Source: Methylopila capsulata
Lineage (GTDB): Bacteria; Pseudomonadota; Alphaproteobacteria; Rhizobiales; Methylopilaceae
Assembly (NCBI RefSeq): GCF_016907975.1
Contig: NZ_JAFBCY010000003.1
Location: forward strand, 372,001 to 436,000
DNA length: 64,000 bases
Reading direction: 5' to 3'
Part shown: piece by piece, positions 1-64,000 of the stretch
Layout: each line of letters opens with the position of its first letter
Numbering within the stretch: the stretch's first letter is position 1
Notes under the pieces: generated by a model
Told to the model about the DNA's origin: nothing
Seen by the model: the letters and a program-made list of their open reading frames with translations, nothing else
Database searches by the model: none
Position numbers and translations under genes: made by a program

Positions 1-254
1 GCGGGCATGACCGCGTCTTTCGCGAGGTCAATCTCGGCGGCGACCTTGGCGGCATGGTCCCTGAACGTGACGCCCGCTTCCGTAAGCGCGGCTCCGCGCG
101 TCGTTCGGGACAGAAGCTGCACGCCGAGCTCCGCCTCTAGCCGGACCAGCCGACGGCTGACAATCGACTTGGATATTCCAAGCCGCCTAGCGGCAGGGGT
201 AACTCCGCGCGCGTCGGCGACTTCGACGAATGTCCGCAGGTCTTCAATATCCAT
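1..254 (-). CDS. LysR-family transcriptional regulator, N-terminal part (cut by window edge)
   Basis: The reverse strand encodes a protein starting MDIEDLRTFVEVADA and running off the left edge after about 84 codons. The visible part is the winged helix-turn-helix of LysR regulators: the recognition region reads AARRLGISKSIVSRRLVRLE, followed by the usual LGVQLLSRTTRG wing. The effector-binding domain lies outside the window. An ATG at 254 and a GTG directly before it are both possible starts. It diverges from the SnoaL-like gene at 509, and a perfect 12-bp palindrome lies between them, so it probably regulates that gene. The family is certain; the ligand is unknown. Confidence 0.85.
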   Translation of the reverse strand, partial: MDIEDLRTFVEVADARGVTPAARRLGISKSIVSRRLVRLEAELGVQLLSRTTRGAALTEAGVTFRDHAAKVAAEIDLAKDAVMP

Positions 255-447
255 CACGCGTTCCCCAATGCGCAACACAGCGCACCCCAAACCGATGCTA
301 CCGCGCTGGAACGGGGAATGGCAGTATTTTGAGGTGGTGCTCCGCGGCGGGCATCGTCTTCCTTCCGCGCAAGCAAAAGTCGAACTGCGTTGGCCGTCGG
401 CCGTCATCGATCAACGAGGCAGTCGGATGAGACTGAATTGATCAGTA

Positions 448-459
448 CAACAATTGTTG
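448..459. promoter_or_regulatory. Perfect palindrome CAACAATTGTTG in a divergent promoter region
   Basis: A 12-bp perfect inverted repeat sits in an AT-rich stretch between the divergent LysR gene (start 254) and the SnoaL-like gene (start 509), about 50 bases upstream of the latter. Symmetry and position fit an operator, probably for the LysR protein. This is inferred from sequence only. Confidence 0.4.
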
Positions 460-508
460 CATCCGTGGCGATTTATTAAATTAAACTAAGCAGAGGACCT
501 ATGAAAGT

Positions 509-937
509 ATGAAAAAGCTCGTGAAATCCGCCGGTGAAGCTACCGTCCAGACTGACATCCAAGGCGTATTGCAAACCTACGAGACGGCGCTGAACGCCTC
601 GGACGCGGACAAGGTGCTGACCGTATTCGCGCCCGACGGCGTCTTCATGGCCCCGAACAGCCCTTCGTTGGTTGGCGCCGACGCAATCCGGGCCGCCTAC
701 GGCGGCATCTTCCAGACGATCACCTTCGACACCGAGTTGACGGTCGAGGAGGTCGTACAGGTCGCTCCGAACTGGGCGTTCGTCCGGACGAGCTCGAACG
801 GGCACGTGACCGTGAATGCGATCAAACAGCGCGTCCCCGACGCAAACCATGAACTGTTCATCTTCCAAAAGGGCGATGACGACGTGTGGAAGATCGCGCG
901 CTACTCGTTCGCGACGACAAACCCGCTGCCCGACTAA
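509..937 (+). CDS. SnoaL/NTF2-like (SgcJ/EcaC-type) protein
   Basis: A 142-residue protein with the features of the NTF2-like cone fold: an N-terminal helix (IQGVLQTYETALNASDADKV), then FAPDGVFMAPNSPS, a GADAIRAAYGGIF segment and a C-terminal strand pair ending DDDVWKIARYSFA. The SgcJ/EcaC group is poorly characterised; members are small soluble enzymes or binding proteins of polar substrates, so no reaction is assigned. A GAGG motif lies 12 bases before the ATG. It stands alone, divergent from the LysR gene at the left edge, which suggests a simple regulator-target pair. Confidence 0.8.
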   Translation: MKKLVKSAGEATVQTDIQGVLQTYETALNASDADKVLTVFAPDGVFMAPNSPSLVGADAIRAAYGGIFQTITFDTELTVEEVVQVAPNWAFVRTSSNGHVTVNAIKQRVPDANHELFIFQKGDDDVWKIARYSFATTNPLPD

Positions 938-1002
938 CCGCAGCCCGCGCTACACCTGTAGGCCGCATCGAGGCGAGTGGAGCGGCCTGGACGTTGATCT
1001 AA

Positions 1003-1200
1003 GAGGTCGGCGACATCGCCGGTTACCAGCTTCCGATCCATGTCGACTTTCCGCATCTCGACGCCTTGCTCGTCGACCCGTTGGACCCGACCATCTCGTG
1101 CGTGCAGTCAAAGGGCGTCGGCGAGTTCGGCTTGACCGGTGCGCGTCGCCTACAACGCTCGCGGCGAGGCGGCCGATCCTGCCCAAGCCGGATCGGCCGC
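1003..1200 (+). pseudogene. C-terminal scrap of a xanthine-dehydrogenase-type molybdopterin subunit
   Basis: Reading from 1003 gives EVGDIAGYQLPIHVDFPHLD, then LDPTISCVQSKGVGEFGLTG. This is the hallmark C-terminal region of XdhA/YagR-type molybdopterin-binding subunits, whose GVGEIGLTG motif contains the catalytic glutamate. A TAA lies immediately upstream (1000-1002), there is no start codon, and after about 1140 the homology shifts frame (VAYNARGE) and soon stops. It is therefore a remnant. The subfamily differs from the larger molybdoenzyme fragment at 2308, so two separate molybdoenzyme genes have decayed here. Confidence 0.6.
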
Positions 1201-1266
1201 CTGATCCAATTTCCGCTTAGGGGAAGCCGTCTGATGTCCGCTCCTGGCGCGATTTGGGAATTGCGC

Positions 1267-2178
1267 TCAGTCGGCTGACGAACCGCGATCGCGCCATGCA
1301 GCCATGTCCACGAAGGCCCGAAGCGCGGAAGACGTCGCCCTCTGACGCGGGTAGTAGAGCATGAAGCCAGGGAACGCGTGACACCAGTCTGCGAGCACGC
1401 GTTCAAGTCGCCCCGTCGCCAGATGCTCTTCGACGAACTCATCGAAGATGAAGGCGATCCCGGCCCCGTCCAACGCGGCCTTGATCATCAGACTCTGGTC
1501 GCCGAGCGTCAGACGGCCCTTCACATCGATGTCGAACCGCTCGCCGGCTTTCTCGAACTCCCAGTGGAACAGCCTTCCGTTAGGGAACCGAAACCGGACG
1601 CAGTCATGGGGGAGAAGATCTAGCGGCGTCTCGGGCCGACTCCGGCTGGCGAAATAGCCGGGGGCGGCGACTGCGGCCCAGCGTTTAGGAGAACTGATGC
1701 GCACGCCGACCATGTCCTGCGGGATGCTCGACATGAAGCGGACGCCCGCGTCGAAGCCGGCGGCCACGACGTCCCCAAGACTGTCTTCGTCGACGATCTC
1801 GACATGAACCCCCGAATGCTGGTCGAGGAAGCGCGTAACAAGCGGCGCGAGAACAAGATGAGCTGCCGCCCGCGACGTGTTGATCCGTAGCATGCCGGTC
1901 GGGCTCGCGTGGAAATCGTTCATCTCCTCGACGGCCCCACCAAGCAACGCGAGAGCCGGCTGGACCCGCTCCAGCAGGCGGGCGCCCGCGTCCGTCAGCG
2001 AGACGCTGCGGGTGGTGCGGTTCAGCAGGGTGACGCCAAGCCGCTCCTCAAGCGCACGGATCGCATGACTGACCGCGGAGACCGATACCGCGTGCTCAAC
2101 GGCGGCAAGCCGGAAGCTCCCCAGGCGCGCGACCGCAGCGAAGATCGAGAGATGACCAAGATTGGGTCGAGCGAGCAT
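1267..2178 (-). CDS. LysR-family transcriptional regulator
   Basis: A 303-residue full-length LysR protein. The N-terminal helix-turn-helix spans roughly residues 8-65 (AAVEHAVSVSAVSHAIRALE, then LGVTLLNRTTRSVSLTDAGA); the remainder is the periplasmic-binding-protein-like effector domain. The NRTTRSVSLTDAG wing puts it in the same subgroup as the regulator at 5893. It diverges from the truncated molybdopterin oxidoreductase at 2308; only about 25 bases separate its start from the first residues homologous to that enzyme, so the native promoter and the 5' part of the target appear to have been lost. Confidence 0.9.
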   Translation of the reverse strand: MLARPNLGHLSIFAAVARLGSFRLAAVEHAVSVSAVSHAIRALEERLGVTLLNRTTRSVSLTDAGARLLERVQPALALLGGAVEEMNDFHASPTGMLRINTSRAAAHLVLAPLVTRFLDQHSGVHVEIVDEDSLGDVVAAGFDAGVRFMSSIPQDMVGVRISSPKRWAAVAAPGYFASRSRPETPLDLLPHDCVRFRFPNGRLFHWEFEKAGERFDIDVKGRLTLGDQSLMIKAALDGAGIAFIFDEFVEEHLATGRLERVLADWCHAFPGFMLYYPRQRATSSALRAFVDMAAWRDRGSSAD

Positions 2179-2307
2179 TGAGTAGTTTTCTTCAATAGGT
2201 CAGTCACGCCGGACGAGTGCGAGACGCGCGGGGGCGCGATCACGCATCGCCCGACTGGACGCAGGCTCGGCTACGGCGAGCTGACGGCTGACGCCGCCCG
2301 CCTTCCC

Positions 2308-3924
2308 GTGCCGGAAAAGCCGGAGCCCAAGGCGCGCGCCGCCTATCGCGTGCTCGGCAAGCCGACCCGGCGCGTCGACACCGCGGCCAAGACCGACGGC
2401 TCAGCGCTCTTCGGCATCGACGCCCACCCGCCCGGGCTGCGCTACGCGATGGTTCAGGCCAGTCCGGTTCTCGGTGGCGCGCTGAAGAACGTCGGTGACG
2501 CGAAGGCGCTCCAGGTTTCGGGCGTCCGCCAGGTTGTCTCGATCGGAAATGCGGTTGTCGTGGTGGCGGACACCACGTGGGCCGCGAAGAAGGGTCTCGC
2601 GGCGCTTCAGATCGCCTGGGACGATGGCGCGATCGCAGCGCTCGCCACCGCCGACATGGTGGCCGGCGCCGACGCCGCGCTTGAGAAGACCGGACTCATC
2701 GCGGCCAAGGCCGGCGACGTCGTCGCCGCCGAAACGGGCGCGGCCGCGATCCACGAGATGACGTTCCGGCTACCCATGATGGCTCATGCGGCGATGGAGC
2801 CGCTCAACTGCACGGCGCATGTGACCGCGGATCGCTGCGAGGTCTGGGTGGGCTGCCAGTCGCTCACCCGCGCAAAGGCGATCGCGGCGGAAGTATCCGG
2901 TCTGCCGGCCGACAGAGTCGCTGTCCATAACCACCTGCTCGGCGGGGGCTTTGGGCGAAGGCTTGAGGTCGACTATGTGGCGCAGGCGGTGCGCATCGCG
3001 AAGCAGGTCGACGGTCCCGTCAAGGTGGTCTGGAGCCGCGAGGAGGACACGCGACAGGACTACTATCGCTTCCACAATCACAGTCGGGTCACGGTCGCGC
3101 TCGACGCCGCCGGCGCGCCGACGAGTTGGCGGCACCGCATCGTCGGGCCGAACATCATGGCGCGCTTCCTTCCCGTGTTTCAGAAGGACGGCGTCGACCT
3201 CGACATCGTTGGCGGCGCGAACGGACCGTACGACTTTCCGAACCTTCTCATCGAGTTCGTACGCAACGAGGCGCCGGCCGGCCTCAACACCGGGAACTGG
3301 CGCGGGGTCGGCGCGACGCGCAACGTCTTCATCGTCGAAAGCGTGATCGACGCGCTCGCGCGGCGGGCCGGGCAGGATCCGATCGCCTATCGGCGTCCGC
3401 TCCTCAGGAGCCAGCCACGCATGCTGGCGGCGCTCGATCTCGTGGCGGAGAAATCGGGCTGGGGGACGCCGCTGCCGCCTCGCACCGCGCGGGGCGTCGC
3501 GCTTTGCGCCGACTTTGCGAGCTACGTCGCGATGGTGGCCGAGGCGCATGTCGATGAGGCCAACGAGGTCACGGTGAAACGGATCGTCGCCACGGTCGAC
3601 ACAGGCTTTGCGATCAACCCGGACATCGTGAAGGCGCAGATCGAGGGCGGCGCGATCTTCGGCGTGTCGAGCGCGCTGTTTGACAACGTCACGGTCGCGA
3701 AGGGCCGCGTCGAGCAGGGCAACTTCGACACCAACCGCGTGCTCCGAATGAACGAGGCGCCGCCGGTCGAGGTCTACATCATCGAGAGCGGGGAAGATCC
3801 CGGCGGCGTCGGCGAGCCGGGGACGGCGGCGGCGATCGCAGCCGTCGCGAACGCGGTCAGCGCGGTGCTCGGCCGGCAGGTCGCAGCGCTTCCGCTCGAC
3901 GCCGAGCGGCTCAAGGAGGCGTGA
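2308..3924 (+). CDS. Molybdopterin-binding oxidoreductase large subunit (isoquinoline 1-oxidoreductase beta type), 5'-truncated
   Basis: A 538-residue protein (GTG start) matching the C-terminal two thirds of IorB-type subunits of the xanthine oxidase family, which hydroxylate N-heterocycles or oxidise aldehydes. Visible are the hammerhead domain (KTDGSALFGIDAHPPGLRYA), the cofactor motif HNHLLGGGFGRR, the GNWRGVGATRNVFIVESVID block and the catalytic-glutamate loop GGVGEPGTAAA. The frame is open upstream to 2182, and 2203-2307 still encodes family-like sequence (CETRGGAITH, LGYGELTADAARLPVP) with no good start or RBS. The usual Tat signal and first cofactor-binding part (about 170 residues) are absent, and no 2Fe-2S partner (IorA) is nearby. 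It is probably a non-functional remnant, but the remaining frame is intact. A cytochrome gene follows after one base. Confidence 0.8.
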   Translation: MPEKPEPKARAAYRVLGKPTRRVDTAAKTDGSALFGIDAHPPGLRYAMVQASPVLGGALKNVGDAKALQVSGVRQVVSIGNAVVVVADTTWAAKKGLAALQIAWDDGAIAALATADMVAGADAALEKTGLIAAKAGDVVAAETGAAAIHEMTFRLPMMAHAAMEPLNCTAHVTADRCEVWVGCQSLTRAKAIAAEVSGLPADRVAVHNHLLGGGFGRRLEVDYVAQAVRIAKQVDGPVKVVWSREEDTRQDYYRFHNHSRVTVALDAAGAPTSWRHRIVGPNIMARFLPVFQKDGVDLDIVGGANGPYDFPNLLIEFVRNEAPAGLNTGNWRGVGATRNVFIVESVIDALARRAGQDPIAYRRPLLRSQPRMLAALDLVAEKSGWGTPLPPRTARGVALCADFASYVAMVAEAHVDEANEVTVKRIVATVDTGFAINPDIVKAQIEGGAIFGVSSALFDNVTVAKGRVEQGNFDTNRVLRMNEAPPVEVYIIESGEDPGGVGEPGTAAAIAAVANAVSAVLGRQVAALPLDAERLKEA

Positions 3925-3925
3925 G

Positions 3926-4606
3926 ATGGCGTTTCATCATTATCGTCTCGCCACCGCAGTCGCCGCTTTGTCGCTGGCGACGGCGCTCATCGGCTTGGCC
4001 GGGCGAGCGTCGTCGTCCACGGACGCCCCGACCGTCTCCCCAACGCCGTCGGCAATCGGGAGCGTACGATCTCTGAAAGAGCCCGGAGACTTCGCCTCGA
4101 TTCAAGACCGGGCCGAACGCTCCGCCGCTCTGTTCACCGAGGCCGCGCGCGTCATCCAGAGCCCGCGCTGTCTCAACTGCCACCCGGCGAGGCGCACGCC
4201 GACTCAAGGAGCGGACATGCATGCGCACCGGCCGCTGGTTCTCGGCGGAACCGCCGGCCACGGCGTCGCTGGTCTGCACTGCAAGGCCTGCCACCAGTCG
4301 GAGAACTTCGACACGCAAGGTGCCTCTCCCGCGACAGTGCCCGGCCATCCGCTCTGGCATCTGGCTCCGGCCTCGATGGCCTGGCAGGGCAAGTCGGTCA
4401 CGGAGATCTGCCGCCAGCTTAAGGATCCGGCGCTCAACGGCGGCCGGACGCTCGCGATGATCCACGAGCACATGATGCATGACGGGTTGGTCGGCTGGGC
4501 GTGGAGGCCGGGCGAAGGGCGAGCGCCGGCCCCGGGCACGCAGCACGGCTTCGGAGAGCTGATCGGAGCCTGGATCGAGACGGGCGCAGCCTGTCCGGCG
4601 GGCTGA
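3926..4606 (+). CDS. Di-heme c-type cytochrome associated with the molybdopterin oxidoreductase
   Basis: A 226-residue exported protein. An N-terminal hydrophobic segment (about residues 8-26) acts as signal or anchor, and two heme c motifs are present: CLNCH (82-86) and CKACH (119-123). Histidine- and methionine-rich stretches follow (MIHEHMMHDG) and could supply axial ligands. Starting one base after the oxidoreductase stop, it is clearly co-transcribed and was probably that enzyme's periplasmic electron acceptor. IorB-type enzymes commonly have such a cytochrome. Whether it is still useful depends on the partner, which has lost its N-terminus. Confidence 0.8.
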   Translation: MAFHHYRLATAVAALSLATALIGLAGRASSSTDAPTVSPTPSAIGSVRSLKEPGDFASIQDRAERSAALFTEAARVIQSPRCLNCHPARRTPTQGADMHAHRPLVLGGTAGHGVAGLHCKACHQSENFDTQGASPATVPGHPLWHLAPASMAWQGKSVTEICRQLKDPALNGGRTLAMIHEHMMHDGLVGWAWRPGEGRAPAPGTQHGFGELIGAWIETGAACPAG

Positions 4607-4662
4607 GCCACGCTTCTCTCGCGGGGGCGCGCCTGCCGCCAAGCGGCGGCGGGCGCCGTCCT

Positions 4663-5310
4663 TCAAGCGGCGGGGTACGCGATCTCCCAGCCTGCGTCGG
4701 CGTCGGCCGCGAGCCTCCACAGCGCGTCGGCGACGCCGCGGGCTTCGGTCGAATGCGGGTCGACCAGCGTCGAGACCGTCACGGCGCCGATCCTGGTCCC
4801 CCGCGCGGCAAGCTCCGGTACAAGTCCCTGGACGAGGTTGCGCAACGCCGCCTTGCCCGCCCCGAGGCTGGCGTAGGAGGCGTGCGGCTCCACCGTGAGC
4901 CCGCCGCCGGTGACGAGGATCGAACCGCCCCGGTCGCCGAAGGTCTCCGCCGCGGCCCTGATCGCGTGGAAGCCGCCCGTGATGTTGACCGCCACGTCGC
5001 TCTCGACCTCGGCGTCCGTCATGCTGAACAGGTCCTGCTGACGGACGAAGGCGGCGTTGTAGAGCACCGCAGTGAGGCCGCCGGAAATCCGGTCGGCCGT
5101 GCGCATCGCGACACGCAGGCTGGCGGCGCTGGTGGCGTCGAGTACAACACCGTGCGCCTCTATGCCCTTGCCCGTCAGCCGAGCGACCATCGGATCCAGG
5201 TTCTTCGGGCTGCGGCTTGAAACAACGGCCTTCCAGCCCTCGCGCCCGAACCGCTCGGCCGCGGCCTCGCCGATTCCGGGGCCGGCTCCGATGATGAAGA
5301 TCGCGCTCAC
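4663..5310 (-). CDS. Short-chain dehydrogenase/reductase (SDR)
   Basis: A 215-residue Rossmann protein. The nucleotide loop GAGPGIG is at residues 8-14, and ILVTGGGLTVEPHASYASLG carries the serine/tyrosine region. Tyr146 is followed by Lys at +7 (YASLGAGK) instead of the classical YxxxK, a spacing seen in a recognised SDR subgroup, so the catalytic residues need checking. The start overlaps the upstream VOC gene by four bases (ATGA), so the pair is translationally coupled. Substrate unknown. The LysR gene at 5893, divergent from the pair, is the likely regulator. Confidence 0.85.
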   Translation of the reverse strand: MSAIFIIGAGPGIGEAAAERFGREGWKAVVSSRSPKNLDPMVARLTGKGIEAHGVVLDATSAASLRVAMRTADRISGGLTAVLYNAAFVRQQDLFSMTDAEVESDVAVNITGGFHAIRAAAETFGDRGGSILVTGGGLTVEPHASYASLGAGKAALRNLVQGLVPELAARGTRIGAVTVSTLVDPHSTEARGVADALWRLAADADAGWEIAYPAA

Positions 5311-5768
5311 GGCAGCACCTCGGCGAGTTCGACCAGGTTGCCGAAGGGGTCGGCGAAGAAGGCGAGCTTTCGGCTGATCGCCGGCAGCACGAAGGGCTCG
5401 GTGACGATCGTCACGCCGCGGCCGCGCAGCTTCTCGACCGTCTCGTTGACGCTGCCGACGTTGAAGCAGAAGTGGTGATAACCGCGGTACTTCAGGCTGT
5501 CACCGAGATCCGTGTAGGGGCGCGCCTCACGAGGCTCGGGATCGCCGCCGCCCAGCACCTCGACGTAGAAGTGATCGTCAGCCGCAGGAGCCAGATAGGC
5601 GAGTTGCTCGTCTGCGTAAGACCATTCGGCGATGACGCGGAAGTCGAGCTTGTCGACGTAAAATGCCTTCGCCTCGGCGAGGTTCGGCGTGCGGACCGCG
5701 ACGTGATGGCCGCGCATGTCGGCGAAGATCGAGGCGGCGTTCTTCGCGGGAGGGGTGAAGTCAGGCAT
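5307..5768 (-). CDS. VOC (glyoxalase/bleomycin resistance) family protein
   Basis: A 153-residue protein with two beta-alpha-beta-beta-beta halves typical of the vicinal oxygen chelate fold: MRGHHVAVRTPNLAEAKAFY in the first half, and GYHHFCFNVGSVNETVEKLR with FFADPFGNLVEL in the second. Potential metal ligands are His in the HHVAV strand, Glu in FYVEVLGG, His in YHHFCF and the terminal Glu in NLVELAE. The fold covers glyoxalases, dioxygenases and resistance proteins, so no reaction is assigned. First gene of a two-gene operon with the SDR. Confidence 0.85.
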   Translation of the reverse strand: MPDFTPPAKNAASIFADMRGHHVAVRTPNLAEAKAFYVDKLDFRVIAEWSYADEQLAYLAPAADDHFYVEVLGGGDPEPREARPYTDLGDSLKYRGYHHFCFNVGSVNETVEKLRGRGVTIVTEPFVLPAISRKLAFFADPFGNLVELAEVLP

Positions 5769-5892
5769 CGGTCGTCTCCAAGGTTGCGCCGAGCCCGCGT
5801 CAGTGCGGTTCGGCGAATGACCGAGATTTGCCCATCGCGATTGCCCTGATTAGATTTCAAAAAAACGAGACACTGCTGAGTGGAGATCAGCA

Positions 5893-6777
5893 ATGCGGAC
5901 CACGGACCTCTCGGAGCTCGCCGCCTTCGACGCTGTCGCCCGCCATCGCAGTTTTCGCCGCGCCGGTGAGGAGAGAGGGGTGACCGCTTCGGCCGTCAGT
6001 CATGCGGTCAGCAATCTCGAGGCCCGAATGGGCATCCGCCTGCTGAACCGCACGACCCGGAGCGTCTCGCTGACGGACGCCGGAGCGATGCTCCTGTCCC
6101 GGCTCTCGCCCGCGTTCGACGACATCGGCGCGGCGGTCGACGGCGTGAATCAGTTCCGCGACAGCCCCTTCGGCAAGGTCCGCATCAACATCCCGAACTC
6201 GATCGCGCCTTTCGTGATCGGCCCTGTCATAGGACCGCTGCTCGCCGCTAACCCGAACCTCGAACTCGAGATCGTCGCGACGGACCGGCTGGTCGACATC
6301 GTGGACGAGGGGTTCGACGCGGGCGTCCGGCTCGGCGAGAGCCTCAGCGACGGCATGACGGCTGTGAAGATCAGGCCGCGCCTGCGGCTCGTTGTGGTGG
6401 GCGCGCCGGTCTATCTCGCGGAGCGAGGCACGCCGCGGACGCCGGCGGACCTCGAGCGCCATTCGTGTCTGCAGAACCTCTACCCCAGCGGCCGCCGCTA
6501 CGCCTGGTCGTTCGAGAAGGACGGCAAGCAGATCGAGTTTCAGCCCTCCGGGCCGCTGTCCTCCGACGACCATGAGGTGCTGGTCGAAGCCGCGATCGGC
6601 GGGCTTGGGCTGGCGTATGTCTGGGAAGACCGGGCCGCCCGCGCGATCCGCGACGGAACGCTGGTCCCCTGCCTGGACGGCTGGCGCCAACCCGAGGACT
6701 GGCTTCACCTCTACTACCCGACGCGCAAGTACATGTCGGCGGGCCTCAGGGCGCTGATCCAGGCCATGCGGGTCTGA
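5893..6777 (+). CDS. LysR-family transcriptional regulator
   Basis: A 294-residue LysR protein. The DNA-binding domain (residues about 4-62) contains GVTASAVSHAVSNLEARMG and the NRTTRSVSLTDAGA wing; an effector domain with GKVRINIPNSIAPFVIGPVI follows. A GGAG lies eight bases upstream of the ATG. It diverges from the VOC-SDR operon with a roughly 120-base shared promoter region, the standard layout for a LysR regulator and its target. It is close in sequence to the regulator encoded at 1267-2178, suggesting duplication or parallel recruitment. Confidence 0.9.
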   Translation: MRTTDLSELAAFDAVARHRSFRRAGEERGVTASAVSHAVSNLEARMGIRLLNRTTRSVSLTDAGAMLLSRLSPAFDDIGAAVDGVNQFRDSPFGKVRINIPNSIAPFVIGPVIGPLLAANPNLELEIVATDRLVDIVDEGFDAGVRLGESLSDGMTAVKIRPRLRLVVVGAPVYLAERGTPRTPADLERHSCLQNLYPSGRRYAWSFEKDGKQIEFQPSGPLSSDDHEVLVEAAIGGLGLAYVWEDRAARAIRDGTLVPCLDGWRQPEDWLHLYYPTRKYMSAGLRALIQAMRV

Positions 6778-7178
6778 GGCGCAAGTGGTTTACTGAGCTT
6801 CATTCAGAAGTATCTCAAAAATAAGAGCGCTTATCAGAATGATGGGCGCGACCCTAACTCCAGACTGCGGCCCGGATCTACCGGGCCCTCTCCCCGTTGA
6901 TATCCTACATCATCGTGACCTACCCCTTCAGGCTTACAGGTCTTCGCGGTCGCGCTATCTCCAAGAATCAAAAATTCCAGCTTTGGGACGACCCAGTCAT
7001 AGAAGACAGGCCGCTCGAATTATCATATCTGGGCCACGATACTTCTTTATTCATACTGCCGGATGCTGACGTAATCAGCCATCCGCTGACGTACCCATTA
7101 TTAAGTAGATAGAATTACGTATTCCTAATCGTAGGAAAAGCGCTATATTTTGGTCCAAATACATGGATAAAATGTGCT
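6778..7178. other. Non-coding, comparatively AT-rich intergenic region
   Basis: About 400 bases with no convincing gene. Short open frames here lack RBS and family-like composition. It holds one strong hairpin (6869-6887). Base composition becomes markedly more AT-rich towards 7178, where the promoter of the next gene must lie. Nothing else recognisable. Confidence 0.5.
6869..6887. terminator. Perfect hairpin after the LysR gene
   Basis: GGCCCGG and CCGGGCC form a perfect 7-bp stem around the loop ATCTA, about 90 bases after the LysR stop at 6777. There is no following T-run, so it may be a weak or Rho-independent-like terminator, or only a structural repeat. Confidence 0.35.
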
Positions 7179-7799
7179 ATGATCCGCTCTGTGGCGTCAT
7201 ATCGAAGTATGAGCCCTTTCTTGCGCTCGGTGGTATTTGCCACGGCGCTAGTTGTTTCCTTGATCGATGTCGCCGTTATCGCGTCCACCTATTCTACGCA
7301 ATCGGAACGCAAGCAGCTTGAAGCCGTGTTCGACCGTGCGAACAGCGGCGTCACACGGGCTTATGCGCTCGCCATCTCGCCGTTTCTGGCGGGCGACGCG
7401 CTCAATTATCGGGCCGCGGCGGGAGCAAGCCGGGCGATTGTCCTAAGATTCGCCCTTTCCCCGCCGGAGGGGCACGAGCCGCTTCCAGTCCCCAGCCAGG
7501 CGTCGCACGCGGCCGAGGGGATGCGGCAGGTCGCGACGCTTCTGGGCGCCGAACGCGCGAGCGAAGCGATTAAGCGTTTCAACATAGAACTCAAAGCTCT
7601 GGCGATCGACACGACAAACCATGCCGAAGAGTTCGATAGACTGGCGCAGGGCTCGCGTCCTGATCTCGACCGCCAGCCTGTTCGGTCTCGCGGACCTGGC
7701 GGATCAAAGCCGGGAGATCGAATTGGCCTGCACGGATCCAAAGACCACAGCCAAGTGCTTTCACACGGTAAGGGCGGACCTCGACGCGGCTCTGCGTGA
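7179..7799 (+). CDS. Membrane-anchored protein of unknown function, probably frameshifted near 7650
   Basis: The frame encodes 206 residues with one N-terminal transmembrane segment (about residues 14-35, VVFATALVVSLIDVAVIAS) followed by a helical, probably periplasmic domain. After about residue 158 (EEFDRLAQG) the sequence turns into arginine/glycine/proline-rich text typical of a wrong frame. The neighbouring frame at the same place reads naturally (LISTASLFGLADLADQSREI) to a stop at 7848. A composite product of about 222 residues is therefore likely, needing one base change near 7645-7665. It lies 70 bases upstream of a response regulator and may be an accessory sensor, but no known domain was recognised. 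Confidence 0.5.
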   Translation: MIRSVASYRSMSPFLRSVVFATALVVSLIDVAVIASTYSTQSERKQLEAVFDRANSGVTRAYALAISPFLAGDALNYRAAAGASRAIVLRFALSPPEGHEPLPVPSQASHAAEGMRQVATLLGAERASEAIKRFNIELKALAIDTTNHAEEFDRLAQGSRPDLDRQPVRSRGPGGSKPGDRIGLHGSKDHSQVLSHGKGGPRRGSA

Positions 7800-7918
7800 A
7801 GCCTCGCGCCAGGGCTTGAGGTCCTTTGCTAATATTCGGTCATTGTAAGACATCCATCCACAATCTCGATAATGGATTAGCGAAAAGAAGCGTCGACGCA
7901 CCCAAGTAGGACACTAAA

Positions 7919-8590
7919 ATGACGGGTCATAAAGTTGCGCTTATCGCGGACGGACACGAAATTTTCAGGGCCGGACTGGCTGCGATGCTGCGGTCCCGTC
8001 TAGGATTTTCGCACGTTATCGAAGCGGGAAATCTTGACAAAGCTATCGAGCACCTGGGGATTGAAAAAGACATCACGTTCGCGTCGTTCGACCTGAACAT
8101 GGCAGGCGTCGAAAGCGTCGTCAGCCTGCAGGCTGTCCGGGATGCGTTCCCGGAGCTTCGCTTTGCGATCATCGCGGGGTCGACGCGGCAAGAGGACATC
8201 CTGATGGCGCTGAAGATTGGCGCTCACGGTTATGTGCCCAAGACCCTGACGATCGAGGGCATCGTCAACGCTCTTCGCCTTGTTCTGGACGGCCAGATCT
8301 TCGTTCCGCCGTGTATTTCCGATCCGCCGCGCGTCGAGATTTCCGCGACGCAGAGCGAGTTGTCCCTGATCACGCCGGCTGACGGCCTGAAGCTGACCCG
8401 CCGGCAACGCGACGTGCTGGCCTGTATCGCGCAGGGCAAGTCCAACAAGGAAATCGCGCGTATTCTAGATCTCGCCGATGGCACCGTGAAAGTTCACGTC
8501 AACGCGCTGTTTCGCGCGCTCGGCGTCCATAACCGCGTGTCGGCGGCGTCCGCCCTGATGCAGATGGGCGCAAATAATCGATACAAGTAG
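7919..8590 (+). CDS. LuxR-type (NarL/FixJ) two-component response regulator
   Basis: A 223-residue protein with an N-terminal receiver domain (Asp11 in the acidic pocket, phospho-acceptor candidate Asp58 in FASFDLNMAG, conserved Lys108 in YVPKTL) and a C-terminal LuxR helix-turn-helix (LTRRQRDVLACIAQGKSNKE, with GTVKVHVNALFRALGV). The second acidic residue of the usual DD pair is replaced (D-G-H), so phosphorylation chemistry may be altered. No histidine kinase is encoded nearby. It precedes the peroxidase/type I secretion locus in the same orientation and is an attractive, unproven regulator of it. Confidence 0.88.
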   Translation: MTGHKVALIADGHEIFRAGLAAMLRSRLGFSHVIEAGNLDKAIEHLGIEKDITFASFDLNMAGVESVVSLQAVRDAFPELRFAIIAGSTRQEDILMALKIGAHGYVPKTLTIEGIVNALRLVLDGQIFVPPCISDPPRVEISATQSELSLITPADGLKLTRRQRDVLACIAQGKSNKEIARILDLADGTVKVHVNALFRALGVHNRVSAASALMQMGANNRYK

Positions 8591-8880
8591 TTTCACGTAA
8601 GTAAATTACCATATCCCTCATCTTATTCGCCTCATTCTCATCTAAATAGTAAATAAAACTATCTATGTCGACAGCCGGAAATCTAGTGACTCTGCCGCAA
8701 TAGCCCTCCGTCTGAAGTTGTGGCCAGATCGTTCCGGACTTGGAGGAAGGCGCAGCGTCGCCGTCGCCACCAAGCGCAAAAATTAACAATCAGCAGTTCG
8801 GCGACGAAGGCGGCGCGGGCGATGCGCGTCCGTCCCGCGCGCAAACTCGACCTGCGCAATACATTGAGGGGGCCAATGAC
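8591..8880. promoter_or_regulatory. Leader/promoter region of the peroxidase gene
   Basis: About 290 bases between the response regulator and the peroxidase. The first half is AT-rich (8590-8665) and suits a promoter. The peroxidase frame is open further upstream, to a TTG at 8740, but an AGGGGG ribosome-binding site at about 8865-8872 points to the ATG at 8881. A protein start at 8740 is unlikely because that segment is low-complexity and carries no secretion signal. Confidence 0.4.
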
Positions 8881-11800
8881 ATGCCTAGCAATTTTACGGT
8901 CAACACCGAAGATCTCGCCTATATTCTTCAGCAGATCATCATCTCGGAACGCGAAACCGCGGGCGAGACGCTCCAGGACATCATCGGACCCGACGCCTCG
9001 TTGCTTCCCTATGGCCTCCGCAAGGTCGACGGATCGGACAACAACCTGCTTCCAGGCGGCGAGCAGTTGGGCGCCGCCGACACGGTGCTGCCGCGTCTTT
9101 TGGACCCGGTGTTCGGCGACGACGGCGACGGCGACTCCATTGCCTTTGGCCCTCCGGGCCAGCCCGGCCCTCCCCCGCTGACGAACACGGACTACGGCTC
9201 GACGGGCAGCGTCGTCGATGCGGACCCGCGCACGATCAGCAACCTGATCGTGGACCAGTCGAACGCCAATCCCGCCGCCGTCGCGGCGTGGCACGCCAAC
9301 CCGATCGCGGTCGCGAACTGGGAGGAGGCCCACCCCGGCGAGACGCTGTCGCCGACCTACATCCCGACCAACGAAGAGCTTTCGATCATCCAGAATCAGT
9401 CGCCGGACGTTGGCCTCTCACCGTCGTTCAACGGCTGGATGACCTTTTTCGGCCAGTTCTTCGATCACGGCCTCGACCTGATCACCAAGGGCGGCAACGG
9501 CACGGTCTACATCCCGCTGATGCCGGACGATCCGCTCTATGTGGAGGGCGGCCCTAACTTCATGCCGCTGACCCGCAGCACCCAGGTCGTCGCGCCTGGC
9601 GCCGACGGCGTGCTCGGCACGGCCGACGACCTCACGCACGAGACCATCAACACCACCACCTCGTGGATCGATCAGAACCAGACCTACACGTCGCACGCCT
9701 CCCACCAGGTGTTCCTGCGCGAATACGCGTTCTCGGTCGACACCACGGGCGACGGCGTGCCGGATTCGAACGCCGTCTCCACCGGCAACCTTCTGAACGG
9801 CGCGCATGGCGGCCCCGCGAACTGGGGCGAGACCAAAGCTCAGGCCTTGGAGATGCTTGGCATCCGACTGACGGACGCCGACGTTCTCGACGTGCCTCTG
9901 CTCGCCACGGACGAATACGGCAAGTTCATTCCCGGGCCGAACGGCTACGCCCTGATCGCGACCCCGGACGGCTTCGTCGAGGGGACCGCCGAGGGCACGC
10001 TCATACCCGCCAATGCGTTTCGCACCGGCCACGCGTTCCTGAACGACATCGCCCACACCGCGGCGCCCGTCATCGTCGGCGGCGCGCTGCAACCCGACGC
10101 CGACGTCGAGGCGGGAAACCCGGTGCCGGTCGATCCGCAGGGGCAGAACACGCAGTACGACAACGAACTACTGGACCAGCACTTCATCACCGGCGACGGG
10201 CGCGGCAACGAGAACATCGGCCTCACCGCCGTCCACACGATCTTCCATTCCGAGCACAACCGTCTGGTCGAGGCCAACAAGGCCACCATCCTGGAATCCG
10301 GCGATCTGACCTTCATCAACCAGTGGCTGAAAGACGACATCACCCAGATCCCGACCGACACGAGCACCCTGGTGTGGGACGGCGAGCGGTTGTTCCAGGC
10401 CGCACGCTTTGTTACCGAGATGGAGTACCAACATCTCGTCTTCGAAGAGTTTGCTCGCAAAGTGCAGCCGAACGTCGATCCGTTCGTTTTTACCAACACG
10501 GCTGATATAGACCCTTCGATTACGGCTGAATTCGCCCATGTCGTCTACCGATTTGGGCACTCTATGCTGACAGATACAGTATCTCGCATGGACGACGACA
10601 TGAATTCGACAGACATCAGTCTGTTCGACGCCTTCCTCAATCCGCAGGCGTTCGTCGATAGCGGCGTCACCGCGGACGAAGCGGCAGGCGCCATCGTCCG
10701 CGGCATGGTTCGGCAAGCGGGCAACGAGATCGACGAGTTTGTCGTCGAGGCGCTGCGCAACCAACTCGTCGGCTTGCCGCTGGACCTCGCAGCTCTGAAC
10801 ATCGCCCGCGGCCGGGAAACCGGCGTGCCGGCGTTCAACGTGGCGCGAGCGCAGTTCTTCGCCGAAACAGGCGACGCCCAGGTCAAACCTTACGAAAGCT
10901 GGTTCGACTTTACGCAAAATCTTAAGAACCCGCTCTCGATCGTAAATTTCATCGCCGCGTATGGCACCCATGAATCGATCGCGGCCGAGACGACGATCGA
11001 AGGCAAGCGGGCGGCCGCGACCGCGCTCGTGCTCGGGACAACGGAAGTCGTCGGCGGCGATACCTTCGCTCCACCGGCGGACCGGCTCGAATTTCTGTCG
11101 CACACCGGGGCGTGGGCTTCGACCGAGACCGGCCTGAACTTGGTCGACTTCTGGATCGGCGGCCTGGCGGAGCAGAAGATGGAGTTCGGCGGCATGCTGG
11201 GCTCCACCTTCAACTTTGTCTTCGAAAATCAGATGGAGAATTTGCAGAACGGCGACCGCTTCTACTATCTCAGCCGCCTGCAGGGAACGAACCTGCTCAA
11301 CCAGCTCGAGCCGAACACGTTCGCCGAACTGGTCATGCGAAACACCGATCTCGGCCAGCCCGGCCAGGCCCATCTGCCCGGCACGCTGTTCGACACGCCG
11401 GACCTGATCCTGGAGCTCAATCAGGCTGTCCAGATCGGCGCCGATCCGACCTATGACAATCCGATCACGCAGGCTCTGACCCCCAAGGTGGTTCGGCATG
11501 CGCCGGGCGCCGACGTCGATGGCGACGGCCACGCGGACGGCGGCTATCTCAAGTACTTCGGACCGGAGCATGTGGTCCTCGGCGGCACCGAGGGCAACGA
11601 TACGTTGATCGGCGACAAGGGCATCGACGCGCTCTGGGGCGACGGCGGCAACGACTACCTGAACGCCGGCATGGAGTCAGACCAGGTCTTCGGCGGCGAC
11701 GGCGACGACATCATCATCGACCCGTTCGGAGACGACTTCCTCCGCGGCGAGGACGGCAACGACGTCATCAGCGGCGGTCACGGCTTCGATTTGCTGTTCG

Positions 11801-14800
11801 GCGGTCGCGGGAATGACTTCATCGTCGCCGGCGACGACGTCACCGAAGTGTTCGCCGGCGAGGGCAATGACTTCGTGCTTGGCGGCGGCGACTCCGACGC
11901 GCTGCTCGGCAACGAGGGCGACGACTGGATCGAGGGCGGCGAAGGCTTCGATGCGCTTTCTGGCGAGAATTCGCAGCTGTTCTTCAACAGCCCCATCATC
12001 GGCCACGACATCCTGAACGGCCAAGGCAACGATACCGACTATGACGGCGAGTCCGGCGACGACATCATGTTTCAGGGCGCGGGGATCCAGCGCAACAACG
12101 GCATGTTGGGGTTCGACTGGGCGATCCACAAGGGCGACCCCAACGCGGCGCACTCCGACCTTGGTATCCCGATCTTCGTCACCCAGCCCGCGCTGATCCT
12201 CCGCGATCGCTTTGACTCCGTGGAGGGCCTGTCCGGCTGGAAATTCGACGACGTCCTGACCGGTACGAATGCCCCGATAGGCGGCGCAGGCGACGGCGGC
12301 GGCGGGATCATCGACGCTCCGCTAACCGACAGCATGCTGCTGCAGCAGGGCGTCGATCGCATCGCCGGACTTCAAACCTACTTCGGGCCGCGCCTGGTGG
12401 ATCCGAACGGCGTGGTGTTCAACCCGCAGGCCGGCGGAGACATTCTGCTCGGCGGCGACGGCAGCGATCTCATCACGGGCCAAGCCGGCGACGACATCAT
12501 CGACGGCGACCGGTGGCTGAACGTTCGCGTCAGCGTCCGCAATTTCACCGACCACAGCCAGGAGCTGTTCTCGGTCGACAGCCTGAGCGAGATCCAAGCG
12601 CGGCTCCTGAGCGGACAAATCAATCCGGGTCAGCTGGAGATGGTTCGCGAACTGATCATGGCGGACGGGTCGGACGACGTCGATACGGCGGTGTTCAGCG
12701 GAGTCGCGTCGAACTACACGTTCGGCGGCGTCGGCCCGAACGGCGGCTTGCGCGTGACCGACGACACGGGCGTCGAAGGCACCGACACTCTTTGGGGCAT
12801 CGAACGCCTGCAGTTCGCCGACCAGACGATCACGATCAGCGGCGACAACTTCGCGGCGTTCGGAACGGTCACGATCAGCAACGCGGCGCCGTCCGAGCAT
12901 GAGCTCCTGACCGCCACCGCGGACGTCTTCGACGTCGACGGCATCGCGCCGGGAACGCTGAGCTTCATCTGGCAGACCCAGGTGACACAAGGCGGAGAGA
13001 CCACCTGGGTGGACATCCCCGGGGCGGTCGGCGCCACGTTTACTCCCACCGCCGACCAGATCGGCCTCCCGCTGCGCGCGGTGGCCACCTTCCTAGATCT
13101 CCTCGGGGTGACGGAAAGGGTGACGTCGGACGCGACCGCCGCCGTCATCAACGTCAACGATCCGACGACGGACATCGTGCTGGCGACGGCGGCGCTCGCG
13201 ATCAACGAGAACAGCGCCGACGGGCTGGTGGTCGGTTCGGTTCTCGCGATCGACGCCGACGGCCCGGCGGGCCTGGTCTACTCGCTTTCCGACGACGCCG
13301 GCGGGCGGTTTGCGATCAATGACAGCGGCCAGATCACCGCCGCTCATCGCACGCTCCTCGACTTCGAACAGAACGCGACCCACGCGATCACCGTGCGGGT
13401 CACCGACGGCGGCGCCACGTTCGACAAGAGCTTCACCGTCGCCGTCGGCGACGTCGCCCCCGAGATCGTCTCGGGCGACGCGGACGACAACGTGATCCTG
13501 GCCGGCCTCGGAAACGACCGGCTGGACGGACTCGGCGGGGCGGACACCCTGGCCGCAGGCGTCGGCGCCGACAATTACTGGGTGGACGATCTTGGCGACG
13601 TGGTCACGGAAGTCGCAGGCGAAGGAGCCGACATCGTCTTCGCCAGCTCGAGCTGGACGCTCGGCGCCGGCTCATCGGTCGAAACGCTGCGTGCGAGCTA
13701 CGGCGCGAGCCCGATCGGGATCACGCTGACCGGCAACGAACTGGCGAACAACATGAGGGGCGGCGGCGCGGCCGACGGCCTCGTCGGCGGCGGCGGCGAT
13801 GACAGGCTCGATGGTCTGGCCGGCGCGGACGTCGCGGACGGCGGTCTCGGCTCCGACGTCATCTTCGTTGACGACGCCGGCGACGTCGTGGACGAGTTGA
13901 TCGGTGAGGGAACCGACACGGTCTACGCCAGCACAAGCTGGACTCTGGGCGCCGGATCTTCGGTCGAGACCGTGCGCGCGAACTACGGCGCCAGCGCCCT
14001 TGGGATCACGCTAGGCGGCAACGAACTGGCGAACAGCTTGCTCGGCGGCGGCGCGAACGACACTCTGGTCGGCGGCGGCGGCAATGATCGGCTTGACGGT
14101 CTGGCCGGCGCGGACGTCGCGGACGGCGGTCTTGGGAACGACAACTACCTCGTCAATGACGTCGGCGACGTGGTGAATGAGGGCGTCGGCGAGGGAGCCG
14201 ACACGGTCTACGCCAGCCAAAGCTGGACTCTCGGCGCCGGATCCTCGGTCGAGACGCTGCGGACGAATTATGGCGCGAGCACAACCGGCATCACGCTCAC
14301 CGGCAACGAAGTTGCGAACAGCCTGATCGGCGGCGGCGCGGTCGACACCTTTGTCGGGGGCGGCGGGAACGACAGCCTGGACGGCAAGGCGGGCGCCGAT
14401 GTGGCGTCCGGCGGAACCGGCGATGACATTTACTATGTCGACAACGCTGGCGACGTCGTGAACGAGGCCGGCGGCGAAGGCTCCGACATCCTCTATGCCA
14501 GCAGGAGCTGGGTCCTCGGCGTCGGGTCTTCGGTGGAGACGCTACGATCGAACTACGGTCAGAGCGCAACCGGCATTACGCTTACCGGCAATGAACTGGC
14601 GAACAACATGAGGGGCGGCGGCGCGGCCGACACGTTGGTCGGCGACGGCGGCAATGACCGCCTGACCGGTGGTTCCGCAGCGGATCTGCTTATCGGCGGA
14701 TCGGGGAACGACACCCTGTTCGGTGGCGTCGGCGACGACACGCTGGTCTTCCAAAGCAGCGGGTTCGGCGCCGACCGCGTGGCGGATTTCGACAGCGGCG

Positions 14801-14982
14801 CCGCCGGCGCGCAAGACCTTCTCGACATCTCGGGACTCGGGATCACCGCCGTGAACTTCGCCGCCCAGGTGCACATTTCGCAGTCGGGCGCGAGCACGCT
14901 GGTCGAGATCGGCGGCGACAGCATTGTCCTTGTCGGGATCAATGTTGCGACGATCGATCAAACGGACTTCGCGCTGGCTTAA
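8881..14982 (+). CDS. Secreted animal-type heme peroxidase with RTX and 95-residue repeats (MopA-like, putative Mn-oxidising)
   Basis: A 2033-residue modular protein. The N-terminal half is an animal heme peroxidase: distal region GQFFDHG (His196), HTIFHSEHNRLVE, proximal region VVYRFGHSML (His560) and NIARGRETGVPAFN. From about residue 900 come hemolysin-type calcium-binding nonapeptides (GGDGDDII, GGRGNDFI), then a cadherin-like module (about 1437-1527) and four 95-residue repeats (1545-1924), each with GEGxDxVxAS and SWTLGAGSSVET motifs. The C-terminus (VATIDQTDFALA) resembles type I secretion signals, and the ABC exporter and adaptor follow. Proteins of this architecture (MopA of Aurantimonas and Erythrobacter) are known Mn(II) oxidases; the substrate here is inferred. 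Start chosen from the AGGGGG site before 8881. Confidence 0.9.
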   Translation: MPSNFTVNTEDLAYILQQIIISERETAGETLQDIIGPDASLLPYGLRKVDGSDNNLLPGGEQLGAADTVLPRLLDPVFGDDGDGDSIAFGPPGQPGPPPLTNTDYGSTGSVVDADPRTISNLIVDQSNANPAAVAAWHANPIAVANWEEAHPGETLSPTYIPTNEELSIIQNQSPDVGLSPSFNGWMTFFGQFFDHGLDLITKGGNGTVYIPLMPDDPLYVEGGPNFMPLTRSTQVVAPGADGVLGTADDLTHETINTTTSWIDQNQTYTSHASHQVFLREYAFSVDTTGDGVPDSNAVSTGNLLNGAHGGPANWGETKAQALEMLGIRLTDADVLDVPLLATDEYGKFIPGPNGYALIATPDGFVEGTAEGTLIPANAFRTGHAFLNDIAHTAAPVIVGGALQPDADVEAGNPVPVDPQGQNTQYDNELLDQHFITGDGRGNENIGLTAVHTIFHSEHNRLVEANKATILESGDLTFINQWLKDDITQIPTDTSTLVWDGERLFQAARFVTEMEYQHLVFEEFARKVQPNVDPFVFTNTADIDPSITAEFAHVVYRFGHSMLTDTVSRMDDDMNSTDISLFDAFLNPQAFVDSGVTADEAAGAIVRGMVRQAGNEIDEFVVEALRNQLVGLPLDLAALNIARGRETGVPAFNVARAQFFAETGDAQVKPYESWFDFTQNLKNPLSIVNFIAAYGTHESIAAETTIEGKRAAATALVLGTTEVVGGDTFAPPADRLEFLSHTGAWASTETGLNLVDFWIGGLAEQKMEFGGMLGSTFNFVFENQMENLQNGDRFYYLSRLQGTNLLNQLEPNTFAELVMRNTDLGQPGQAHLPGTLFDTPDLILELNQAVQIGADPTYDNPITQALTPKVVRHAPGADVDGDGHADGGYLKYFGPEHVVLGGTEGNDTLIGDKGIDALWGDGGNDYLNAGMESDQVFGGDGDDIIIDPFGDDFLRGEDGNDVISGGHGFDLLFGGRGNDFIVAGDDVTEVFAGEGNDFVLGGGDSDALLGNEGDDWIEGGEGFDALSGENSQLFFNSPIIGHDILNGQGNDTDYDGESGDDIMFQGAGIQRNNGMLGFDWAIHKGDPNAAHSDLGIPIFVTQPALILRDRFDSVEGLSGWKFDDVLTGTNAPIGGAGDGGGGIIDAPLTDSMLLQQGVDRIAGLQTYFGPRLVDPNGVVFNPQAGGDILLGGDGSDLITGQAGDDIIDGDRWLNVRVSVRNFTDHSQELFSVDSLSEIQARLLSGQINPGQLEMVRELIMADGSDDVDTAVFSGVASNYTFGGVGPNGGLRVTDDTGVEGTDTLWGIERLQFADQTITISGDNFAAFGTVTISNAAPSEHELLTATADVFDVDGIAPGTLSFIWQTQVTQGGETTWVDIPGAVGATFTPTADQIGLPLRAVATFLDLLGVTERVTSDATAAVINVNDPTTDIVLATAALAINENSADGLVVGSVLAIDADGPAGLVYSLSDDAGGRFAINDSGQITAAHRTLLDFEQNATHAITVRVTDGGATFDKSFTVAVGDVAPEIVSGDADDNVILAGLGNDRLDGLGGADTLAAGVGADNYWVDDLGDVVTEVAGEGADIVFASSSWTLGAGSSVETLRASYGASPIGITLTGNELANNMRGGGAADGLVGGGGDDRLDGLAGADVADGGLGSDVIFVDDAGDVVDELIGEGTDTVYASTSWTLGAGSSVETVRANYGASALGITLGGNELANSLLGGGANDTLVGGGGNDRLDGLAGADVADGGLGNDNYLVNDVGDVVNEGVGEGADTVYASQSWTLGAGSSVETLRTNYGASTTGITLTGNEVANSLIGGGAVDTFVGGGGNDSLDGKAGADVASGGTGDDIYYVDNAGDVVNEAGGEGSDILYASRSWVLGVGSSVETLRSNYGQSATGITLTGNELANNMRGGGAADTLVGDGGNDRLTGGSAADLLIGGSGNDTLFGGVGDDTLVFQSSGFGADRVADFDSGAAGAQDLLDISGLGITAVNFAAQVHISQSGASTLVEIGGDSIVLVGINVATIDQTDFALA
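13513..14652 (+). repeat. Four tandem 285-bp (95-residue) coding repeats
   Basis: Inside the peroxidase gene, the block beginning N/D-D-x-L-D-G recurs at 13513, 13798, 14083, 14368 and (start only) 14653, exactly 285 bases apart each time. Each unit carries a Ca-binding-like GADVADGG segment, a V-x-D-x-G-D-V-V strand, GEGxDxVxAS, WTLGAGSSVETLR and GITLTGNELAN. Identity between units is high at DNA level, so the block is a likely site of recombination and copy-number change. Confidence 0.85.
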
Positions 14983-15002
14983 CGCCCCCAAGAAGCGCGA
15001 AG

Positions 15003-15040
15003 GGGGAGGCCGAACGTCCCGGGGACGCTCCGGCCTCCCC
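15003..15040. terminator. Long hairpin between the peroxidase and its exporter genes
   Basis: GGGGAGGCCG (15003-15012) pairs with CGGCCTCCCC (15031-15040), and an inner CGTCC/GGACG stem lies between. This strong structure sits 20 bases after the peroxidase stop and 130 bases before the exporter start. No T-tract follows; it may attenuate transcription so that exporter is made in lower amount than substrate, or stabilise the peroxidase mRNA 3' end. Confidence 0.5.
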
Positions 15041-15170
15041 ACCTCGGGGAGAACTCGAGGATCGCTCAGGACCGACCATCTTCCCGGCAACCACTTCCAG
15101 AACGGCATCCGACAGGTCATCGCGCAAGCCGCCGCTCGGATCCGATGGGCAAACGTGACAGGGCGATCTC

Positions 15171-16910
15171 GTGAACAGGCCTGGCGCAAAACCTCTGAGC
15201 CTTTTGACGATCGGCGGAGGAGCCTTCCTCGCGGTCGCGGCGGCCAGCGGGGTGATCAACATCCTCACTCTATCCGGCGCGATCTTCATGATGGAGGTCT
15301 ACGATCGCGTTCTGCCGAGCCACAGTCTGCCGACGCTGCTCGGTCTGACGGGCATCGTGCTCTTGCTCTACGTCTTCCTCGGATTTTTCGATCTGGTGCG
15401 CGCTCGTATCCTGGTGCGGGTCGGCCTCCGGGTCGACGAGCAGCTCGGGCAGCGCGTGTTCCGGACCACTCTGCGCACCGCTCTGCGCTCCCACAGCGAC
15501 GGCGACGGCCAGCAACTGCAGCGCGACCTTGACCAAGTCCGGGCGTTCCTGTCGGGGAGCGGCCCGACGGCGCTGTTCGATCTGCCGTGGATGCCGATCT
15601 ACCTCGCCGTTTGCTTCATGTTCCATCCCTGGTTGGGGCTGACGACCCTCGGCGGCGCGCTGCTGCTTGTCTGCCTCACCTTCCTTACCGAGAAGCTGAC
15701 CCAGAGCGCGTCGAGGATGGCTCTCGCCGCCGGGATGACGCGCGGCGGGGTGGCGGATGCGGGGCGCCGTAACGCCGAAGTGGTGCAGGCGCTCGGCATG
15801 AGCGGGAGGCTCGGGCAAATCTGGGGCGATGCGAACACCCGTTTCATGACGCAGCAACGCCGCACGTCCGACGTGTCCGGCGGCTTCGGCGCGGTCTCAA
15901 AAGTGTTCCGCATGGCGCTGCAGTCCGCCGTCCTGGGTGTTGGCGCCTATCTCGTGATCGACGGCCAAGCGACCGGCGGCATCATGATCGCGAGCTCCAT
16001 TCTGACCTCGCGGGCGCTGGCGCCCGTCGATCTCGCAATCGGCAACTGGAAGGGGTTCGTCGCCGCACGGCAGGGCTGGCGGCGTCTCAAGGAGGCGCTC
16101 GGTGGACAAGCCGGCGACGAGGACCCGCGGATGAAGCTTCCCGCACCCCGGCAGCGACTGAGCGTCGAGGCCGCGGGCTCGGCGCCGCCGAACACGCCGG
16201 CGCTGCTGGTGGACGAGATCTCGTTCTTCCTGGACGCCGGCAGCGGCGTCGGCGTGATCGGACCGAGCGGTTCCGGAAAGTCGTCGCTCGCCCGCATGCT
16301 TGTCGGGGTCTGGCCGGCGCGCCGCGGCAAGGTGCGGCTCGACGGGGCTTCGCTCGACCAGTGGGATCCCGAGGACCTTGGCGGCCACATCGGTTATCTG
16401 CCGCAGGATGTCGAGCTGTTCGCCGGCACGATCGAGCAGAACATCGCGCGGTTCCATGCGTCCCCCGAGTCGGGAACGGTGATCTCGGCGGCCCAGGCGG
16501 CCGGCGTCCACGACATGATCCTGCGGCTCCCGGATGGTTACAAATGCCAGATCGGAGCCGGCGGCGCGGCGCTCTCCGCAGGCCAACGGCAGCGCGTCGC
16601 GCTCGCCAGAGCTCTGTACGGCGCGCCGTTCCTCGTCGTTCTCGACGAGCCCAATTCGAACCTCGACCGCGAGGGCGAACTGGCGCTGACCCAGGCGATC
16701 CTTGGAGTCCGCGCGCGCGGCGGAATCGTCGTCGTAATCGCTCACCGTTCGAGCGCGCTGGCGGGCGTCGATCTCGTGCTCGCGATGAAGGACGGCCGAC
16801 TTCAGTCTTTCGGACCGAAAGACGAGGTGCTGTCCAAGGTGCTCCAGCCCGCGGCCATGCCGCGTGTCTCGGCCGGGCCGGCGCTCACCATCGTTCCCGT
16901 CGGAGGCTGA
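15171..16910 (+). CDS. Type I secretion ABC transporter, permease/ATPase (PrtD-like)
   Basis: A 579-residue half-transporter starting at GTG. Roughly residues 1-300 are the transmembrane domain (TM helices around 10-45, 55-80, 140-185 and 240-280) and 330-560 the nucleotide-binding domain, with Walker A GPSGSGKSS, Q-loop region YLPQDVELFAG, signature LSAGQRQRVALARAL, Walker B FLVVLDEPNSNLD and a switch histidine in VIAHRSSAL. There is no N-terminal C39-like domain, consistent with the PrtD/AprD group that exports RTX proteins with uncleaved C-terminal signals. The adaptor gene follows five bases downstream. The outer-membrane TolC partner is not in the window. Confidence 0.93.
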   Translation: MNRPGAKPLSLLTIGGGAFLAVAAASGVINILTLSGAIFMMEVYDRVLPSHSLPTLLGLTGIVLLLYVFLGFFDLVRARILVRVGLRVDEQLGQRVFRTTLRTALRSHSDGDGQQLQRDLDQVRAFLSGSGPTALFDLPWMPIYLAVCFMFHPWLGLTTLGGALLLVCLTFLTEKLTQSASRMALAAGMTRGGVADAGRRNAEVVQALGMSGRLGQIWGDANTRFMTQQRRTSDVSGGFGAVSKVFRMALQSAVLGVGAYLVIDGQATGGIMIASSILTSRALAPVDLAIGNWKGFVAARQGWRRLKEALGGQAGDEDPRMKLPAPRQRLSVEAAGSAPPNTPALLVDEISFFLDAGSGVGVIGPSGSGKSSLARMLVGVWPARRGKVRLDGASLDQWDPEDLGGHIGYLPQDVELFAGTIEQNIARFHASPESGTVISAAQAAGVHDMILRLPDGYKCQIGAGGAALSAGQRQRVALARALYGAPFLVVLDEPNSNLDREGELALTQAILGVRARGGIVVVIAHRSSALAGVDLVLAMKDGRLQSFGPKDEVLSKVLQPAAMPRVSAGPALTIVPVGG

Positions 16911-16914
16911 CGTC

Positions 16915-18228
16915 ATGATCGCCAGAGCGAAATGCACCGCGACAGATAGCGCGATCCGCCGCCACGTCGGGCTCGCAGTCGCAGGGCTCGCCGCACTGAT
17001 CGGCGGCGTCGGCGGCGTCGCGGTCGCCGTCGAGCTGTCCGGGGCAGTCGTCGCGCCAGGCGCCGTCGTCGTCGACAGCCATGTAAAGAAGGTCCAGCAC
17101 CCGACGGGCGGCGTCGTGGGCGAAATCCGGGTTCGCGACGGCGCCAAGGTGAAGGCCGGCGACCTCTTGCTCCGGCTCGACGAAACCGTCGCCCGCGCCA
17201 ATCTCGCGATCGTCAACAAGAGCCTCGACGAACTCGCCGCCCGCGAGGCCCGGCTCCTGGCCGAGCGCGACGACGCGCCCGAGATGGCCATTTCCCGCAG
17301 CCTTGCCGCCCGCGAGGGTGAGGAGGACATCACGGGTCTTCTGCAGGGAGAACGCCGTCTGTTCGGCGCGCGACTGGAGGCGCGCCAGGGGCAGGAAGGG
17401 CAGTTGCGCGAGCGCGCCGGCCAGACGCGCGAGCAGATCAAGGGCCTCGAGCTGCAGGCTGCGGCCAAGGCCGACGAAATAGCGCTGATCCGCGAAGAGC
17501 TCGTCGGAGTCGAGCAGCTTTTCAAGAACCGTCTCGTGCCGATCACACGCGTTACGCAGCTGCGGCGCGAGGAGACCCGCCTGCGCGGCGAGCGGGGACA
17601 GCTGATTTCCGAGATCGCACAATCGCGCGGGCGGATCAGCGAGACCGCTATGCAGATCATCCAGCTTGGCCAGGATCTCCGCAGCGAGGTCAGCGGTGAT
17701 CTCCGCGAGATCCAGGCGAAGCGTGCGGAGCTCGTCGAGCGCAAGATCGCCGCTCAGGACCAGCTGACGCGCACGGACATACGCGCGCCTCAAGACGGCG
17801 TAGTCCACCAGCTGGCCGTCTTTACCGTCGGCGGCGTCATTGGCGCCGCTGAGACCGTGATGCTAGTGGTGCCAGCCTCGGACAACCTGTTGGTCGAAGC
17901 GAAGATCTCGCCGCAGGACATCGACCAGATCCAGCTCGGCCAACCGGCGTTCATTCGGCTGTCATCCTTCGACCAGCGCACCACCCCCGAGCTCAATGGG
18001 GTGGTCAGTCTGGTGCCGGCGGATCTCGTCGCCGAACAGCGTACCGGCGCGCAGTACTACCCCGTCCACATCACGCTCAGCACCGATGAACAGGCCAAGC
18101 TCAAAGGTCGAAAGCTGGTGCCCGGCATGCCCGTCGAATCATTTGTCCAGACCGGCTATCGGAGCCTGTTCTCCTACCTCACCAAGCCCGTGTCGGATCA
18201 GTTCGCAAGAGCCTTCCGCCAAGAGTGA
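16915..18228 (+). CDS. HlyD-family type I secretion membrane fusion protein
   Basis: A 437-residue adaptor linking the ABC exporter to an outer-membrane channel. It has a short cytoplasmic N-terminus, one TM helix (about residues 16-42), a biotinyl-lipoyl-like half-motif (VVDSHVKKVQHPTGGVVGEI), a long alpha-helical hairpin (about 100-300, rich in E, R and Q) and a C-terminal beta-barrel (TDIRAPQDGVVHQLAVFTVG) ending in the family-typical PGMPVESFVQTGYRSLFSYL. The frame is open to 16864, but GGAGG at 16902-16906 marks the ATG at 16915. Operon partner of the preceding ATPase; the pair very likely exports the peroxidase. Confidence 0.93.
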   Translation: MIARAKCTATDSAIRRHVGLAVAGLAALIGGVGGVAVAVELSGAVVAPGAVVVDSHVKKVQHPTGGVVGEIRVRDGAKVKAGDLLLRLDETVARANLAIVNKSLDELAAREARLLAERDDAPEMAISRSLAAREGEEDITGLLQGERRLFGARLEARQGQEGQLRERAGQTREQIKGLELQAAAKADEIALIREELVGVEQLFKNRLVPITRVTQLRREETRLRGERGQLISEIAQSRGRISETAMQIIQLGQDLRSEVSGDLREIQAKRAELVERKIAAQDQLTRTDIRAPQDGVVHQLAVFTVGGVIGAAETVMLVVPASDNLLVEAKISPQDIDQIQLGQPAFIRLSSFDQRTTPELNGVVSLVPADLVAEQRTGAQYYPVHITLSTDEQAKLKGRKLVPGMPVESFVQTGYRSLFSYLTKPVSDQFARAFRQE

Positions 18229-18390
18229 CGCTCTCGGCGACGCATGATCTATTTCGACATACTCCAATATGTATAGTTAATAAGTGTAATTTAACAATTA
18301 ATACCATTGAGATACAGTAAATATGACAGGATTTATTTGACTAACAAGGTGCATGGCGCTGTCCGCCACCCAGCTCAGCAGGTGATTTGC
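18229..18390. promoter_or_regulatory. AT-rich promoter region of the multicopper oxidase gene
   Basis: The stretch 18240-18340 is strikingly AT-rich compared with its surroundings, suggesting the multicopper oxidase has its own promoter instead of reading through from the secretion genes. Distinct -35/-10 boxes could not be assigned. Confidence 0.35.
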
Positions 18391-20805
18391 ATGTACCTCC
18401 CCAATGAAATGTCGACGCTGCGCATGCGCGAGGCCGAGGCCGCGCGCAACAACCGCCGCGAGATCGTCAAAGCACTGTCCCACGCGCAAATCACCAAGCG
18501 CGACCTGCTGCGCTGGGGCCTGCTAACGGCGGGCGGCGGCCTCGTGCTCAAGCACGGCCTTAGCCCGTTCGCCTCGAGCGCCTACGCGCAGGTGCCCACC
18601 GGCACGCCGCGCAGTCCGCTGTTCGGATCGAAGAAGTTCGACGACCCGATGCCGCGCGCCTTCCTGCAGCCGCCGATCCCGCTCCGGCGGTTGCCGTCCG
18701 GCGACGCCGCCTGGAACACCACCCAAGGTGGCGCCGAACCGAACGCGCGACGGTCGTCCTATCACACTCTGTTCACGAGCTCCGGCGGCCAGCAGTTCAA
18801 GAATCCAGTGACAAACGCCGGCCCGCTGGAAGGTCGTCCGCCCGGAGAGCTCTTCGCCCATCAGCGTTGGGAGGAGTTCTTCCCCAAGCTTGGCTACCTA
18901 ATGTCGATCGGCCAAGTCCGGGGGGGCTCGCGTTACTGCCATAGCATGCCGGACCAGGACAAGAACTCGATCTGGTCGTTCGGGCCGCGCGATCCCGGCA
19001 TGGGCGGCCATGAAAAGGGACGCGAGACAGGTTTCGGCTACCCCTGCCTGATCAAGGCGCGCTATGGCGAGCCGGTGCTGACCCGCATCTACAACGACCT
19101 TCCAGTAGACCGCGCCGACAACAACGGCTTCGGCCGCAACGAGATCTCGACGCACTTCCACAACGCCCACAACGGGGCCGAAAGCGACGGCGCCTGCAAC
19201 GCCTATCACTTCCCCGGCACGTTCTATGACTACCACTGGGGCATCGCGCTCGCCCGGCGCGATCTTCCGAGCGTGTGGCCGACCTCCGACCCACGCTACC
19301 AGCAGAAGGCGTCCGGCCCGGACGACGCCGATGGGCTCGTGCCGGTGGCGGGCGATTTCCGCGAGCTCCAGGGCTCGATGTGGTTCCACGATCACCGGTT
19401 CTTCTTCACCGCGGAAAACGTGCACAAGGGCAACTTCGCGGTCTGCAATATCTACAGCGGTCCCGACCGTGGCCGCGACACGCCCGACAGCGCCGGCGTC
19501 AACCTCTGCCTGCCGAGCGGATCGCAACTGCCGTGGGGCAACAGCGATTTCGACATCAACCTCGCGGTCTCCAACCCGGCTTTCGATCTGGAAGGCCAGT
19601 TGTTCTTCGATGTGTTCGACACCGAGGGCTTCCTGGGCGACATGCTGTGCGTCAACGGAGCCTACTATCCGTATTTCGAGGTTCTGCCGCGGCGTTACCG
19701 GCTGCGCATCCTCAACGCGTCGATGGCGCGCTTCATCAAGCTCGCGCTCGCGGTCAATCAGAGTTCTCGGTTCGCCAGCGGAACCGCGGTGCCGTTCCAC
19801 TTCATCGCGAACGACGGCAACTTCGTGGTCAATCCGATTCCACTGACGACGCTCGACGAACAGGGCGTGGGCGAGCGCTACGACATCGTGGTCGATTTCG
19901 CCGCGTTCCGGCCGGGAGAAAGCGTCCACCTCGTCAACCTTCTGGAGCAGGTCGACGGGCGCAAACCGAAAGGCTCGGTGTCTATGAAGGACGCGCTGAA
20001 GGGGCTGGCGACGGACCCGTGCGTGGGCTCGATCCTGGAGTTCAGGATCGTTGACCGGATGGAAAGCGTCGACGATCCGCACAAGACGTACTTTGCAACC
20101 GTCGATCAGGACACCAGCGTCGACCTGAGCGACCCGGACTGGACGTCCGGGCGGAAGACGCTCACCACCCAGATCCCGGTGGTGGCGCCGGTCCGCCAAC
20201 GCGTCATCGAGTTTGGCCGGTCCGGACCGGGGGACTCGCGCGACAAGAGGACCGGTCAGTGCATTCCGGAATGCGGCGACATCCCGTCGTTCCCCTGGAC
20301 CATCAAGGTCAACGGCCAGGCCGCGCATTCGCTCAACGCGAACCGTATTTCCGCGCTGATGCCGAAGCCAGGTGAGGTGGAGCACTGGACCTTCGTGAAC
20401 GGCGGCACCGGGTGGGACCACCCGATCCACCTGCATTTTGAAGAGGCCGTCACCCTCAACCGCGGCGGCGCTTCAATACCTTCCACGGAGTATCTCGTGC
20501 GCAAGGACGTCTGGCGTCTGCGGCCGGGCGGGCGAGTCCAAGTGCAGGTGCGGTTCGGTGAGTTCGGCGGCGCCTATGTCAGCCACTGCCACAACACCAC
20601 CCATGAAGACTTCGCGATGCTGCTCAGATACCAGCTTTTGACGCCGCCGCCGGGCAGCCCAGACTACAAGGGGCAGCCGCAATACGTGTCCACGCTGACG
20701 CCGCTGCCGACGCCGAACGGCGTGCTGTGGAAGGTTCCCGAAGTGTTGCCGGAAGCTGATCCCAAGAACGCCAAGTTTTTCACAGGCGCCTTGCCCAAAA
20801 TCTGA
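18391..20805 (+). CDS. Multicopper oxidase (putative Mn(II) oxidase/laccase-like)
   Basis: An 804-residue protein with all four copper-binding motifs: HFHNAH (255-260), WFHDH (332-335), HPIHLH (677-682) and HCHNTTHEDFAM (732-743), the last containing the type 1 cysteine (733) and axial Met743. A Tat-like signal is visible at about residues 30-65 (TKRDLLRWGLLTAGGGLVL, then a cut near SSAYAQ), with KR in place of RR. It is longer than ordinary laccases, in the size range of bacterial Mn-oxidising MCOs (MoxA, MofA and MnxG differ widely in length). The frame is open to a TTG at 18307; ATG 18391 is preferred for its AGG spacing, with ATG 18409 a close alternative. The SCO-cytochrome gene follows in the same operon. 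Confidence 0.88.
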   Translation: MYLPNEMSTLRMREAEAARNNRREIVKALSHAQITKRDLLRWGLLTAGGGLVLKHGLSPFASSAYAQVPTGTPRSPLFGSKKFDDPMPRAFLQPPIPLRRLPSGDAAWNTTQGGAEPNARRSSYHTLFTSSGGQQFKNPVTNAGPLEGRPPGELFAHQRWEEFFPKLGYLMSIGQVRGGSRYCHSMPDQDKNSIWSFGPRDPGMGGHEKGRETGFGYPCLIKARYGEPVLTRIYNDLPVDRADNNGFGRNEISTHFHNAHNGAESDGACNAYHFPGTFYDYHWGIALARRDLPSVWPTSDPRYQQKASGPDDADGLVPVAGDFRELQGSMWFHDHRFFFTAENVHKGNFAVCNIYSGPDRGRDTPDSAGVNLCLPSGSQLPWGNSDFDINLAVSNPAFDLEGQLFFDVFDTEGFLGDMLCVNGAYYPYFEVLPRRYRLRILNASMARFIKLALAVNQSSRFASGTAVPFHFIANDGNFVVNPIPLTTLDEQGVGERYDIVVDFAAFRPGESVHLVNLLEQVDGRKPKGSVSMKDALKGLATDPCVGSILEFRIVDRMESVDDPHKTYFATVDQDTSVDLSDPDWTSGRKTLTTQIPVVAPVRQRVIEFGRSGPGDSRDKRTGQCIPECGDIPSFPWTIKVNGQAAHSLNANRISALMPKPGEVEHWTFVNGGTGWDHPIHLHFEEAVTLNRGGASIPSTEYLVRKDVWRLRPGGRVQVQVRFGEFGGAYVSHCHNTTHEDFAMLLRYQLLTPPPGSPDYKGQPQYVSTLTPLPTPNGVLWKVPEVLPEADPKNAKFFTGALPKI

Positions 20806-20842
20806 CGACCGCGGGTCGAGCGCGAGACGAGAGGGCGACGTC

Positions 20843-21763
20843 ATGTTCCAGCGTTCGAGCGTGGCGCTCGTTGTCTTCGCGCTGATCTGGGCCGGCGGCC
20901 CGCGCCCGTCGGCCGCCGCCGATGGGCCGCGCTGGGGCGGCGACTACGTGCCGAACGTCGCGGTGATCGCACAGGACGGACGGTCGCTTCGATTCCGCGA
21001 CGACGCCGTCAGGGGCAAGATCATCGTCCTAAGCTTCATCTACACCGCGTGCAGCAACATCTGCCCCCTGGTGACGGCGAGACTCTCTCAGTTGCAAGAC
21101 AGCCTCCGCGACGTGCTTGGCAGGTCGGTGTTTTTCGTCTCGGTGAGCATAGACCCGGTCAACGACACGCCGGAGAAACTTGCCGCCTTCGCCGCAGCTT
21201 TCCGCACCGATCCGAGCTGGCTGTTCCTGACCGGCGACTTCGCGGACATCAACGTCATCCGCTATAAGCTCGGCGAGCGCACCCAGGCCCTGACCCAACA
21301 CCGCAACGACATCTTGCTGTTCAACGACCGGACAGGCGACTGGCAGCGGGCCTCGGCGTTCGACGACATCGAACTGCTGGCGCTGACGGTGCGTTCCATG
21401 GATCCGCAATGGCGCGGCGCCATGGGACGCGGGTCGGAAACGCCGGACGCCCTGGCGCCCGAAGCTCCCCTCGGCGTGCTATCCCATCAACCGGCGGGGC
21501 AGTCCCTGTTCCTGAAGCTGTGCGCGTCCTGCCACACTGTGGGCCTGGGACCTCGCATCGGTCCTGACCTGACCGGCCTTCTGCAGAGGCGGGACCGTCG
21601 CTGGGCGGCGCGTTATCTCGCAGACCCCGAAGCGCTGCGAGCCGAACGTGATCCGACCGCTATCCAGCTCGCCGAAAGTTTCGCGCCGGCGCGGATGCCG
21701 ACCCTCGGCCTTTCGGAAGGCGACATCGAGGACCTGATGGCGTTCATCGAGACGCCAAAGTAA
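20843..21763 (+). CDS. SCO1/SenC copper chaperone fused to cytochrome c
   Basis: A 306-residue exported protein. A signal peptide (about residues 1-25) is followed by a thioredoxin-fold SCO1/SenC domain with copper ligands Cys70 and Cys74 (CSNICP) and His153 (LTQHRND). After a linker near residue 210 a mono-heme cytochrome c domain carries CASCH (227-231) and a probable axial Met285 (ARMPTLGLSE). SCO proteins deliver copper or act as thiol reductases. Directly after a multicopper oxidase, a role in loading its copper sites is likely, while the fused heme could take electrons from the enzyme or the chaperone. GAGAGGG precedes the start at good spacing. Confidence 0.9.
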   Translation: MFQRSSVALVVFALIWAGGPRPSAAADGPRWGGDYVPNVAVIAQDGRSLRFRDDAVRGKIIVLSFIYTACSNICPLVTARLSQLQDSLRDVLGRSVFFVSVSIDPVNDTPEKLAAFAAAFRTDPSWLFLTGDFADINVIRYKLGERTQALTQHRNDILLFNDRTGDWQRASAFDDIELLALTVRSMDPQWRGAMGRGSETPDALAPEAPLGVLSHQPAGQSLFLKLCASCHTVGLGPRIGPDLTGLLQRRDRRWAARYLADPEALRAERDPTAIQLAESFAPARMPTLGLSEGDIEDLMAFIETPK

Positions 21764-21914
21764 CGGGCGTGTCTGGATGCTCGATCTGATTCATCGGGGG
21801 TCATGTTTGAGCCTGCGTGACGGTCGCTTCGCTTTCAGCTCTTGCTGGCCAGTCCGCCAAGGCGCGCCCTATTGTCGGGGAATCGCGCCCAGAAACGGCT
21901 GAACCGAGCGCCGG

Positions 21915-22811
21915 ATGTTCGACTGGAATGATCTCGCCTTCTTCGTGGAGCTCGCGCGGCACGGCCGCCTCGCGCCCGCCGCGCGGCGCCTGAAGGTCGA
22001 CACCACTACGGTGAGCCGGCGCATCGCCGAACTCGAGCGCAACCTCGACGCGAAGCTGTTCCAGCGCACCCCGGACGGTTTCGAGCTCACTGAGGCCGGA
22101 GACAAGCTCTTCGTCATCGCCGAGGCGATCGAGCAGAAGATGATTTCCGTACCGGAAGCGCTCGGGCTCGGAGACACGAGCTCCCCTGTCGGCCGCGTGC
22201 GGGTCGCCAGCATGGAGGGCATCGGGGCCTTCTACCTCTCGGCGCGGTTCGCCGAATTCGCTCGGATCATGCCGGGTCTGGTGGCGGAGCTCGTCACCGA
22301 GCGGCACCTCATCAACCTGACAAAGCGCGAGGCCGACATCTCGGTGTCGTTCGTTCCGCCCAATGGCCCACGCCTGTCGGTGCGACGGGTCGGCGAGTTC
22401 CGGCTCGCGCTGTTCGGATCGGAACGGTACTTCGCGCGCCGCGGCCGTCCGGCCTCGCGAGCGGAGCTGCACGACCACGATTTCGTCGACTATGTCGAGG
22501 ACCTGATCGCGATCGAGCCGGTTCACTGGCTGATGGAGGTACTGAAACCCGGGAGCGTCGTGTTCCGATCGACCAGCATGGCGGCGCAGCAGACCGCGGT
22601 CGCCACCGGGGCGGGGCTTGCGCTGCTGCCGCTTTTCTCGGCGAAAACCAATCCCGCGCTGATCCCGGTTCTGTCCGAAGAGGTGATCGTCCGCCGCGAG
22701 CTCTATCTCGGCGTGCATCAGGACATCGAACATCTCGGCCGGGTTCGCGCCGTGACCCGCTTCCTCACGGAGCTGTTCGCGCGAGAGGCGCCATATCTGA
22801 ACCAATTCTGA
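21915..22811 (+). CDS. LysR-family transcriptional regulator
   Basis: A 298-residue LysR protein beginning MFDWNDLAFFVELARHGRLA. The helix-turn-helix contains KVDTTTVSRRIAELERNLD and a FQRTPDGFELTEAG wing. It precedes the nitrilase in the same orientation by 100 bases, so it may be a co-oriented regulator of the nitrilase-ActP group or auto-regulated on its own. Its effector domain ends in the usual FLTELFAREA helix. Confidence 0.88.
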   Translation: MFDWNDLAFFVELARHGRLAPAARRLKVDTTTVSRRIAELERNLDAKLFQRTPDGFELTEAGDKLFVIAEAIEQKMISVPEALGLGDTSSPVGRVRVASMEGIGAFYLSARFAEFARIMPGLVAELVTERHLINLTKREADISVSFVPPNGPRLSVRRVGEFRLALFGSERYFARRGRPASRAELHDHDFVDYVEDLIAIEPVHWLMEVLKPGSVVFRSTSMAAQQTAVATGAGLALLPLFSAKTNPALIPVLSEEVIVRRELYLGVHQDIEHLGRVRAVTRFLTELFAREAPYLNQF

Positions 22812-22911
22812 GCATGCCTTGCGCGGATGCAGCGGCGGTTGCGGATTTCCCGCCTCGCCTGTCCGGGACGCCCGACAACTAATACGGCTCACTATTTCTG
22901 GAGCCGCATTG

Positions 22912-24006
22912 ATGCCCGCTCAATACGCACAGTTCAAAGCCGCGGCCTGCCATGTCGCGCCGGTCTTCCTCGACAGCATGGCGACCGCTGAGAAGGCCGT
23001 CGCCATGGTCGAGGAGGCGGCGCGCGCCGGCGCCGAACTGGTGGTCTTCCCGGAAGGATATATGCCGGGCTTCCCGCTCTGGGCGGCGCTGCGCGCGCCG
23101 ATCTACAACCACGATCTGTTTAAGCGTCTCGCGGCGCAGTCGGTGCGACTCGACGGGCCGGAGCTCGGCTTTGTTCGCGCCGCCGCGCGCCGCCACGGGG
23201 TCCTCATCTCGATGGGGTTTAGCGAGAGCGCCGAGGCGAGCGTCGGCTGCCTCTGGAACTCCAACGTCCTTATCGGCCGCGACGGCGAAACGCTCAATCA
23301 CCACCGCAAACTCGTGCCGACCTTCTTCGAGAAGCTGATCTGGGCGAACGGCGATGCGAGGGGCCTGCGCGTCACCCCGACCGACCTCGGCCGCGTCGGC
23401 ATGCTGATCTGCGGCGAGAACACCAACCCGCTCGCGCGCTACGCGCTGATGGCGCAAGGCGAGCAGGTCCATATCTCGACCTATCCGCCCGCCTGGCCGA
23501 CCCGCCCGCCGGGCGAGAGCGCCGCCTACGACCTGAAGCGGGCGATCGAGATCCGCGCCGGCGCGCACGCCTTCGAAGCGAAGGCCTTCAACATCGTCTG
23601 CTCCTCGACGCTCGACGCCGTCGCCAAAACGACGCTTTCGGACGGCGACCCCGGCCTCGCCGACATTATCGAGCGCACGCCCGCCGGCGTCTCGATGGTG
23701 CTCGACCCGACCGGCTCGCACGTCACCGAGCCGCATCAGGGCGGCGAAACCATCCTCTACGCCGACATCGACGTCGCGGCCTGCGTGGAGCCGAAGCAGT
23801 TTCATGACGTCGTCGGCTACTACAACCGCTTCGACATCTTCCGCCTCAGCGTCGACCGCTCGCCGCGTGAGCCGATCGCGTTCGAGCCCCAAGGCGTCTC
23901 GCGAGCGGGGAAGGACGTCAGGCAGGACGCAGTAGCCGCCGAGTTGCCGAATGGCGATGACCAGGGCCTGGCGGCGGTCGAGACGCGCCGGCGCGTCGCC
24001 GGCTGA
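22912..24006 (+). CDS. Nitrilase (carbon-nitrogen hydrolase)
   Basis: A 364-residue enzyme of the nitrilase branch of the carbon-nitrogen hydrolase superfamily, which converts nitriles to carboxylic acids and ammonia. The catalytic triad is visible: Glu48 in VVFPEGYMPGFP, Lys133 in HHRKLVPTFFE and Cys167 in MLICGENTNPLARY. GENTNPLARY after the cysteine, and the overall length, match true nitrilases (aliphatic/arylacetonitrilase type) and not amidases. The ATG at 22912 was preferred over an upstream GTG-rich extension because homologous sequence begins there. Downstream are DUF485 and an ActP symporter, suggesting handling of short carboxylates. Confidence 0.9.
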   Translation: MPAQYAQFKAAACHVAPVFLDSMATAEKAVAMVEEAARAGAELVVFPEGYMPGFPLWAALRAPIYNHDLFKRLAAQSVRLDGPELGFVRAAARRHGVLISMGFSESAEASVGCLWNSNVLIGRDGETLNHHRKLVPTFFEKLIWANGDARGLRVTPTDLGRVGMLICGENTNPLARYALMAQGEQVHISTYPPAWPTRPPGESAAYDLKRAIEIRAGAHAFEAKAFNIVCSSTLDAVAKTTLSDGDPGLADIIERTPAGVSMVLDPTGSHVTEPHQGGETILYADIDVAACVEPKQFHDVVGYYNRFDIFRLSVDRSPREPIAFEPQGVSRAGKDVRQDAVAAELPNGDDQGLAAVETRRRVAG

Positions 24007-24068
24007 GAGACCCAAGATTACTCCGCCCGCGCAAGCCAGCCGGCGGCTGCCCCGAAGGAGGACGACGC

Positions 24069-24368
24069 ATGGTTTCCATCGAAGACGCAGCGGCGCTGCC
24101 CGTCGAGGTCGATGAGTTCGTCAGGCTGTCGCGGAGACGGTCGCGGGTAGCGGTCGCGCTGAGCGCCGCGATGATCGCCATGTATTTCGGCTTCATGGCG
24201 ATGTTCGCCTTCGCCAAGCCCGTCATGGGGACGATGCTCGCGCCCGGATTGTCGCTCTCGATCCTGCTCGGCGCCGGGGTGATCGTCGGATCCTTCCTCT
24301 TTTGCCTGGTCTACGTCGTCTGGGCCAACCGGTTCTACGATCCGGCCGTGCGCCGTATCCTGTCCTGA
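24069..24368 (+). CDS. DUF485 membrane protein (YjcH-like)
   Basis: A 99-residue protein with two transmembrane helices (about 28-50 and 58-84) and the DUF485 signature: LSRRRSRVAVALSAAMIAMY in the first half and CLVYVVWANRFYDP at the end. DUF485 proteins are nearly always encoded immediately before acetate/solute:sodium symporters, as here (11 bases). The function is not established; an accessory subunit of the symporter is the usual assumption. GAAGGAGG gives a strong ribosome-binding site before the ATG. Confidence 0.9.
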   Translation: MVSIEDAAALPVEVDEFVRLSRRRSRVAVALSAAMIAMYFGFMAMFAFAKPVMGTMLAPGLSLSILLGAGVIVGSFLFCLVYVVWANRFYDPAVRRILS

Positions 24369-24378
24369 GGAGCGCGTC

Positions 24379-25935
24379 ATGCAGGCCGCGAACAACCCAC
24401 TCGCTATTGCGTTCTTCTTCGTCTTCATGGCGCTGACCCTCGCCATCACTTACTGGGCCGCGCGCCGGACGCGAACCACGGAGCAGTTTTTCGCGGCCGG
24501 CGGGCAGATCACCGCCTGGCAGAACGGCTGGGCGCTGGCGGGCGACTTCCTGAGCGCCGCCGCGCTGCTCGGCATCGCGGGCATCATCACGTCGAACGGG
24601 TTCGACGGGCTTATCTACTCGATGGGATTCCTGGTCGGCTGGCCGATCATCGCGTTCTTGATCGTCGAGCCGTTGCGCAATCTCGGCAAGTTCACCTTTG
24701 CGGACGTGGTCGCGTACCGGCTGAAGCAGCGCCCCGTGCGCATCGCGGCCGCAATCGGCACGCTGATCGTCATCCTGCTCTATCTTCTCGCCCAGATGGT
24801 GGCGACCGGCGCGCTGATCAAACTGCTGTTCGGCCTGCCTTACGCGGCGTCCGTCGTCGTCGTCGGCGCCGCGATGCTGATCTACGTGATCTTCGGCGGC
24901 ATGCTCGCAACGACCTGGGTCCAGGTCATCAAAGCCGTGCTGCTCCTGCTCGGCGGCCTCGTGCTGGCGCTGCTGGTGCTCGCGCACTTCGAGATGAACC
25001 CGCTGCGGCTGTTCCAGGCTGCGGCCGAGAAGTATGGCGACCGGGTGCTCCAGCCGGGATCGAAGGTTGCGGGCAGCGGCTGGGACGCGATCTCGCTCGG
25101 CGTCGGGTTGATGTTCGGCACCGCGGCTCTGCCGCACGTCCTGATGCGCGTCTTCACCGTGCCGGACGTGCGCGAGGCCCGGATGTCGATCCTCTACGCA
25201 ACCAGCATCATTGGCTCGTTCCACCTGCTGGTGTTCGTCATCGGCTTCGGCGCGATGCTGCTGGTCGGGCCCGAGGTCGTGGCCAAGGCCGGCGGCGGCG
25301 GCAACATGGCGGCGCCTCTGCTGGCGCTGACGGTCGGCGGCAACGCGTTCTTCGGCTTCATCTGCGCGGTCGCGTTCGCCACCATGCTGGCGGTCGTGGC
25401 GGGGCTCACGCTGTCGGGCGTCGCCACCGTGTGCCACGACATCTGGGTCAACGTCGTGCGCGGTGGCGAGGCGCCGGAGCGCGAGCAACTGACCGTCGCG
25501 CGGATCGCAACGGTCGCGATCGCGGCGCTCGCGATCGTCCTCGGCATCATGTTCGAGGGGCAGAACGTCGCCTTCATGGCGGGCCTCGCCTTCGCGGTGG
25601 CGGCGGCGGCGAACTTCCCGGCGCTGCTGCTCTCGATCGCCTGGAAGCGATTCACGACGGCGGGCGCGGTCGCCAGCATTCTTGTCGGCGCGGCGGCGTC
25701 TCTCGTCATGATCTGCCTGTCGCCGACCGTTCAAGTCGACGTGCTTGGCAAGAGCCTTGCCGACGTCTCCGAGGCCTGGTGGTTCGTCCCGATGAAGAAC
25801 CCGGCGCTGATCTGCATGCCCCTGTCCTTCGCGGTCGCGGTCGCGGTGTCTCTCATGACGCGGGACGAGGAGGCCGGAGCCGCCTTCACGGCCATGCAGC
25901 GGCGCATCATGTTCGGCTCGCGCACCGCCTCATAG
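24379..25935 (+). CDS. actP: ActP-type cation/acetate symporter (solute:sodium symporter family)
   Basis: A 518-residue polytopic protein with about 13 transmembrane helices and family features such as ARRTRTTEQFFAAGGQI near the N-terminus, FTFADVVAYRLKQRPVRI, and GTAALPHVLMRVFTVPD, which marks the acetate/glycolate permease branch. It imports small monocarboxylates with Na+ or H+. Paired with DUF485 and preceded by a nitrilase, it may take up the acid formed by nitrile hydrolysis, or the nitrilase may serve the same carbon source. The exact substrate cannot be read from the sequence. Confidence 0.9.
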   Translation: MQAANNPLAIAFFFVFMALTLAITYWAARRTRTTEQFFAAGGQITAWQNGWALAGDFLSAAALLGIAGIITSNGFDGLIYSMGFLVGWPIIAFLIVEPLRNLGKFTFADVVAYRLKQRPVRIAAAIGTLIVILLYLLAQMVATGALIKLLFGLPYAASVVVVGAAMLIYVIFGGMLATTWVQVIKAVLLLLGGLVLALLVLAHFEMNPLRLFQAAAEKYGDRVLQPGSKVAGSGWDAISLGVGLMFGTAALPHVLMRVFTVPDVREARMSILYATSIIGSFHLLVFVIGFGAMLLVGPEVVAKAGGGGNMAAPLLALTVGGNAFFGFICAVAFATMLAVVAGLTLSGVATVCHDIWVNVVRGGEAPEREQLTVARIATVAIAALAIVLGIMFEGQNVAFMAGLAFAVAAAANFPALLLSIAWKRFTTAGAVASILVGAAASLVMICLSPTVQVDVLGKSLADVSEAWWFVPMKNPALICMPLSFAVAVAVSLMTRDEEAGAAFTAMQRRIMFGSRTAS

Positions 25936-26028
25936 GCCTACGGCCTGCGGCGCTGACCTTTCGGAGGGGCGAGCGCCGGCGAACAGCGATTGCGCGCGCT
26001 GCTCCAAGAAAGCGACCGGACCGCGGTC

Positions 26029-26919
26029 TCATCCAGCGCCTGAGCCGAGAACGACGTCGACGGCGTCGAGAAAATGGCGAACCGCCGTCTTCGCCTTGCG
26101 GGACGGAGGCGTCACGCTCACCAGCGACACGTTGAGCGCCGGCTCGAACGCGCCGACCGCGACGCCTTCCAGATCGTGGCCGGCCAACGTGAACTCATCG
26201 ACCAGCGTCAGGCCGAGGCCCTGCCGGACGAGATTCACGGCGATGGTGTAGCGGTTCGTCTCCGTCGCCGACCGCAGCCGACGCAGGAACTCTGGCGCGA
26301 CTGCGGCGAGCAGCGCGACCAGGCGAGCGTCGGTGGTGACGTAGATGATTTCGGCCGGATCGATCTGCTCCCAGCGGATCGCGGGCGAGGACGCGAGAGC
26401 GTGGCCGGCCGGCGACACACAGACGATCCGCCCGCGGCGAACCACGTCCACGGCCGCGCTCTCGTCCGCGGTCGGGATCACCGCGAGGCCAAGATCGTAT
26501 TGCCGCCGCTCGACCATGGCCGGAATTTCGTGATTGAGCTGCATGTCGAGCACGAGCCCGAACCCAGGCAGGTCCTTGCGGACGATCGCCGCGGCGAGCG
26601 GCAGCAGCGACAGCGCGAGCGCGGGCGTGGCCGCGACGCGCAGCTGGCCGGTGCGCAATCCCCGGACGTTGTCCAGGTAACGGTCGAAGCGGGACAGTTC
26701 GTCCTCGATCCGCATCGCCTCTTCGAGCACGAGTTCGGCTTCAAATGTCGGGCTCAGCCGCCCGCCGACGCGATCGAACAAGCGGAAACCGAGACGGCGT
26801 TCGACGAGCGCGATCGTCTTGCTGATTGAGGGCTGGGCGCAGCCCAGCGCCGCCGCCGCCGCCGTCGCAGATCCAAGACGCATCACGGCGAGAAAGACAG
26901 CCACCTCCCTGCGATCCAT
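26029..26919 (-). CDS. LysR-family transcriptional regulator
   Basis: A 296-residue LysR protein. The DNA-binding part reads AALGCAQPSISKTIALVERR, with FRLFDRVGGRLSPTFEAELV as the wing; the QPSISKTI helix is typical of the NocR/OccR-like branch that governs opine and amino-acid transport. It diverges from the ABC transporter operon starting at 27055 with a 135-base shared intergenic region. Both position and subfamily suggest it regulates that operon. Confidence 0.9.
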   Translation of the reverse strand: MDRREVAVFLAVMRLGSATAAAAALGCAQPSISKTIALVERRLGFRLFDRVGGRLSPTFEAELVLEEAMRIEDELSRFDRYLDNVRGLRTGQLRVAATPALALSLLPLAAAIVRKDLPGFGLVLDMQLNHEIPAMVERRQYDLGLAVIPTADESAAVDVVRRGRIVCVSPAGHALASSPAIRWEQIDPAEIIYVTTDARLVALLAAVAPEFLRRLRSATETNRYTIAVNLVRQGLGLTLVDEFTLAGHDLEGVAVGAFEPALNVSLVSVTPPSRKAKTAVRHFLDAVDVVLGSGAG

Positions 26920-27054
26920 CTATTCCTCCCAGCTATGGATCAGCGATTATTTGATATTGGACAGAATGAACTCCGATGGCCACGCTAAAGACTCGATCGA
27001 CGTCGCCTCGAAAAAACGGTCGCCGCGATCTCTGGTCCAGGAGCGTCATCCCCT

Positions 27055-27849
27055 ATGCGTGTCCTCACATTCTTCCTGCGCGTCGTCGCGGCATGCGCGC
27101 TCGCCGCCCCGCTCGTCGCAAGCCAGGCCCGCGCTGAGGACCCGTCGGACCTGCAGCGTATTCTTGACGCCAAGCTGGTCCGGATCGGCGCCGTCCAGGC
27201 GCCTCCGTGGTACCAGAAGGACCTCCTGACGAACGCCTGGGGCGGGCTGGTGCCCGACATCATGAACGAGATCTTCTCGAAGGACGGCGTGAAGATCGAC
27301 TATGTCGAGACGCAATGGGGGACGGCGGTCGCCGGCCTCCAATCCGGCCGCTTCGACCTGCTGGGCGCTTACAACGCCACGCCTGAGCGCGCGCTCTCGA
27401 TCGACTTCACCAAGCCGATGGGGAGTCTGAAGTTCGCCGTGCTCACCCTCAAAGGCGACGCCGACGCCTATGCGACCTGGGACCAGCTCAACCAGCCGAC
27501 GGTGAAGCTCGCGGCGGTCGACGGCGCCGGCGCGACGCGCGCGCTGACGCCGCTGCTGACAAAGACCAGTTGGGTCGTCCTGCCGAACAGCGACGGCATG
27601 TACCTCGAACTCGAGAGCGGCCGCGTCGACGCCCTCGTCACCAGCGACGTGCAGATCTCGCAATATCTCAAGGTGCGCCGTCGCGGCTCCATGACGGTTC
27701 CGACGCCCGCGCGCGAAGAGCCGACCAATATCGGGCTGCGCAAAAGCCCGGACCCGAAATTGCGCGCGTGGCTCGACGCGCGCCTCGACGCGCTGCGGGC
27801 CGACGGCACGCTTGGCCGCATCTGGGCGAAATACGTCCAGTCGAATTGA
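27055..27849 (+). CDS. ABC transporter substrate-binding protein (polar amino-acid type, family 3)
   Basis: A 264-residue periplasmic protein with a signal peptide (VVAACALAAPLVASQARA, cut near residue 24) and the family 3 solute-binding fold: the first strand KLVRIGAVQAPPWYQKD, the typical FDLLGAYNATPERALSIDFT, and ESGRVDALVTSDVQISQYL. It binds a small charged or amino-acid-like molecule. First gene of an operon with ATPase, permease and a PrpD-like protein; the LysR gene at 26029 is divergent. Confidence 0.9.
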   Translation: MRVLTFFLRVVAACALAAPLVASQARAEDPSDLQRILDAKLVRIGAVQAPPWYQKDLLTNAWGGLVPDIMNEIFSKDGVKIDYVETQWGTAVAGLQSGRFDLLGAYNATPERALSIDFTKPMGSLKFAVLTLKGDADAYATWDQLNQPTVKLAAVDGAGATRALTPLLTKTSWVVLPNSDGMYLELESGRVDALVTSDVQISQYLKVRRRGSMTVPTPAREEPTNIGLRKSPDPKLRAWLDARLDALRADGTLGRIWAKYVQSN

Positions 27850-27877
27850 CGAGTCGACGAGCGCAGGATCCGCCGCG

Positions 27878-28669
27878 ATGACCGACACCCCTCTCCTCGC
27901 CGTGGAGGATCTGCGCAAGTCCTTCGGATCGCTTGAGGTTCTGAAGGGCGCGTCCTTCACTGTGCGGCCCTCCGAGGTGATCGGCCTGCTGGGCCGCAGC
28001 GGCTCCGGAAAGTCGACGCTGCTGCGCTGCCTGAATATGCTGGAGACCCCGACGGGCGGTCGCGTCCTGCTCGACGGCGAAGAGATCGGCTTCAAGACCG
28101 ATCCGTCCGGCCGCCGGCGCGCGCTCTCGGGGGCGGAGGTCGCCCGCCAGCGCGCGCGCATGTCGATGGTCTTCCAGCAGTTCAACCTGTGGCCCCATCG
28201 TACGGCGCTCGGCAACGTGATCGAGGGACCGATCCAGGTGCTCGGCGTGCCGCCCGAGCAGGCGCGGACCGAAGGCCTCGCATTGCTCGACCGCGTCGGG
28301 CTGCTGGCCAAGGCCGACGTCCATCCGATCCGCCTCTCCGGCGGCCAGCAGCAACGCGTCGCGATCGCGCGGGCGCTCGCCATGCGCCCGAAGATCATGC
28401 TGTTCGACGAACCGACCTCGGCTCTCGATCCGGAGCTCGTCGCGGAAGTGCTCCAGGTGATGCTCGATCTTGCGAAGACCGGCACCACCATGGTGGTGGT
28501 CACGCATGAAATGGCCTTCGCGCGCGACGCCTGCGACACCGTCATGCTGCTTGAGAGCGGCGAGATCATCGAGCGCGGGCCGCCTGACCAAGTGATGTCG
28601 CGGCCGAGCGATGAGCGCGCCCGACAATTCTTCGGCGGACGACGCCCGAACGCGGGAGCCGCCGCATGA
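27878..28669 (+). CDS. Polar amino-acid-type ABC transporter ATP-binding protein
   Basis: A 263-residue ABC ATPase of the GlnQ/HisP group: Walker A GRSGSGKST (39-47), Q-loop VFQQFNLWPHRTAL, signature LSGGQQQRVAIARAL, Walker B IMLFDEPTSALDPEL and switch His in VVTHEMAFARD. The FNLWPH and THEMAFA motifs are specific for polar amino-acid importers. Its stop overlaps the permease start by four bases, indicating coupled translation. The start at 27878 gives the normal family N-terminus. Confidence 0.93.
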   Translation: MTDTPLLAVEDLRKSFGSLEVLKGASFTVRPSEVIGLLGRSGSGKSTLLRCLNMLETPTGGRVLLDGEEIGFKTDPSGRRRALSGAEVARQRARMSMVFQQFNLWPHRTALGNVIEGPIQVLGVPPEQARTEGLALLDRVGLLAKADVHPIRLSGGQQQRVAIARALAMRPKIMLFDEPTSALDPELVAEVLQVMLDLAKTGTTMVVVTHEMAFARDACDTVMLLESGEIIERGPPDQVMSRPSDERARQFFGGRRPNAGAAA

Positions 28670-29340
28670 GCTACGAGTGGGACTTCTCCATTCTGTTGCA
28701 GTACCGCGAGCTTTTGCTGAACGCGGCGCTGACGACGTTCCAGCTCGTCGCGCTCTCCGTGACGCTCGGCGTCCTCATCGGCCTCGCGCTTGCGCCGCTG
28801 CGCATGGCCGAGGCTCGCCTTCTTCGATATCCAGCGACCGCGCTCATTGAATTCATCCGGTCCACGCCGCCGCTCGTCCTCGTGGTGTGGAGCTATTACT
28901 GCCTGCCGATCCTCGGCGGTCTCGCGCTGTCGGCCTTCTGGACCTGCGTTCTGGCCATCGCGCTCTATTCGGGGGTGTTCTTCGCGGAAATCTTTCGCGC
29001 CGGCGTGCAGGCGGTCGACCGCGGCCTCGTCGAAGCAGGCCTTGCGGTCGGAATGCGTCCCGCCACGGTGTTGCGGCGAGTGATCGGGCCCGTGGCGTTT
29101 CTGCGCGTTCTGCCGCCCTTCACCAGCCAATGCGTGATGGCGATCAAGAACTCGGTGCTCGGCAGCTACATCGCTGTGGGGGAGATCCTTTACGAGGGAC
29201 AACGGCTCTCCACCCAGACGTTCAGGCCGCTCGAGGTGCTCACGCTGGTCGCGGCCTTCTTCGTGGCGCTCATCCTGCCCATGACGCTCGCGGCGGGCGC
29301 GCTCGAACGGCGCATCTTCCTCAGATATTTCCGGCGATGA
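28666..29340 (+). CDS. Polar amino-acid-type ABC transporter permease
   Basis: A 224-residue inner-membrane protein with about five TM helices and the HisM/GlnP-type signature: AALTTFQLVALSVTLGVLIG, FIRSTPPLVLVVWSYY, and the EAA loop VEAGLAVGMRPATVLRRVIG that docks to the ATPase. Only one permease gene is present, so it probably homodimerises. The start overlaps the ATPase stop and the stop overlaps the next start (both ATGA), so ATPase, permease and the PrpD-like enzyme are translationally coupled. Confidence 0.92.
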   Translation: MSYEWDFSILLQYRELLLNAALTTFQLVALSVTLGVLIGLALAPLRMAEARLLRYPATALIEFIRSTPPLVLVVWSYYCLPILGGLALSAFWTCVLAIALYSGVFFAEIFRAGVQAVDRGLVEAGLAVGMRPATVLRRVIGPVAFLRVLPPFTSQCVMAIKNSVLGSYIAVGEILYEGQRLSTQTFRPLEVLTLVAAFFVALILPMTLAAGALERRIFLRYFRR

Positions 29341-30806
29341 TCGACGAGTTCGCCTTCGGGCCGGGCGCGGCGGAGGCGGCGCCGACTGAAGCGTCTGACC
29401 TGCTGACGCGGGCGGTTTCGGAGTTTGCAGTCGGTTTTCGCCTCGAACAGGCGCCCGAAACCGTCGCGCGCCGCGTCAAGCTGCATCTTCTCGATACGCT
29501 CGGCTGCGCTGTGGCCGGGCGTGGCCTCGACATCTCGGCGAACGCGCGGGCCTTCGCGTCGCGCACCGGCGCCGGAGGAACAACGCGGATCTTTGGTGCG
29601 CCCGGGGGCTTCGCAGCGCCTGCCGCCGCCTTCGCCAACAGCGTGATCGCCAACGCGCTCGATTTCGACGACGGTTTCGAAGTCGCAGGCAAGGGGATGG
29701 GCCATCCGGGTGCGAGCCTCGTTACCGCCGCCATCGCGGCCCTTGCCGACGAGCCGGTTTCCGGAAGCGCGTTTCTCGCGGCTCTGATCGCGGCGTATGA
29801 GATCAACAACCGCCTGATCCTCGCCGCGCAGCCGACGCCGCGCCGCTTCGGAGAGGTCTACGGCATCGCCCAGCATCAGGCGATCGGGGCGGCGATCGCC
29901 TATGGCCGCCTGTCGGAGCTCGACGCGCCGGCCATGCGCAACGCGATCGGCCTTGCCGGCGCGCTGACCGCGGTGCCGAGCCTTCACAAGTACAACTGGC
30001 GCGCCCGGCCGATCATATCGCTCAAGGACGGCGTGGCCCCCGCGGCGCGGGCCGGGGTCGAGGCCGTGATGATGGGCCGGCACGGCTTCGTCGGAAGCGC
30101 CGACCTTCTGGACGGGCCCCAGGGTTACTGGCGGATGATAGGGTCCGACTGCTTCGATCCGTCGACGCTCGTCGGCGGGCTCGGCGCGGAGTGGTTCGCA
30201 GGACGCGGCAGTTTCAAGCTGTATCCCGCCTGCCGCTGGCTGGCGCCGGCGCTCGAAGCGTTCGAAGACGCGTGGACCGCCGCCGGATGTCCAGCGAGCG
30301 AGATCGCCCTGATCGAGGTCGAGACCTTCTCGGTCATCGTGGACAAGCTGATGGAGCCCCGACCGGTAAGTCCGATCGACGCCCAGTTCAGCCTGCCCTT
30401 CGCGATCGGCGCGATCGCGACCCGGCGCGCGCCGGGCTCGGACTGGTACGCCGCGCCCGCCTTCGCCGATCCTCTGATGGCCTCTGTCGCGCGCAAGGTG
30501 CGGGCGACGGTCGATCCCGAGATGGACCGTCTCATGAGCGGCGCGACCCGCCGGCCTTCGGCCAGCGTCACGCTGACGACGTCCGACGGGTCCGCCTTCG
30601 CGCGCCGCGTGAACGCCCCGCTTGGCGGTGAGGCGCGGCCGGTCGACGAAGCGACGATCGTGGAAAAGGCGCGCCGCAATCTTGGCGGCGGCGCATGGCG
30701 AGACGCCGTCGATCGCCTGATGCGCCTAGAGGAGGAGCCGGACGTTCGCACTCTCGTCGAACTTTTCTTCGAAGCGGCCGAGACTTGCGACGCAAGACGC
30801 GACTGA
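29337..30806 (+). CDS. MmgE/PrpD family protein (2-methylcitrate dehydratase-like)
   Basis: A 489-residue protein of the MmgE/PrpD fold, which includes 2-methylcitrate and cis-aconitate-forming dehydratases and many uncharacterised members. Visible landmarks: KLHLLDTLGCAVAGRG, ANALDFDDGFEVAGKGMGHP (family-typical acidic/His site) and FKLYPACRWLAPALEAFE. Being translationally coupled to an amino-acid-type importer and not to methylcitrate-cycle genes, it more probably processes the imported compound than takes part in propionate metabolism. The true substrate is unknown. Confidence 0.88.
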   Translation: MIDEFAFGPGAAEAAPTEASDLLTRAVSEFAVGFRLEQAPETVARRVKLHLLDTLGCAVAGRGLDISANARAFASRTGAGGTTRIFGAPGGFAAPAAAFANSVIANALDFDDGFEVAGKGMGHPGASLVTAAIAALADEPVSGSAFLAALIAAYEINNRLILAAQPTPRRFGEVYGIAQHQAIGAAIAYGRLSELDAPAMRNAIGLAGALTAVPSLHKYNWRARPIISLKDGVAPAARAGVEAVMMGRHGFVGSADLLDGPQGYWRMIGSDCFDPSTLVGGLGAEWFAGRGSFKLYPACRWLAPALEAFEDAWTAAGCPASEIALIEVETFSVIVDKLMEPRPVSPIDAQFSLPFAIGAIATRRAPGSDWYAAPAFADPLMASVARKVRATVDPEMDRLMSGATRRPSASVTLTTSDGSAFARRVNAPLGGEARPVDEATIVEKARRNLGGGAWRDAVDRLMRLEEEPDVRTLVELFFEAAETCDARRD

Positions 30807-30828
30807 CGTTCGGCTCGAAAGCGGCTGG

Positions 30829-30879
30829 CCGATTGCCGATCGAGACGCGGGCCCGAGCCGCGCGGCGACTCGCAATCGG
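30829..30879. terminator. Inverted repeat after the ABC/PrpD operon
   Basis: CCGATTGC (30829-30836) and GCAATCGG (30872-30879) are perfect complements with a 35-base GC-rich loop, starting 20 bases after the PrpD-like stop. It could act as an operon-end structure. There is no T-run, so it is only a candidate. Confidence 0.25.
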
Positions 30880-31029
30880 AACCGGGCGGCTCGCGCCGTG
30901 ACCGAGGTGCTCGCCTATCGTGCTCATCCGCTTCGGCACGGGCCTATTGGCCGGGGCGTTTGTCGTCCAAGGCCGCCTCCCGCGACCTCTACCCGCTCGC
31001 GGGACTGATGCGGGACGCGATGTGTTTCC

Positions 31030-31241
31030 CGCTTTGAGCTTGGCCGCCATGCCGTGGTCAGACCGGGTTTACGGCCGCTGTCGACCCCGGCCTTCTTCAC
31101 CCACTCGTTCAGCGTCTGCGCGGTGCAGCCGATCTTCGCAGCGATCGACATGATCGCCGCCCATCGCGACGCATGCTCGCCCTCGTGGTCCAGCATCCGC
31201 ACCGCGCGGGCGCGCACTCAGGCGAAAAACGTGTTCGTCAT
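31030..31241 (-). mobile_element. Decayed IS3-family transposase OrfA remnant
   Basis: On the reverse strand an ATG (31241) followed by a stop after seven codons leads into [28 protein letters not shown] and [20 protein letters not shown], which is the N-terminal part of IS3-type OrfA (helix-turn-helix). A frameshift then moves the homology to MAAKLKA in another frame near 31050-31030, after which it is lost. An internal stop, a missing codon (RMLDHEGEH for RMVLDHEGEH) and the frameshift show an old, inactive insertion. No terminal repeats were recognised. Confidence 0.65.
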
Positions 31242-31320
31242 CGCTCCATCCCACTCAGGAGTTGGAGCCTCCGGAAAACCCGGAGCGGTTCACGGCGAAG
31301 GTGCGCCGAATGGCGATATC

Positions 31321-32241
31321 TCAACACCCTGGAGCGGCTTCCATCCTGCAGATACGGCCCACAAAATCGAGAAAGGCGCGCACCTTCGCCGGCGTCTGAC
31401 GCCGCGAGGGATAGAACGCATAGAGCGGATAGCGCTCGTCGGCCCAATTGGTCAGCACCTGAGTCAGACGCCCATCGCGCAGCCACGGTGCAAGACCCAA
31501 TTCGAAGCTCTGGAACAGGCCGCCCCCGGCCTCGCAGGCCGCTAGGGCGGCGGATGGATCGTCCATGACCACCCGCCCCGCAACCCTGGTCTCGACCACC
31601 GAGCCCGCCCTGTGGAACTCCCACGGGAAGGGCCGACCGGTCTCCGGATCGCGGAACAGCAGAACATCGTGGTGTGCGACGTCCGTCGGGCGCCGCGGTG
31701 TCCCTCGCCGCGCGAGGTAGGCCGGGGCGGCGCAGGTGACGATCCGCGTCTCCAGAAGCTTCCGAGCGATCATCGCTGCATTTGGCGGCGGTCCGAACCG
31801 CACCGCCACATCGACACCGCCATACATCATCTCCTCACGGTGATTGCTGACCACAAACTCGATCTGAAGCTCCGGATACAATCGCAGGAGTTCGGGGAGG
31901 TGAGGCGCCAAGATCACCCGGGCGAACCAGGGATCGGTGTTGACCTTCAATCGCCCGCTCACGCTGACGGTCGCAGAGCCGGCGTCCTCCGCAGCGTCAC
32001 GGATCGCCGCCAGCAGGGGTGAGACCTCCGCGTGGAAGCGGCGGCCTTCCTCCGTAAGCTCCACAAGACGCGGCGTACGGTGGAACAAGCGAACTCGTAA
32101 TTGAGCTTCGAGGCGTGCGATCGCGCGGCTCACGCCCGACGGCGTCAACCCGAGTTCGACTCCCGCACGGGCGAACCCCCCTTGGTCGACGACCGCGACC
32201 ATCACCCCGATCCCCGACAGCAGGCGCGCGTCAACACTCAT
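31321..32241 (-). CDS. LysR-family transcriptional regulator
   Basis: A 306-residue LysR protein. The helix-turn-helix reads [20 protein letters not shown] followed by [19 protein letters not shown]; the effector domain includes [20 protein letters not shown]. It diverges from an SDR gene with a 92-base gap, and an inverted repeat overlaps its start codon. The two genes lie between two different IS3-family remnants and may form an acquired cassette. Confidence 0.9.
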
Positions 32242-32257
32242 GATGATTCCTCATCAT
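32240..32257. promoter_or_regulatory. Inverted repeat ATGATGA-N4-TCATCAT at the LysR start
   Basis: A perfect 7+7 bp inverted repeat with a 4-base spacer overlaps the start codon of the LysR gene (start at 32241) and lies about 80 bases upstream of the divergent SDR start. Position suggests an autoregulatory operator controlling both genes. Confidence 0.4.
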
Positions 32258-32333
32258 CGTAGAGTGTCCATAATTGCTCTGGAGGCAACTGCCTTCGAGC
32301 GGCAAATTCCGGCTCCGAACAAGGAGCGCCGCG

Positions 32334-33053
32334 ATGAAACTGCAAGGAAAGAAGGTCGTCCTCCTGGGGGGCACCTCGGGCATCGGCTTGGCCGTGGCGC
32401 AGGCCGCAACGGCCGAGGGCGCGGAGGTGGTCATCGCCTCGAGCAACCCGGGCCGCGTCAACGAAGCGCTGGCTATGATGTCCGTCGGCTCCACCGGCGC
32501 AGTCGTCGACCTTCTGGACGCCAACTCGATCGCCAAGTTCTTCGAGACCGTTGGCGCGTTCGACCATCTGGTCTACACGGCCGGCGAAGGGCTGAAGCTG
32601 TCCCCCTTGGCCTCGATGACCCTGGACGAGGCGCGGACATTCTTCGAGCTGCGCTACTGGGGCGCCTTGGGAGCGGTAAAGGCCGCTCACGGCAAGCTCC
32701 GGCCCGGCGGCTCCATCGTCTTCACGTCGGGGATCGCGGGCGCAAGGCCGGGTCCGGGCTGGTCCGTGGCGGCGAGCATTTGTTCGGCTATGGAAGGCCT
32801 CACCCGTGCGCTCGCCGTCGAGCTGGCGCCTCTGCGCGTCAACATCGTCTCGCCGGGCGTCGTACGCTCGCCGCTCTGGCGCGACATGGACGATGGGGTT
32901 CGGAGCGCCTTCTACGTCGACCAGGCGGATCGTCTGCCGGTCAGGCACGTGGGCGAGCCGATAGAGGTGGCTCAGGCCTACGTCTACCTGATGGCTCAGA
33001 CCTACGGCACGGGGCAGACGCTCGTGGTCGACGGAGGCGGTGTCCTGGTCTGA
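32334..33053 (+). CDS. SDR-family oxidoreductase lacking the usual catalytic tyrosine
   Basis: A 239-residue Rossmann-fold protein with nucleotide loop GGTSGIG (12-18), an acidic VDLLDAN segment, ELAPLRVNIVSPGVVRSPLW and the C-terminal GQTLVVDGGGVLV. At the position of the YxxxK motif it reads WSVAASICSAMEGLTRALAV, so the catalytic Tyr and Lys are both replaced. Such tyrosine-less SDRs occur as a recognisable subgroup, but their reaction is uncertain. AAGGAGC precedes the ATG at 32334; the frame is open a further 20 codons upstream. It is divergent from, and probably controlled by, the LysR gene at 31321. Confidence 0.87.
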   Translation: MKLQGKKVVLLGGTSGIGLAVAQAATAEGAEVVIASSNPGRVNEALAMMSVGSTGAVVDLLDANSIAKFFETVGAFDHLVYTAGEGLKLSPLASMTLDEARTFFELRYWGALGAVKAAHGKLRPGGSIVFTSGIAGARPGPGWSVAASICSAMEGLTRALAVELAPLRVNIVSPGVVRSPLWRDMDDGVRSAFYVDQADRLPVRHVGEPIEVAQAYVYLMAQTYGTGQTLVVDGGGVLV

Positions 33054-33281
33054 TTTGCACTGCGGGCAGGAGTGCGCAGACGCCGCCCGCCTTGGCGGGT
33101 CCGGGAGGCGCTTCCTCGAGGCGATGGGCCGCCCACGCCTTGCGCGCGTCCTGGTTTACAGGACAGTCGAGGGTCCTCTTTCCGGCAGGCGCCCAATGGC
33201 GGCTGGTTCGCCCCCGGCTCTGGTCCGGTCACGATGCGGCCTTTCGGGCGAGTTGAGCTTGGTGAGCGAAGGCGTGGGGCG
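33054..33281. other. Non-coding stretch between the SDR gene and an IS remnant
   Basis: About 230 bases with no supported gene. The overlapping short frames have no RBS and no family-like sequence. It may contain eroded transposon DNA continuing from the adjacent orfA remnant. Confidence 0.3.
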
Positions 33282-33443
33282 TCAAGTGGCCAAGGCCGAG
33301 CGGGGTCGTTCGGTGCTCTTCAAGCCGTAGAAGGTCGCCTCCGAGAGGCCGAGTTTCCGGCGGATCTCGTCGACCAACGTCCCGTTCTCAGCGCGCCTCT
33401 GGGCGAAGGCGATCTGCTCGTCCGACTTCCGTTTGCGCTTCAT
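33282..33443 (-). mobile_element. IS3-family (IS407-like) transposase OrfA fragment, 53 residues
   Basis: The reverse strand encodes MKRKRKSDEQIAFAQRRAEN, then DEIRRKLGLSEATFYGLK, the N-terminal helix-turn-helix of IS407-group OrfA proteins (consensus MKRKRFTEEQI ... SEATFYNWK). It stops after 53 residues, where the full OrfA would continue for about 35 more, and no OrfB is present. The start and the first 45 residues are intact, so this copy is less decayed than, and different from, the remnant at 31030. Confidence 0.7.
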
Positions 33444-33914
33444 GGCATCCCCCTCCTGCCGGGATCAGGATGCCCGCAAAAGTCGCGTTAAACCGGATCC
33501 GTTACGAGGCAGGACCAGCCCGAGACGGCCCCGTCCGCGGCCGCCGATAGACGCAACGACAGCGCGGACGACGATTGCCAGCCCCGCGCGCAGGTCGGGC
33601 AGCGGCCCGGGAGGGCCGCGACTCCGTCCTCGAACGTCGCCGTCTCGATCGACCCTATGCGCTCATGGGCGCCGCCGGGCGCCTGACGAACGCCCCGACG
33701 GCAATTCAAGCCGCCACAGACGGGGAGTCGCCCCATTCGGCATCCCGTCAAATATTACCCTATAATTCTTCTACTTATATAAACGTTATTTGCGATTGAT
33801 TGACGCCCGGCCGCGGGATAAAGCGCGACGAACGAGAATTCATCTTTTTGAATGCCTCCAAATACATCCGCCAGTTCTAGCGTCGTTCGTATCTGATAGT
33901 CCGGTCAGGCGCCA
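33444..33914. other. Intergenic region upstream of the glutamate-synthase-like gene
   Basis: About 470 bases without a supported gene. The left part is GC-rich with meaningless short frames; from about 33740 to 33900 it becomes AT-rich and probably holds the promoter of the gene at 33915. A core AAACGTT at 33781-33787 weakly resembles the LacI-type operators found elsewhere in the window but lacks the conserved flanks. Confidence 0.35.
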
Positions 33915-36900
33915 TTGTCCGAAGCGAAGTCTTCCAGTCTGTACGATCGAGCCGACGAGCGCAGCAGCTGCGGCGTCGGCTTCATCACGCGCAAGGACGG
34001 CGTGCAGTCGCACGACGTGCTGGTGAAGGGCCACGAGGCGCTTTGCGCGGTGCCGCACCGCGGCGGCATGTCGGCGGAGGGCGTGGGCGACGGCGCCGGC
34101 GTCTCGGTCGACCTGTCGCAGTCCTTCTTCCGGCGCCTCACCGGGCGGGGCGATCTGCAGGCCGGCCGCTTCGGCGTCGGCAATGTGTTCCTGCCACGCG
34201 ACCCCGCGCAGCACGCCCGCGCCGGGCGCATCATCGCCACGGCCCTCGCGGACGAGGGCATGGCGATCCTGTTCCTGCGCGACGTGCCGGTGGACCCGAG
34301 CGTCCTGCGGCCCGCCGCGGTCCCGCTCCAGCTTCCGATCCGCCAATGGGTGTTCGCCGCGCCGGAGGGCTGCGACGGGCTGCCGGCCTTCGACCGGGCG
34401 ATTCATCGCGCGCTGCTGGTGATCGAGGCGGACGCCTACACCGACCCCGCGCTGTCGGGCTTCTACCCGCTGTCGTTCTCGGCGCGCACGCAGGTGCTGA
34501 AAGGCCGGCTGAACTCGAACGAGGTGATGCCCTACTTCCAGGACCTGACCGACCCGGACCACGCCGTCCACACCCTGTACTTCCACACGCGGTTCTCCAC
34601 CAACACCGACCCGCGCACCTCCATGGCCCAGCCGTTCCGGCTGATGGCGCACAACGGCGAGCTCAACACCGACAAGAAGAACCGTCTGTCGGAGGCCGCG
34701 ATCGCGCGCGCGCGCAACGGCCGCATCGTCTCGCCGGAAGGCCAGTCGGATTCCTGCCGGCTCGACCAGACGCTGCAGAGCCGGGTGATGGATGACGGGC
34801 AGGACCTCGTCGCCGCGGTGGTCTCAATGATGCCGCCGGCCTGGGAGAACGATCCGACCCTGTCGCCCGACGTGAGGGCGATGCTCGAATACTTCTCGCT
34901 CTACGAAGAGAAGAACGACGGTCCGGCCGCCCTGATCTTCGGCGACGGGGAGGTGGTGGGCGCCCGGCTCGATCGGCTGGGCCTCAGGCCTCTGCGGTCG
35001 GTCGAGACGGCGGAGTACCTCTGCGTCATGTCGGAAGCCGGCCAGATCCGGTTTCCGGCCGAGACCGTGATCCGCCGCGGGCGGATCGAGGCCGGCGGCA
35101 TGCTGTTCTGGGACCACCGCAGCAAGCGCGCCTACGCGACCGTCGAAGCGCTTGAGATGCTGGCCGCGCGGCGCGACTACAAGGCGTTGCTGGCGGACGC
35201 TCGGGTCACGCTCGAATCCCTTCCCGACATTCCGGCCGAGGCGCAGGGTTCGCCGCTGCGCTACCGCGGCGACTTGCAGCGCCACCAGCGCTACGTCGCC
35301 TATGCGCACAACCAGGAGAGCTTCAAGTTCCTGATGGACCCGATGCTGCAGAGCGGGTCCGAGAAGATCTCGGCGATGGGCTACGGCAACGCCATCAACG
35401 CCCTGTCGGACCAGGAGGGCGGCGTCGCCAAGTACTTCTCGCAGCGCTTCGCGCAGGTGACGAACCCGCCGCTGGACAGCCTTCGCGAGGCCGACGGCAT
35501 GACGCTGCGGGTGGCGCTGGGCGCGAAGCCCAACATCGGCGCGCCCTCCGCCCCGCAGATCGTCGTGCGCTCGCCGATCCTAACCCATCTCGAGATGCTG
35601 AAGATCCGGGAGCAGGCGTCGACGCCGGTCGAGCGCTTCGAGATGCTCTATCGCCCCGCGCTCGAGGACGGCGCGGCGAACGCGCGGGCCATCGAGGCGG
35701 CGATCGACGCGGTCTGCGGCGCGGTCGAGACCTTCGCCCGAGAGCGCGGCGGCGTGGCCGTGCTGACCGACCGCCATGTGGCGCGGGACAGGGCGGCGCT
35801 GCCGTTGATCATCGTGATCTCGGCCGTCAACCAGCGATTGATCTCGGAGGGGCTGCGGCTGCGGGTCTCACTGATCGCCGAGAGCGGGCAGATCGCCTCG
35901 TCGCACCATGTTGCGACGGCGCTCGGCTTCGGAGCCTCCGCGGTCTATCCGCTGGGCGTCCAGTTCCGCGCCGAGGAGAAATTCGGGGCCGACGCCGACA
36001 AGGCCTTCAAGCGCTTCGCCAAGGCGGCCGAGAAGGCCTTGATGAAGACCATGGGCAAGGTTGGCCTCTGCACCGCCGAGAGCTACATCGGCGGCGAGTT
36101 CTTCGAGCCGAACTTCCTCGACACCAACGACCCGGCGCTGCGGCGCTGGTTCCCGAACGTCCGCACGCCGGTCGGCGGCGTCACCTTCGCGGTGATCGCG
36201 CAGGCCGCGGCGGACTGGCACGCGAAGGCGCTGGAGGTGCGCCGCGAGGACGACATTCCGCTGCTCGGCCTGTTCAAGGAGCGTGCCGAAGGCGCCGGCC
36301 ACTCTTTCGGCACGGCGGCGGTCCGCGGCTTCGTGGACATGACCGAGGAGCCGATCGCCTTCCAGGCGCCCGACGCGGAGGAGGACGCGGACTCGCTGCG
36401 ACTGCTGCCGCTGACGCGCCTCGTCGACGCCTTCGGCCTGGACGAGGAGGCCTACAAGCGCACCAGCTTCGAGCGCAGGACGCCTCAGGAGATAGACGCC
36501 TTCCGCATCACCCCGGGCTATCGCGCCTTCAGCCGCATGATGGCGGAGGAGCGGATGCGCCGCCCGGCGGCGCTGCGCGACGTGCTGGCGCTGCCGGCCG
36601 ACGTGACGTTCCTGACGCACGCCACCGACTTCAGGCGCGAGATGAGCCGCTTCGCGCGCTTCGGCAATGCCAGCCTGCTGGTGCGAGGCCTCGTCTGCGA
36701 GCGCCTCGGATCCGACAGCTTCCGGCTCAACCTCACCGGTCCCCTCGGCAATGACCCGGGTCGCCTGACCGCTCTCGGCCAGTCGCTGCTGCAGCGTTTC
36801 CAGCAGGACATTCTCGGCCATTGGCTGGAGGCGGGATGGCTTGCGGTCAGGGCCGGCGGCGACGCGCTTGACTATCTCTCGCAGCTTCGCTCGGCGCCGG

Positions 36901-39410
36901 ACGAGGTTCCGCTCGCCGAGGTGCAGCCGGCGCATGAAATCGTGAGGCTGCTGACGTCCGGCGCCATGAGCCATGGCGCGTTGAACGCGCCCGCGCACGA
37001 GGCCGTGGCGCACGGCACCAACATGGTCGGCGGCCTGTCCAACTCGGGCGAAGGCGGCGAGCACATCTCCCGCTACGGCACGCTGCGCGCCTCGCGGATC
37101 AAGCAGCTCGCGTCCGGGCGTTTCGGCGTCTGGGCCGGCTATCTCGCCGACCCGATGCTCGAGGAGCTCGAGATCAAGATCGGCCAGGGCGCGAAGCCCG
37201 GCGAAGGCGGCCAGTTGCCGGCGCAGAAGGTGACGGTCGAGATCGCCGCCGCACGCGGCGGCACGCCGGGCGTCGAGCTGGTCTCGCCGCCGCCGCATCA
37301 CGACACCTATTCGATCGAGGACCTCGCCCAGCTCATCCACGACTGCAAGGCGGCGCGGGTGCGGGTGGTCGTGAAGCTGGTCTCGTCCGAGGGCGTCGGC
37401 ACGATCGCAGTCGGCGTCGCCAAGGCGGGCGCCGACGTCATCAACATCGCGGGCAACACCGGCGGGACGGGCGCCGCAGCCGTCACCAGCCTCAAGTACA
37501 CCGGCCGCGCGGCCGAGATCGGCGTCGCGGAAGTCCATCAGGCGCTGTCCGCCAACGGCCTGCGCCAGAAGGTGACGCTGCGCTGCTCGGGCGCCAACCA
37601 GACCGGGAGCGACGTCGTGAAGGCGGCGCTGCTCGGCGGGGATTCGTTCGAGTTCGGCACCACCGCGCTGATGATGCTGAAATGCGTGATGGCCAAGAAC
37701 TGCAACATCAAATGCCCGGCCGGCCTCACCACCAATTCCGAACTGTTCGACGGCGATCCGCGCGCGCTTGCGCAGTATCTGATGAACGTCGCGCACGAGA
37801 CCCGCGAGGTTCTGGCCGGGCTCGGCCTGCGCTCGCTGCGCGAGGCGCGCGGGCGATCCGACCTTCTGCACCTGCTCGACCATCCGGCGAGCGTCGGCCG
37901 GCTCGACCTGAGGGCGATGCTGACCGTCGTCGACGAGGTGCGGATCGACCAGCCGGTCTACATGGATGCCGAATACGACGCCGACGAGGAGTGGAGCGCG
38001 GCCGTCCGGACGGCGCTGGTCGACGAACGCCGTGAGTCGATCGCGCTCGGCGCCGGGCGGCGGATCGGCAATCGGGACAAAAGCGTGGGCGCCCGGCTCG
38101 CGATCGACGTCGAGCGGTGGCTGAACCACACGCTACCGGCCGACGCCGTTCGCGCCTTGCCGTCAGCGCATCAGGACGATCGCGGCCGCCGTTTCCTGAG
38201 ACCGGGCGCCATCGTCATCACCACCACCGGCTCGGCCGGGCAGTCCTATGGCGCGTTCTGCAATGACGGCATGGCGCTGCGCCATCAAGGGGTCTGCAAC
38301 GACGGGGTCGGCAAGGGCGCATCGGGCGGCGTGATCGCCATCCGCAGTCCTGGCGGCGGCTCGGACGAAGCCGGCGGCAACGTGCTCGTCGGCAACTTCG
38401 CGCTGTTCGGCGCGACCGGGGGCCGGACCTTCATCGAGGGCCAGGCGGGCGACCGCTTCGCGGTCCGCAACTCGGGCGCGACCGCCGTCGTCGAGGGCGT
38501 CGGCGACTTCGCCTGCGAGTACATGACCAACGGCGCGGTGCTCAACCTCGGCGCGTTCGGCAAGGGTTTCGGCAACGGCATGAGCGGGGGCTTCGTCTAT
38601 CAGTACGACCCCTATGGAGACCTCGCTGCGAAGGCGAGCCACGACTCCATCCTGCTGCTCCCGGTTGCCGGCGACGAGGACGACGCCTTCCACGCCGACG
38701 CCGTGCGCCTGTTGCTGGAGTGGCACCTGGAGGAGACCGGCTCCGCCAAGGCGGCCTGGCTGATCGAGAGCTGGGAGACCGAGCGACAGCACTTCGTCTA
38801 CGGCCTGCCCCTCGCTCTGCTTCAGTACCAGGACAGCAGCGCGATCCTGAAGACAAAGAGCAGGAAGGACCTGCTGGAGGAGCTCAGCGTCGCCGTCGCC
38901 GGCTCGCAGGTGCGCAAGTTCAAGCTGGCCTATCGCGACCAGCGACAGATCCTCGGCGGCGCCGCTCCGGCCGAGGGGGAGACCGGCGAGGAGGCGAGTC
39001 TCACGCTGCTCAACAACTACGCCGTGCTCGCCATGGCCCAGCAACTCGCTCTGTCGCGCCTGCCCGGGGTGTCGGGACCTGGCCATCCGGCGGTCGCCTC
39101 GGCGGTGCGCAAGCTCCTGCTCACCGAGGATTTCGCGCTGATGCAGAAGATCCTGCGCCATGCGCGGGAGGCGCTCAGCTCCTATGGCGAAGAGGAGCTT
39201 GCGGCGCTCGTCGCCGACAAGCGGCTGTCCGACTACAAGGCGGCGCTCGCCCAGCGAAACGTGCTCTCCATGGACAGCCCCGGCGTCTATGGCTGGATCC
39301 TGAGCCAGAGCGCCAAGAACCGCGCCGCGCTCGGCCGCCTGCCCGATTACGAGGAGCTGTTCGCGCGCGCCGCGGTCCGCGACCTCGCCACCTTCACGGG
39401 CCGCGCATGA
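33915..39410 (+). CDS. Divergent, over-long glutamate synthase large subunit-like protein
   Basis: An 1831-residue protein with a TTG start. Domains in order: class II glutamine amidotransferase with probable nucleophile Cys19 (SSCGVGF) and FRLMAHNGELNTDKKN (about 242); the central domain; an extra 100-residue segment (about 890-998) not expected in GltB; the FMN/synthase domain (SNSGEGGEHISR, GAKPGEGGQLPAQKV, SPPPHHDTYSIEDLAQLIHD); and a GXGXG domain near 1440, then a C-terminal extension of about 200 residues. Iron-sulfur cysteines are 1257, 1263 and 1267 (spacing x5, x3; normal GltB x5, x4). Usual GltB is about 1500 residues. No GltD follows; a diflavin reductase does. Either a ferredoxin/diflavin-driven glutamate synthase or a related ammonia-transferring enzyme. 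Confidence 0.85.
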   Translation: MSEAKSSSLYDRADERSSCGVGFITRKDGVQSHDVLVKGHEALCAVPHRGGMSAEGVGDGAGVSVDLSQSFFRRLTGRGDLQAGRFGVGNVFLPRDPAQHARAGRIIATALADEGMAILFLRDVPVDPSVLRPAAVPLQLPIRQWVFAAPEGCDGLPAFDRAIHRALLVIEADAYTDPALSGFYPLSFSARTQVLKGRLNSNEVMPYFQDLTDPDHAVHTLYFHTRFSTNTDPRTSMAQPFRLMAHNGELNTDKKNRLSEAAIARARNGRIVSPEGQSDSCRLDQTLQSRVMDDGQDLVAAVVSMMPPAWENDPTLSPDVRAMLEYFSLYEEKNDGPAALIFGDGEVVGARLDRLGLRPLRSVETAEYLCVMSEAGQIRFPAETVIRRGRIEAGGMLFWDHRSKRAYATVEALEMLAARRDYKALLADARVTLESLPDIPAEAQGSPLRYRGDLQRHQRYVAYAHNQESFKFLMDPMLQSGSEKISAMGYGNAINALSDQEGGVAKYFSQRFAQVTNPPLDSLREADGMTLRVALGAKPNIGAPSAPQIVVRSPILTHLEMLKIREQASTPVERFEMLYRPALEDGAANARAIEAAIDAVCGAVETFARERGGVAVLTDRHVARDRAALPLIIVISAVNQRLISEGLRLRVSLIAESGQIASSHHVATALGFGASAVYPLGVQFRAEEKFGADADKAFKRFAKAAEKALMKTMGKVGLCTAESYIGGEFFEPNFLDTNDPALRRWFPNVRTPVGGVTFAVIAQAAADWHAKALEVRREDDIPLLGLFKERAEGAGHSFGTAAVRGFVDMTEEPIAFQAPDAEEDADSLRLLPLTRLVDAFGLDEEAYKRTSFERRTPQEIDAFRITPGYRAFSRMMAEERMRRPAALRDVLALPADVTFLTHATDFRREMSRFARFGNASLLVRGLVCERLGSDSFRLNLTGPLGNDPGRLTALGQSLLQRFQQDILGHWLEAGWLAVRAGGDALDYLSQLRSAPDEVPLAEVQPAHEIVRLLTSGAMSHGALNAPAHEAVAHGTNMVGGLSNSGEGGEHISRYGTLRASRIKQLASGRFGVWAGYLADPMLEELEIKIGQGAKPGEGGQLPAQKVTVEIAAARGGTPGVELVSPPPHHDTYSIEDLAQLIHDCKAARVRVVVKLVSSEGVGTIAVGVAKAGADVINIAGNTGGTGAAAVTSLKYTGRAAEIGVAEVHQALSANGLRQKVTLRCSGANQTGSDVVKAALLGGDSFEFGTTALMMLKCVMAKNCNIKCPAGLTTNSELFDGDPRALAQYLMNVAHETREVLAGLGLRSLREARGRSDLLHLLDHPASVGRLDLRAMLTVVDEVRIDQPVYMDAEYDADEEWSAAVRTALVDERRESIALGAGRRIGNRDKSVGARLAIDVERWLNHTLPADAVRALPSAHQDDRGRRFLRPGAIVITTTGSAGQSYGAFCNDGMALRHQGVCNDGVGKGASGGVIAIRSPGGGSDEAGGNVLVGNFALFGATGGRTFIEGQAGDRFAVRNSGATAVVEGVGDFACEYMTNGAVLNLGAFGKGFGNGMSGGFVYQYDPYGDLAAKASHDSILLLPVAGDEDDAFHADAVRLLLEWHLEETGSAKAAWLIESWETERQHFVYGLPLALLQYQDSSAILKTKSRKDLLEELSVAVAGSQVRKFKLAYRDQRQILGGAAPAEGETGEEASLTLLNNYAVLAMAQQLALSRLPGVSGPGHPAVASAVRKLLLTEDFALMQKILRHAREALSSYGEEELAALVADKRLSDYKAALAQRNVLSMDSPGVYGWILSQSAKNRAALGRLPDYEELFARAAVRDLATFTGRA

Positions 39411-39458
39411 GCCCCGCAAACGCCCCCGCCCGCCCGTTTCGCCGACCGAGTCGCTGAC

Positions 39459-41216
39459 ATGCCCGTTCCGCACATCCCCGACGACGCGCCGTTCACCGGC
39501 GAGCAGCGCGTCTGGCTCGCAGGCTTCCTTGCGGGACTGAACTCGCGCCTGCTGGAGGCCGCGTCCCCAACAACCGGCTCCGCCACGGTCGAAGCCGCCC
39601 GGGCGCCTCTGCACATTCTCTATGGCACCCAGACCGGCAACGCCGAAGCGGTCGCGAACGACGCGGCGGCGAAGGCGCGGGCGCTCGGTTTCGAGCCTCA
39701 GGTGCTCGGCCTCGACGATGTGGACATCGCGCGGTTCGCCGTCATGGAGCAGGTCGTCATCGTGGTCTCGACCTACGGCGAAGGCGAGATGCCGGACAAC
39801 GCGCACCTGTTCTGGAAGGCGCTCAACGCCCCCACCGTTCCACGACTCGAAGCCATGTCGTTCGCGGTCCTTGCGCTCGGCGACACCGGCTATGACGGCT
39901 TCTGTCAGGCGGGCAAGCTGATCGATACGAGACTCGAACAGCTTGGCGCGCACCGCATCGCGCCGCGCGTCGACTGCGACGTCGACTACGAGGCGCCGGC
40001 CGCGGCCTGGATCGACGGCGCACTCGCCGCTTTGCCGGACGCGTCGGGGGCCGCTCCTGCGCCGGTCGCGGCGGTCCAGCCCGCGCCCGGCGCGACCGGG
40101 GCATGGAGCCGACGCAACCCTTATCCGGCCGTCGTCACCGAAATCCGGCGGCTGTCGTCGGCGGCCTCGTCCAAGGACATCCGCCACGTCGAATTCGCGC
40201 TCGGGGACAGCGGCCTGACCTATGAGGCGGGCGATGCGCTGGGCGTCATTCCGGTCAACGATCCGGGACTGGTCACGGCGCTGCTCGCACGGCTCCAGCT
40301 CCGGCCGGATGTGCCGGTCGCGGGGCACGAACGGCCGCTCGGCGAACTGCTGGCGGCGACCTTCGAGATACGCACGCCCTCGCGCGACCTCGTCATGGCG
40401 ATCGAGGCGCGGGCGAACGACGATGCGCTGACGCATGTGATCCGGCACGGCGACAAGGAGGCGCTCGACGCCTTCCTCTGGGGCAAGGACGTGCTCGATC
40501 TTCTCGACCTGAACCCCGCCATCGCCTTCGACGCCGAAGCGTTCGTCGGGATGCTGCGCCCGCTGCAGCACCGCGCCTATTCGATTTCGTCCAGCCCGCT
40601 CGCCCATCCCGGTCATGTTCACCTGACGGTCGCCGCCGTGCGCTGGCGGGCGGAGCATCGCGATCATGGCGGCGTGTGCTCCACCTTCCTCGCCGACCGC
40701 GTCGGCCTCGGCGGCGCAGCCAATGTGTTCGTTTCGGCGAACAAGTCGTTCCGCCCGCCGGCCGACCCGGCCGCCCCGATGGTGATGATCGGGCCGGGCA
40801 CGGGAATCGCGCCGTTCCGGGCCTTCCTCCAGCAGCGACAGGCGACGGGCGCGAGCGGGCGCAACTGGCTGTTCTTCGGCGACCAGCGCCGCGAACATGA
40901 CTTCTCCTACGAGGACGAACTCGCCGAGATGAGCCGGGGCGGCGTGCTGACGCGGCTCGACCTCGCCTTCTCGCGCGATCAGGCCGAGAAGATCTACGTG
41001 CAGGATCGCATGCGCGAGAACGGTCGCGACCTGTTCGCATGGCTGGAGGATGGCGCCTCGGTTTACGTCTGCGGCGACGCCAGCCGGATGGCCAAGGACG
41101 TCGACGCCGCGCTTCACGAGATCGTCGGCCGTCATGGCGGTCTCTCGCCGGAGGCCGCCGCGGACTACGTCGACGATCTCCGCAAGGCCAAGCGCTATCT
41201 GCGTGACGTCTATTGA
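39459..41216 (+). CDS. Diflavin NADPH reductase (sulfite reductase alpha/CPR-like)
   Basis: A 585-residue protein combining a flavodoxin domain (about 50-190: LYGTQTGNAEAVA, VSTYGEGEMPDNA, ALGDTGYDGFCQAG) with a ferredoxin-NADP reductase module (FAD motif RAYSISSSP, GGVCSTFLADR, NADPH motif GPGTGIAPFRAFLQQR, VCGDASRMAKDV and a terminal aromatic Tyr that stacks on FAD). Such enzymes pass electrons from NADPH through FAD and FMN to a heme or iron-sulfur partner. No sulfite reductase hemoprotein is nearby; the gene starts 48 bases after the glutamate-synthase-like gene, which lacks its GltD partner, so it probably feeds that enzyme. The HemS-like protein encoded next is an alternative client. 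Confidence 0.92.
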   Translation: MPVPHIPDDAPFTGEQRVWLAGFLAGLNSRLLEAASPTTGSATVEAARAPLHILYGTQTGNAEAVANDAAAKARALGFEPQVLGLDDVDIARFAVMEQVVIVVSTYGEGEMPDNAHLFWKALNAPTVPRLEAMSFAVLALGDTGYDGFCQAGKLIDTRLEQLGAHRIAPRVDCDVDYEAPAAAWIDGALAALPDASGAAPAPVAAVQPAPGATGAWSRRNPYPAVVTEIRRLSSAASSKDIRHVEFALGDSGLTYEAGDALGVIPVNDPGLVTALLARLQLRPDVPVAGHERPLGELLAATFEIRTPSRDLVMAIEARANDDALTHVIRHGDKEALDAFLWGKDVLDLLDLNPAIAFDAEAFVGMLRPLQHRAYSISSSPLAHPGHVHLTVAAVRWRAEHRDHGGVCSTFLADRVGLGGAANVFVSANKSFRPPADPAAPMVMIGPGTGIAPFRAFLQQRQATGASGRNWLFFGDQRREHDFSYEDELAEMSRGGVLTRLDLAFSRDQAEKIYVQDRMRENGRDLFAWLEDGASVYVCGDASRMAKDVDAALHEIVGRHGGLSPEAAADYVDDLRKAKRYLRDVY

Positions 41217-41251
41217 GCCCGGGGAAACCACAGGCGGGAGATCGACGCGTC

Positions 41252-42232
41252 ATGCCCCATCACTGCCCTCGCGGAGGCAACGCCGCGCGGACAACAAGCG
41301 AACTTGCCGCGCTCTCCGAGATGCGCATCGCGCTGACGCGTCTCGCGGCCCCGCTGCCGCAGATCGCGGCGGACCTCGCCGGCGTGGACGGCGTCGTCGC
41401 GCTGACGACGAACGCCACCACGGTGATGACTGAAATAGGCCGCTACACCGGACCCTGTTTCGCGACCGAGCCGCTGGCGCTGAAAGCGGGCGAGGCGGCG
41501 CTCCGCGTGCACCTTCCGTCGATTTCGGCCACGCTCGCGGTGGAACGCCAGGCGCTCAGCCGGTCGCCCTGCTCGGTGCAGTTCTTCAGCCCCGAAGGCG
41601 CAGCCCTCCACAAGACGATCCTCACCTCGATCACCGACGACTACGCCTTCGCGGAGCTCACGCAGGGCTGGAGCATTCCCGCCGGGGAGGCTTCCGGAGC
41701 GACCCCCGCTCGAACCGAAGTCCGCGTCCTCGACAAGCCCGCCGATCCGCGTTGCTGGCGCGGCCGTGATCTGGCGTTCCATCTCGACAGCCTGTTTCTC
41801 GACGGCGGCATCGGCCGGCGGGCGACCCTGCCGGACTGGGGCGACGACCACGCCTGGAGCGTGGAGCCGGAGCTCGCCGTCCACCTGCTGCGCCTGCTCA
41901 CGGAGATCCGCGCGCCGGTAGCGACGATGGTCTCCAACGCCGCCTTCGCTCAGATCCACCAGGGCGCTTTCGACGATATCCGGCAGATCGGCCCCGTCAT
42001 CAGGCTGTGCTCGGAAGGCTGCACGATCTCGATCGACTTCAACGAGATCGACGAAGTCTGGGTCACCCGTTTCGACGCCGGCGGCCGCGCCGGGCACTTG
42101 ATCGAACTCTACGATTGGCGATTCCATTGCGTCGCCCAGTTCACCGAATTCGGCGCAAACGGTCATCTCAGCCGGTTCTGGGGACAGACGGTGCGGGATA
42201 TGCCGAGACGCGGACGCAACGCCGCAAGCTGA
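41252..42232 (+). CDS. HemS/HmuS-like heme-handling protein
   Basis: A 326-residue protein with the duplicated architecture of hemin-degrading factors HemS/ChuS: the first half ends RSPCSVQFFSPEGAALHK (family: SLQFFDxxGxAVHK) and the second has APVATMVSNAAFAQIHQGAF, IGPVIRL and HLIELYDWRFHCVAQF. HemS proteins bind heme in the cytoplasm and some cleave it using reductant-supplied electrons. No heme receptor or HmuTUV transporter is nearby. A TTG at 41213 overlapping the reductase stop would add 13 residues; the ATG is preferred. Placement right behind an NADPH diflavin reductase is suggestive. Sequence is divergent, so function is tentative. Confidence 0.7.
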   Translation: MPHHCPRGGNAARTTSELAALSEMRIALTRLAAPLPQIAADLAGVDGVVALTTNATTVMTEIGRYTGPCFATEPLALKAGEAALRVHLPSISATLAVERQALSRSPCSVQFFSPEGAALHKTILTSITDDYAFAELTQGWSIPAGEASGATPARTEVRVLDKPADPRCWRGRDLAFHLDSLFLDGGIGRRATLPDWGDDHAWSVEPELAVHLLRLLTEIRAPVATMVSNAAFAQIHQGAFDDIRQIGPVIRLCSEGCTISIDFNEIDEVWVTRFDAGGRAGHLIELYDWRFHCVAQFTEFGANGHLSRFWGQTVRDMPRRGRNAAS

Positions 42233-42383
42233 CCGCATGCGATCCGGAATGGATCGAGGGGCCCATGACGTGTCCCGTCCACCAGCGCCTCCCGGTCGGG
42301 AGCCTGAGCTCCGGCCCCCCCGCCTCAAACGACCGCGTCAAGCGGCTCGGCGTAACGCGCGGCTTTCGTGACGGCCGCCTTGG

Positions 42384-43409
42384 TCACTGCGGAGGGCGGC
42401 AGGACTCACGCACCACGAGAGACACCGGCACACGGACGCAGCGCGGCGGTTCGGTGGTGCGTCCGGTGACGCGGTCCAGCAGCATCTGGGCGGCGTGGCG
42501 GCCCATCTGGGCGCGGTCCCATTGCAGCGCGGTGATGGCCGGGGTCGAGAGCTCGGCAAGGTCCGAGTCGCCGCCGCTCACCACCGAAACGTCGCGCCCG
42601 ATCGCAAGACCTGCGGCCTTGAGGGCGCGCATCGCGCCCGCCAGCATGTCGATGCCGGCGACGAAAATCGCCGTCGGCGGGTCCGGCCGCTGCATCAACG
42701 CCGAGGTCTCGCGGAAGGTGAACTCGTTCGAAAGCGAGTGATCGCGGATCATGGCCGGATCCGGTTCGAGGCCGGCGGCGCGGAACGCGTCGCCGTAGCC
42801 CTCGATCCGGCTGCGCGAGGGATGAGCGTGCGGATCGCCCACGAACAGCGCGATCCGACGGTGCCCGAGCGACAGCAGGTAATCCGTCGCCTGACGAGCG
42901 CCCGAGCGATGATCGGCCGCCACCCGGTCGACGCTCTGGATCATCTCGCGGTCGATCAGCACCAGCGGCATCTTGGCCTGCTCGACGGCCGCGATCAGTT
43001 CGGGGTCGCTCTCGTCGCTGATCGTCATCATGACGCCGTCGACGCGGCGCTGTGCGAACTTGCGCAGCAGCGAAAGCTCCACCGCCTTGTCATTCGCCGT
43101 GCTCGCCAGCAGGAAGGTGTAGTCCGCCGCCCGAAAGATGCGCTCGGCCTCCTTGACGTAGGAGACGTAGCCCGGGATGTCGAAGTCTCGGATCGCGCAG
43201 GCGATCATGTGGGTGCGGGCGCTGCGCATGCTTTGCGCCACCGCATTCCTCTCATAGCCGAGCGACGTGATCGCGCGTTGGACCCGCTCGCGCACGTCGC
43301 GCGTGACGGAAGGGTGGTCGTTCAGCACGCGCGACACCGTGCCGACGGCGACCTCCGCCGAGCGCGCGACGTCGCGGATCGTGAACTCGCGTCCCGCCTT
43401 TCTCACCAC
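42384..43409 (-). CDS. LacI-family transcriptional regulator
   Basis: A 341-residue LacI/GalR protein. The N-terminal helix-turn-helix reads TIRDVARSAEVAVGTVSRVL, followed by the hinge SLGYERNAVAQSMRSARTH and a periplasmic-binding-like sugar/effector domain with DGVMMTISDES, PLVLIDRE and GHRRIALFVGDP. It diverges from the aminotransferase operon at 43654. LacI-like palindromes of the form TGAAMCGTTTCA occur before that operon and before those at 48838 and 55218, so this regulator probably controls all three. The effector is unknown; it may be an acid or polyol and not a sugar, given the target genes. Confidence 0.92.
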   Translation of the reverse strand: MVRKAGREFTIRDVARSAEVAVGTVSRVLNDHPSVTRDVRERVQRAITSLGYERNAVAQSMRSARTHMIACAIRDFDIPGYVSYVKEAERIFRAADYTFLLASTANDKAVELSLLRKFAQRRVDGVMMTISDESDPELIAAVEQAKMPLVLIDREMIQSVDRVAADHRSGARQATDYLLSLGHRRIALFVGDPHAHPSRSRIEGYGDAFRAAGLEPDPAMIRDHSLSNEFTFRETSALMQRPDPPTAIFVAGIDMLAGAMRALKAAGLAIGRDVSVVSGGDSDLAELSTPAITALQWDRAQMGRHAAQMLLDRVTGRTTEPPRCVRVPVSLVVRESCRPPQ

Positions 43410-43493
43410 TCCGCCCTCCTCTGCGATGAACGGGCTTCCGCTTCGTTCATCGTCGCCCTCGTGGCCCAGCGTCCGCCGCGCCCACCCCCCCCG

Positions 43494-43509
43494 CCTTCAT
43501 TTATGAAGG
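43494..43509. promoter_or_regulatory. Palindrome CCTTCAT-TT-ATGAAGG upstream of lacI-like gene
   Basis: A perfect 7+7 bp inverted repeat with a 2-base centre, 85 bases upstream of the LacI-family start in the divergent promoter region. It differs from the TGAAMCGTTTCA operators but could be a second regulatory site or a small hairpin. Confidence 0.3.
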
Positions 43510-43570
43510 AATCGGACGGCTGGCGGGACGTTGAGCCGCGAACATGACGATAGCAATCGCCAAAATATTT

Positions 43571-43582
43571 GGAAACGGTTCA
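43571..43582. promoter_or_regulatory. LacI-type operator candidate (reverse TGAACCGTTTCC)
   Basis: GGAAACGGTTCA; read on the other strand it is TGAACCGTTTCC, one base from the copy at 54841 and two from the perfect palindrome at 48724. It lies between the LacI-family gene and the aminotransferase, about 70 bases upstream of the latter's start. Confidence 0.55.
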
Positions 43583-43644
43583 TTGACCGGCTTTCGCTTC
43601 GCTGCTACTCGTTTGGGCGAGATCAAAATGCATGCAGAAAGTGA

Positions 43645-44886
<1,242 letters not shown>

Positions 44887-44929
44887 GCCGCGCTCGCGCG
44901 AGCGACGCCGCGTCGGAGGGATCAGCGCC

Positions 44930-46243
44930 ATGAGCGTCAATGCGGGACGGGCCGCACGCCGGGAAGACGGGCGCTGGCTCAGCGCCGCCGTCCTGTCGGA
45001 ACAGGCGGTCGTCTGGCTGCTCAGCTCGATCGCGTTCCTCAACGCCCTCGGCTCGATCATCGTGTTTCCGCTCGGACCGTTCTTCGCGCACGATCTCGGC
45101 ACGGCGGCGCAGGACGTTGGCTTCGCGAGCGCCAGTTACTCGCTCGCCGCCGCCGCCGGCGGGCTCGGCGCCTCCTTCGTGCTCGACCGCTTCGACCGAC
45201 GCGCGGCCCTGCTCACGGTGATGACCGGGTTCCTCGCCGCCACCGCCCTCTCCGGATTCGCGCCGGATTTCGGAACGCTGGTCGCGACCCGCGCTCTCGC
45301 CGGCCTGTTCGTTGGGCCGATGACAGGGCTGCTGCTCGCGATCGTCACCGACACCGTACCGCCCAACCGGCGCGGCGCGGCGGTCAGCAAGATGATCGGG
45401 GCCTATGGCGTGGCGCTCGTCTTCGGCGTGCCGGCGGGCGTCGCGATCGCCTCGGCCTTCGGCGGCTGGCGCTTCTGCTTCTTCGGCATCGCGCTCGTCG
45501 GCGTCCCCCTGTTCGTCGGCGTGTTGCGCCTGCTCGCGCCGCAGCGGGCGCACCTCGCCGCCCTCAAGCCCTGGCGGCTGAAGGAGCGCGCGCTCGATTT
45601 CTGGACCTTGCTGACTTCCAGCCCAAGCCTGCTGTCGTTCCTCCTGATCGGTAGCGCGTCCTACGCCGCGTTGCTGATTTCGCCGAACCTGCCGACCTAC
45701 CTGACGCACAATCTCGGTCTGCCGCGCGAGAAGCTTCAGGAGGTGTATTTCCTGGGCGGCGTCTTCACGCTCGTGGCGCTCCCCGTCACCGGCCGACTGA
45801 TCGACGTCGCTGGGGCGCGGCTGATGGCGATCGGCGTGGCCGTGATCATGACAGGCCTGCTCGCCGCGGCCTTTCTCACCAAGACTCCGCCGCTTCCGAA
45901 CGTGCTGCTGTTCGCGCTGATCGTCGTGTTCCAATTGATCCGCAGCACGATCAACCAGGCCTGGGTGACGCGCGTGCCGGCGATCGAGGAGCGCGCGGCG
46001 TTCCAGACCCTGATCGCCGTCGCGACCAATCTGGCGCAGGCGGGGGGCGCCGCAACCGCCCCGGCGCTGCTCGCCCAGAGCGCCGACGGCCGGCTGGACG
46101 GGATGGAACTGATCGCCGCGATCGCGATCGCATCGGCCTGGGCCGCACCGCTGCTGCTGGCGGCGCTCGACCGGCTGCTCGCCTCCCGCATCCGGACGCC
46201 GAGCCTTGGCGACCGCCTCAGCCCGCCCGTCATCGACGTCTGA
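44930..46243 (+). CDS. MFS transporter
   Basis: A 437-residue polytopic protein with twelve predicted transmembrane helices and MFS landmarks: LDRFDRRAALL in the loop between helices 2 and 3, RALAGLFVGPMTGLLLAIVT in helix 4-5 and a long central loop near residues 200-220 (LKPWRLKERALDFW). Sequence resembles drug:H+ antiporter-type or sugar-efflux MFS proteins, but the substrate cannot be assigned. It starts 43 bases after the aminotransferase and 14 bases before the FAD oxidoreductase, so it is part of the same operon and could import or export that pathway's metabolite. Confidence 0.88.
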   Translation: MSVNAGRAARREDGRWLSAAVLSEQAVVWLLSSIAFLNALGSIIVFPLGPFFAHDLGTAAQDVGFASASYSLAAAAGGLGASFVLDRFDRRAALLTVMTGFLAATALSGFAPDFGTLVATRALAGLFVGPMTGLLLAIVTDTVPPNRRGAAVSKMIGAYGVALVFGVPAGVAIASAFGGWRFCFFGIALVGVPLFVGVLRLLAPQRAHLAALKPWRLKERALDFWTLLTSSPSLLSFLLIGSASYAALLISPNLPTYLTHNLGLPREKLQEVYFLGGVFTLVALPVTGRLIDVAGARLMAIGVAVIMTGLLAAAFLTKTPPLPNVLLFALIVVFQLIRSTINQAWVTRVPAIEERAAFQTLIAVATNLAQAGGAATAPALLAQSADGRLDGMELIAAIAIASAWAAPLLLAALDRLLASRIRTPSLGDRLSPPVIDV

Positions 46244-46257
46244 CGAAGGAGAGACCG

Positions 46258-47595
46258 ATGCGCGATCATCTGTTCGAAGACGACGCCGCCTCGCTGCCGA
46301 GCGTTTACGCCGACGACGGAGAGACGCCGGACGCCATCCTCCACCGTCCGCTTCCGCAGGTGAGCGACGTCGCGATCATCGGCGCCGGGCTGACGGGGCT
46401 CTCGGCCGCGCTGCACCTCGCCGAACACGGCGCGTCGGTTGCGGTGATCGAGGCGAACGACGTCGGGTCCGGCGGCACCGGACGCAGCTTCGGCCAGGTG
46501 GTTCCCTACCTCAAGCTCGAGCCGGCCCACGCGGAGCGCCACTTCGGGCCCGAGGTCGGGGGCCGCCTGATCGCCGCGGCGGGCGGGGGACCGGACTATG
46601 TCTACGGTCTGATCGAGACGCATCGGATCTCCTGCGAGGCCGTGCGGAACGGCCTCCTCTTCGCGGCCCATACGCCGGAAGGGGCAGCGCGGCTCGCCGG
46701 ACGCGCCGCCTACTGGCGCGCCCGCGGGGCCGAGGTCGATCTGCTCGACCGCGCGGAAACGGCCGCGGCCGTCGGCGGCGGGAGCTACCCGGGGGCCCTG
46801 CTCGACCGCCGCGGCGGCACGCTCAACCCTCTCGCCTTCGCGCGGGGGCTCGCCCGCGCCGCGGCTGACGCCGGCGCCAGCATCGTCGTCGGGACGCCCG
46901 TCGAATCCGTCACCCCGCGCGCCGGCGGCTGGGAGGTCTCGACGGGCCGGGCCGCGACGATCGCAAAAGCCGTGTTGGTCTGCACCAACGCCTACCGGAA
47001 CGGGCTTGCGGGCCAGGCCGGCGACTGCGTGCAGCCGATCCGCGTGCATCAGGCGGTCAGCGCGGCCTTGCCCGCCGACCTTGCCGCGCGCGTGCTTCCC
47101 GGACGGCAGGCGTTGACCGACACGCGGCGCCTCCCCTCCGGACTGCGCGTCACCCGGAGCGGCCGGCTGATCGCGACCGTCGAGGGGCCGACCTTCGGCC
47201 ATGGCTCGGGCGGCGCGACAGGCTACGCCACCGAGCGGATCGCGCGCCTGTTTCCCTTCCTCCCGCCCATAAGCTGGGACGCGCGCTGGAGCGGCTGGAT
47301 CGACATGTCGCTCGACCAATATCCGCGGATCTACGAGGCGGCGCCGGGACTCTACGCCGGGCTCGGCCTCAGCGGCCGCGGCCTCGCGCTCGGGCCCATG
47401 CTCGGCCGCGACCTCGCCCGCAAGGCGCTCGGCGCCCAAGCGGACGACCTGGCCTTCCCGGTGTCGGACCCTCGCGATCATCGCTGGTTCAGGGGCGCGA
47501 GGGTCGCGATCAAGGGCGAGGTCTGGAAACGCAAGCTCTACGACCGCCTCGACGAGTGGCGGCAGCAAGGGCGGGACGAGCGCGCGGCCGCCTGA
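46258..47595 (+). CDS. FAD-dependent amine/amino-acid oxidoreductase (DAO family)
   Basis: A 445-residue flavoprotein of the DadA/PuuB-like DAO fold. The dinucleotide motif VAIIGAGLTGLSAALHLAE starts near residue 38; GSGGTGRSFGQVVPYLK corresponds to the ASGRNGGQ region of gamma-glutamylputrescine oxidase-like enzymes; the C-terminal FAD site reads GLYAGLGLSGRGLALGPMLG. Such enzymes oxidise secondary or primary amines or D-amino acids. The operon with an aminotransferase and 2-hydroxyacid reductase fits catabolism of an amino compound through a keto acid. Confidence 0.88.
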   Translation: MRDHLFEDDAASLPSVYADDGETPDAILHRPLPQVSDVAIIGAGLTGLSAALHLAEHGASVAVIEANDVGSGGTGRSFGQVVPYLKLEPAHAERHFGPEVGGRLIAAAGGGPDYVYGLIETHRISCEAVRNGLLFAAHTPEGAARLAGRAAYWRARGAEVDLLDRAETAAAVGGGSYPGALLDRRGGTLNPLAFARGLARAAADAGASIVVGTPVESVTPRAGGWEVSTGRAATIAKAVLVCTNAYRNGLAGQAGDCVQPIRVHQAVSAALPADLAARVLPGRQALTDTRRLPSGLRVTRSGRLIATVEGPTFGHGSGGATGYATERIARLFPFLPPISWDARWSGWIDMSLDQYPRIYEAAPGLYAGLGLSGRGLALGPMLGRDLARKALGAQADDLAFPVSDPRDHRWFRGARVAIKGEVWKRKLYDRLDEWRQQGRDERAAA

Positions 47596-47660
47596 CGGCC
47601 GAGGCGAGCGTCTTGCTTGCAGAACGGAACGACGCAGGTCCTTCGGAGAAAGTCATCACG

Positions 47661-48590
47661 ATGGCGATACTGACCTGGCTGCACACGGCTTACGGCGACG
47701 ACCTGATCAACGGCATCCGCTCGTCGCTTCCGGACGAGACGATCTATGAATGGCCGGGCGACGTCGCGCATAACGAAATCGACGTCGCGATCCTGTTTCG
47801 CATGCCGCCGGGGTTCCTGAAGCCGTTCCCGAACGTCAAGCTGATCTCGGCGACCGGCGCGGGCATCGACCACTATCTGCTCGACCCGGACTTTCCGCGA
47901 GACGTCCCGCTCGTGCGCGTCGTCGACCACGACTTCGCCGCGCGAATGGCCGACTACGTGCTGTGCTGGACGCTGTTCCATCACCGCGACGTGCCGCATT
48001 TCCTGAAGGCGCAGAAGGAGCGGCGCTGGGCCTACAAGATCATGCGCTCGGCCAGCGACGTCACGGTCGGCGTGATGGGGCTCGGCCAGATGGGTCGGCT
48101 CACCTGCGAGCGCCTGGCGTTTCTGGGCTACGACGTACGGGCCTGGTCGCGCAGCGAGCACCAGATCAAGGGCGTCAGGTGCTACGCCGGAAAGGACGCG
48201 CTTCCGGACTTCCTGCGCGACACGGAAATCCTTGTGAACCTTCTGCCGTTGACGGCGGAGACGCGCGGCATCCTCGGCAAGAAGACCTTCGACCGGATGC
48301 CGCACGGCGGCGTCCTGATCACCGCGGCGCGCGGCGGCCATCTGATCGAGAACGACGTGCTCGACGCGCTCGACTCCGGACGGCTCAGCGCCGCGACCAT
48401 CGACGCCTTCCCGGTCGAGCCGCTGCCCGAGACCCATCCGTTCTGGACGCATCCCAACGTCTACGTGACCCCGCACTGCTCGAGCACAGCGAGTTGCGCG
48501 ACGATCGTCGACACCTTCGCCGAGAACGTGCGGCGGTTCCGCTCCGGCGCGCCTCTGCTGAACGAAGTCGATCTCGCGGCCGGGTACTGA
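47661..48590 (+). CDS. Glyoxylate/hydroxypyruvate reductase A-like 2-hydroxyacid dehydrogenase
   Basis: A 309-residue D-isomer-specific 2-hydroxyacid dehydrogenase of the GhrA group. Features: NAD(P) motif VGVMGLGQMGRL, catalytic Arg in ITAARGGHLIENDVL, Glu in DAFPVEPLPETHPFW and His in VTPHCSSTAS. It reduces glyoxylate, hydroxypyruvate or a similar 2-keto acid. The frame is open 35 codons further upstream, but family homology starts at the ATG at 47661. Last gene of the aminotransferase operon, possibly reducing the keto acid produced by the aminotransferase or FAD oxidoreductase. Confidence 0.9.
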   Translation: MAILTWLHTAYGDDLINGIRSSLPDETIYEWPGDVAHNEIDVAILFRMPPGFLKPFPNVKLISATGAGIDHYLLDPDFPRDVPLVRVVDHDFAARMADYVLCWTLFHHRDVPHFLKAQKERRWAYKIMRSASDVTVGVMGLGQMGRLTCERLAFLGYDVRAWSRSEHQIKGVRCYAGKDALPDFLRDTEILVNLLPLTAETRGILGKKTFDRMPHGGVLITAARGGHLIENDVLDALDSGRLSAATIDAFPVEPLPETHPFWTHPNVYVTPHCSSTASCATIVDTFAENVRRFRSGAPLLNEVDLAAGY

Positions 48591-48723
48591 GCGATGACCC
48601 TCTCCGTGGCGGCGCCTCTCGCTTGGGCGCAGCCGCCGACGAAATGAACGCATCGTCCGGCCCGGCCGATCCGGCCCGCCAAGGTGGCGGGGCGAAAAGA
48701 CGGGACGAATGCTGCACTTAGAA

Positions 48724-48735
48724 TGAAACGTTTCA
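48724..48735. promoter_or_regulatory. Perfect LacI-type operator TGAAACGTTTCA
   Basis: A perfect 12-bp palindrome with the central CG characteristic of LacI/GalR operators, about 105 bases upstream of the substrate-binding protein start (48838) and following a TTAGAAT sequence that could be a -10 box. It shares its half-sites with 43571 and 54841. Confidence 0.65.
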
Positions 48736-48837
48736 CTTCAGGTCGTCCGCCGTCGACGCGCCGCGCGTCTGGCCCGGACTTTGCAACCAGCATTCCGCCG
48801 TTTGCGCCTGAACGATCTGCGACGCTGGAGATCACAG

Positions 48838-49869
48838 ATGGCATTCGAAACCACAGTGCATGCGGCGGTCAGGCGAAGCGGGCGGGCCGTTCTGGCCCTG
48901 GCGCTGGCCGTGACGCTCGGTCTCGGCGTGGACGCTCGGCCGGCGACGGCGGACGACGCGCCTCTCAAGAAGCTGGACTTCGCCGGATCCGTGACCTGGC
49001 TCGGCCAGATCCCCATTCTGGTCGCGATCGACAAGGGCTTCTTCAAGGAGCAGGGGCTCGACGTCGGCGTGCAGGTGATCCTGAACTCGTCCGATCGGGT
49101 GCGCGCGATCACGGCGGGCTCCGTCGCCTTCAGCAATCTTGGCCGCACCGCCGTGATCAGCGAAATGGCCCGGGGCAACAAGAGCTTCTACTACTTCGCG
49201 AACGTCGACGACTCGCCCGGCAACGAGGGGTGCTGGGCGCGCGCCGGCTTCGCGTCCCTCGGCGATCTCAAGGGCAAGAAGATCGCGGCCAACGCCTCCG
49301 CCGAGATCACCCTGGTCGGCCTCCTGAAGGAGGCGTCGATGACGACCAAGGACATCGAACTCGTCAACCTGCCGCCGAACGAGATGGTGGTCGCTCTCGC
49401 GAACAGCGACGTCGACGCCGCCTGCGTGTGGCGCCCGGTGCTCGACAAGCTGAAGACCGCAGCGCCCGACGGGAAGATGCTCGGCACCGACAAGGACACG
49501 GAGTCGTTCCGCACCTTCGGCACCATGTCGTCGCCCGACATCATGATCATCTCGAAGACGCTCGTCGACGAAGACCCGGAGTCCGCCCGCAAGATCGCCG
49601 TCGCGGTGATGAAGGGCGCCGACTTCGCGACGAAGGAGCCGGAGGAGACGGCCCGGACCGTCGCGCACTACTTCAAGCAGCCGCCCGACGCGGTGCTCGC
49701 CGGCATCAAGGACTTCAAATACTTCGGCGCCGTCGGTTGGCCCGATCATATCAAGCGCCACACCGAACAGATGAAGCGCCTCGCCGCCTACCTCGCCGAG
49801 GCCGGCAAGATCCCGGCGACCCCGGCGGTCGAGGAGTGGATGAACGTCAGTTTCATCCCCGCGCCCTGA
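48838..49869 (+). CDS. ABC transporter substrate-binding protein (SsuA/TauA/NMT1 type)
   Basis: A 343-residue exported protein. The N-terminal signal (about residues 10-40, VLALALAVTLGLGVDARPAT) precedes a two-lobed NMT1/SsuA-like domain: TWLGQIPILVAIDKGFFKEQ, SVAFSNLGRTAVISEM and NSDVDAACVWRPVLDKLK. Members bind sulfonates, nitrate, taurine, pyrimidine precursors or aromatic acids, so the ligand is open. GGAG at 48827-48830 marks the ATG at 48838. First gene of a six-gene operon whose other members are permease, ATPase and a GMC dehydrogenase complex; a perfect LacI-type operator lies upstream. Confidence 0.9.
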   Translation: MAFETTVHAAVRRSGRAVLALALAVTLGLGVDARPATADDAPLKKLDFAGSVTWLGQIPILVAIDKGFFKEQGLDVGVQVILNSSDRVRAITAGSVAFSNLGRTAVISEMARGNKSFYYFANVDDSPGNEGCWARAGFASLGDLKGKKIAANASAEITLVGLLKEASMTTKDIELVNLPPNEMVVALANSDVDAACVWRPVLDKLKTAAPDGKMLGTDKDTESFRTFGTMSSPDIMIISKTLVDEDPESARKIAVAVMKGADFATKEPEETARTVAHYFKQPPDAVLAGIKDFKYFGAVGWPDHIKRHTEQMKRLAAYLAEAGKIPATPAVEEWMNVSFIPAP

Positions 49870-49906
49870 CGCCGATCGAGCACACGCCTTCACGGAGAGC
49901 CGACGC

Positions 49907-50743
49907 ATGAACGCCGTACGCGCTATGACCCGATCCGTCGCGATCCCGCTGTTCGCCCTCGGCCGCCCGGGCGGGTGGTCCACCCGTGGGTCGATCCTGC
50001 TGCTGAACGTCCTCGGCGTCGCAGGCTTCCTGCTGCTGTGGCAGGTGGCGACGGCGGGAGGCTTCCTGTCGCCGCTGTTCCTGCCCTCGCCCGGCCAGGT
50101 GCTCAACGAGGCCACGCAGGTCGCGGCCACCGGCGAGCTCTGGCGCTCGATCGTGGACTCCTCGCGCCGCGTATTCTTCGGCTTCGCGCTCGCCGCGCTG
50201 TTCGCGGTGCCGCTCGGCGTGTTGATGGGACTGTGGGCGCCGGCGCGGGCCATTGTCGGCCCGTTCGTCTCGCTGCTGCGCCCTCTGCCCTCGATCACCT
50301 GGATTCCGCTGACGATGCTCTGGCTCGGCATCGGCGAGGCCCAGAAGATCGCGATCGTCTTCATGGGGACCTGGGTCTACATCCTGGTCTACACGGTCGA
50401 GAGCACGAAACGGGTCGACCCCTTGCTGATCAAGGCGGCGCGCAATCTCGGCGCGTCCGACCTTTCCGTGATGCGCGAGGTCATCCTGCCGGGCGCCCTC
50501 CCCGGCATTCTCGCCGGCCTCAAGGTCAGCCTCGCGATCTCCTGGTCCTGCGTGCTCTCGGCCGAGATGGTCGCGGCCCAGAGCGGCCTCGGCGCGCTGA
50601 TCTGGAACGCCAAGGACTGGAGCAACCTCGCGCTCGTTCTCGTCGGCATGGTCTGCATCTCGCTGACCGTCCTCGTCGCCGACCTCGCCGCCGGCGTGAT
50701 CGAGCGCCTGCTGCAGCCATGGGAACGGCACCGCCACGGCTGA
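49907..50743 (+). CDS. ABC transporter permease (SsuC/TauC type)
   Basis: A 278-residue inner-membrane protein with about six TM helices. The binding-protein-dependent transport signature is present: an FFGFALAALFAVPLGVLMG helix, the PSITWIPLTMLWLGIGEAQK region typical of SsuC/TauC/NrtB permeases, and the EAA loop LPGALPGILAGLKVSLAIS. It works with the preceding binding protein and the following ATPase in uptake of one organic anion. Confidence 0.92.
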   Translation: MNAVRAMTRSVAIPLFALGRPGGWSTRGSILLLNVLGVAGFLLLWQVATAGGFLSPLFLPSPGQVLNEATQVAATGELWRSIVDSSRRVFFGFALAALFAVPLGVLMGLWAPARAIVGPFVSLLRPLPSITWIPLTMLWLGIGEAQKIAIVFMGTWVYILVYTVESTKRVDPLLIKAARNLGASDLSVMREVILPGALPGILAGLKVSLAISWSCVLSAEMVAAQSGLGALIWNAKDWSNLALVLVGMVCISLTVLVADLAAGVIERLLQPWERHRHG

Positions 50744-50790
50744 CCCGAGCGGGACCGAACCGCGCCCCAAGAGACCGGAGATCACGACCG

Positions 50791-51585
50791 ATGCAAGCGA
50801 TCCTCGCCGCCGAGCACGTCACCAAGATCTATGCCGTCCACGCCAAAGAGACGACCGCCGTCCGCGACGTGTCGCTCGACATCCGCGAAGGCGAATTCGT
50901 CTGCCTGCTCGGCACCTCCGGCTGCGGCAAGTCGACGATGCTGAACCTGTTCGCGGGCTTCACCCAGCCCACCAACGGCCGCGTGCTGCTGCGCGGCCAG
51001 CCGATCACCAAGATCGAGCCCCGCTGCGGAATGGTGTTTCAGTCCTACGCGCTGTTCCCGTGGAAGACCGTGCGGCAGAACGTCGAGTTCGGGCCGAAGA
51101 TGCAGGGGCTTCCCGCCGCGCGGCAGCGGGAGCTCGCGGACCGCTACATCGCGATGGTGAAGCTGTCGGGCTTCGAGAACCATTACCCCGCGGAGCTTTC
51201 CGGCGGCATGCAGCAAAGGGTGACGCTGGCGCGCAGCCTCGCGGCCGACCCGGAAGTGCTGCTGATGGACGAGCCCTTCGCCGCGCTCGACGCCATGACG
51301 CGGCAGGTGATGCAGGAGGAGCTGCTCGCGATCCAGGAGGCGAGCGGCAAGACGGTGGTGTTCATCACCCACAACATCGACGAGGCGATCCTGCTGTCCG
51401 ACCGTATCGTGGTGATGGCCGCCAACCCCGGACGGGTGACGGCTGTGATCGAGAACCCGCTCAATCGGCCGCGCGACCTCGTGGCCCAGGCGACGCCCGC
51501 CTACGCCGCGCTCAAGAGCCGGATCTGGGACCTCGTGGTCGGCGACGTCCGCGGCGCCCTGGCGGGCCGCGCCGGCCGCGCCTGA
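50791..51585 (+). CDS. ABC transporter ATP-binding protein (SsuB/TauB type)
   Basis: A 264-residue ATPase: Walker A GTSGCGKST (41-49), Q-loop MVFQSYALFPWKTV, signature LSGGMQQRVTLARSL (about 136-150), Walker B VLLMDEPFAALDAMT and switch His in FITHNIDEAILL. The LFPWKTVRQNV and THNIDEA motifs identify the nitrate/sulfonate/taurine importer group. GGAG lies nine bases before the ATG. The dehydrogenase subunit gene follows after 25 bases. Confidence 0.93.
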   Translation: MQAILAAEHVTKIYAVHAKETTAVRDVSLDIREGEFVCLLGTSGCGKSTMLNLFAGFTQPTNGRVLLRGQPITKIEPRCGMVFQSYALFPWKTVRQNVEFGPKMQGLPAARQRELADRYIAMVKLSGFENHYPAELSGGMQQRVTLARSLAADPEVLLMDEPFAALDAMTRQVMQEELLAIQEASGKTVVFITHNIDEAILLSDRIVVMAANPGRVTAVIENPLNRPRDLVAQATPAYAALKSRIWDLVVGDVRGALAGRAGRA

Positions 51586-51610
51586 GCGTTCGGGAACGGG
51601 AGGAGACGCC

Positions 51611-52321
51611 ATGACGGACGAGGGCCTCGACAGACGCCGCTTCCTCGGCGCGATCGGCGCGGGCGCCGCGACGCTTGGAGCCGATGTCGCCGACGCCGCC
51701 GAACCGGCGCCCATCGCCGCCTCCCCCGCGGCCGACCCGGTCGCGCCCGCAGGCTACCAGTTCCTCAACCCCGACGAAGCCGCCTTCATGGAGGCCTTCG
51801 TCGACCACCTCATCCCCGCCGACGCCCTCAGCCCCTCGGGCACGGAGCTTGGCGTCGCGGTCTACGCCGACCGGCAGCTCGCCGGCGCGTGGGGCAAGGG
51901 CGCGCGGATGTATCTGCAGGGGCCGTGGCGCAAGGGAACGCCAAACCAGGGCTGGCAGTCGCCGATGGCCCCGGCGGATCTCGTGAAGGCGGGAATCGCC
52001 GCGCTCGACGCTCACTGCCGCCGGGTGGCGAAGCTCCCGTTCGAGCGACTTGCGCCCGACGCGCGCGAGGAGACTGTGGCCGCTTTGGCCCAGGGCAAGA
52101 TCGAGCTCGACGGCGTCCCTTCGAAGCTCCTGTTCGACACGCTCTACGCGCTCGCCACCGAGGGCCTGTTCGCCGACCCGATCTACGGCGGCAACCGCGA
52201 CAAGGCCGGATGGCGGTTGGTGGGCTTCCCCGGCGTCATCGCGACCCATGCCCAGGACATCGAGACCTACCGCGGCCGTCGCTACGAGGCCGAACCGATG
52301 AGCATCGCCGACATGTCGTGA
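51611..52321 (+). CDS. Gluconate 2-dehydrogenase subunit 3 family protein (Tat-exported)
   Basis: A 236-residue protein with a twin-arginine signal (DRRRFLGAIGAGAATLGA) and the subunit 3 domain: FLNPDEAAFMEAFVDHLIPA, then GARMYLQGPWRKGTPNQGWQ and a C-terminal DPIYGGNRDKAGWRLVGFPG. In gluconate, fructose and glucoside dehydrogenases this small subunit carries the Tat signal and escorts the folded FAD subunit across the membrane. The GMC subunit and a cytochrome follow directly, completing the three-subunit complex. Confidence 0.92.
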   Translation: MTDEGLDRRRFLGAIGAGAATLGADVADAAEPAPIAASPAADPVAPAGYQFLNPDEAAFMEAFVDHLIPADALSPSGTELGVAVYADRQLAGAWGKGARMYLQGPWRKGTPNQGWQSPMAPADLVKAGIAALDAHCRRVAKLPFERLAPDAREETVAALAQGKIELDGVPSKLLFDTLYALATEGLFADPIYGGNRDKAGWRLVGFPGVIATHAQDIETYRGRRYEAEPMSIADMS

Positions 52322-52332
52322 GGGAGACTGCG

Positions 52333-54105
52333 ATGGCGACCAAGCTGAAACCCGTCGACGTGGTCATCGTCGGCATGGGATGGACGGGCGGCATCCTCGC
52401 CAAGGAGCTGTCCGACGCCGGACTGACCGTGCTCGGCCTCGAGCGCGGCGTGAACCGCACCACCGAGCCGGACTTCTCGGTGCCGATGATCCGCGACGAG
52501 CTGCGCTACGCCATCCGGCACGAGCTCTACATGGACGTCAGCCGGGACACGCTGACATTTCGCAACGCCGCGCGCGAGACGGCGCTGCCCATGCGACGGC
52601 TGGGCTCCTTCCTGCCGGGCGAAGGGGTTGGAGGCGCAGGCCTGCACTGGAACGGCCAGACCTACCGGTTCTCGCCTTCCGACCACCGTTTGCGGACGCG
52701 GGTGACCGAGCGGTACGGCGAGACGTTCATCCCCGAGGGCATGCAGCTCGCGGACTGGCCGATGAGCTACGACGAGCTCGAGCCCTACTACGACAAGTTC
52801 GAGTACATGGCGGGCATATCCGGCCAGGCGGGCAACATCCGCGGCGAGACGGTCGAAGGCGGAAACCCGTTCGAGGGACCTCGCTCCCGCGGCTATCCCA
52901 ACCCGCCGCTGAAGGCCAGCCTTTCAGGCGTGATGTACGAGGCCGCCGCTCGCGAGCTTGGCTACCATCCCTTCCCGCGGCCCGCCGCCAACATGAGCCG
53001 CGCCTACGTCAACCCGGACGGCATGAGCCTCGGCGAGTGCCAGTATTGCGGGCACTGCGAGAACTTCGGCTGCGAAGCCAACGCCAAGGCGAGCCCGCAC
53101 ATCACGGTCATTCCGGCCGCGCAGAAGAACGCGAACTTCAGCCTACGCACCCAGGCCTGGGTCACGCGGGTCGACCTGCACCCCGACGGCAAGCGCGCCA
53201 AGGGCGTCACTTACACCGACGTGCGGACGGGCGAGGAGTTCGAGCAGCCGGCCGACATCGTCGCGCTGTGCGCCTACGGGCTCGGCAACGTCCATCTCAT
53301 GCTTCTGTCCGGCATCGGCGCGCCCTACGACCCCGAGACCGCGACCGGCGTCGTCGGCAAGGGCTACTGCTACCAGCTCACCTCGACGGTGCAGACCTTC
53401 TTCCAGGACAAGAACTTCAACCCGTTCATGGGCGCAGGCTCGCTCGGCGTGGTCGTCGACGATTTCAACGGCGATAACTTCGACCATGGGCCGCACGGCT
53501 TCATCGGAGGCGCGTCGATCATCAACGCCACCACCCATGGCCGACCGATCGCCTACCGGCCGCTGCCGCCCGGAACGCCGAAGTGGGGGTCCCAATGGAA
53601 AGCGGCGGCGGGCCATTGGTACGGGCGGGCGGCGAGCATCGGCACGCAGGGCTCCAACATGGCGAGCCGTGGCAACTATCTCAGTCTCGACCCGACCTAT
53701 CGCAACGCTTTCGGTCAGCCGCTGCTGCGCATGACCTACGACTTCACCGAGAACGACTTCAAGCAGTCCGCTTTCACGACCAGGATCGCCCACGACATCG
53801 GGCGGGCGATGGGGCCGACGCACATCAGCCCGCTCGCGCCGAAATCATCCAGCTATTCGATCGTGCCCTATCAGAGCACGCACAACACCGGCGGCGCGAT
53901 CACCGGCGACGACCCACGGACCAGCGCGGTGAACCGTTATCTGCAGAGCTGGGACGTGTCGAACCTGTTCGTGGTCGGGGCCTCCGCCTTTCCTCAGAAC
54001 GCGGGCTACAACCCCACCGGCGCGGTCGGCGCGCTAGCCTACTGGACCGCCGACGCCATCCGGAACCGATATGTTGCGGCCCCTGGACCGCTGGTGCCGG
54101 CATGA
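52333..54105 (+). CDS. GMC oxidoreductase, FAD catalytic subunit of a membrane dehydrogenase
   Basis: A 590-residue flavoprotein related to gluconate 2-dehydrogenase and FAD-glucose/fructose dehydrogenase large subunits. FAD motif VVIVGMGWTGGILAKEL near the start; four cysteines C236, C239, C242 and C247 (CQYCGHCENFGC) in the position where related enzymes hold a 3Fe-4S cluster; active-site His in STHNTGGAITG and Asn in AGYNPTGAVGAL. It has no signal of its own and would be carried by the Tat-bearing subunit encoded upstream. It oxidises a hydroxyl group of a polyol or sugar acid in the periplasm and passes electrons to the cytochrome, whose gene overlaps its stop (ATGA). Confidence 0.92.
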   Translation: MATKLKPVDVVIVGMGWTGGILAKELSDAGLTVLGLERGVNRTTEPDFSVPMIRDELRYAIRHELYMDVSRDTLTFRNAARETALPMRRLGSFLPGEGVGGAGLHWNGQTYRFSPSDHRLRTRVTERYGETFIPEGMQLADWPMSYDELEPYYDKFEYMAGISGQAGNIRGETVEGGNPFEGPRSRGYPNPPLKASLSGVMYEAAARELGYHPFPRPAANMSRAYVNPDGMSLGECQYCGHCENFGCEANAKASPHITVIPAAQKNANFSLRTQAWVTRVDLHPDGKRAKGVTYTDVRTGEEFEQPADIVALCAYGLGNVHLMLLSGIGAPYDPETATGVVGKGYCYQLTSTVQTFFQDKNFNPFMGAGSLGVVVDDFNGDNFDHGPHGFIGGASIINATTHGRPIAYRPLPPGTPKWGSQWKAAAGHWYGRAASIGTQGSNMASRGNYLSLDPTYRNAFGQPLLRMTYDFTENDFKQSAFTTRIAHDIGRAMGPTHISPLAPKSSSYSIVPYQSTHNTGGAITGDDPRTSAVNRYLQSWDVSNLFVVGASAFPQNAGYNPTGAVGALAYWTADAIRNRYVAAPGPLVPA

Positions 54106-54494
54106 TGAGATCCGCACGCCTCCCGCTTGCGCTCGCAGCAGCTCTTGGAGCCGTCGGAGCGTCGTCCGCCTCGGCCGGCGACGCCGATCGTGGAAAGCTC
54201 GCGTTCGGCCGGTGCGCGGCCTGCCACGCCGTCTCGCAGGACGCCGCGGGCCTGCCCGGGCCGTCGCTTGCCGGCGTGATCGGGCGGCCGGCGGCGCAAC
54301 TCCCCGACTTCCGCTACTCACCCGCGCTGAAGCGGAGCGGCCTGACCTGGACCGAGGACAGCCTCGATCGCTTCCTTGCGAACCCCCAGGGCGTCGTCCG
54401 CGGCAACCGGATGCCGTTTTCGGGCGTGAGCGACGCCGCGGAGCGCTCCGACCTCATCGCCTATCTCGCGCGCGACGCGGGGCGGCCCCAGTAG
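54102..54494 (+). CDS. Mono-heme cytochrome c, electron acceptor of the GMC dehydrogenase
   Basis: A 130-residue exported class I cytochrome c: signal peptide (residues 1-25, LALAAALGAVGASSASA), heme motif CAACH (38-42) and axial Met in VVRGNRMPFSGVSD. It resembles small c550/c552-type proteins in place of the usual tri-heme subunit of gluconate dehydrogenases. Its start overlaps the GMC stop by four bases, showing translational coupling. Last gene of the importer/dehydrogenase operon. Confidence 0.92.
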   Translation: MMRSARLPLALAAALGAVGASSASAGDADRGKLAFGRCAACHAVSQDAAGLPGPSLAGVIGRPAAQLPDFRYSPALKRSGLTWTEDSLDRFLANPQGVVRGNRMPFSGVSDAAERSDLIAYLARDAGRPQ

Positions 54495-55217
54495 ACCCCT
54501 GGCCGGACGCGCGACGGCCCGGTCCGCCACGCCGCCTTCGCGAGCCTCCACCACCGCCCCTTGAGACCTCCGCATGTCGCAGGCGCCCAGGTCCGCCGGC
54601 CACGCGCGTCGGCGCGATGCGCTCGGCGTCGCCCTGGGACGCCGCGGCCCTTCACGACACGCCGGGGTCATAAAGCCCGGCCCTAAGGTCATGGACGCCC
54701 GCAAGACGCGGGCGCGACGTCGAGGACCGCCCGCATAACGCGGAATGGCGAGAGCGCCCTGCCGCCGCAACGCCCACGCTACGCACATCACGACCCAGAA
54801 TTATTGCGATGCACAAAATCCAGCAATCATGCCTATTAAATGAACCGTTTCATCACTGTCATGGCCCACGGATCGGCATTCCGATCCGGCAAACGGCATC
54901 AAAGCAATCTTAGGGGAAATACGAAGCAAAATAAGACGTCATTACGCCGTGATATTCATCCCTTGGATTTTAATTCCAAAAAACGAAGTACTCGATACCC
55001 CCGTAAAACCGGATGAAAGTCGCCACATCTCCGCGCATACCGATTGACGCGACGCACAATTATGGTATCGGTTCATAGTTGTCGCATGGCGGGCTAAGGC
55101 GAAAGCCGAGACCCCCGACGGCCTTGCCGCCGCGCCATCCGACGCCGTCCAGCGTGCTGATTGAGCTTCGTTTTCTCGAATACGTCCGTTGCCCCATCGG
55201 TCGAAGAGAGGAACGTC
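54495..55217. promoter_or_regulatory. Long intergenic region before the PEP-carboxylase-like gene
   Basis: About 720 bases without a supported gene. The first 300 bases are GC-rich with no reading frame worth calling. From about 54790 to 55080 it is AT-rich and contains the LacI-type operator at 54841-54852 and a TTGGA-N7-TCCAA repeat (54963-54979). The promoter of the PEP-carboxylase-like operon probably lies here, giving a long untranslated leader. No riboswitch or RNA gene was recognised. Confidence 0.45.
54841..54852. promoter_or_regulatory. LacI-type operator TGAACCGTTTCA
   Basis: A near-perfect palindrome (one mismatch; flanked by A and T to give ATGAACCGTTTCAT) in the AT-rich promoter region of the gene at 55218. 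It matches the perfect site at 48724 in 11 of 12 positions and the site at 43571 (reverse strand) in 11 of 12. Confidence 0.6.
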
Positions 55218-57881
55218 ATGTTCTCCACCACCGACATGTCCATCTGGACGTCGGCGCAGAGCGAGCGCGCCGTCGCGCCGGAACCGGCGCCCCGATCCGA
55301 TCCGCGGCTCTGGCGCGCGGGAAGCGCGCCGAGGCAGGTGTTCGATGCGCTGTGGGCGTCGTTCCACCGCGCCGCCGCACGCGACGGAGAGCTGTCGCCG
55401 CCGATCGGCGAAGCGCCTTCCCCGACCGAGATGCGGCTGAAGCTGCTGCTCATGCGGCAGCTTCTGATCGACCTGGCGCTCAACGCGCAGTTTCTCCGCA
55501 ACGACCCCAACCGCGCGCCCGTCGCCGCGAGCGGGGCCGAGCCGATCGAGCTTCCGCTCCGGCTCGAACTTGGCGTGCACTGCCAGGAAACCGAGTATCT
55601 CCGGGCCAATGTCATCGACGGTCAGCGGCGGGTGCTGTCCGCGCTCGACGAGGAGGTCGAACCCGCGCGCTCCATCGCGTTGGAGGGGGCGCTTGGCGCG
55701 CTCTGGGCGGCGCTTTGGCGTCAGGAGGACGTCGATCTCGTCGCGACCCAGATCGTGTACGCCGACCGCGTCTACGACGCTCTGCCGCGCGGCCTCGACC
55801 GGGCTCTCGGCGCGCTTGCGGCGGCGGGCGTGCGGCCCAGCCACCCGGAGCGCTGGTTCGCCGGCTACACGTGGCTTTACGGAGATCGCGACGGCCGGCC
55901 GTACGACACCAACGCCCACACCGAGCGCGTCGCCGCCGCTCTCGAAGACGCCGTTCGCGCCAATTACCGGCGCGACGTCGCGGCGCTCGCAGCCGCCTTT
56001 CCAGACGAACCGCTGTACGCGGCCTGCCTTCGCAAGCTCGATCCCGCCGACGCCGACGCGTTCTCGAGCCCCGACCAGTTCGTCGCCACGCTGCGCGCCG
56101 GCGCCCACGTCGCGGATCGCCGCGTGCAGGACCTCCTGCGGCGCGTCCAGGCCTTCGGCTTTCACTTCCTCAAGGTCGAGTTTCGGCAGAACGCCCTGAA
56201 GTTCGAAGAGGTCGTCGACGCCGTGCTGTCGCAGGAGACGATCGAGCAACGGCTGGGCGAGCGCGCCGGTTACGCCGAACTGTCCGTGCCGAAGCGCCTA
56301 CGCTTGCTGACCGCCCTGCTGCAGGACGAGGACCACGACCTGCCCGCCCGGCTTTGGAATGACTACTGGTCAGCCGAGGAGCCTCGCTTCCGAGCCAAAC
56401 AAGAGGCCTACGCCGGCGGCGACTACATCGAGCTGTTCAAGTCGGATCCCGACTACATCCGCGCATACGACGCCCGGATGACCTACGACTGCCTCCGGAT
56501 GATCGCGCGGTACGGCGACCGCATGACGATGCACGGCATTGCGGAGCTTGAGGACATCGACGCCGCTCTGGCGCTGCTCTTCCTCTTCGCCGCGGCCGGC
56601 GCCCGCCACGCCGTCGACATCGCGCTGCAGCCCGAGGACATGGACGGCGCCGTGGCGCTGGAGGACGCGGTCGCCCGGCTCTACGAAAACCCCGCCTACC
56701 GCGAGCACCTGCGCGTCAGGGGCGACGTCCAGTACGTCACCTTCGGCCCGAGCGACACCGGCAAGGCCGGCGGCAAGGCGATGCACAAGGCGAACATGAA
56801 GATCGCCCGCCGCCACCGTGAGATCGCGAGCGCTTACGGGATCGAGCTCGTTCCGAACATCGTCATCGGTCACGAGCACGCTCGGTGCAACGGCCCTCAG
56901 GCCGAGATCCTGGAAGAGTACGGAGCGGCGGACGGCGACGCCGTCCGCTACATGCTGTCGGGCTGCATCGAGATGCGGAGCTTCCTGCTCACCCTGCGCA
57001 TGGCCGAGCAGTCGATCGCCAACATCCTGACCGCCCAGGGACTGCGCGCGGCGGAGGCGCGACGCCTGGCGCCGGCCGAGAGCCAGGCGCGCGCGGCGGA
57101 AGGGCGCGAGATCGACTGGCTCGCCATCGTCCGGCTCTACAAGAGCCGCTTCTTCGACCACCCTTCGCTCCCGGCGTTGCTGAAGGCCGTCGCGCGCTTC
57201 GACCTCGTGCGGGCGACCGCGAAGGGCACGCGGCCCCCCTCGCGGAACTTCCTGATCAAGGATCTCGAGTCCGATCCCGCCTCGATCCGCGCGATCCCGT
57301 GGACCCGCGCCATTATGCTCTGCGGGCTGCATCATGAACTGATTGGCGCCTCGACGCTCGCTGATCGGGACGCGGGCGAACTCGCCGCGCTCGCCAAAGC
57401 CGACCGCACCTTCAGCCGGTATGTGACGAACGTCGCCTACGCCGCAGCCCGCTCCAATCTCGAGCTCGCCTGGCGCACCCTGGGCGGCGCGCCGTTGAGC
57501 CGAGCGGACGTCGAAGCGTTCGGCGCCGAAGACGCGGCCGCCGCCTCGGACCCCGCGGCGGCGCTCCTGGCCTTCGTCCATCTCGAGTACGTCGCCGCCA
57601 AGCGCTTCGTCTTCAAGACGACGCGCGGGCGCGAGCCGGCCGACGCCTGGGCCATCCGGACGGACGAACTGCTGGCGGACTGGCCGGAGCTGCGCGCCGA
57701 GGTCGCCTGGAAGGAGGCCGCGCTCGCGCCCTACCACGAGTTCCTCGTGACGACCCGCCGAGATCCGGACGCGCTCTCTCGAAACGCGATCCACGACCTC
57801 TACTCCGGCTACCTGCTGTCGGCGAACACCGACCTGTCCCTCGTCCACCCGGAGACCGCTCGCGCCCTGAACTGGAGCTGA
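55218..57881 (+). CDS. Phosphoenolpyruvate carboxylase-like protein lacking canonical active-site motifs
   Basis: An 887-residue protein aligning along its length with PEP carboxylase: GDRDGRPYDTN (family GGDRDGNPxVT), LKVEFRQNALKFEEVVDAVL (family LDIRQxSxRH), and DVQYVTFGPSDTGKAGGKAM (family VMIGYSDSxKDAG). However, the TAHPTE histidine motif is not found, the Asp of SDSxKDAG is Ala, and the glycine/arginine loop RGGSxGRGG is replaced by IGHEHARCNGP; the C-terminal NTG end is also absent. It is therefore a divergent paralogue, perhaps acting on another phosphorylated or carboxylated substrate. GAGAGGA marks the start at 55218 (frame open to 55161). First gene of the aromatic cluster and preceded by a LacI-type operator. 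Confidence 0.8.
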   Translation: MFSTTDMSIWTSAQSERAVAPEPAPRSDPRLWRAGSAPRQVFDALWASFHRAAARDGELSPPIGEAPSPTEMRLKLLLMRQLLIDLALNAQFLRNDPNRAPVAASGAEPIELPLRLELGVHCQETEYLRANVIDGQRRVLSALDEEVEPARSIALEGALGALWAALWRQEDVDLVATQIVYADRVYDALPRGLDRALGALAAAGVRPSHPERWFAGYTWLYGDRDGRPYDTNAHTERVAAALEDAVRANYRRDVAALAAAFPDEPLYAACLRKLDPADADAFSSPDQFVATLRAGAHVADRRVQDLLRRVQAFGFHFLKVEFRQNALKFEEVVDAVLSQETIEQRLGERAGYAELSVPKRLRLLTALLQDEDHDLPARLWNDYWSAEEPRFRAKQEAYAGGDYIELFKSDPDYIRAYDARMTYDCLRMIARYGDRMTMHGIAELEDIDAALALLFLFAAAGARHAVDIALQPEDMDGAVALEDAVARLYENPAYREHLRVRGDVQYVTFGPSDTGKAGGKAMHKANMKIARRHREIASAYGIELVPNIVIGHEHARCNGPQAEILEEYGAADGDAVRYMLSGCIEMRSFLLTLRMAEQSIANILTAQGLRAAEARRLAPAESQARAAEGREIDWLAIVRLYKSRFFDHPSLPALLKAVARFDLVRATAKGTRPPSRNFLIKDLESDPASIRAIPWTRAIMLCGLHHELIGASTLADRDAGELAALAKADRTFSRYVTNVAYAAARSNLELAWRTLGGAPLSRADVEAFGAEDAAAASDPAAALLAFVHLEYVAAKRFVFKTTRGREPADAWAIRTDELLADWPELRAEVAWKEAALAPYHEFLVTTRRDPDALSRNAIHDLYSGYLLSANTDLSLVHPETARALNWS

Positions 57882-57910
57882 CCGCCGTCGCGCGCCCAAA
57901 GGAGACCGCC

Positions 57911-58807
57911 ATGCAACGCCTCGCCCTGCGTCCGCCCTCCGAACTGGACGTCGACTCCGCCGGCCTTCGCATCACCGACGCCGTCGTCGCGAGCTTCGCC
58001 GACGCGCCGGACCCGCGGCTCCGGAAACTGATGACCACCTTGGTCCGCCATCTGCACGACGTGGTGCGCGAGACCGGGCTTACGATGGAGGAGTGGCGCT
58101 TCGCGGTGGACTACCTCACGCGCACCGGCCTCACCTGCACCGACGCGCGCCAGGAGTTCATTCTGCTGTCGGACGCACTCGGCGTCTCCATGCTGGTCGA
58201 CGCGATCAACCACGAGGCGGCCGGGGCGACCGAGACCACGGTGCTCGGGCCCTTCTACGTGGCGGACTCGGCCGTCATGCCGCTCGGCGCCGACATCTCG
58301 CTCGGCCTCCCCGGCACGCCCCTGCTGGTCGAGGGAACGGTGAGCTCGACCTTCGGCGGCGCCCTCGCCGGCGCCTCGGTCGAGGTCTGGCAGTCGGACG
58401 CGGACGGAACCTACGACGTCCAGAAGGACGATGGCGAGGGCTACGCGCTGAGGGCCCACTTCAAGACCGACGGCCAGGGCCGCTTCCACTTCTGGTCTAT
58501 CACGCCGTGCAGCTATCCGATCCCGCATGACGGACCCGTGGGCGAGATGCTGGCGGCGACCGGTCGCCACCCCTACCGGCCGGCGCACGTTCACTTCCTG
58601 ATCTCCGCGCCCGGCCACGCGCCGCTCGTCACGCACGTCTTCGCCGAGGGCGACCCCTACCTCGCGGACGACGCCGTGTTCGGCGTGAAGCCCTCCCTCG
58701 TGCGCCCGTTCGCGCTCCAGGATCCCGAAGACGCGCCCGCCGGCCGCCGCGACGGCCGGCCCTGGCGACGCCTGTCCTACGACTTCGCCCTCAACCCCAC
58801 GCGCTGA
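57911..58807 (+). CDS. Intradiol ring-cleavage dioxygenase (hydroxyquinol/catechol 1,2-dioxygenase type)
   Basis: A 298-residue non-heme Fe(III) dioxygenase. The four iron ligands sit at canonical positions: Tyr168 (GTYDVQ), Tyr202 (CSYPIPHDGPVG), His226 and His228 (RPAHVHF). The N-terminal helical linker domain (RLRKLMTTLVRHLHDVVRET-like segment) used for dimerisation is present, and GPFYVADS follows it. The overall pattern favours hydroxyquinol 1,2-dioxygenase, which opens benzene-1,2,4-triol to maleylacetate, over plain catechol cleavage. An FAD monooxygenase gene follows 22 bases later and could supply the triol. Confidence 0.92.
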   Translation: MQRLALRPPSELDVDSAGLRITDAVVASFADAPDPRLRKLMTTLVRHLHDVVRETGLTMEEWRFAVDYLTRTGLTCTDARQEFILLSDALGVSMLVDAINHEAAGATETTVLGPFYVADSAVMPLGADISLGLPGTPLLVEGTVSSTFGGALAGASVEVWQSDADGTYDVQKDDGEGYALRAHFKTDGQGRFHFWSITPCSYPIPHDGPVGEMLAATGRHPYRPAHVHFLISAPGHAPLVTHVFAEGDPYLADDAVFGVKPSLVRPFALQDPEDAPAGRRDGRPWRRLSYDFALNPTR

Positions 58808-58829
58808 CGCGCCCGAGGAGGCATTCCGC

Positions 58830-59972
58830 ATGGACGAGATCGTCATCATCGGCGGGGGCATCGGCGGCCTGACGCTCGCCCTCGCGCTGGAGAAGGCCGG
58901 AATTCCGAGCCGCATCTACGAGGCCGCGGCCGAGATCCGGCAGGTGGGCGTCGGCATCAACGTGCTCCCCTACGCCACGGAGGTCCTCGCCGGCCTTGGC
59001 CTGGAGCCCGCGCTCGCCGAACGGGCGATCGCCACCCGCGAGGCCGCCTATTTCAGCCGGTCCGGCGTGCTCATTCACCGCGAGCCCGTCGGCCGCTTCG
59101 CCGGCCTCGACGCCCCGCAGTTTTCGATCCACCGGGCGGATCTGGTCGACGTTCTGCTCGGCGCCGTGCGCGAACGGCTGGGCGCGGACCGCGTCACGCT
59201 GGGCGCCCGCTGCGTCGGCGCGCGGCAGACGGCGGACGGCGTCACGGCGGACTTCGTCGACCGGCGCACCGGCGCGCCCCTGCCGTCCGCGACCGGCGCG
59301 GCGCTTGTCGGATGCGACGGCATCCATTCGACGATCCGGGCCATGTTCTACCCGCACGAGGCCCCGCCGCGGTATTCGGGCGTGTTCATGTGGCGCGGGG
59401 TTTCGCGCGGGCCGCGCCTGCTGACGGGGGCGAGCATGGTGCGCGCCGGCGTCACCAGCGTCGGCAAGATGGTCGTCTATCCGATCAAGGACCTCGACGA
59501 CGGTCGGCAGTTGCTGAACTGGGTGGCGGAGCTGGACCTGCCCGACAGCGCTTCCGGCTTCACCCGCGACCGGGACTGGAACAAGACCGGCGACGTCGCG
59601 GACTTCGCCCACGTCTACGCCGACTGGCGTTTCGACTGGCTCGACGTGCCCGCGATGATCCGCGACGCGGAGATCGTGCTGCGCTTCCCGATGATGGACC
59701 GCGACCCGGTCGACCACTGGAGCTTCGGCCGCATCACGCTGCTCGGCGATGCGGCGCACCCGATCGTGCCGCTCGGCTCGAACGGCGCCGGCCAGGCGAT
59801 CCTCGACGCTCGGGCTCTGGCCGACAGCCTCGCCCTCGCGCCGCCGGAGACCGCCTTCCGCGTCTACGAACGCCGCCGTCTTCCGGCCACCACGACGCTC
59901 GTGATGTCCGATCGAGCCGGCACACCCGACGAACGCCTGCGCGCGGCGCACGCGCTCGAAGCCGCTTCCTGA
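58830..59972 (+). CDS. FAD-dependent aromatic hydroxylase (group A monooxygenase)
   Basis: A 380-residue flavoprotein monooxygenase: GxGxxG motif IVIIGGGIGGLTLALALEKA, the DG region ALVGCDGIHSTIRAM, and the second FAD motif LLGDAAHPIVPLGSNGAGQA. It belongs to the salicylate/4-hydroxybenzoate hydroxylase-like group, which hydroxylates phenolic acids, sometimes with decarboxylation. Between a dehydroshikimate dehydratase (giving protocatechuate) and a hydroxyquinol-type dioxygenase, oxidative decarboxylation of protocatechuate to hydroxyquinol is the simplest hypothesis. Confidence 0.9.
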   Translation: MDEIVIIGGGIGGLTLALALEKAGIPSRIYEAAAEIRQVGVGINVLPYATEVLAGLGLEPALAERAIATREAAYFSRSGVLIHREPVGRFAGLDAPQFSIHRADLVDVLLGAVRERLGADRVTLGARCVGARQTADGVTADFVDRRTGAPLPSATGAALVGCDGIHSTIRAMFYPHEAPPRYSGVFMWRGVSRGPRLLTGASMVRAGVTSVGKMVVYPIKDLDDGRQLLNWVAELDLPDSASGFTRDRDWNKTGDVADFAHVYADWRFDWLDVPAMIRDAEIVLRFPMMDRDPVDHWSFGRITLLGDAAHPIVPLGSNGAGQAILDARALADSLALAPPETAFRVYERRRLPATTTLVMSDRAGTPDERLRAAHALEAAS

Positions 59973-60018
59973 TCCCCCGATCCCTGCGCCGCAGGGCGAC
60001 GACGTGGAGAACGCAGCC

Positions 60019-61422
60019 ATGGCTTACCACTGGTCCCCCGACAGCTGGCGGTCGAAACGCGCGCGCCAGATGCCGACCTATGCCGACCGCGGCGCGCTCG
60101 AGCGCACCGAGCACGGTCTGAAATCGCGGCTTCCCCTCGTCTCGATCGCGGAGACGCGGCGGCTGAAGTCGCAGCTCGCGCGCGTGGCGGCGGGCGAGGC
60201 CTATCTGCTGCAGGGCGGGGATTGCGCGGAGAGCTTCTCGGAGTGTGACGCCGAGTGCCTGCGCGCCACCGTCGCCACCCTGATGCAGATGTCGGCGGCG
60301 CTGACGCTCGGAGCGCTCGCGCCGGTGGTGAAGATCGGTCGGCTCGCCGGACAGTTCGCCAAGCCGCGATCGGAAGCGACCGAAGTGCGCGACGGCGTCG
60401 AACTGCCCTCGTACCGCGGCGACATCGTCAACGACGCGGCCTTCAGCCAGGACGCCCGCGACGCCGATCCCAGCCGCATGCTCGCGGCCTACGCGCAGTC
60501 GGCGTCGACGATGAATCTCGTTCGCTCGCTCTCGCAGAGCGCGCTCGCGGACTTCACCCGCATGGGCGCGAGCGCCTGGGACGCAGGCCGTGGCGACCCT
60601 GACCCCGTCGGCGCGCGCTTGAGCGAAACCGCGGCCTTCATGTCGGCCGCCGGGCTGATCGCCGGCCCCGGCCTGCAGATGGGCATGAGCGACATCTATT
60701 CGAGCCACGACGCCGTGCTGCTGAACTACGAGGAGGCGATGACCCGCTTCGACGCCGAAAGCGGGGACTGGTACGACGCCTCGGCCCATATGCTCTGGAT
60801 CGGCGAGCGAACCCGCGACCCCGCCGAAGCCCATGTCGAGTACCTTCGCGGCGTCGGCAACCCCATCGGCCTGAAGTGCAGCGCGGCGCTGGGGGGCGAC
60901 GAACTGCTCAAGCTGATCGATATCCTGAACCCTGCGAACGAGCCCGGACGGCTGACGCTCATCGTCCGCATGGGCGCGGGCGCGATCGAGGCGCGCCTGC
61001 CCGCTCTTGTGCGCACGGTGCGGAGCGAAGGCCGCGCGGTGGTTTGGGCGAGCGACCCGATGCACGGCAACACGATAAAGCTTTCGAACGGCATGAAGAC
61101 GCGCCCGTTCGACGCCGTCTTCGCCGAGGCGAGCCGCTTCTTCGAGGTGCTCTGGAGCGAGGGCGCGCACCCCGGCGGCTTGCATCTGGAGATGACCGGC
61201 AAGGATGTGACCGAATGCACCGGCGGCCGCCGCGGCGTGACCGAGGCGATGGTCCCCGAGCGCTACCACACCGCCTGCGACCCGCGCCTGAACGGCTCCC
61301 AATCGCTCGAGCTCGCGATCGGCGTCGCCGATCAGATCAAGGCTGAACGCGAAGCGCGCATCGCCGGGGCGCTCTACGCGAGCCACCGCGCATCGCGCCT
61401 GCAGGAGCGCGTGGTGGCCTGA
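60019..61422 (+). CDS. Class II 3-deoxy-7-phosphoheptulonate (DAHP) synthase
   Basis: A 467-residue class II (plant-type) DAHP synthase, condensing PEP and erythrose-4-phosphate at the entry of the shikimate pathway. Features: LLQGGDCAESFSECDAE with the metal-binding Cys, KIGRLAGQFAKPRS for phosphate binding, SSHDAVLLNYEEAMTR, VVWASDPMHGNTIK and EMTGKDVTECTGGRR. GTG 60004 is possible, but GGAG before ATG 60019 and the typical start MAYHWSPDSWR favour the latter. A dedicated copy in an operon with a dehydroshikimate dehydratase suggests secondary metabolism and not general amino-acid synthesis. Confidence 0.93.
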   Translation: MAYHWSPDSWRSKRARQMPTYADRGALERTEHGLKSRLPLVSIAETRRLKSQLARVAAGEAYLLQGGDCAESFSECDAECLRATVATLMQMSAALTLGALAPVVKIGRLAGQFAKPRSEATEVRDGVELPSYRGDIVNDAAFSQDARDADPSRMLAAYAQSASTMNLVRSLSQSALADFTRMGASAWDAGRGDPDPVGARLSETAAFMSAAGLIAGPGLQMGMSDIYSSHDAVLLNYEEAMTRFDAESGDWYDASAHMLWIGERTRDPAEAHVEYLRGVGNPIGLKCSAALGGDELLKLIDILNPANEPGRLTLIVRMGAGAIEARLPALVRTVRSEGRAVVWASDPMHGNTIKLSNGMKTRPFDAVFAEASRFFEVLWSEGAHPGGLHLEMTGKDVTECTGGRRGVTEAMVPERYHTACDPRLNGSQSLELAIGVADQIKAEREARIAGALYASHRASRLQERVVA

Positions 61423-61452
61423 CCCGACCCTGCGACAAGAGGAGAGATCGAG

Positions 61453-63447
61453 ATGCAAGCATCGGACGTCTTCAAGCCTCGCTCCGCCTCGATCGCGACC
61501 GTGTCGCTGAGCGGCGACCTCCGCGAAAAGCTCATCGCAGCCGCCGCGGTGGGCTTCGACGGCGTGGAGATCTTTGAGAATGATCTCCTCGCGTATGCCG
61601 GCTCGCCGCAAGACGTGCGGAAGCTCGCACAGGATCTCGGTCTCGCGATCGTGCTCTATCAACCTTTCCGGGATTTCGAAGCGACGCCCGGGCGCCTCGC
61701 GGCCAACCTCGATCGCGCCGAACGGAAGTTCGACGTCATGCAGCAGCTTGGGGTCGATCTCCTGCTCGCGTGCAGCAACACACAGGCGGACGCCATCGAC
61801 GACGACGCACGTGCGGCGGCCGACCTTCGGGCGCTGGCCGACCGCGCCGGGGCGCGTGGCCTGCGGATTGGCTACGAGGCCCTTTCTTGGGGAAGGCACG
61901 TCCACCGATGGAGGCGCGCCTGGGAGATCGTGGGCAGGGCGGATCACCCCGCCCTGGGACTCGTGCTCGACAGCTTCCACACCCTCTGCGTGGGCGACGC
62001 ATTCCCCGGCGGCGCGGACGCGCCTCCCGGCGACAAGATCTTCTTCGTTCAGTTGGCCGACGCGCCGCGACTGACGCTCGACCCGCTCTCATGGAGCCGG
62101 CACCACCGCGTGTTTCCGGGCCAGGGCCAGCTGGCGGTCGCCGAGTTTCTGAAAGCCGTGTGCGCAGCCGGTTACGCCGGCCCCCTCTCGCTCGAAGTCT
62201 TCAACGACAATTTTCGTGCGGCCCCTCCCCTCGCGATCGCGCGGGACGGACTTCGCTCCCTGCTCGCGCTGCAGGACGAAACGCGTGTTGGCGGCGGCGC
62301 GCCGTTGCCCGCCGTCGGGATGCATCGCGGCGTGGCCTATCTCGAATTCGCGGTCGACGCAGACGCCCGCGAACAGTTCGCCGCGCGCTTCGCCGAACTC
62401 GGCTTTGTTCACGTCGGCAGGAAGAGGACGAAGGCCGTCGATCTATACCGCCAGGGCGAAGTCGCGGTAGCGCTCAACGCTGACCCTCGCGGCGAAGCGG
62501 GCGGAAGGGCTCGCACCTGCGGGCCCTCGCTGCACGCGATCGGCCTGGCCATCGACGCCCCGGCGGCGGCGCTCGCGCGCGGGCGGGCCTTTCGCTGCGA
62601 GGCTTCGCCGTCCGACGACGGCGTCAGAGACGCGTCGTCCCTCGTGTTACGGACGCCCGACCGCATCTTGATCGAGCTTCTAGGACCAAATGGCCTCAAC
62701 GAGGTCACGGCGCGCTTCGATCCGGTGGAGGACGTCCGGCCGGAGGTGGGAGAACTCATTCGAATTGACCACCTCGCACAGGCCATTCCGGTGCAGGAAA
62801 TGGACGGCATCGCGTTATTCCTCACGGCCGTCCTGGGACTCTCAGCCCAGCAGTCCTGTGAAATCGCTGACCCCCATGGGTTGATCGAAAGCCGGGCCAT
62901 GGTGAGCGACGGACGCGCACTGGCGTTGCCCCTCAACGCGACGAAAAGCGCGGGCACCATGACCGGCCGACGCATCGCGCGGCCCGAACGTCCGGCAGTT
63001 CACCACGTCGCTTTCGAGACCGACGACATTTTCGCGGCGGTCAGATCAATGCAAACGCGGGGAGCCTCGCCGTTGGCTATCCCCCACAATTACTATGAGG
63101 ATCTGGGGTCGAGATTTATGCTCGATAGCGAGTTCGTCAAAATCCTCGAAGACCATTCGATCATGTACGATGAGGACGAGTTCGGAAGATTTCTACATGT
63201 TTACGGGCCGGCATTCGCCAATGGATTTTTTTTAGAGATCGTCGAGCGAAAAGGTTATTTGGGCTTTGGCGCAGCCAACGCGCCAATCAGGGTCGCCTGC
63301 CAGGCTCATGAGTATGAGAGGAACGCCGAGCTTGAAACGCAGCGGATCGGGGCAATGAGGCCGGATGGCGGTCGGCCTCCAGGCGGTAGGCTTGCTACCG
63401 CAGCGGCCAGCCCTTCGACACGGCGGCCGGCGCCCACTTGTCCGTGA
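61453..63447 (+). CDS. 3-Dehydroshikimate dehydratase, QuiC1-like two-domain protein
   Basis: A 664-residue fusion. Residues about 10-280 form a sugar-phosphate-isomerase/AP-endonuclease TIM barrel (VGFDGVEIFENDLLAYAGS, GYEALSWGRHVHRWRRAWEI, LDSFHTLCVGD, GPLSLEVFNDNFR), as in QuiC/AsbF enzymes that dehydrate 3-dehydroshikimate to protocatechuate. Residues about 290-620 are a 4-hydroxyphenylpyruvate-dioxygenase-like VOC domain (IDHLAQAIPVQEMDGIALFL, VHHVAFETDDIFAAV, FFLEIVERKGYLGFGAANAP), the known QuiC1 layout. After GAANAPIRVACQA, where homologues end, another 45 arginine/proline-rich residues follow and overlap a hairpin, so the true C-terminus may have been lost by frameshift. Codon use in 62800-63300 is more AT-rich than in neighbouring genes. 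Confidence 0.88.
   Translation: MQASDVFKPRSASIATVSLSGDLREKLIAAAAVGFDGVEIFENDLLAYAGSPQDVRKLAQDLGLAIVLYQPFRDFEATPGRLAANLDRAERKFDVMQQLGVDLLLACSNTQADAIDDDARAAADLRALADRAGARGLRIGYEALSWGRHVHRWRRAWEIVGRADHPALGLVLDSFHTLCVGDAFPGGADAPPGDKIFFVQLADAPRLTLDPLSWSRHHRVFPGQGQLAVAEFLKAVCAAGYAGPLSLEVFNDNFRAAPPLAIARDGLRSLLALQDETRVGGGAPLPAVGMHRGVAYLEFAVDADAREQFAARFAELGFVHVGRKRTKAVDLYRQGEVAVALNADPRGEAGGRARTCGPSLHAIGLAIDAPAAALARGRAFRCEASPSDDGVRDASSLVLRTPDRILIELLGPNGLNEVTARFDPVEDVRPEVGELIRIDHLAQAIPVQEMDGIALFLTAVLGLSAQQSCEIADPHGLIESRAMVSDGRALALPLNATKSAGTMTGRRIARPERPAVHHVAFETDDIFAAVRSMQTRGASPLAIPHNYYEDLGSRFMLDSEFVKILEDHSIMYDEDEFGRFLHVYGPAFANGFFLEIVERKGYLGFGAANAPIRVACQAHEYERNAELETQRIGAMRPDGGRPPGGRLATAAASPSTRRPAPTCP
63383..63401. 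terminator. Perfect hairpin GCGGTAG-N5-CTACCGC
   Basis: A perfect 7-bp stem with loop GCTTG lies inside the arginine/proline-rich 3' tail of the dehydroshikimate dehydratase frame. Such a structure would be expected after, not within, a gene, supporting a shortened true coding region. No T-run follows. Confidence 0.35.
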
Positions 63448-63682
63448 CGCTTCGCCTGCGGACCTCCAGCACGTTGAGGTCGACTGCGGCGCCGTCGAGC
63501 GGCCGCCTCGGCGATGCGGCAAGACCGCTCGGCGCCTGGCGGCGGCGCAGCGTCTGCGCGAGCCGCGGCTCCCGGTGCGCGACTCGCGAACGTGAGGCCG
63601 GGGTCAGGCGATGTCGCGTCCCTTAAGCCAGCCATAAGCTTCGGCCTGATCATGCCAGCTCCCGCCTAAGAGGAGCTTTGGA

Positions 63683-64000
63683 ATGCGTCTCGACCTCGCC
63701 CGCGCCGCGGCCGCTCTCGCGCTGTCATTCGTCTCGCTTCTTCCTGCGCTTGCGCAGACGAACGCGCCTCCGTCCGTCGACGAGGTCATGTCGCTGAAGG
63801 CGAGGCGGGCGGACGACGGCTCGATCGAGCTTGCCTTCGCCGTCGCGCCCGGCGTCTACCTCTATCGCGACAAGATCGCCGCGACGTCTGGAGGCCAGCC
63901 GATCCGGGTCGAGACGCCGACCGGAAAAACCAAGGACGATCCGACGTTCGGCGCCGTCGAGATCTACGACCACGACGTCGCGGCCCGGGTCGACCCGCGC
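63683..64000 (+). CDS. dsbD: Thiol:disulfide interchange protein DsbD, N-terminal part (cut by window edge)
   Basis: 106 codons to the right edge with no stop. A signal peptide (AAAALALSFVSLLPALAQ) is followed by the N-terminal periplasmic domain of DsbD: EVMSLKARRADDGSIELAFA, VAPGVYLYRDKIAA, TPTGKTKDDPTFG and VEIYDHDVAARV. DsbD carries electrons from cytoplasmic thioredoxin across the inner membrane to periplasmic thiol proteins. AGGAGC lies seven bases before the ATG. The membrane and C-terminal thioredoxin domains lie beyond the window. Confidence 0.88.
   Translation, partial: MRLDLARAAAALALSFVSLLPALAQTNAPPSVDEVMSLKARRADDGSIELAFAVAPGVYLYRDKIAATSGGQPIRVETPTGKTKDDPTFGAVEIYDHDVAARVDPR

Follow-up and report, generated by a model that had tools for sequence, protein, structure and literature searches.

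Gene content and conservation of the block

The window, a 64,000-nucleotide stretch of the Methylopila capsulata genome, carries five contiguous genes between positions 55218 and 63447 that all lie on the + strand and are separated by gaps of 29, 22, 31, and 30 bp. In order, they encode a PEPC-like protein, an intradiol dioxygenase, an FAD hydroxylase, a class II DAHP synthase, and a dehydroshikimate dehydratase. The protein families were assigned with Pfam and NCBIfam profiles plus the best PDB matches, and the gene order and coordinates first proposed for this locus are correct. A promoter scan of positions 54400–63800 yielded no sigma-70 match, and the two terminator-like sites found over the same interval are on the opposite strand and are fewer than in shuffled sequences.

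These genes form the end of a block of approximately 21 kb (42391–63318) that is common to M. capsulata and Methylopila sp. Yamaguchi. The PEPC-like gene had been described as the first of the cluster, which holds among these five genes, but the unit itself does not start at 55218 because the conserved block extends back to 42391. The initial annotation also missed a LacI-type regulator with its sites, an importer, an MFS transporter, and a GMC dehydrogenase as parts of the same block.

The LacI-family regulator gene (42384–43409, − strand; PF00356 plus Peripla_BP_3) is conserved in the block and divergent from the rest of it, which is encoded on the + strand. Next to it lies a class I/II aminotransferase gene (43654–44886; PF00155) whose product scores 588 bits with NCBIfam PRK06107, just below the cut-off of 617, and matches DegT/DnrJ only weakly (26.6 bits) compared with Aminotran_1_2 (255.6 bits). 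It is followed by genes for an MFS transporter that is possibly an exporter (44930–46243; PF07690), for which the best model, the myxochelin exporter MxcK, gives 161.7 bits and thus falls far below its cut-off of 525; an FAD amine oxidase of the DAO family (46258–47595; PF01266); and a GhrA-like D-2-hydroxyacid dehydrogenase (47658–48590; PF02826), which reaches 190 bits with the GhrA model against a cut-off of 403. An ABC importer (48838–51585) comprises a substrate-binding protein of the NMT1/SsuA family (48838–49869), a permease (BPD_transp_1; 49907–50743), and an ATPase (ABC_tran; 50785–51585). Preceding the five genes is a dehydrogenase complex (51611–54494) with Gluconate_2-dh3 (51611–52321), GMC (52333–54105), and cytochrome c (54105–54494) components.

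The distribution of the block is patchy. When the PEPC-like and GMC genes were used as markers, each was found in the same two of 13 genomes of the genus, one of which is that of the window itself, and both were absent from the other 11 genomes searched. Because the G+C content of the block resembles that of the remainder of the window, it is this distribution alone that points to import as an island. No known plasmid carries the block as a unit, in that none of 45 matching plasmid records covers 80% of it, and the substrate-binding protein of the importer has no plasmid match at 1e-30. The GMC protein matches 120 plasmid records, at up to 62%, and is therefore not diagnostic. No tRNA lies within the window, and a repeat scan around the block ends revealed only short or imperfect pairs.

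The five genes occur in identical order in Yamaguchi, and each has a dN/dS of 0.11–0.16 between the two genomes (computed for the dehydratase on the part common to both), which indicates purifying selection. Given the shared order and these values, the set is not a chance assembly. The combination of ring-building and ring-opening enzymes that first drew attention to the locus is real and has been conserved as a unit by selection. It lies in a genome that has no second intradiol dioxygenase, no PcaI over the cut-off, and no convincing maleylacetate reductase, which weakens a plain catabolic interpretation. Recurrence of the set in other genomes was seen only in Yamaguchi; outside these two genomes, the components were found only separately in the loci compared, many of which have short flanks, and this pattern speaks in part against the initial interpretation.

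Predicted enzymes for making and opening an aromatic ring

The DAHP synthase (60004–61422, + strand) is the second copy in the genome. Its match to PF01474 (573 bits) covers residues 10–442 of 472, its best PDB match is 5uxm, and it scores 576.3 bits with the NCBI equivalog TIGR01358, slightly below the cut-off of 614.7. The other copy, encoded elsewhere in the genome, is 52% identical. In a midpoint-rooted tree that took in 27 of 80 loci (L006 included), the copy from the block pairs with its Yamaguchi counterpart on a single deep and long branch, separate from all 27 other rows, and the genome's own housekeeping enzyme groups with sequences from Hyphomicrobiales (fork support 86/80). On these placements we rejected a recent duplication. 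We also rejected an aminoshikimate route, as the closest matches of the DAHP synthase are ordinary enzymes of proteobacteria and neither AroB nor AHBA synthase is the best family for any gene of the block.

The dehydroshikimate dehydratase (61453–63447, + strand) is a QuiC-type fusion with an HPPD-like domain. It carries PF01261, PF14696, and PF00903, and aligns with 5hmq across residues 12–619 (E = 4.9e-168), in agreement with the two-domain QuiC architecture. The NCBI equivalog NF042435 gives 617.7 bits against a cut-off of 1200.

The dioxygenase (57911–58807, + strand; PF00775 plus PF04444) has 1tmx as its best PDB match (1.1e-82 versus 6.3e-37 for the best catechol enzyme), so that its closest solved relative is of the hydroxyquinol type rather than the catechol or protocatechuate type. 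None of the NCBIfam dioxygenase models reaches its cut-off with this protein, and its substrate is probably hydroxyquinol, as judged from sequence relationships. The FAD aromatic hydroxylase (58830–59972, + strand) belongs to the PRK07538 subfamily (479.8 bits, above the cut-off of 400) and is PhzS-like, with the PhzS entries 2rgj and 3c96 as its best PDB matches.

Genes that typically act downstream are missing. The operon's PF00775 gene is the only intradiol dioxygenase gene in the genome, and no PcaI homolog exceeds the cut-off (best 82.7 bits; cut-off 128.5), such that the pairing of protocatechuate 3,4-dioxygenase with PcaI expected of a catabolic operon was not found. No convincing maleylacetate reductase is encoded in the genome either, the nearest match being partial and at 33%. 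Ordinary breakdown of the product is therefore not visible. The weak reductase match (G000:C3:466240), an ORF of 376 aa that resembles iron dehydrogenases, is probably generic; by eye, it has an IclR-like regulator before it and a DapA-family-like ORF after it. Other CoA-transferase or iron-dehydrogenase genes in the genome could still degrade maleylacetate. Among four relatives' loci inspected by eye, two (L167 and L170) have a maleylacetate-reductase-like ORF near the dioxygenase.

A divergent PEPC-like protein

The PEPC-like protein (55218–57881, + strand) matches PF00311 with 73.5 bits, above the gathering cut-off of 22.4, and hhalign gives a probability of 98.1% against E. coli PEPC taken together with the genome's own canonical PEPC. 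The homology claimed in the initial annotation therefore stands, but the protein is very divergent: it is 23% identical to E. coli PEPC and scores 69.7 bits with the NCBI PEPC equivalog PRK00009 (cut-off 815). An ordinary PEPC elsewhere in the genome scores 785 bits with PF00311.

Nine of the 12 clade sequences were aligned to compare residues. In all nine, the carboxylation and phosphate residues H138, H579, and R581 of PEPC (E. coli numbering) are changed to Q/K, I/V, and I/T/M, respectively. The metal ligands E506 and D543 are kept in all nine, as are R396, K546, R587, R699, and R713. The three replacements led us to reject the function of an ordinary PEPC, and the gene is thus not to be read as a source of oxaloacetate. 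A structure predicted from five sequences has low confidence (mean pLDDT 43, pTM 0.36).

Elsewhere, members of this rare clade recur in small operons with D-2-hydroxyacid dehydrogenases. Such pairs occur in other bacteria on plasmids, next to a transposase, and in contigs classed as viral. Phage records contained no relative of an IMG/VR copy of the PEPC-like protein at 1e-5.

Predicted regulation by a LacI-family protein

Operator-like palindromes precede three gene groups of the block. The predicted operator at 48724–48735, TGAAACGTTTCA, fits the pattern at 12 of 12 positions and is identical in Yamaguchi. At 43571–43582, GGAAACGGTTCA matches TGAAACGTTTCA at 10 of 12 positions, and Yamaguchi has GGAACCGGTTCA in the same place. 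The third predicted site, TGAACCGTTTCA (54841–54852), has the form TGAACCGGTTCA in Yamaguchi and is kept even though the surrounding intergenic region is identical at only 358 of 665 aligned positions. The exact pattern, which was picked after one site had been seen, occurs at two places in the 4.1-Mb genome, both inside the block. With up to one mismatch there are 12 places, three in the block and nine outside; the backwards pattern used as a control occurs at three.

Both elements of a LacI-family regulon, a regulator gene and palindromes with a central CG before gene groups, are present. Such palindromes are the form of LacI-family sites described in one survey, in which >75% of sites fall in a zone of 30–140 bp (PMC4052901). 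The third site, 366 bp upstream of the PEPC-like start, is outside this zone and unusually far upstream. The gene and its predicted sites suggest that the block is under LacI-family control.

A possible route from central metabolism to a ring-cleaved acid

We give about even chances to the proposal that this LacI-controlled island of patchy distribution builds an aromatic ring de novo before cutting it to yield a tailored acid. The dedicated DAHP synthase would draw PEP and E4P into the shikimate route, and host AroB and dehydroquinase, both assumed, would lead to 3-dehydroshikimate, which the dehydratase would convert to protocatechuate. The PhzS-like enzyme might then hydroxylate protocatechuate, probably with loss of CO2, to give hydroxyquinol, and ring cleavage by the dioxygenase would probably produce maleylacetate. 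Rather than being burned, this acid could be tailored by some of the PEPC-like enzyme, aminotransferase, D-2-hydroxyacid dehydrogenase, and GMC dehydrogenase, while the MFS and ABC systems would provide export and import, respectively. The altered PEPC-like enzyme might act on PEP or a keto acid through a metal-bound enolate, with the normal carboxylation step left out. Regulation, substrates, reaction order, product, and the PEPC-like role are what we infer from the genes rather than observations; a chelator, pigment, or cofactor precursor, as first suggested for the product, would be conjecture. The presence of a second, divergent DAHP synthase beside the dehydratase favors this route, and the gene content suggests a small acid product rather than plain consumption of aromatics. 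More tentatively, and with somewhat less than even confidence, the block might represent natural ring synthesis followed by cleavage to a secreted specialized acid, with an undescribed activity on a PEPC scaffold that has kept its metal/enolate site.

Several features sit less comfortably with such a pathway, including the weak MFS exporter assignment and the restriction of the five-gene set to two genomes. Most of the LacI-family regulators that have been characterized respond to sugars and govern carbohydrate utilization (PMC4052901), and the importer and GMC dehydrogenase fit substrate uptake and oxidation. As the regulator shares the block with the importer and with the GMC, Gluconate_2-dh3, and cytochrome c genes, the island might instead be catabolic, taking up and oxidizing a cyclitol or a quinate- or shikimate-like compound that the dehydratase, hydroxylase, and dioxygenase degrade while the DAHP synthase copy makes good the dehydratase's drain on shikimate intermediates. 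QuiC-type dehydratases are widespread in the order, being encoded in 77 of 297 genomes at 1e-60, and dehydratases are known to act in the quinate/shikimate catabolism of soil bacteria (PMC9324987). We nevertheless regard a catabolic island as unlikely, though it deserves serious consideration, because it would not need DAHP synthase, because no block gene scanned has quinate/shikimate dehydrogenase or dehydroquinase as its best family, and because the genome lacks a second intradiol dioxygenase, a PcaI over the cut-off, and a convincing maleylacetate reductase.

DAHP synthase would also fit if protocatechuate or hydroxyquinol were itself the useful product, for iron handling or redox purposes, and the dioxygenase merely removed the excess. 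External protocatechuate eases iron limitation in Corynebacterium glutamicum, where QsuB can form this compound (PMC10128138), and the best MFS model is a myxochelin exporter. This score is far under the cut-off, however, and the hydroxylase and dioxygenase of the same tight operon would act at once on any such product, which makes this explanation quite improbable. The least credible proposal is that the five genes are regulated together but do not serve one common product, with DAHP synthase and the PEPC-like protein rebalancing central carbon and the others degrading stray aromatics. The components are indeed separate in other loci compared, but in both carriers the genes keep their order, are tightly spaced, and are under purifying selection, and the PEPC-like residues are changed.

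Relation to known systems

In the engineered route to cis,cis-muconate, DAHP synthase, the dehydroshikimate dehydratase AroZ, the protocatechuate decarboxylase AroY, and the catechol 1,2-dioxygenase CatA are combined. Like that route, the proposed pathway would lead from sugar through protocatechuate to a ring-opened dicarboxylic acid via an intradiol dioxygenase, and, should it prove true, it would be the equivalent of that route in nature. It differs in that an FAD hydroxylase replaces the decarboxylase, the dioxygenase is of the hydroxyquinol type, and a PEPC-like enzyme, a regulator, and transporters are added. In QuiC/QsuB quinate-shikimate catabolism the two-domain dehydratase is of the same type, but here the operon includes DAHP synthase, and the genome has no additional intradiol dioxygenase and no PcaI over the cut-off. 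Petrobactin AsbF is an anabolic dehydroshikimate dehydratase, and the block enzyme would similarly serve protocatechuate biosynthesis; unlike AsbF, it is of the two-domain QuiC type, the ring would then be cut, and no siderophore synthetase is present among the block genes scanned. The similarity to 1tmx recalls the hydroxyquinol pathway, in which hydroxyquinol 1,2-dioxygenase acts with maleylacetate reductase, although the block has no reductase partner and its ring is apparently made de novo. Oxidative decarboxylation of protocatechuate to hydroxyquinol has been suggested in Pseudarthrobacter (PMC10815724).

The open-licence PubMed Central literature yielded nothing on such a cluster or on the PEPC-like side branch, the latter judged by titles. 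The side branch is like PEPC in its detectable homology and its conserved metal and Arg/Lys positions, and unlike it in the three replaced residues, so that the proposal, if true, would add a new reaction type to the fold of a central carbon-fixation enzyme. Because of its recurrent pairing with D-2-hydroxyacid dehydrogenases elsewhere, this clade is open to tests that need only a small number of purified proteins.

A conserved block larger than the operon

The initial annotation described a contiguous set of genes for making and opening an aromatic ring, and this arrangement held up on closer analysis. The five plus-strand genes at 55218-63447 encode a PEPC-like protein, an intradiol dioxygenase, an FAD hydroxylase, a class II DAHP synthase, and a two-domain dehydroshikimate dehydratase, with intergenic gaps of 22-31 bp and dN/dS values in the purifying range (0.11-0.16) for all five. 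The closest solved structures are hydroxyquinol 1,2-dioxygenase 1tmx for the dioxygenase, flavin monooxygenase 2rgj/3c96 (PhzS) for the hydroxylase, 5uxm for the DAHP synthase, and the QuiC-type protein 5hmq for the dehydratase. In alignments with 5uxm and 5hmq, the catalytic residues of the latter two enzymes look intact by eye.

The real unit is larger than these five genes. When the window was aligned at the nucleotide level with 38.5 kb from Methylopila sp. Yamaguchi, a single conserved stretch appeared (42391-63318, 87-90% identity) with only two breaks, both intergenic (43420-43566 and 54479-55164). Beyond it, no alignment to those 38.5 kb was found at 1e-10 save a repeat match of 42391-42572. 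This segment, at the block end, matches a second time (88%) about 3.5 kb past the opposite block end in Yamaguchi, possibly as a trace of island movement or as a related regulator gene. Ahead of the operon, the block carries a reverse-strand LacI-family regulator gene, then genes for an aminotransferase, an MFS transporter, an amine oxidase, a D-2-hydroxyacid dehydrogenase, and an ABC importer, and, directly preceding the five genes, a Gluconate_2-dh3/GMC/cytochrome c set. Its G+C content is not unusual against the rest of the window. Just upstream, at 33915-42232, three consecutive ORFs resemble by eye a glutamate synthase, a sulfite-reductase flavoprotein, and a heme-handling protein.

Our best reading, held at roughly even confidence, is that the block encodes a dedicated route in which a ring is made de novo, cleaved, and tailored to an acid. 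A catabolic island is a distinctly less probable explanation, which nevertheless retains weight because a LacI regulator, an importer, and GMC genes are all part of the block. What is new is the natural combination of genes together with the PEPC-like clade, and not the single pathway enzymes.

Distribution of the operon genes

Recurrence of the five-gene set in other genomes, proposed as a check on the operon, was found in Yamaguchi alone: of 115 loci, many of them with short flanks, 5 encode at least two of the operon's products (1e-10), and all 5 loci were from M. capsulata or Yamaguchi. Of the named relatives retrieved here, Yamaguchi is the closest. When 84,980 species genomes were scanned by pattern, 240 relatives of the DAHP synthase emerged, and among the best 80 of these the Yamaguchi protein is 93% identical and all others 55% or less. 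The PEPC-like gene (1e-30) is present in 2 of 61 relatives and, M. capsulata counted, in 2 of 13 genomes of the genus, the same two that carry the GMC gene (1e-50). The dehydratase (1e-60) occurs in 77 of 297 genomes of the order and the dioxygenase (1e-50) in 74 of 249 genomes; within the genus, each of the two genes is confined to M. capsulata and Yamaguchi among the genomes drawn. A close hydroxylase adjoins the dioxygenase only in the two block loci out of 30 dioxygenase loci, with a 28% match in one more. Plasmid relatives of the hydroxylase (87 records) and the DAHP synthase (64 records) all fall below 60% identity.

A PEPC homologue with altered residues

An ordinary PEPC is encoded elsewhere in the genome (785 bits). 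Relatives of the PEPC-like protein occur on two Pantoea ananatis plasmids (34% identity), on three IMG/VR contigs (42%), and in another genus, g218 (2 of 398 phylum genomes besides M. capsulata; 4 of 149 genomes of g218). A third plasmid record, from Arthrobacter and annotated ppc, gives a 23% match over half of the protein. When nine of the 12 clade sequences were aligned to E. coli PEPC, H138, H579, and R581 were replaced in all nine, and E506, D543, R396, K546, R587, R699, and R713 were kept in all nine. We conclude that the protein is a PEPC homologue predicted to catalyze another reaction, probably one of metal-enolate chemistry with a keto acid or PEP as substrate.

All five g218 loci viewed (families searched on one) and all three IMG/VR contigs share the order PEPC-like protein, D-2-hydroxyacid dehydrogenase, RraA-like protein. 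This cassette lies at 8479-12967 in locus L126 and also in L127, L131-L133, and L164-L166; its flanks differ between sites, and one contains a transposase. On the Pantoea plasmids the order is PEPC-like protein, MFS transporter, beta-keto acid cleavage enzyme, D-2-hydroxyacid dehydrogenase (families checked for one plasmid). The group, at 14614-20652 in both L122 and L123, adjoins a site-specific integrase and a transposase. Between Pantoea and g218, the dehydrogenases share 39% identity. Because the block's own dehydrogenase is distant from these (20-28%), its pairing with the PEPC-like protein is, judged by sequence, one of kind and not of close orthologues.

Fate of the ring and the hydroxylase substrate

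The operon's dioxygenase is the only PF00775 gene in the genome. A genome search for PcaI gave only 82.7 bits, below the model cut-off of 128.5, on a long ORF, and the nearest match to maleylacetate reductase was partial (33% identical). Among four loci with dioxygenase relatives (58-61% identical), two (L167 and L170) have a maleylacetate-reductase-like ORF a few genes off, as judged by eye with an ORF picker that may miss others.

The neighborhoods of three hydroxylase relatives were viewed out of the 87 plasmid records. One adjoins a gentisate 1,2-dioxygenase gene, another lies next to a cupin gene accompanied by genes for fumarylacetoacetate hydrolase and maleylpyruvate isomerase, and the third has neither nearby. 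By analogy with these neighbors, the substrate is most likely a hydroxybenzoate. Conversion of protocatechuate to hydroxyquinol would be our guess at the reaction, for which a precedent has been suggested (PMC10815724).

Operator-like sites

A 14-base site found before the PEPC-like gene served as the first scan query and gave 11 matches in the window with up to three mismatches versus 1.55 expected, although palindromes can score on both strands. Measured against the LacI-type operator consensus TGAAACGTTTCA, the best four plus-strand sites in the window are at 48724 (12/12), before the importer genes; 54841 (11), 366 bp upstream of the PEPC-like gene; 43571 (10), before the aminotransferase gene; and 7570 (10). 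The last, at 7570-7581, lies outside the block and reads TTAAGCGTTTCA (10/12).

Across the whole 4.1-Mb genome, TGAAMCGKTTCA occurs exactly at two places, both inside the block, and with up to one mismatch at 12 places, three of them inside; its backwards control occurs at three. This count is supportive of a putative LacI regulon, but it is not a blind test because the pattern was picked after a site had been seen. The operator-like sites are retained in Yamaguchi, even though the intergenic DNA around the third (54841) matches at just 358 of 665 aligned positions. LacI-family operators are described as mostly palindromes with a central CG, more than three-quarters of the sites lying 30-140 bp before the start codon (PMC4052901); the site at 54841 is farther out than this norm. 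At 55040-55075, roughly 150 bp upstream of where the PEPC-like gene starts, a second element (TTGACGC ... TATGGTATCGG) is likewise retained in Yamaguchi amid diverged DNA and is a possible promoter.
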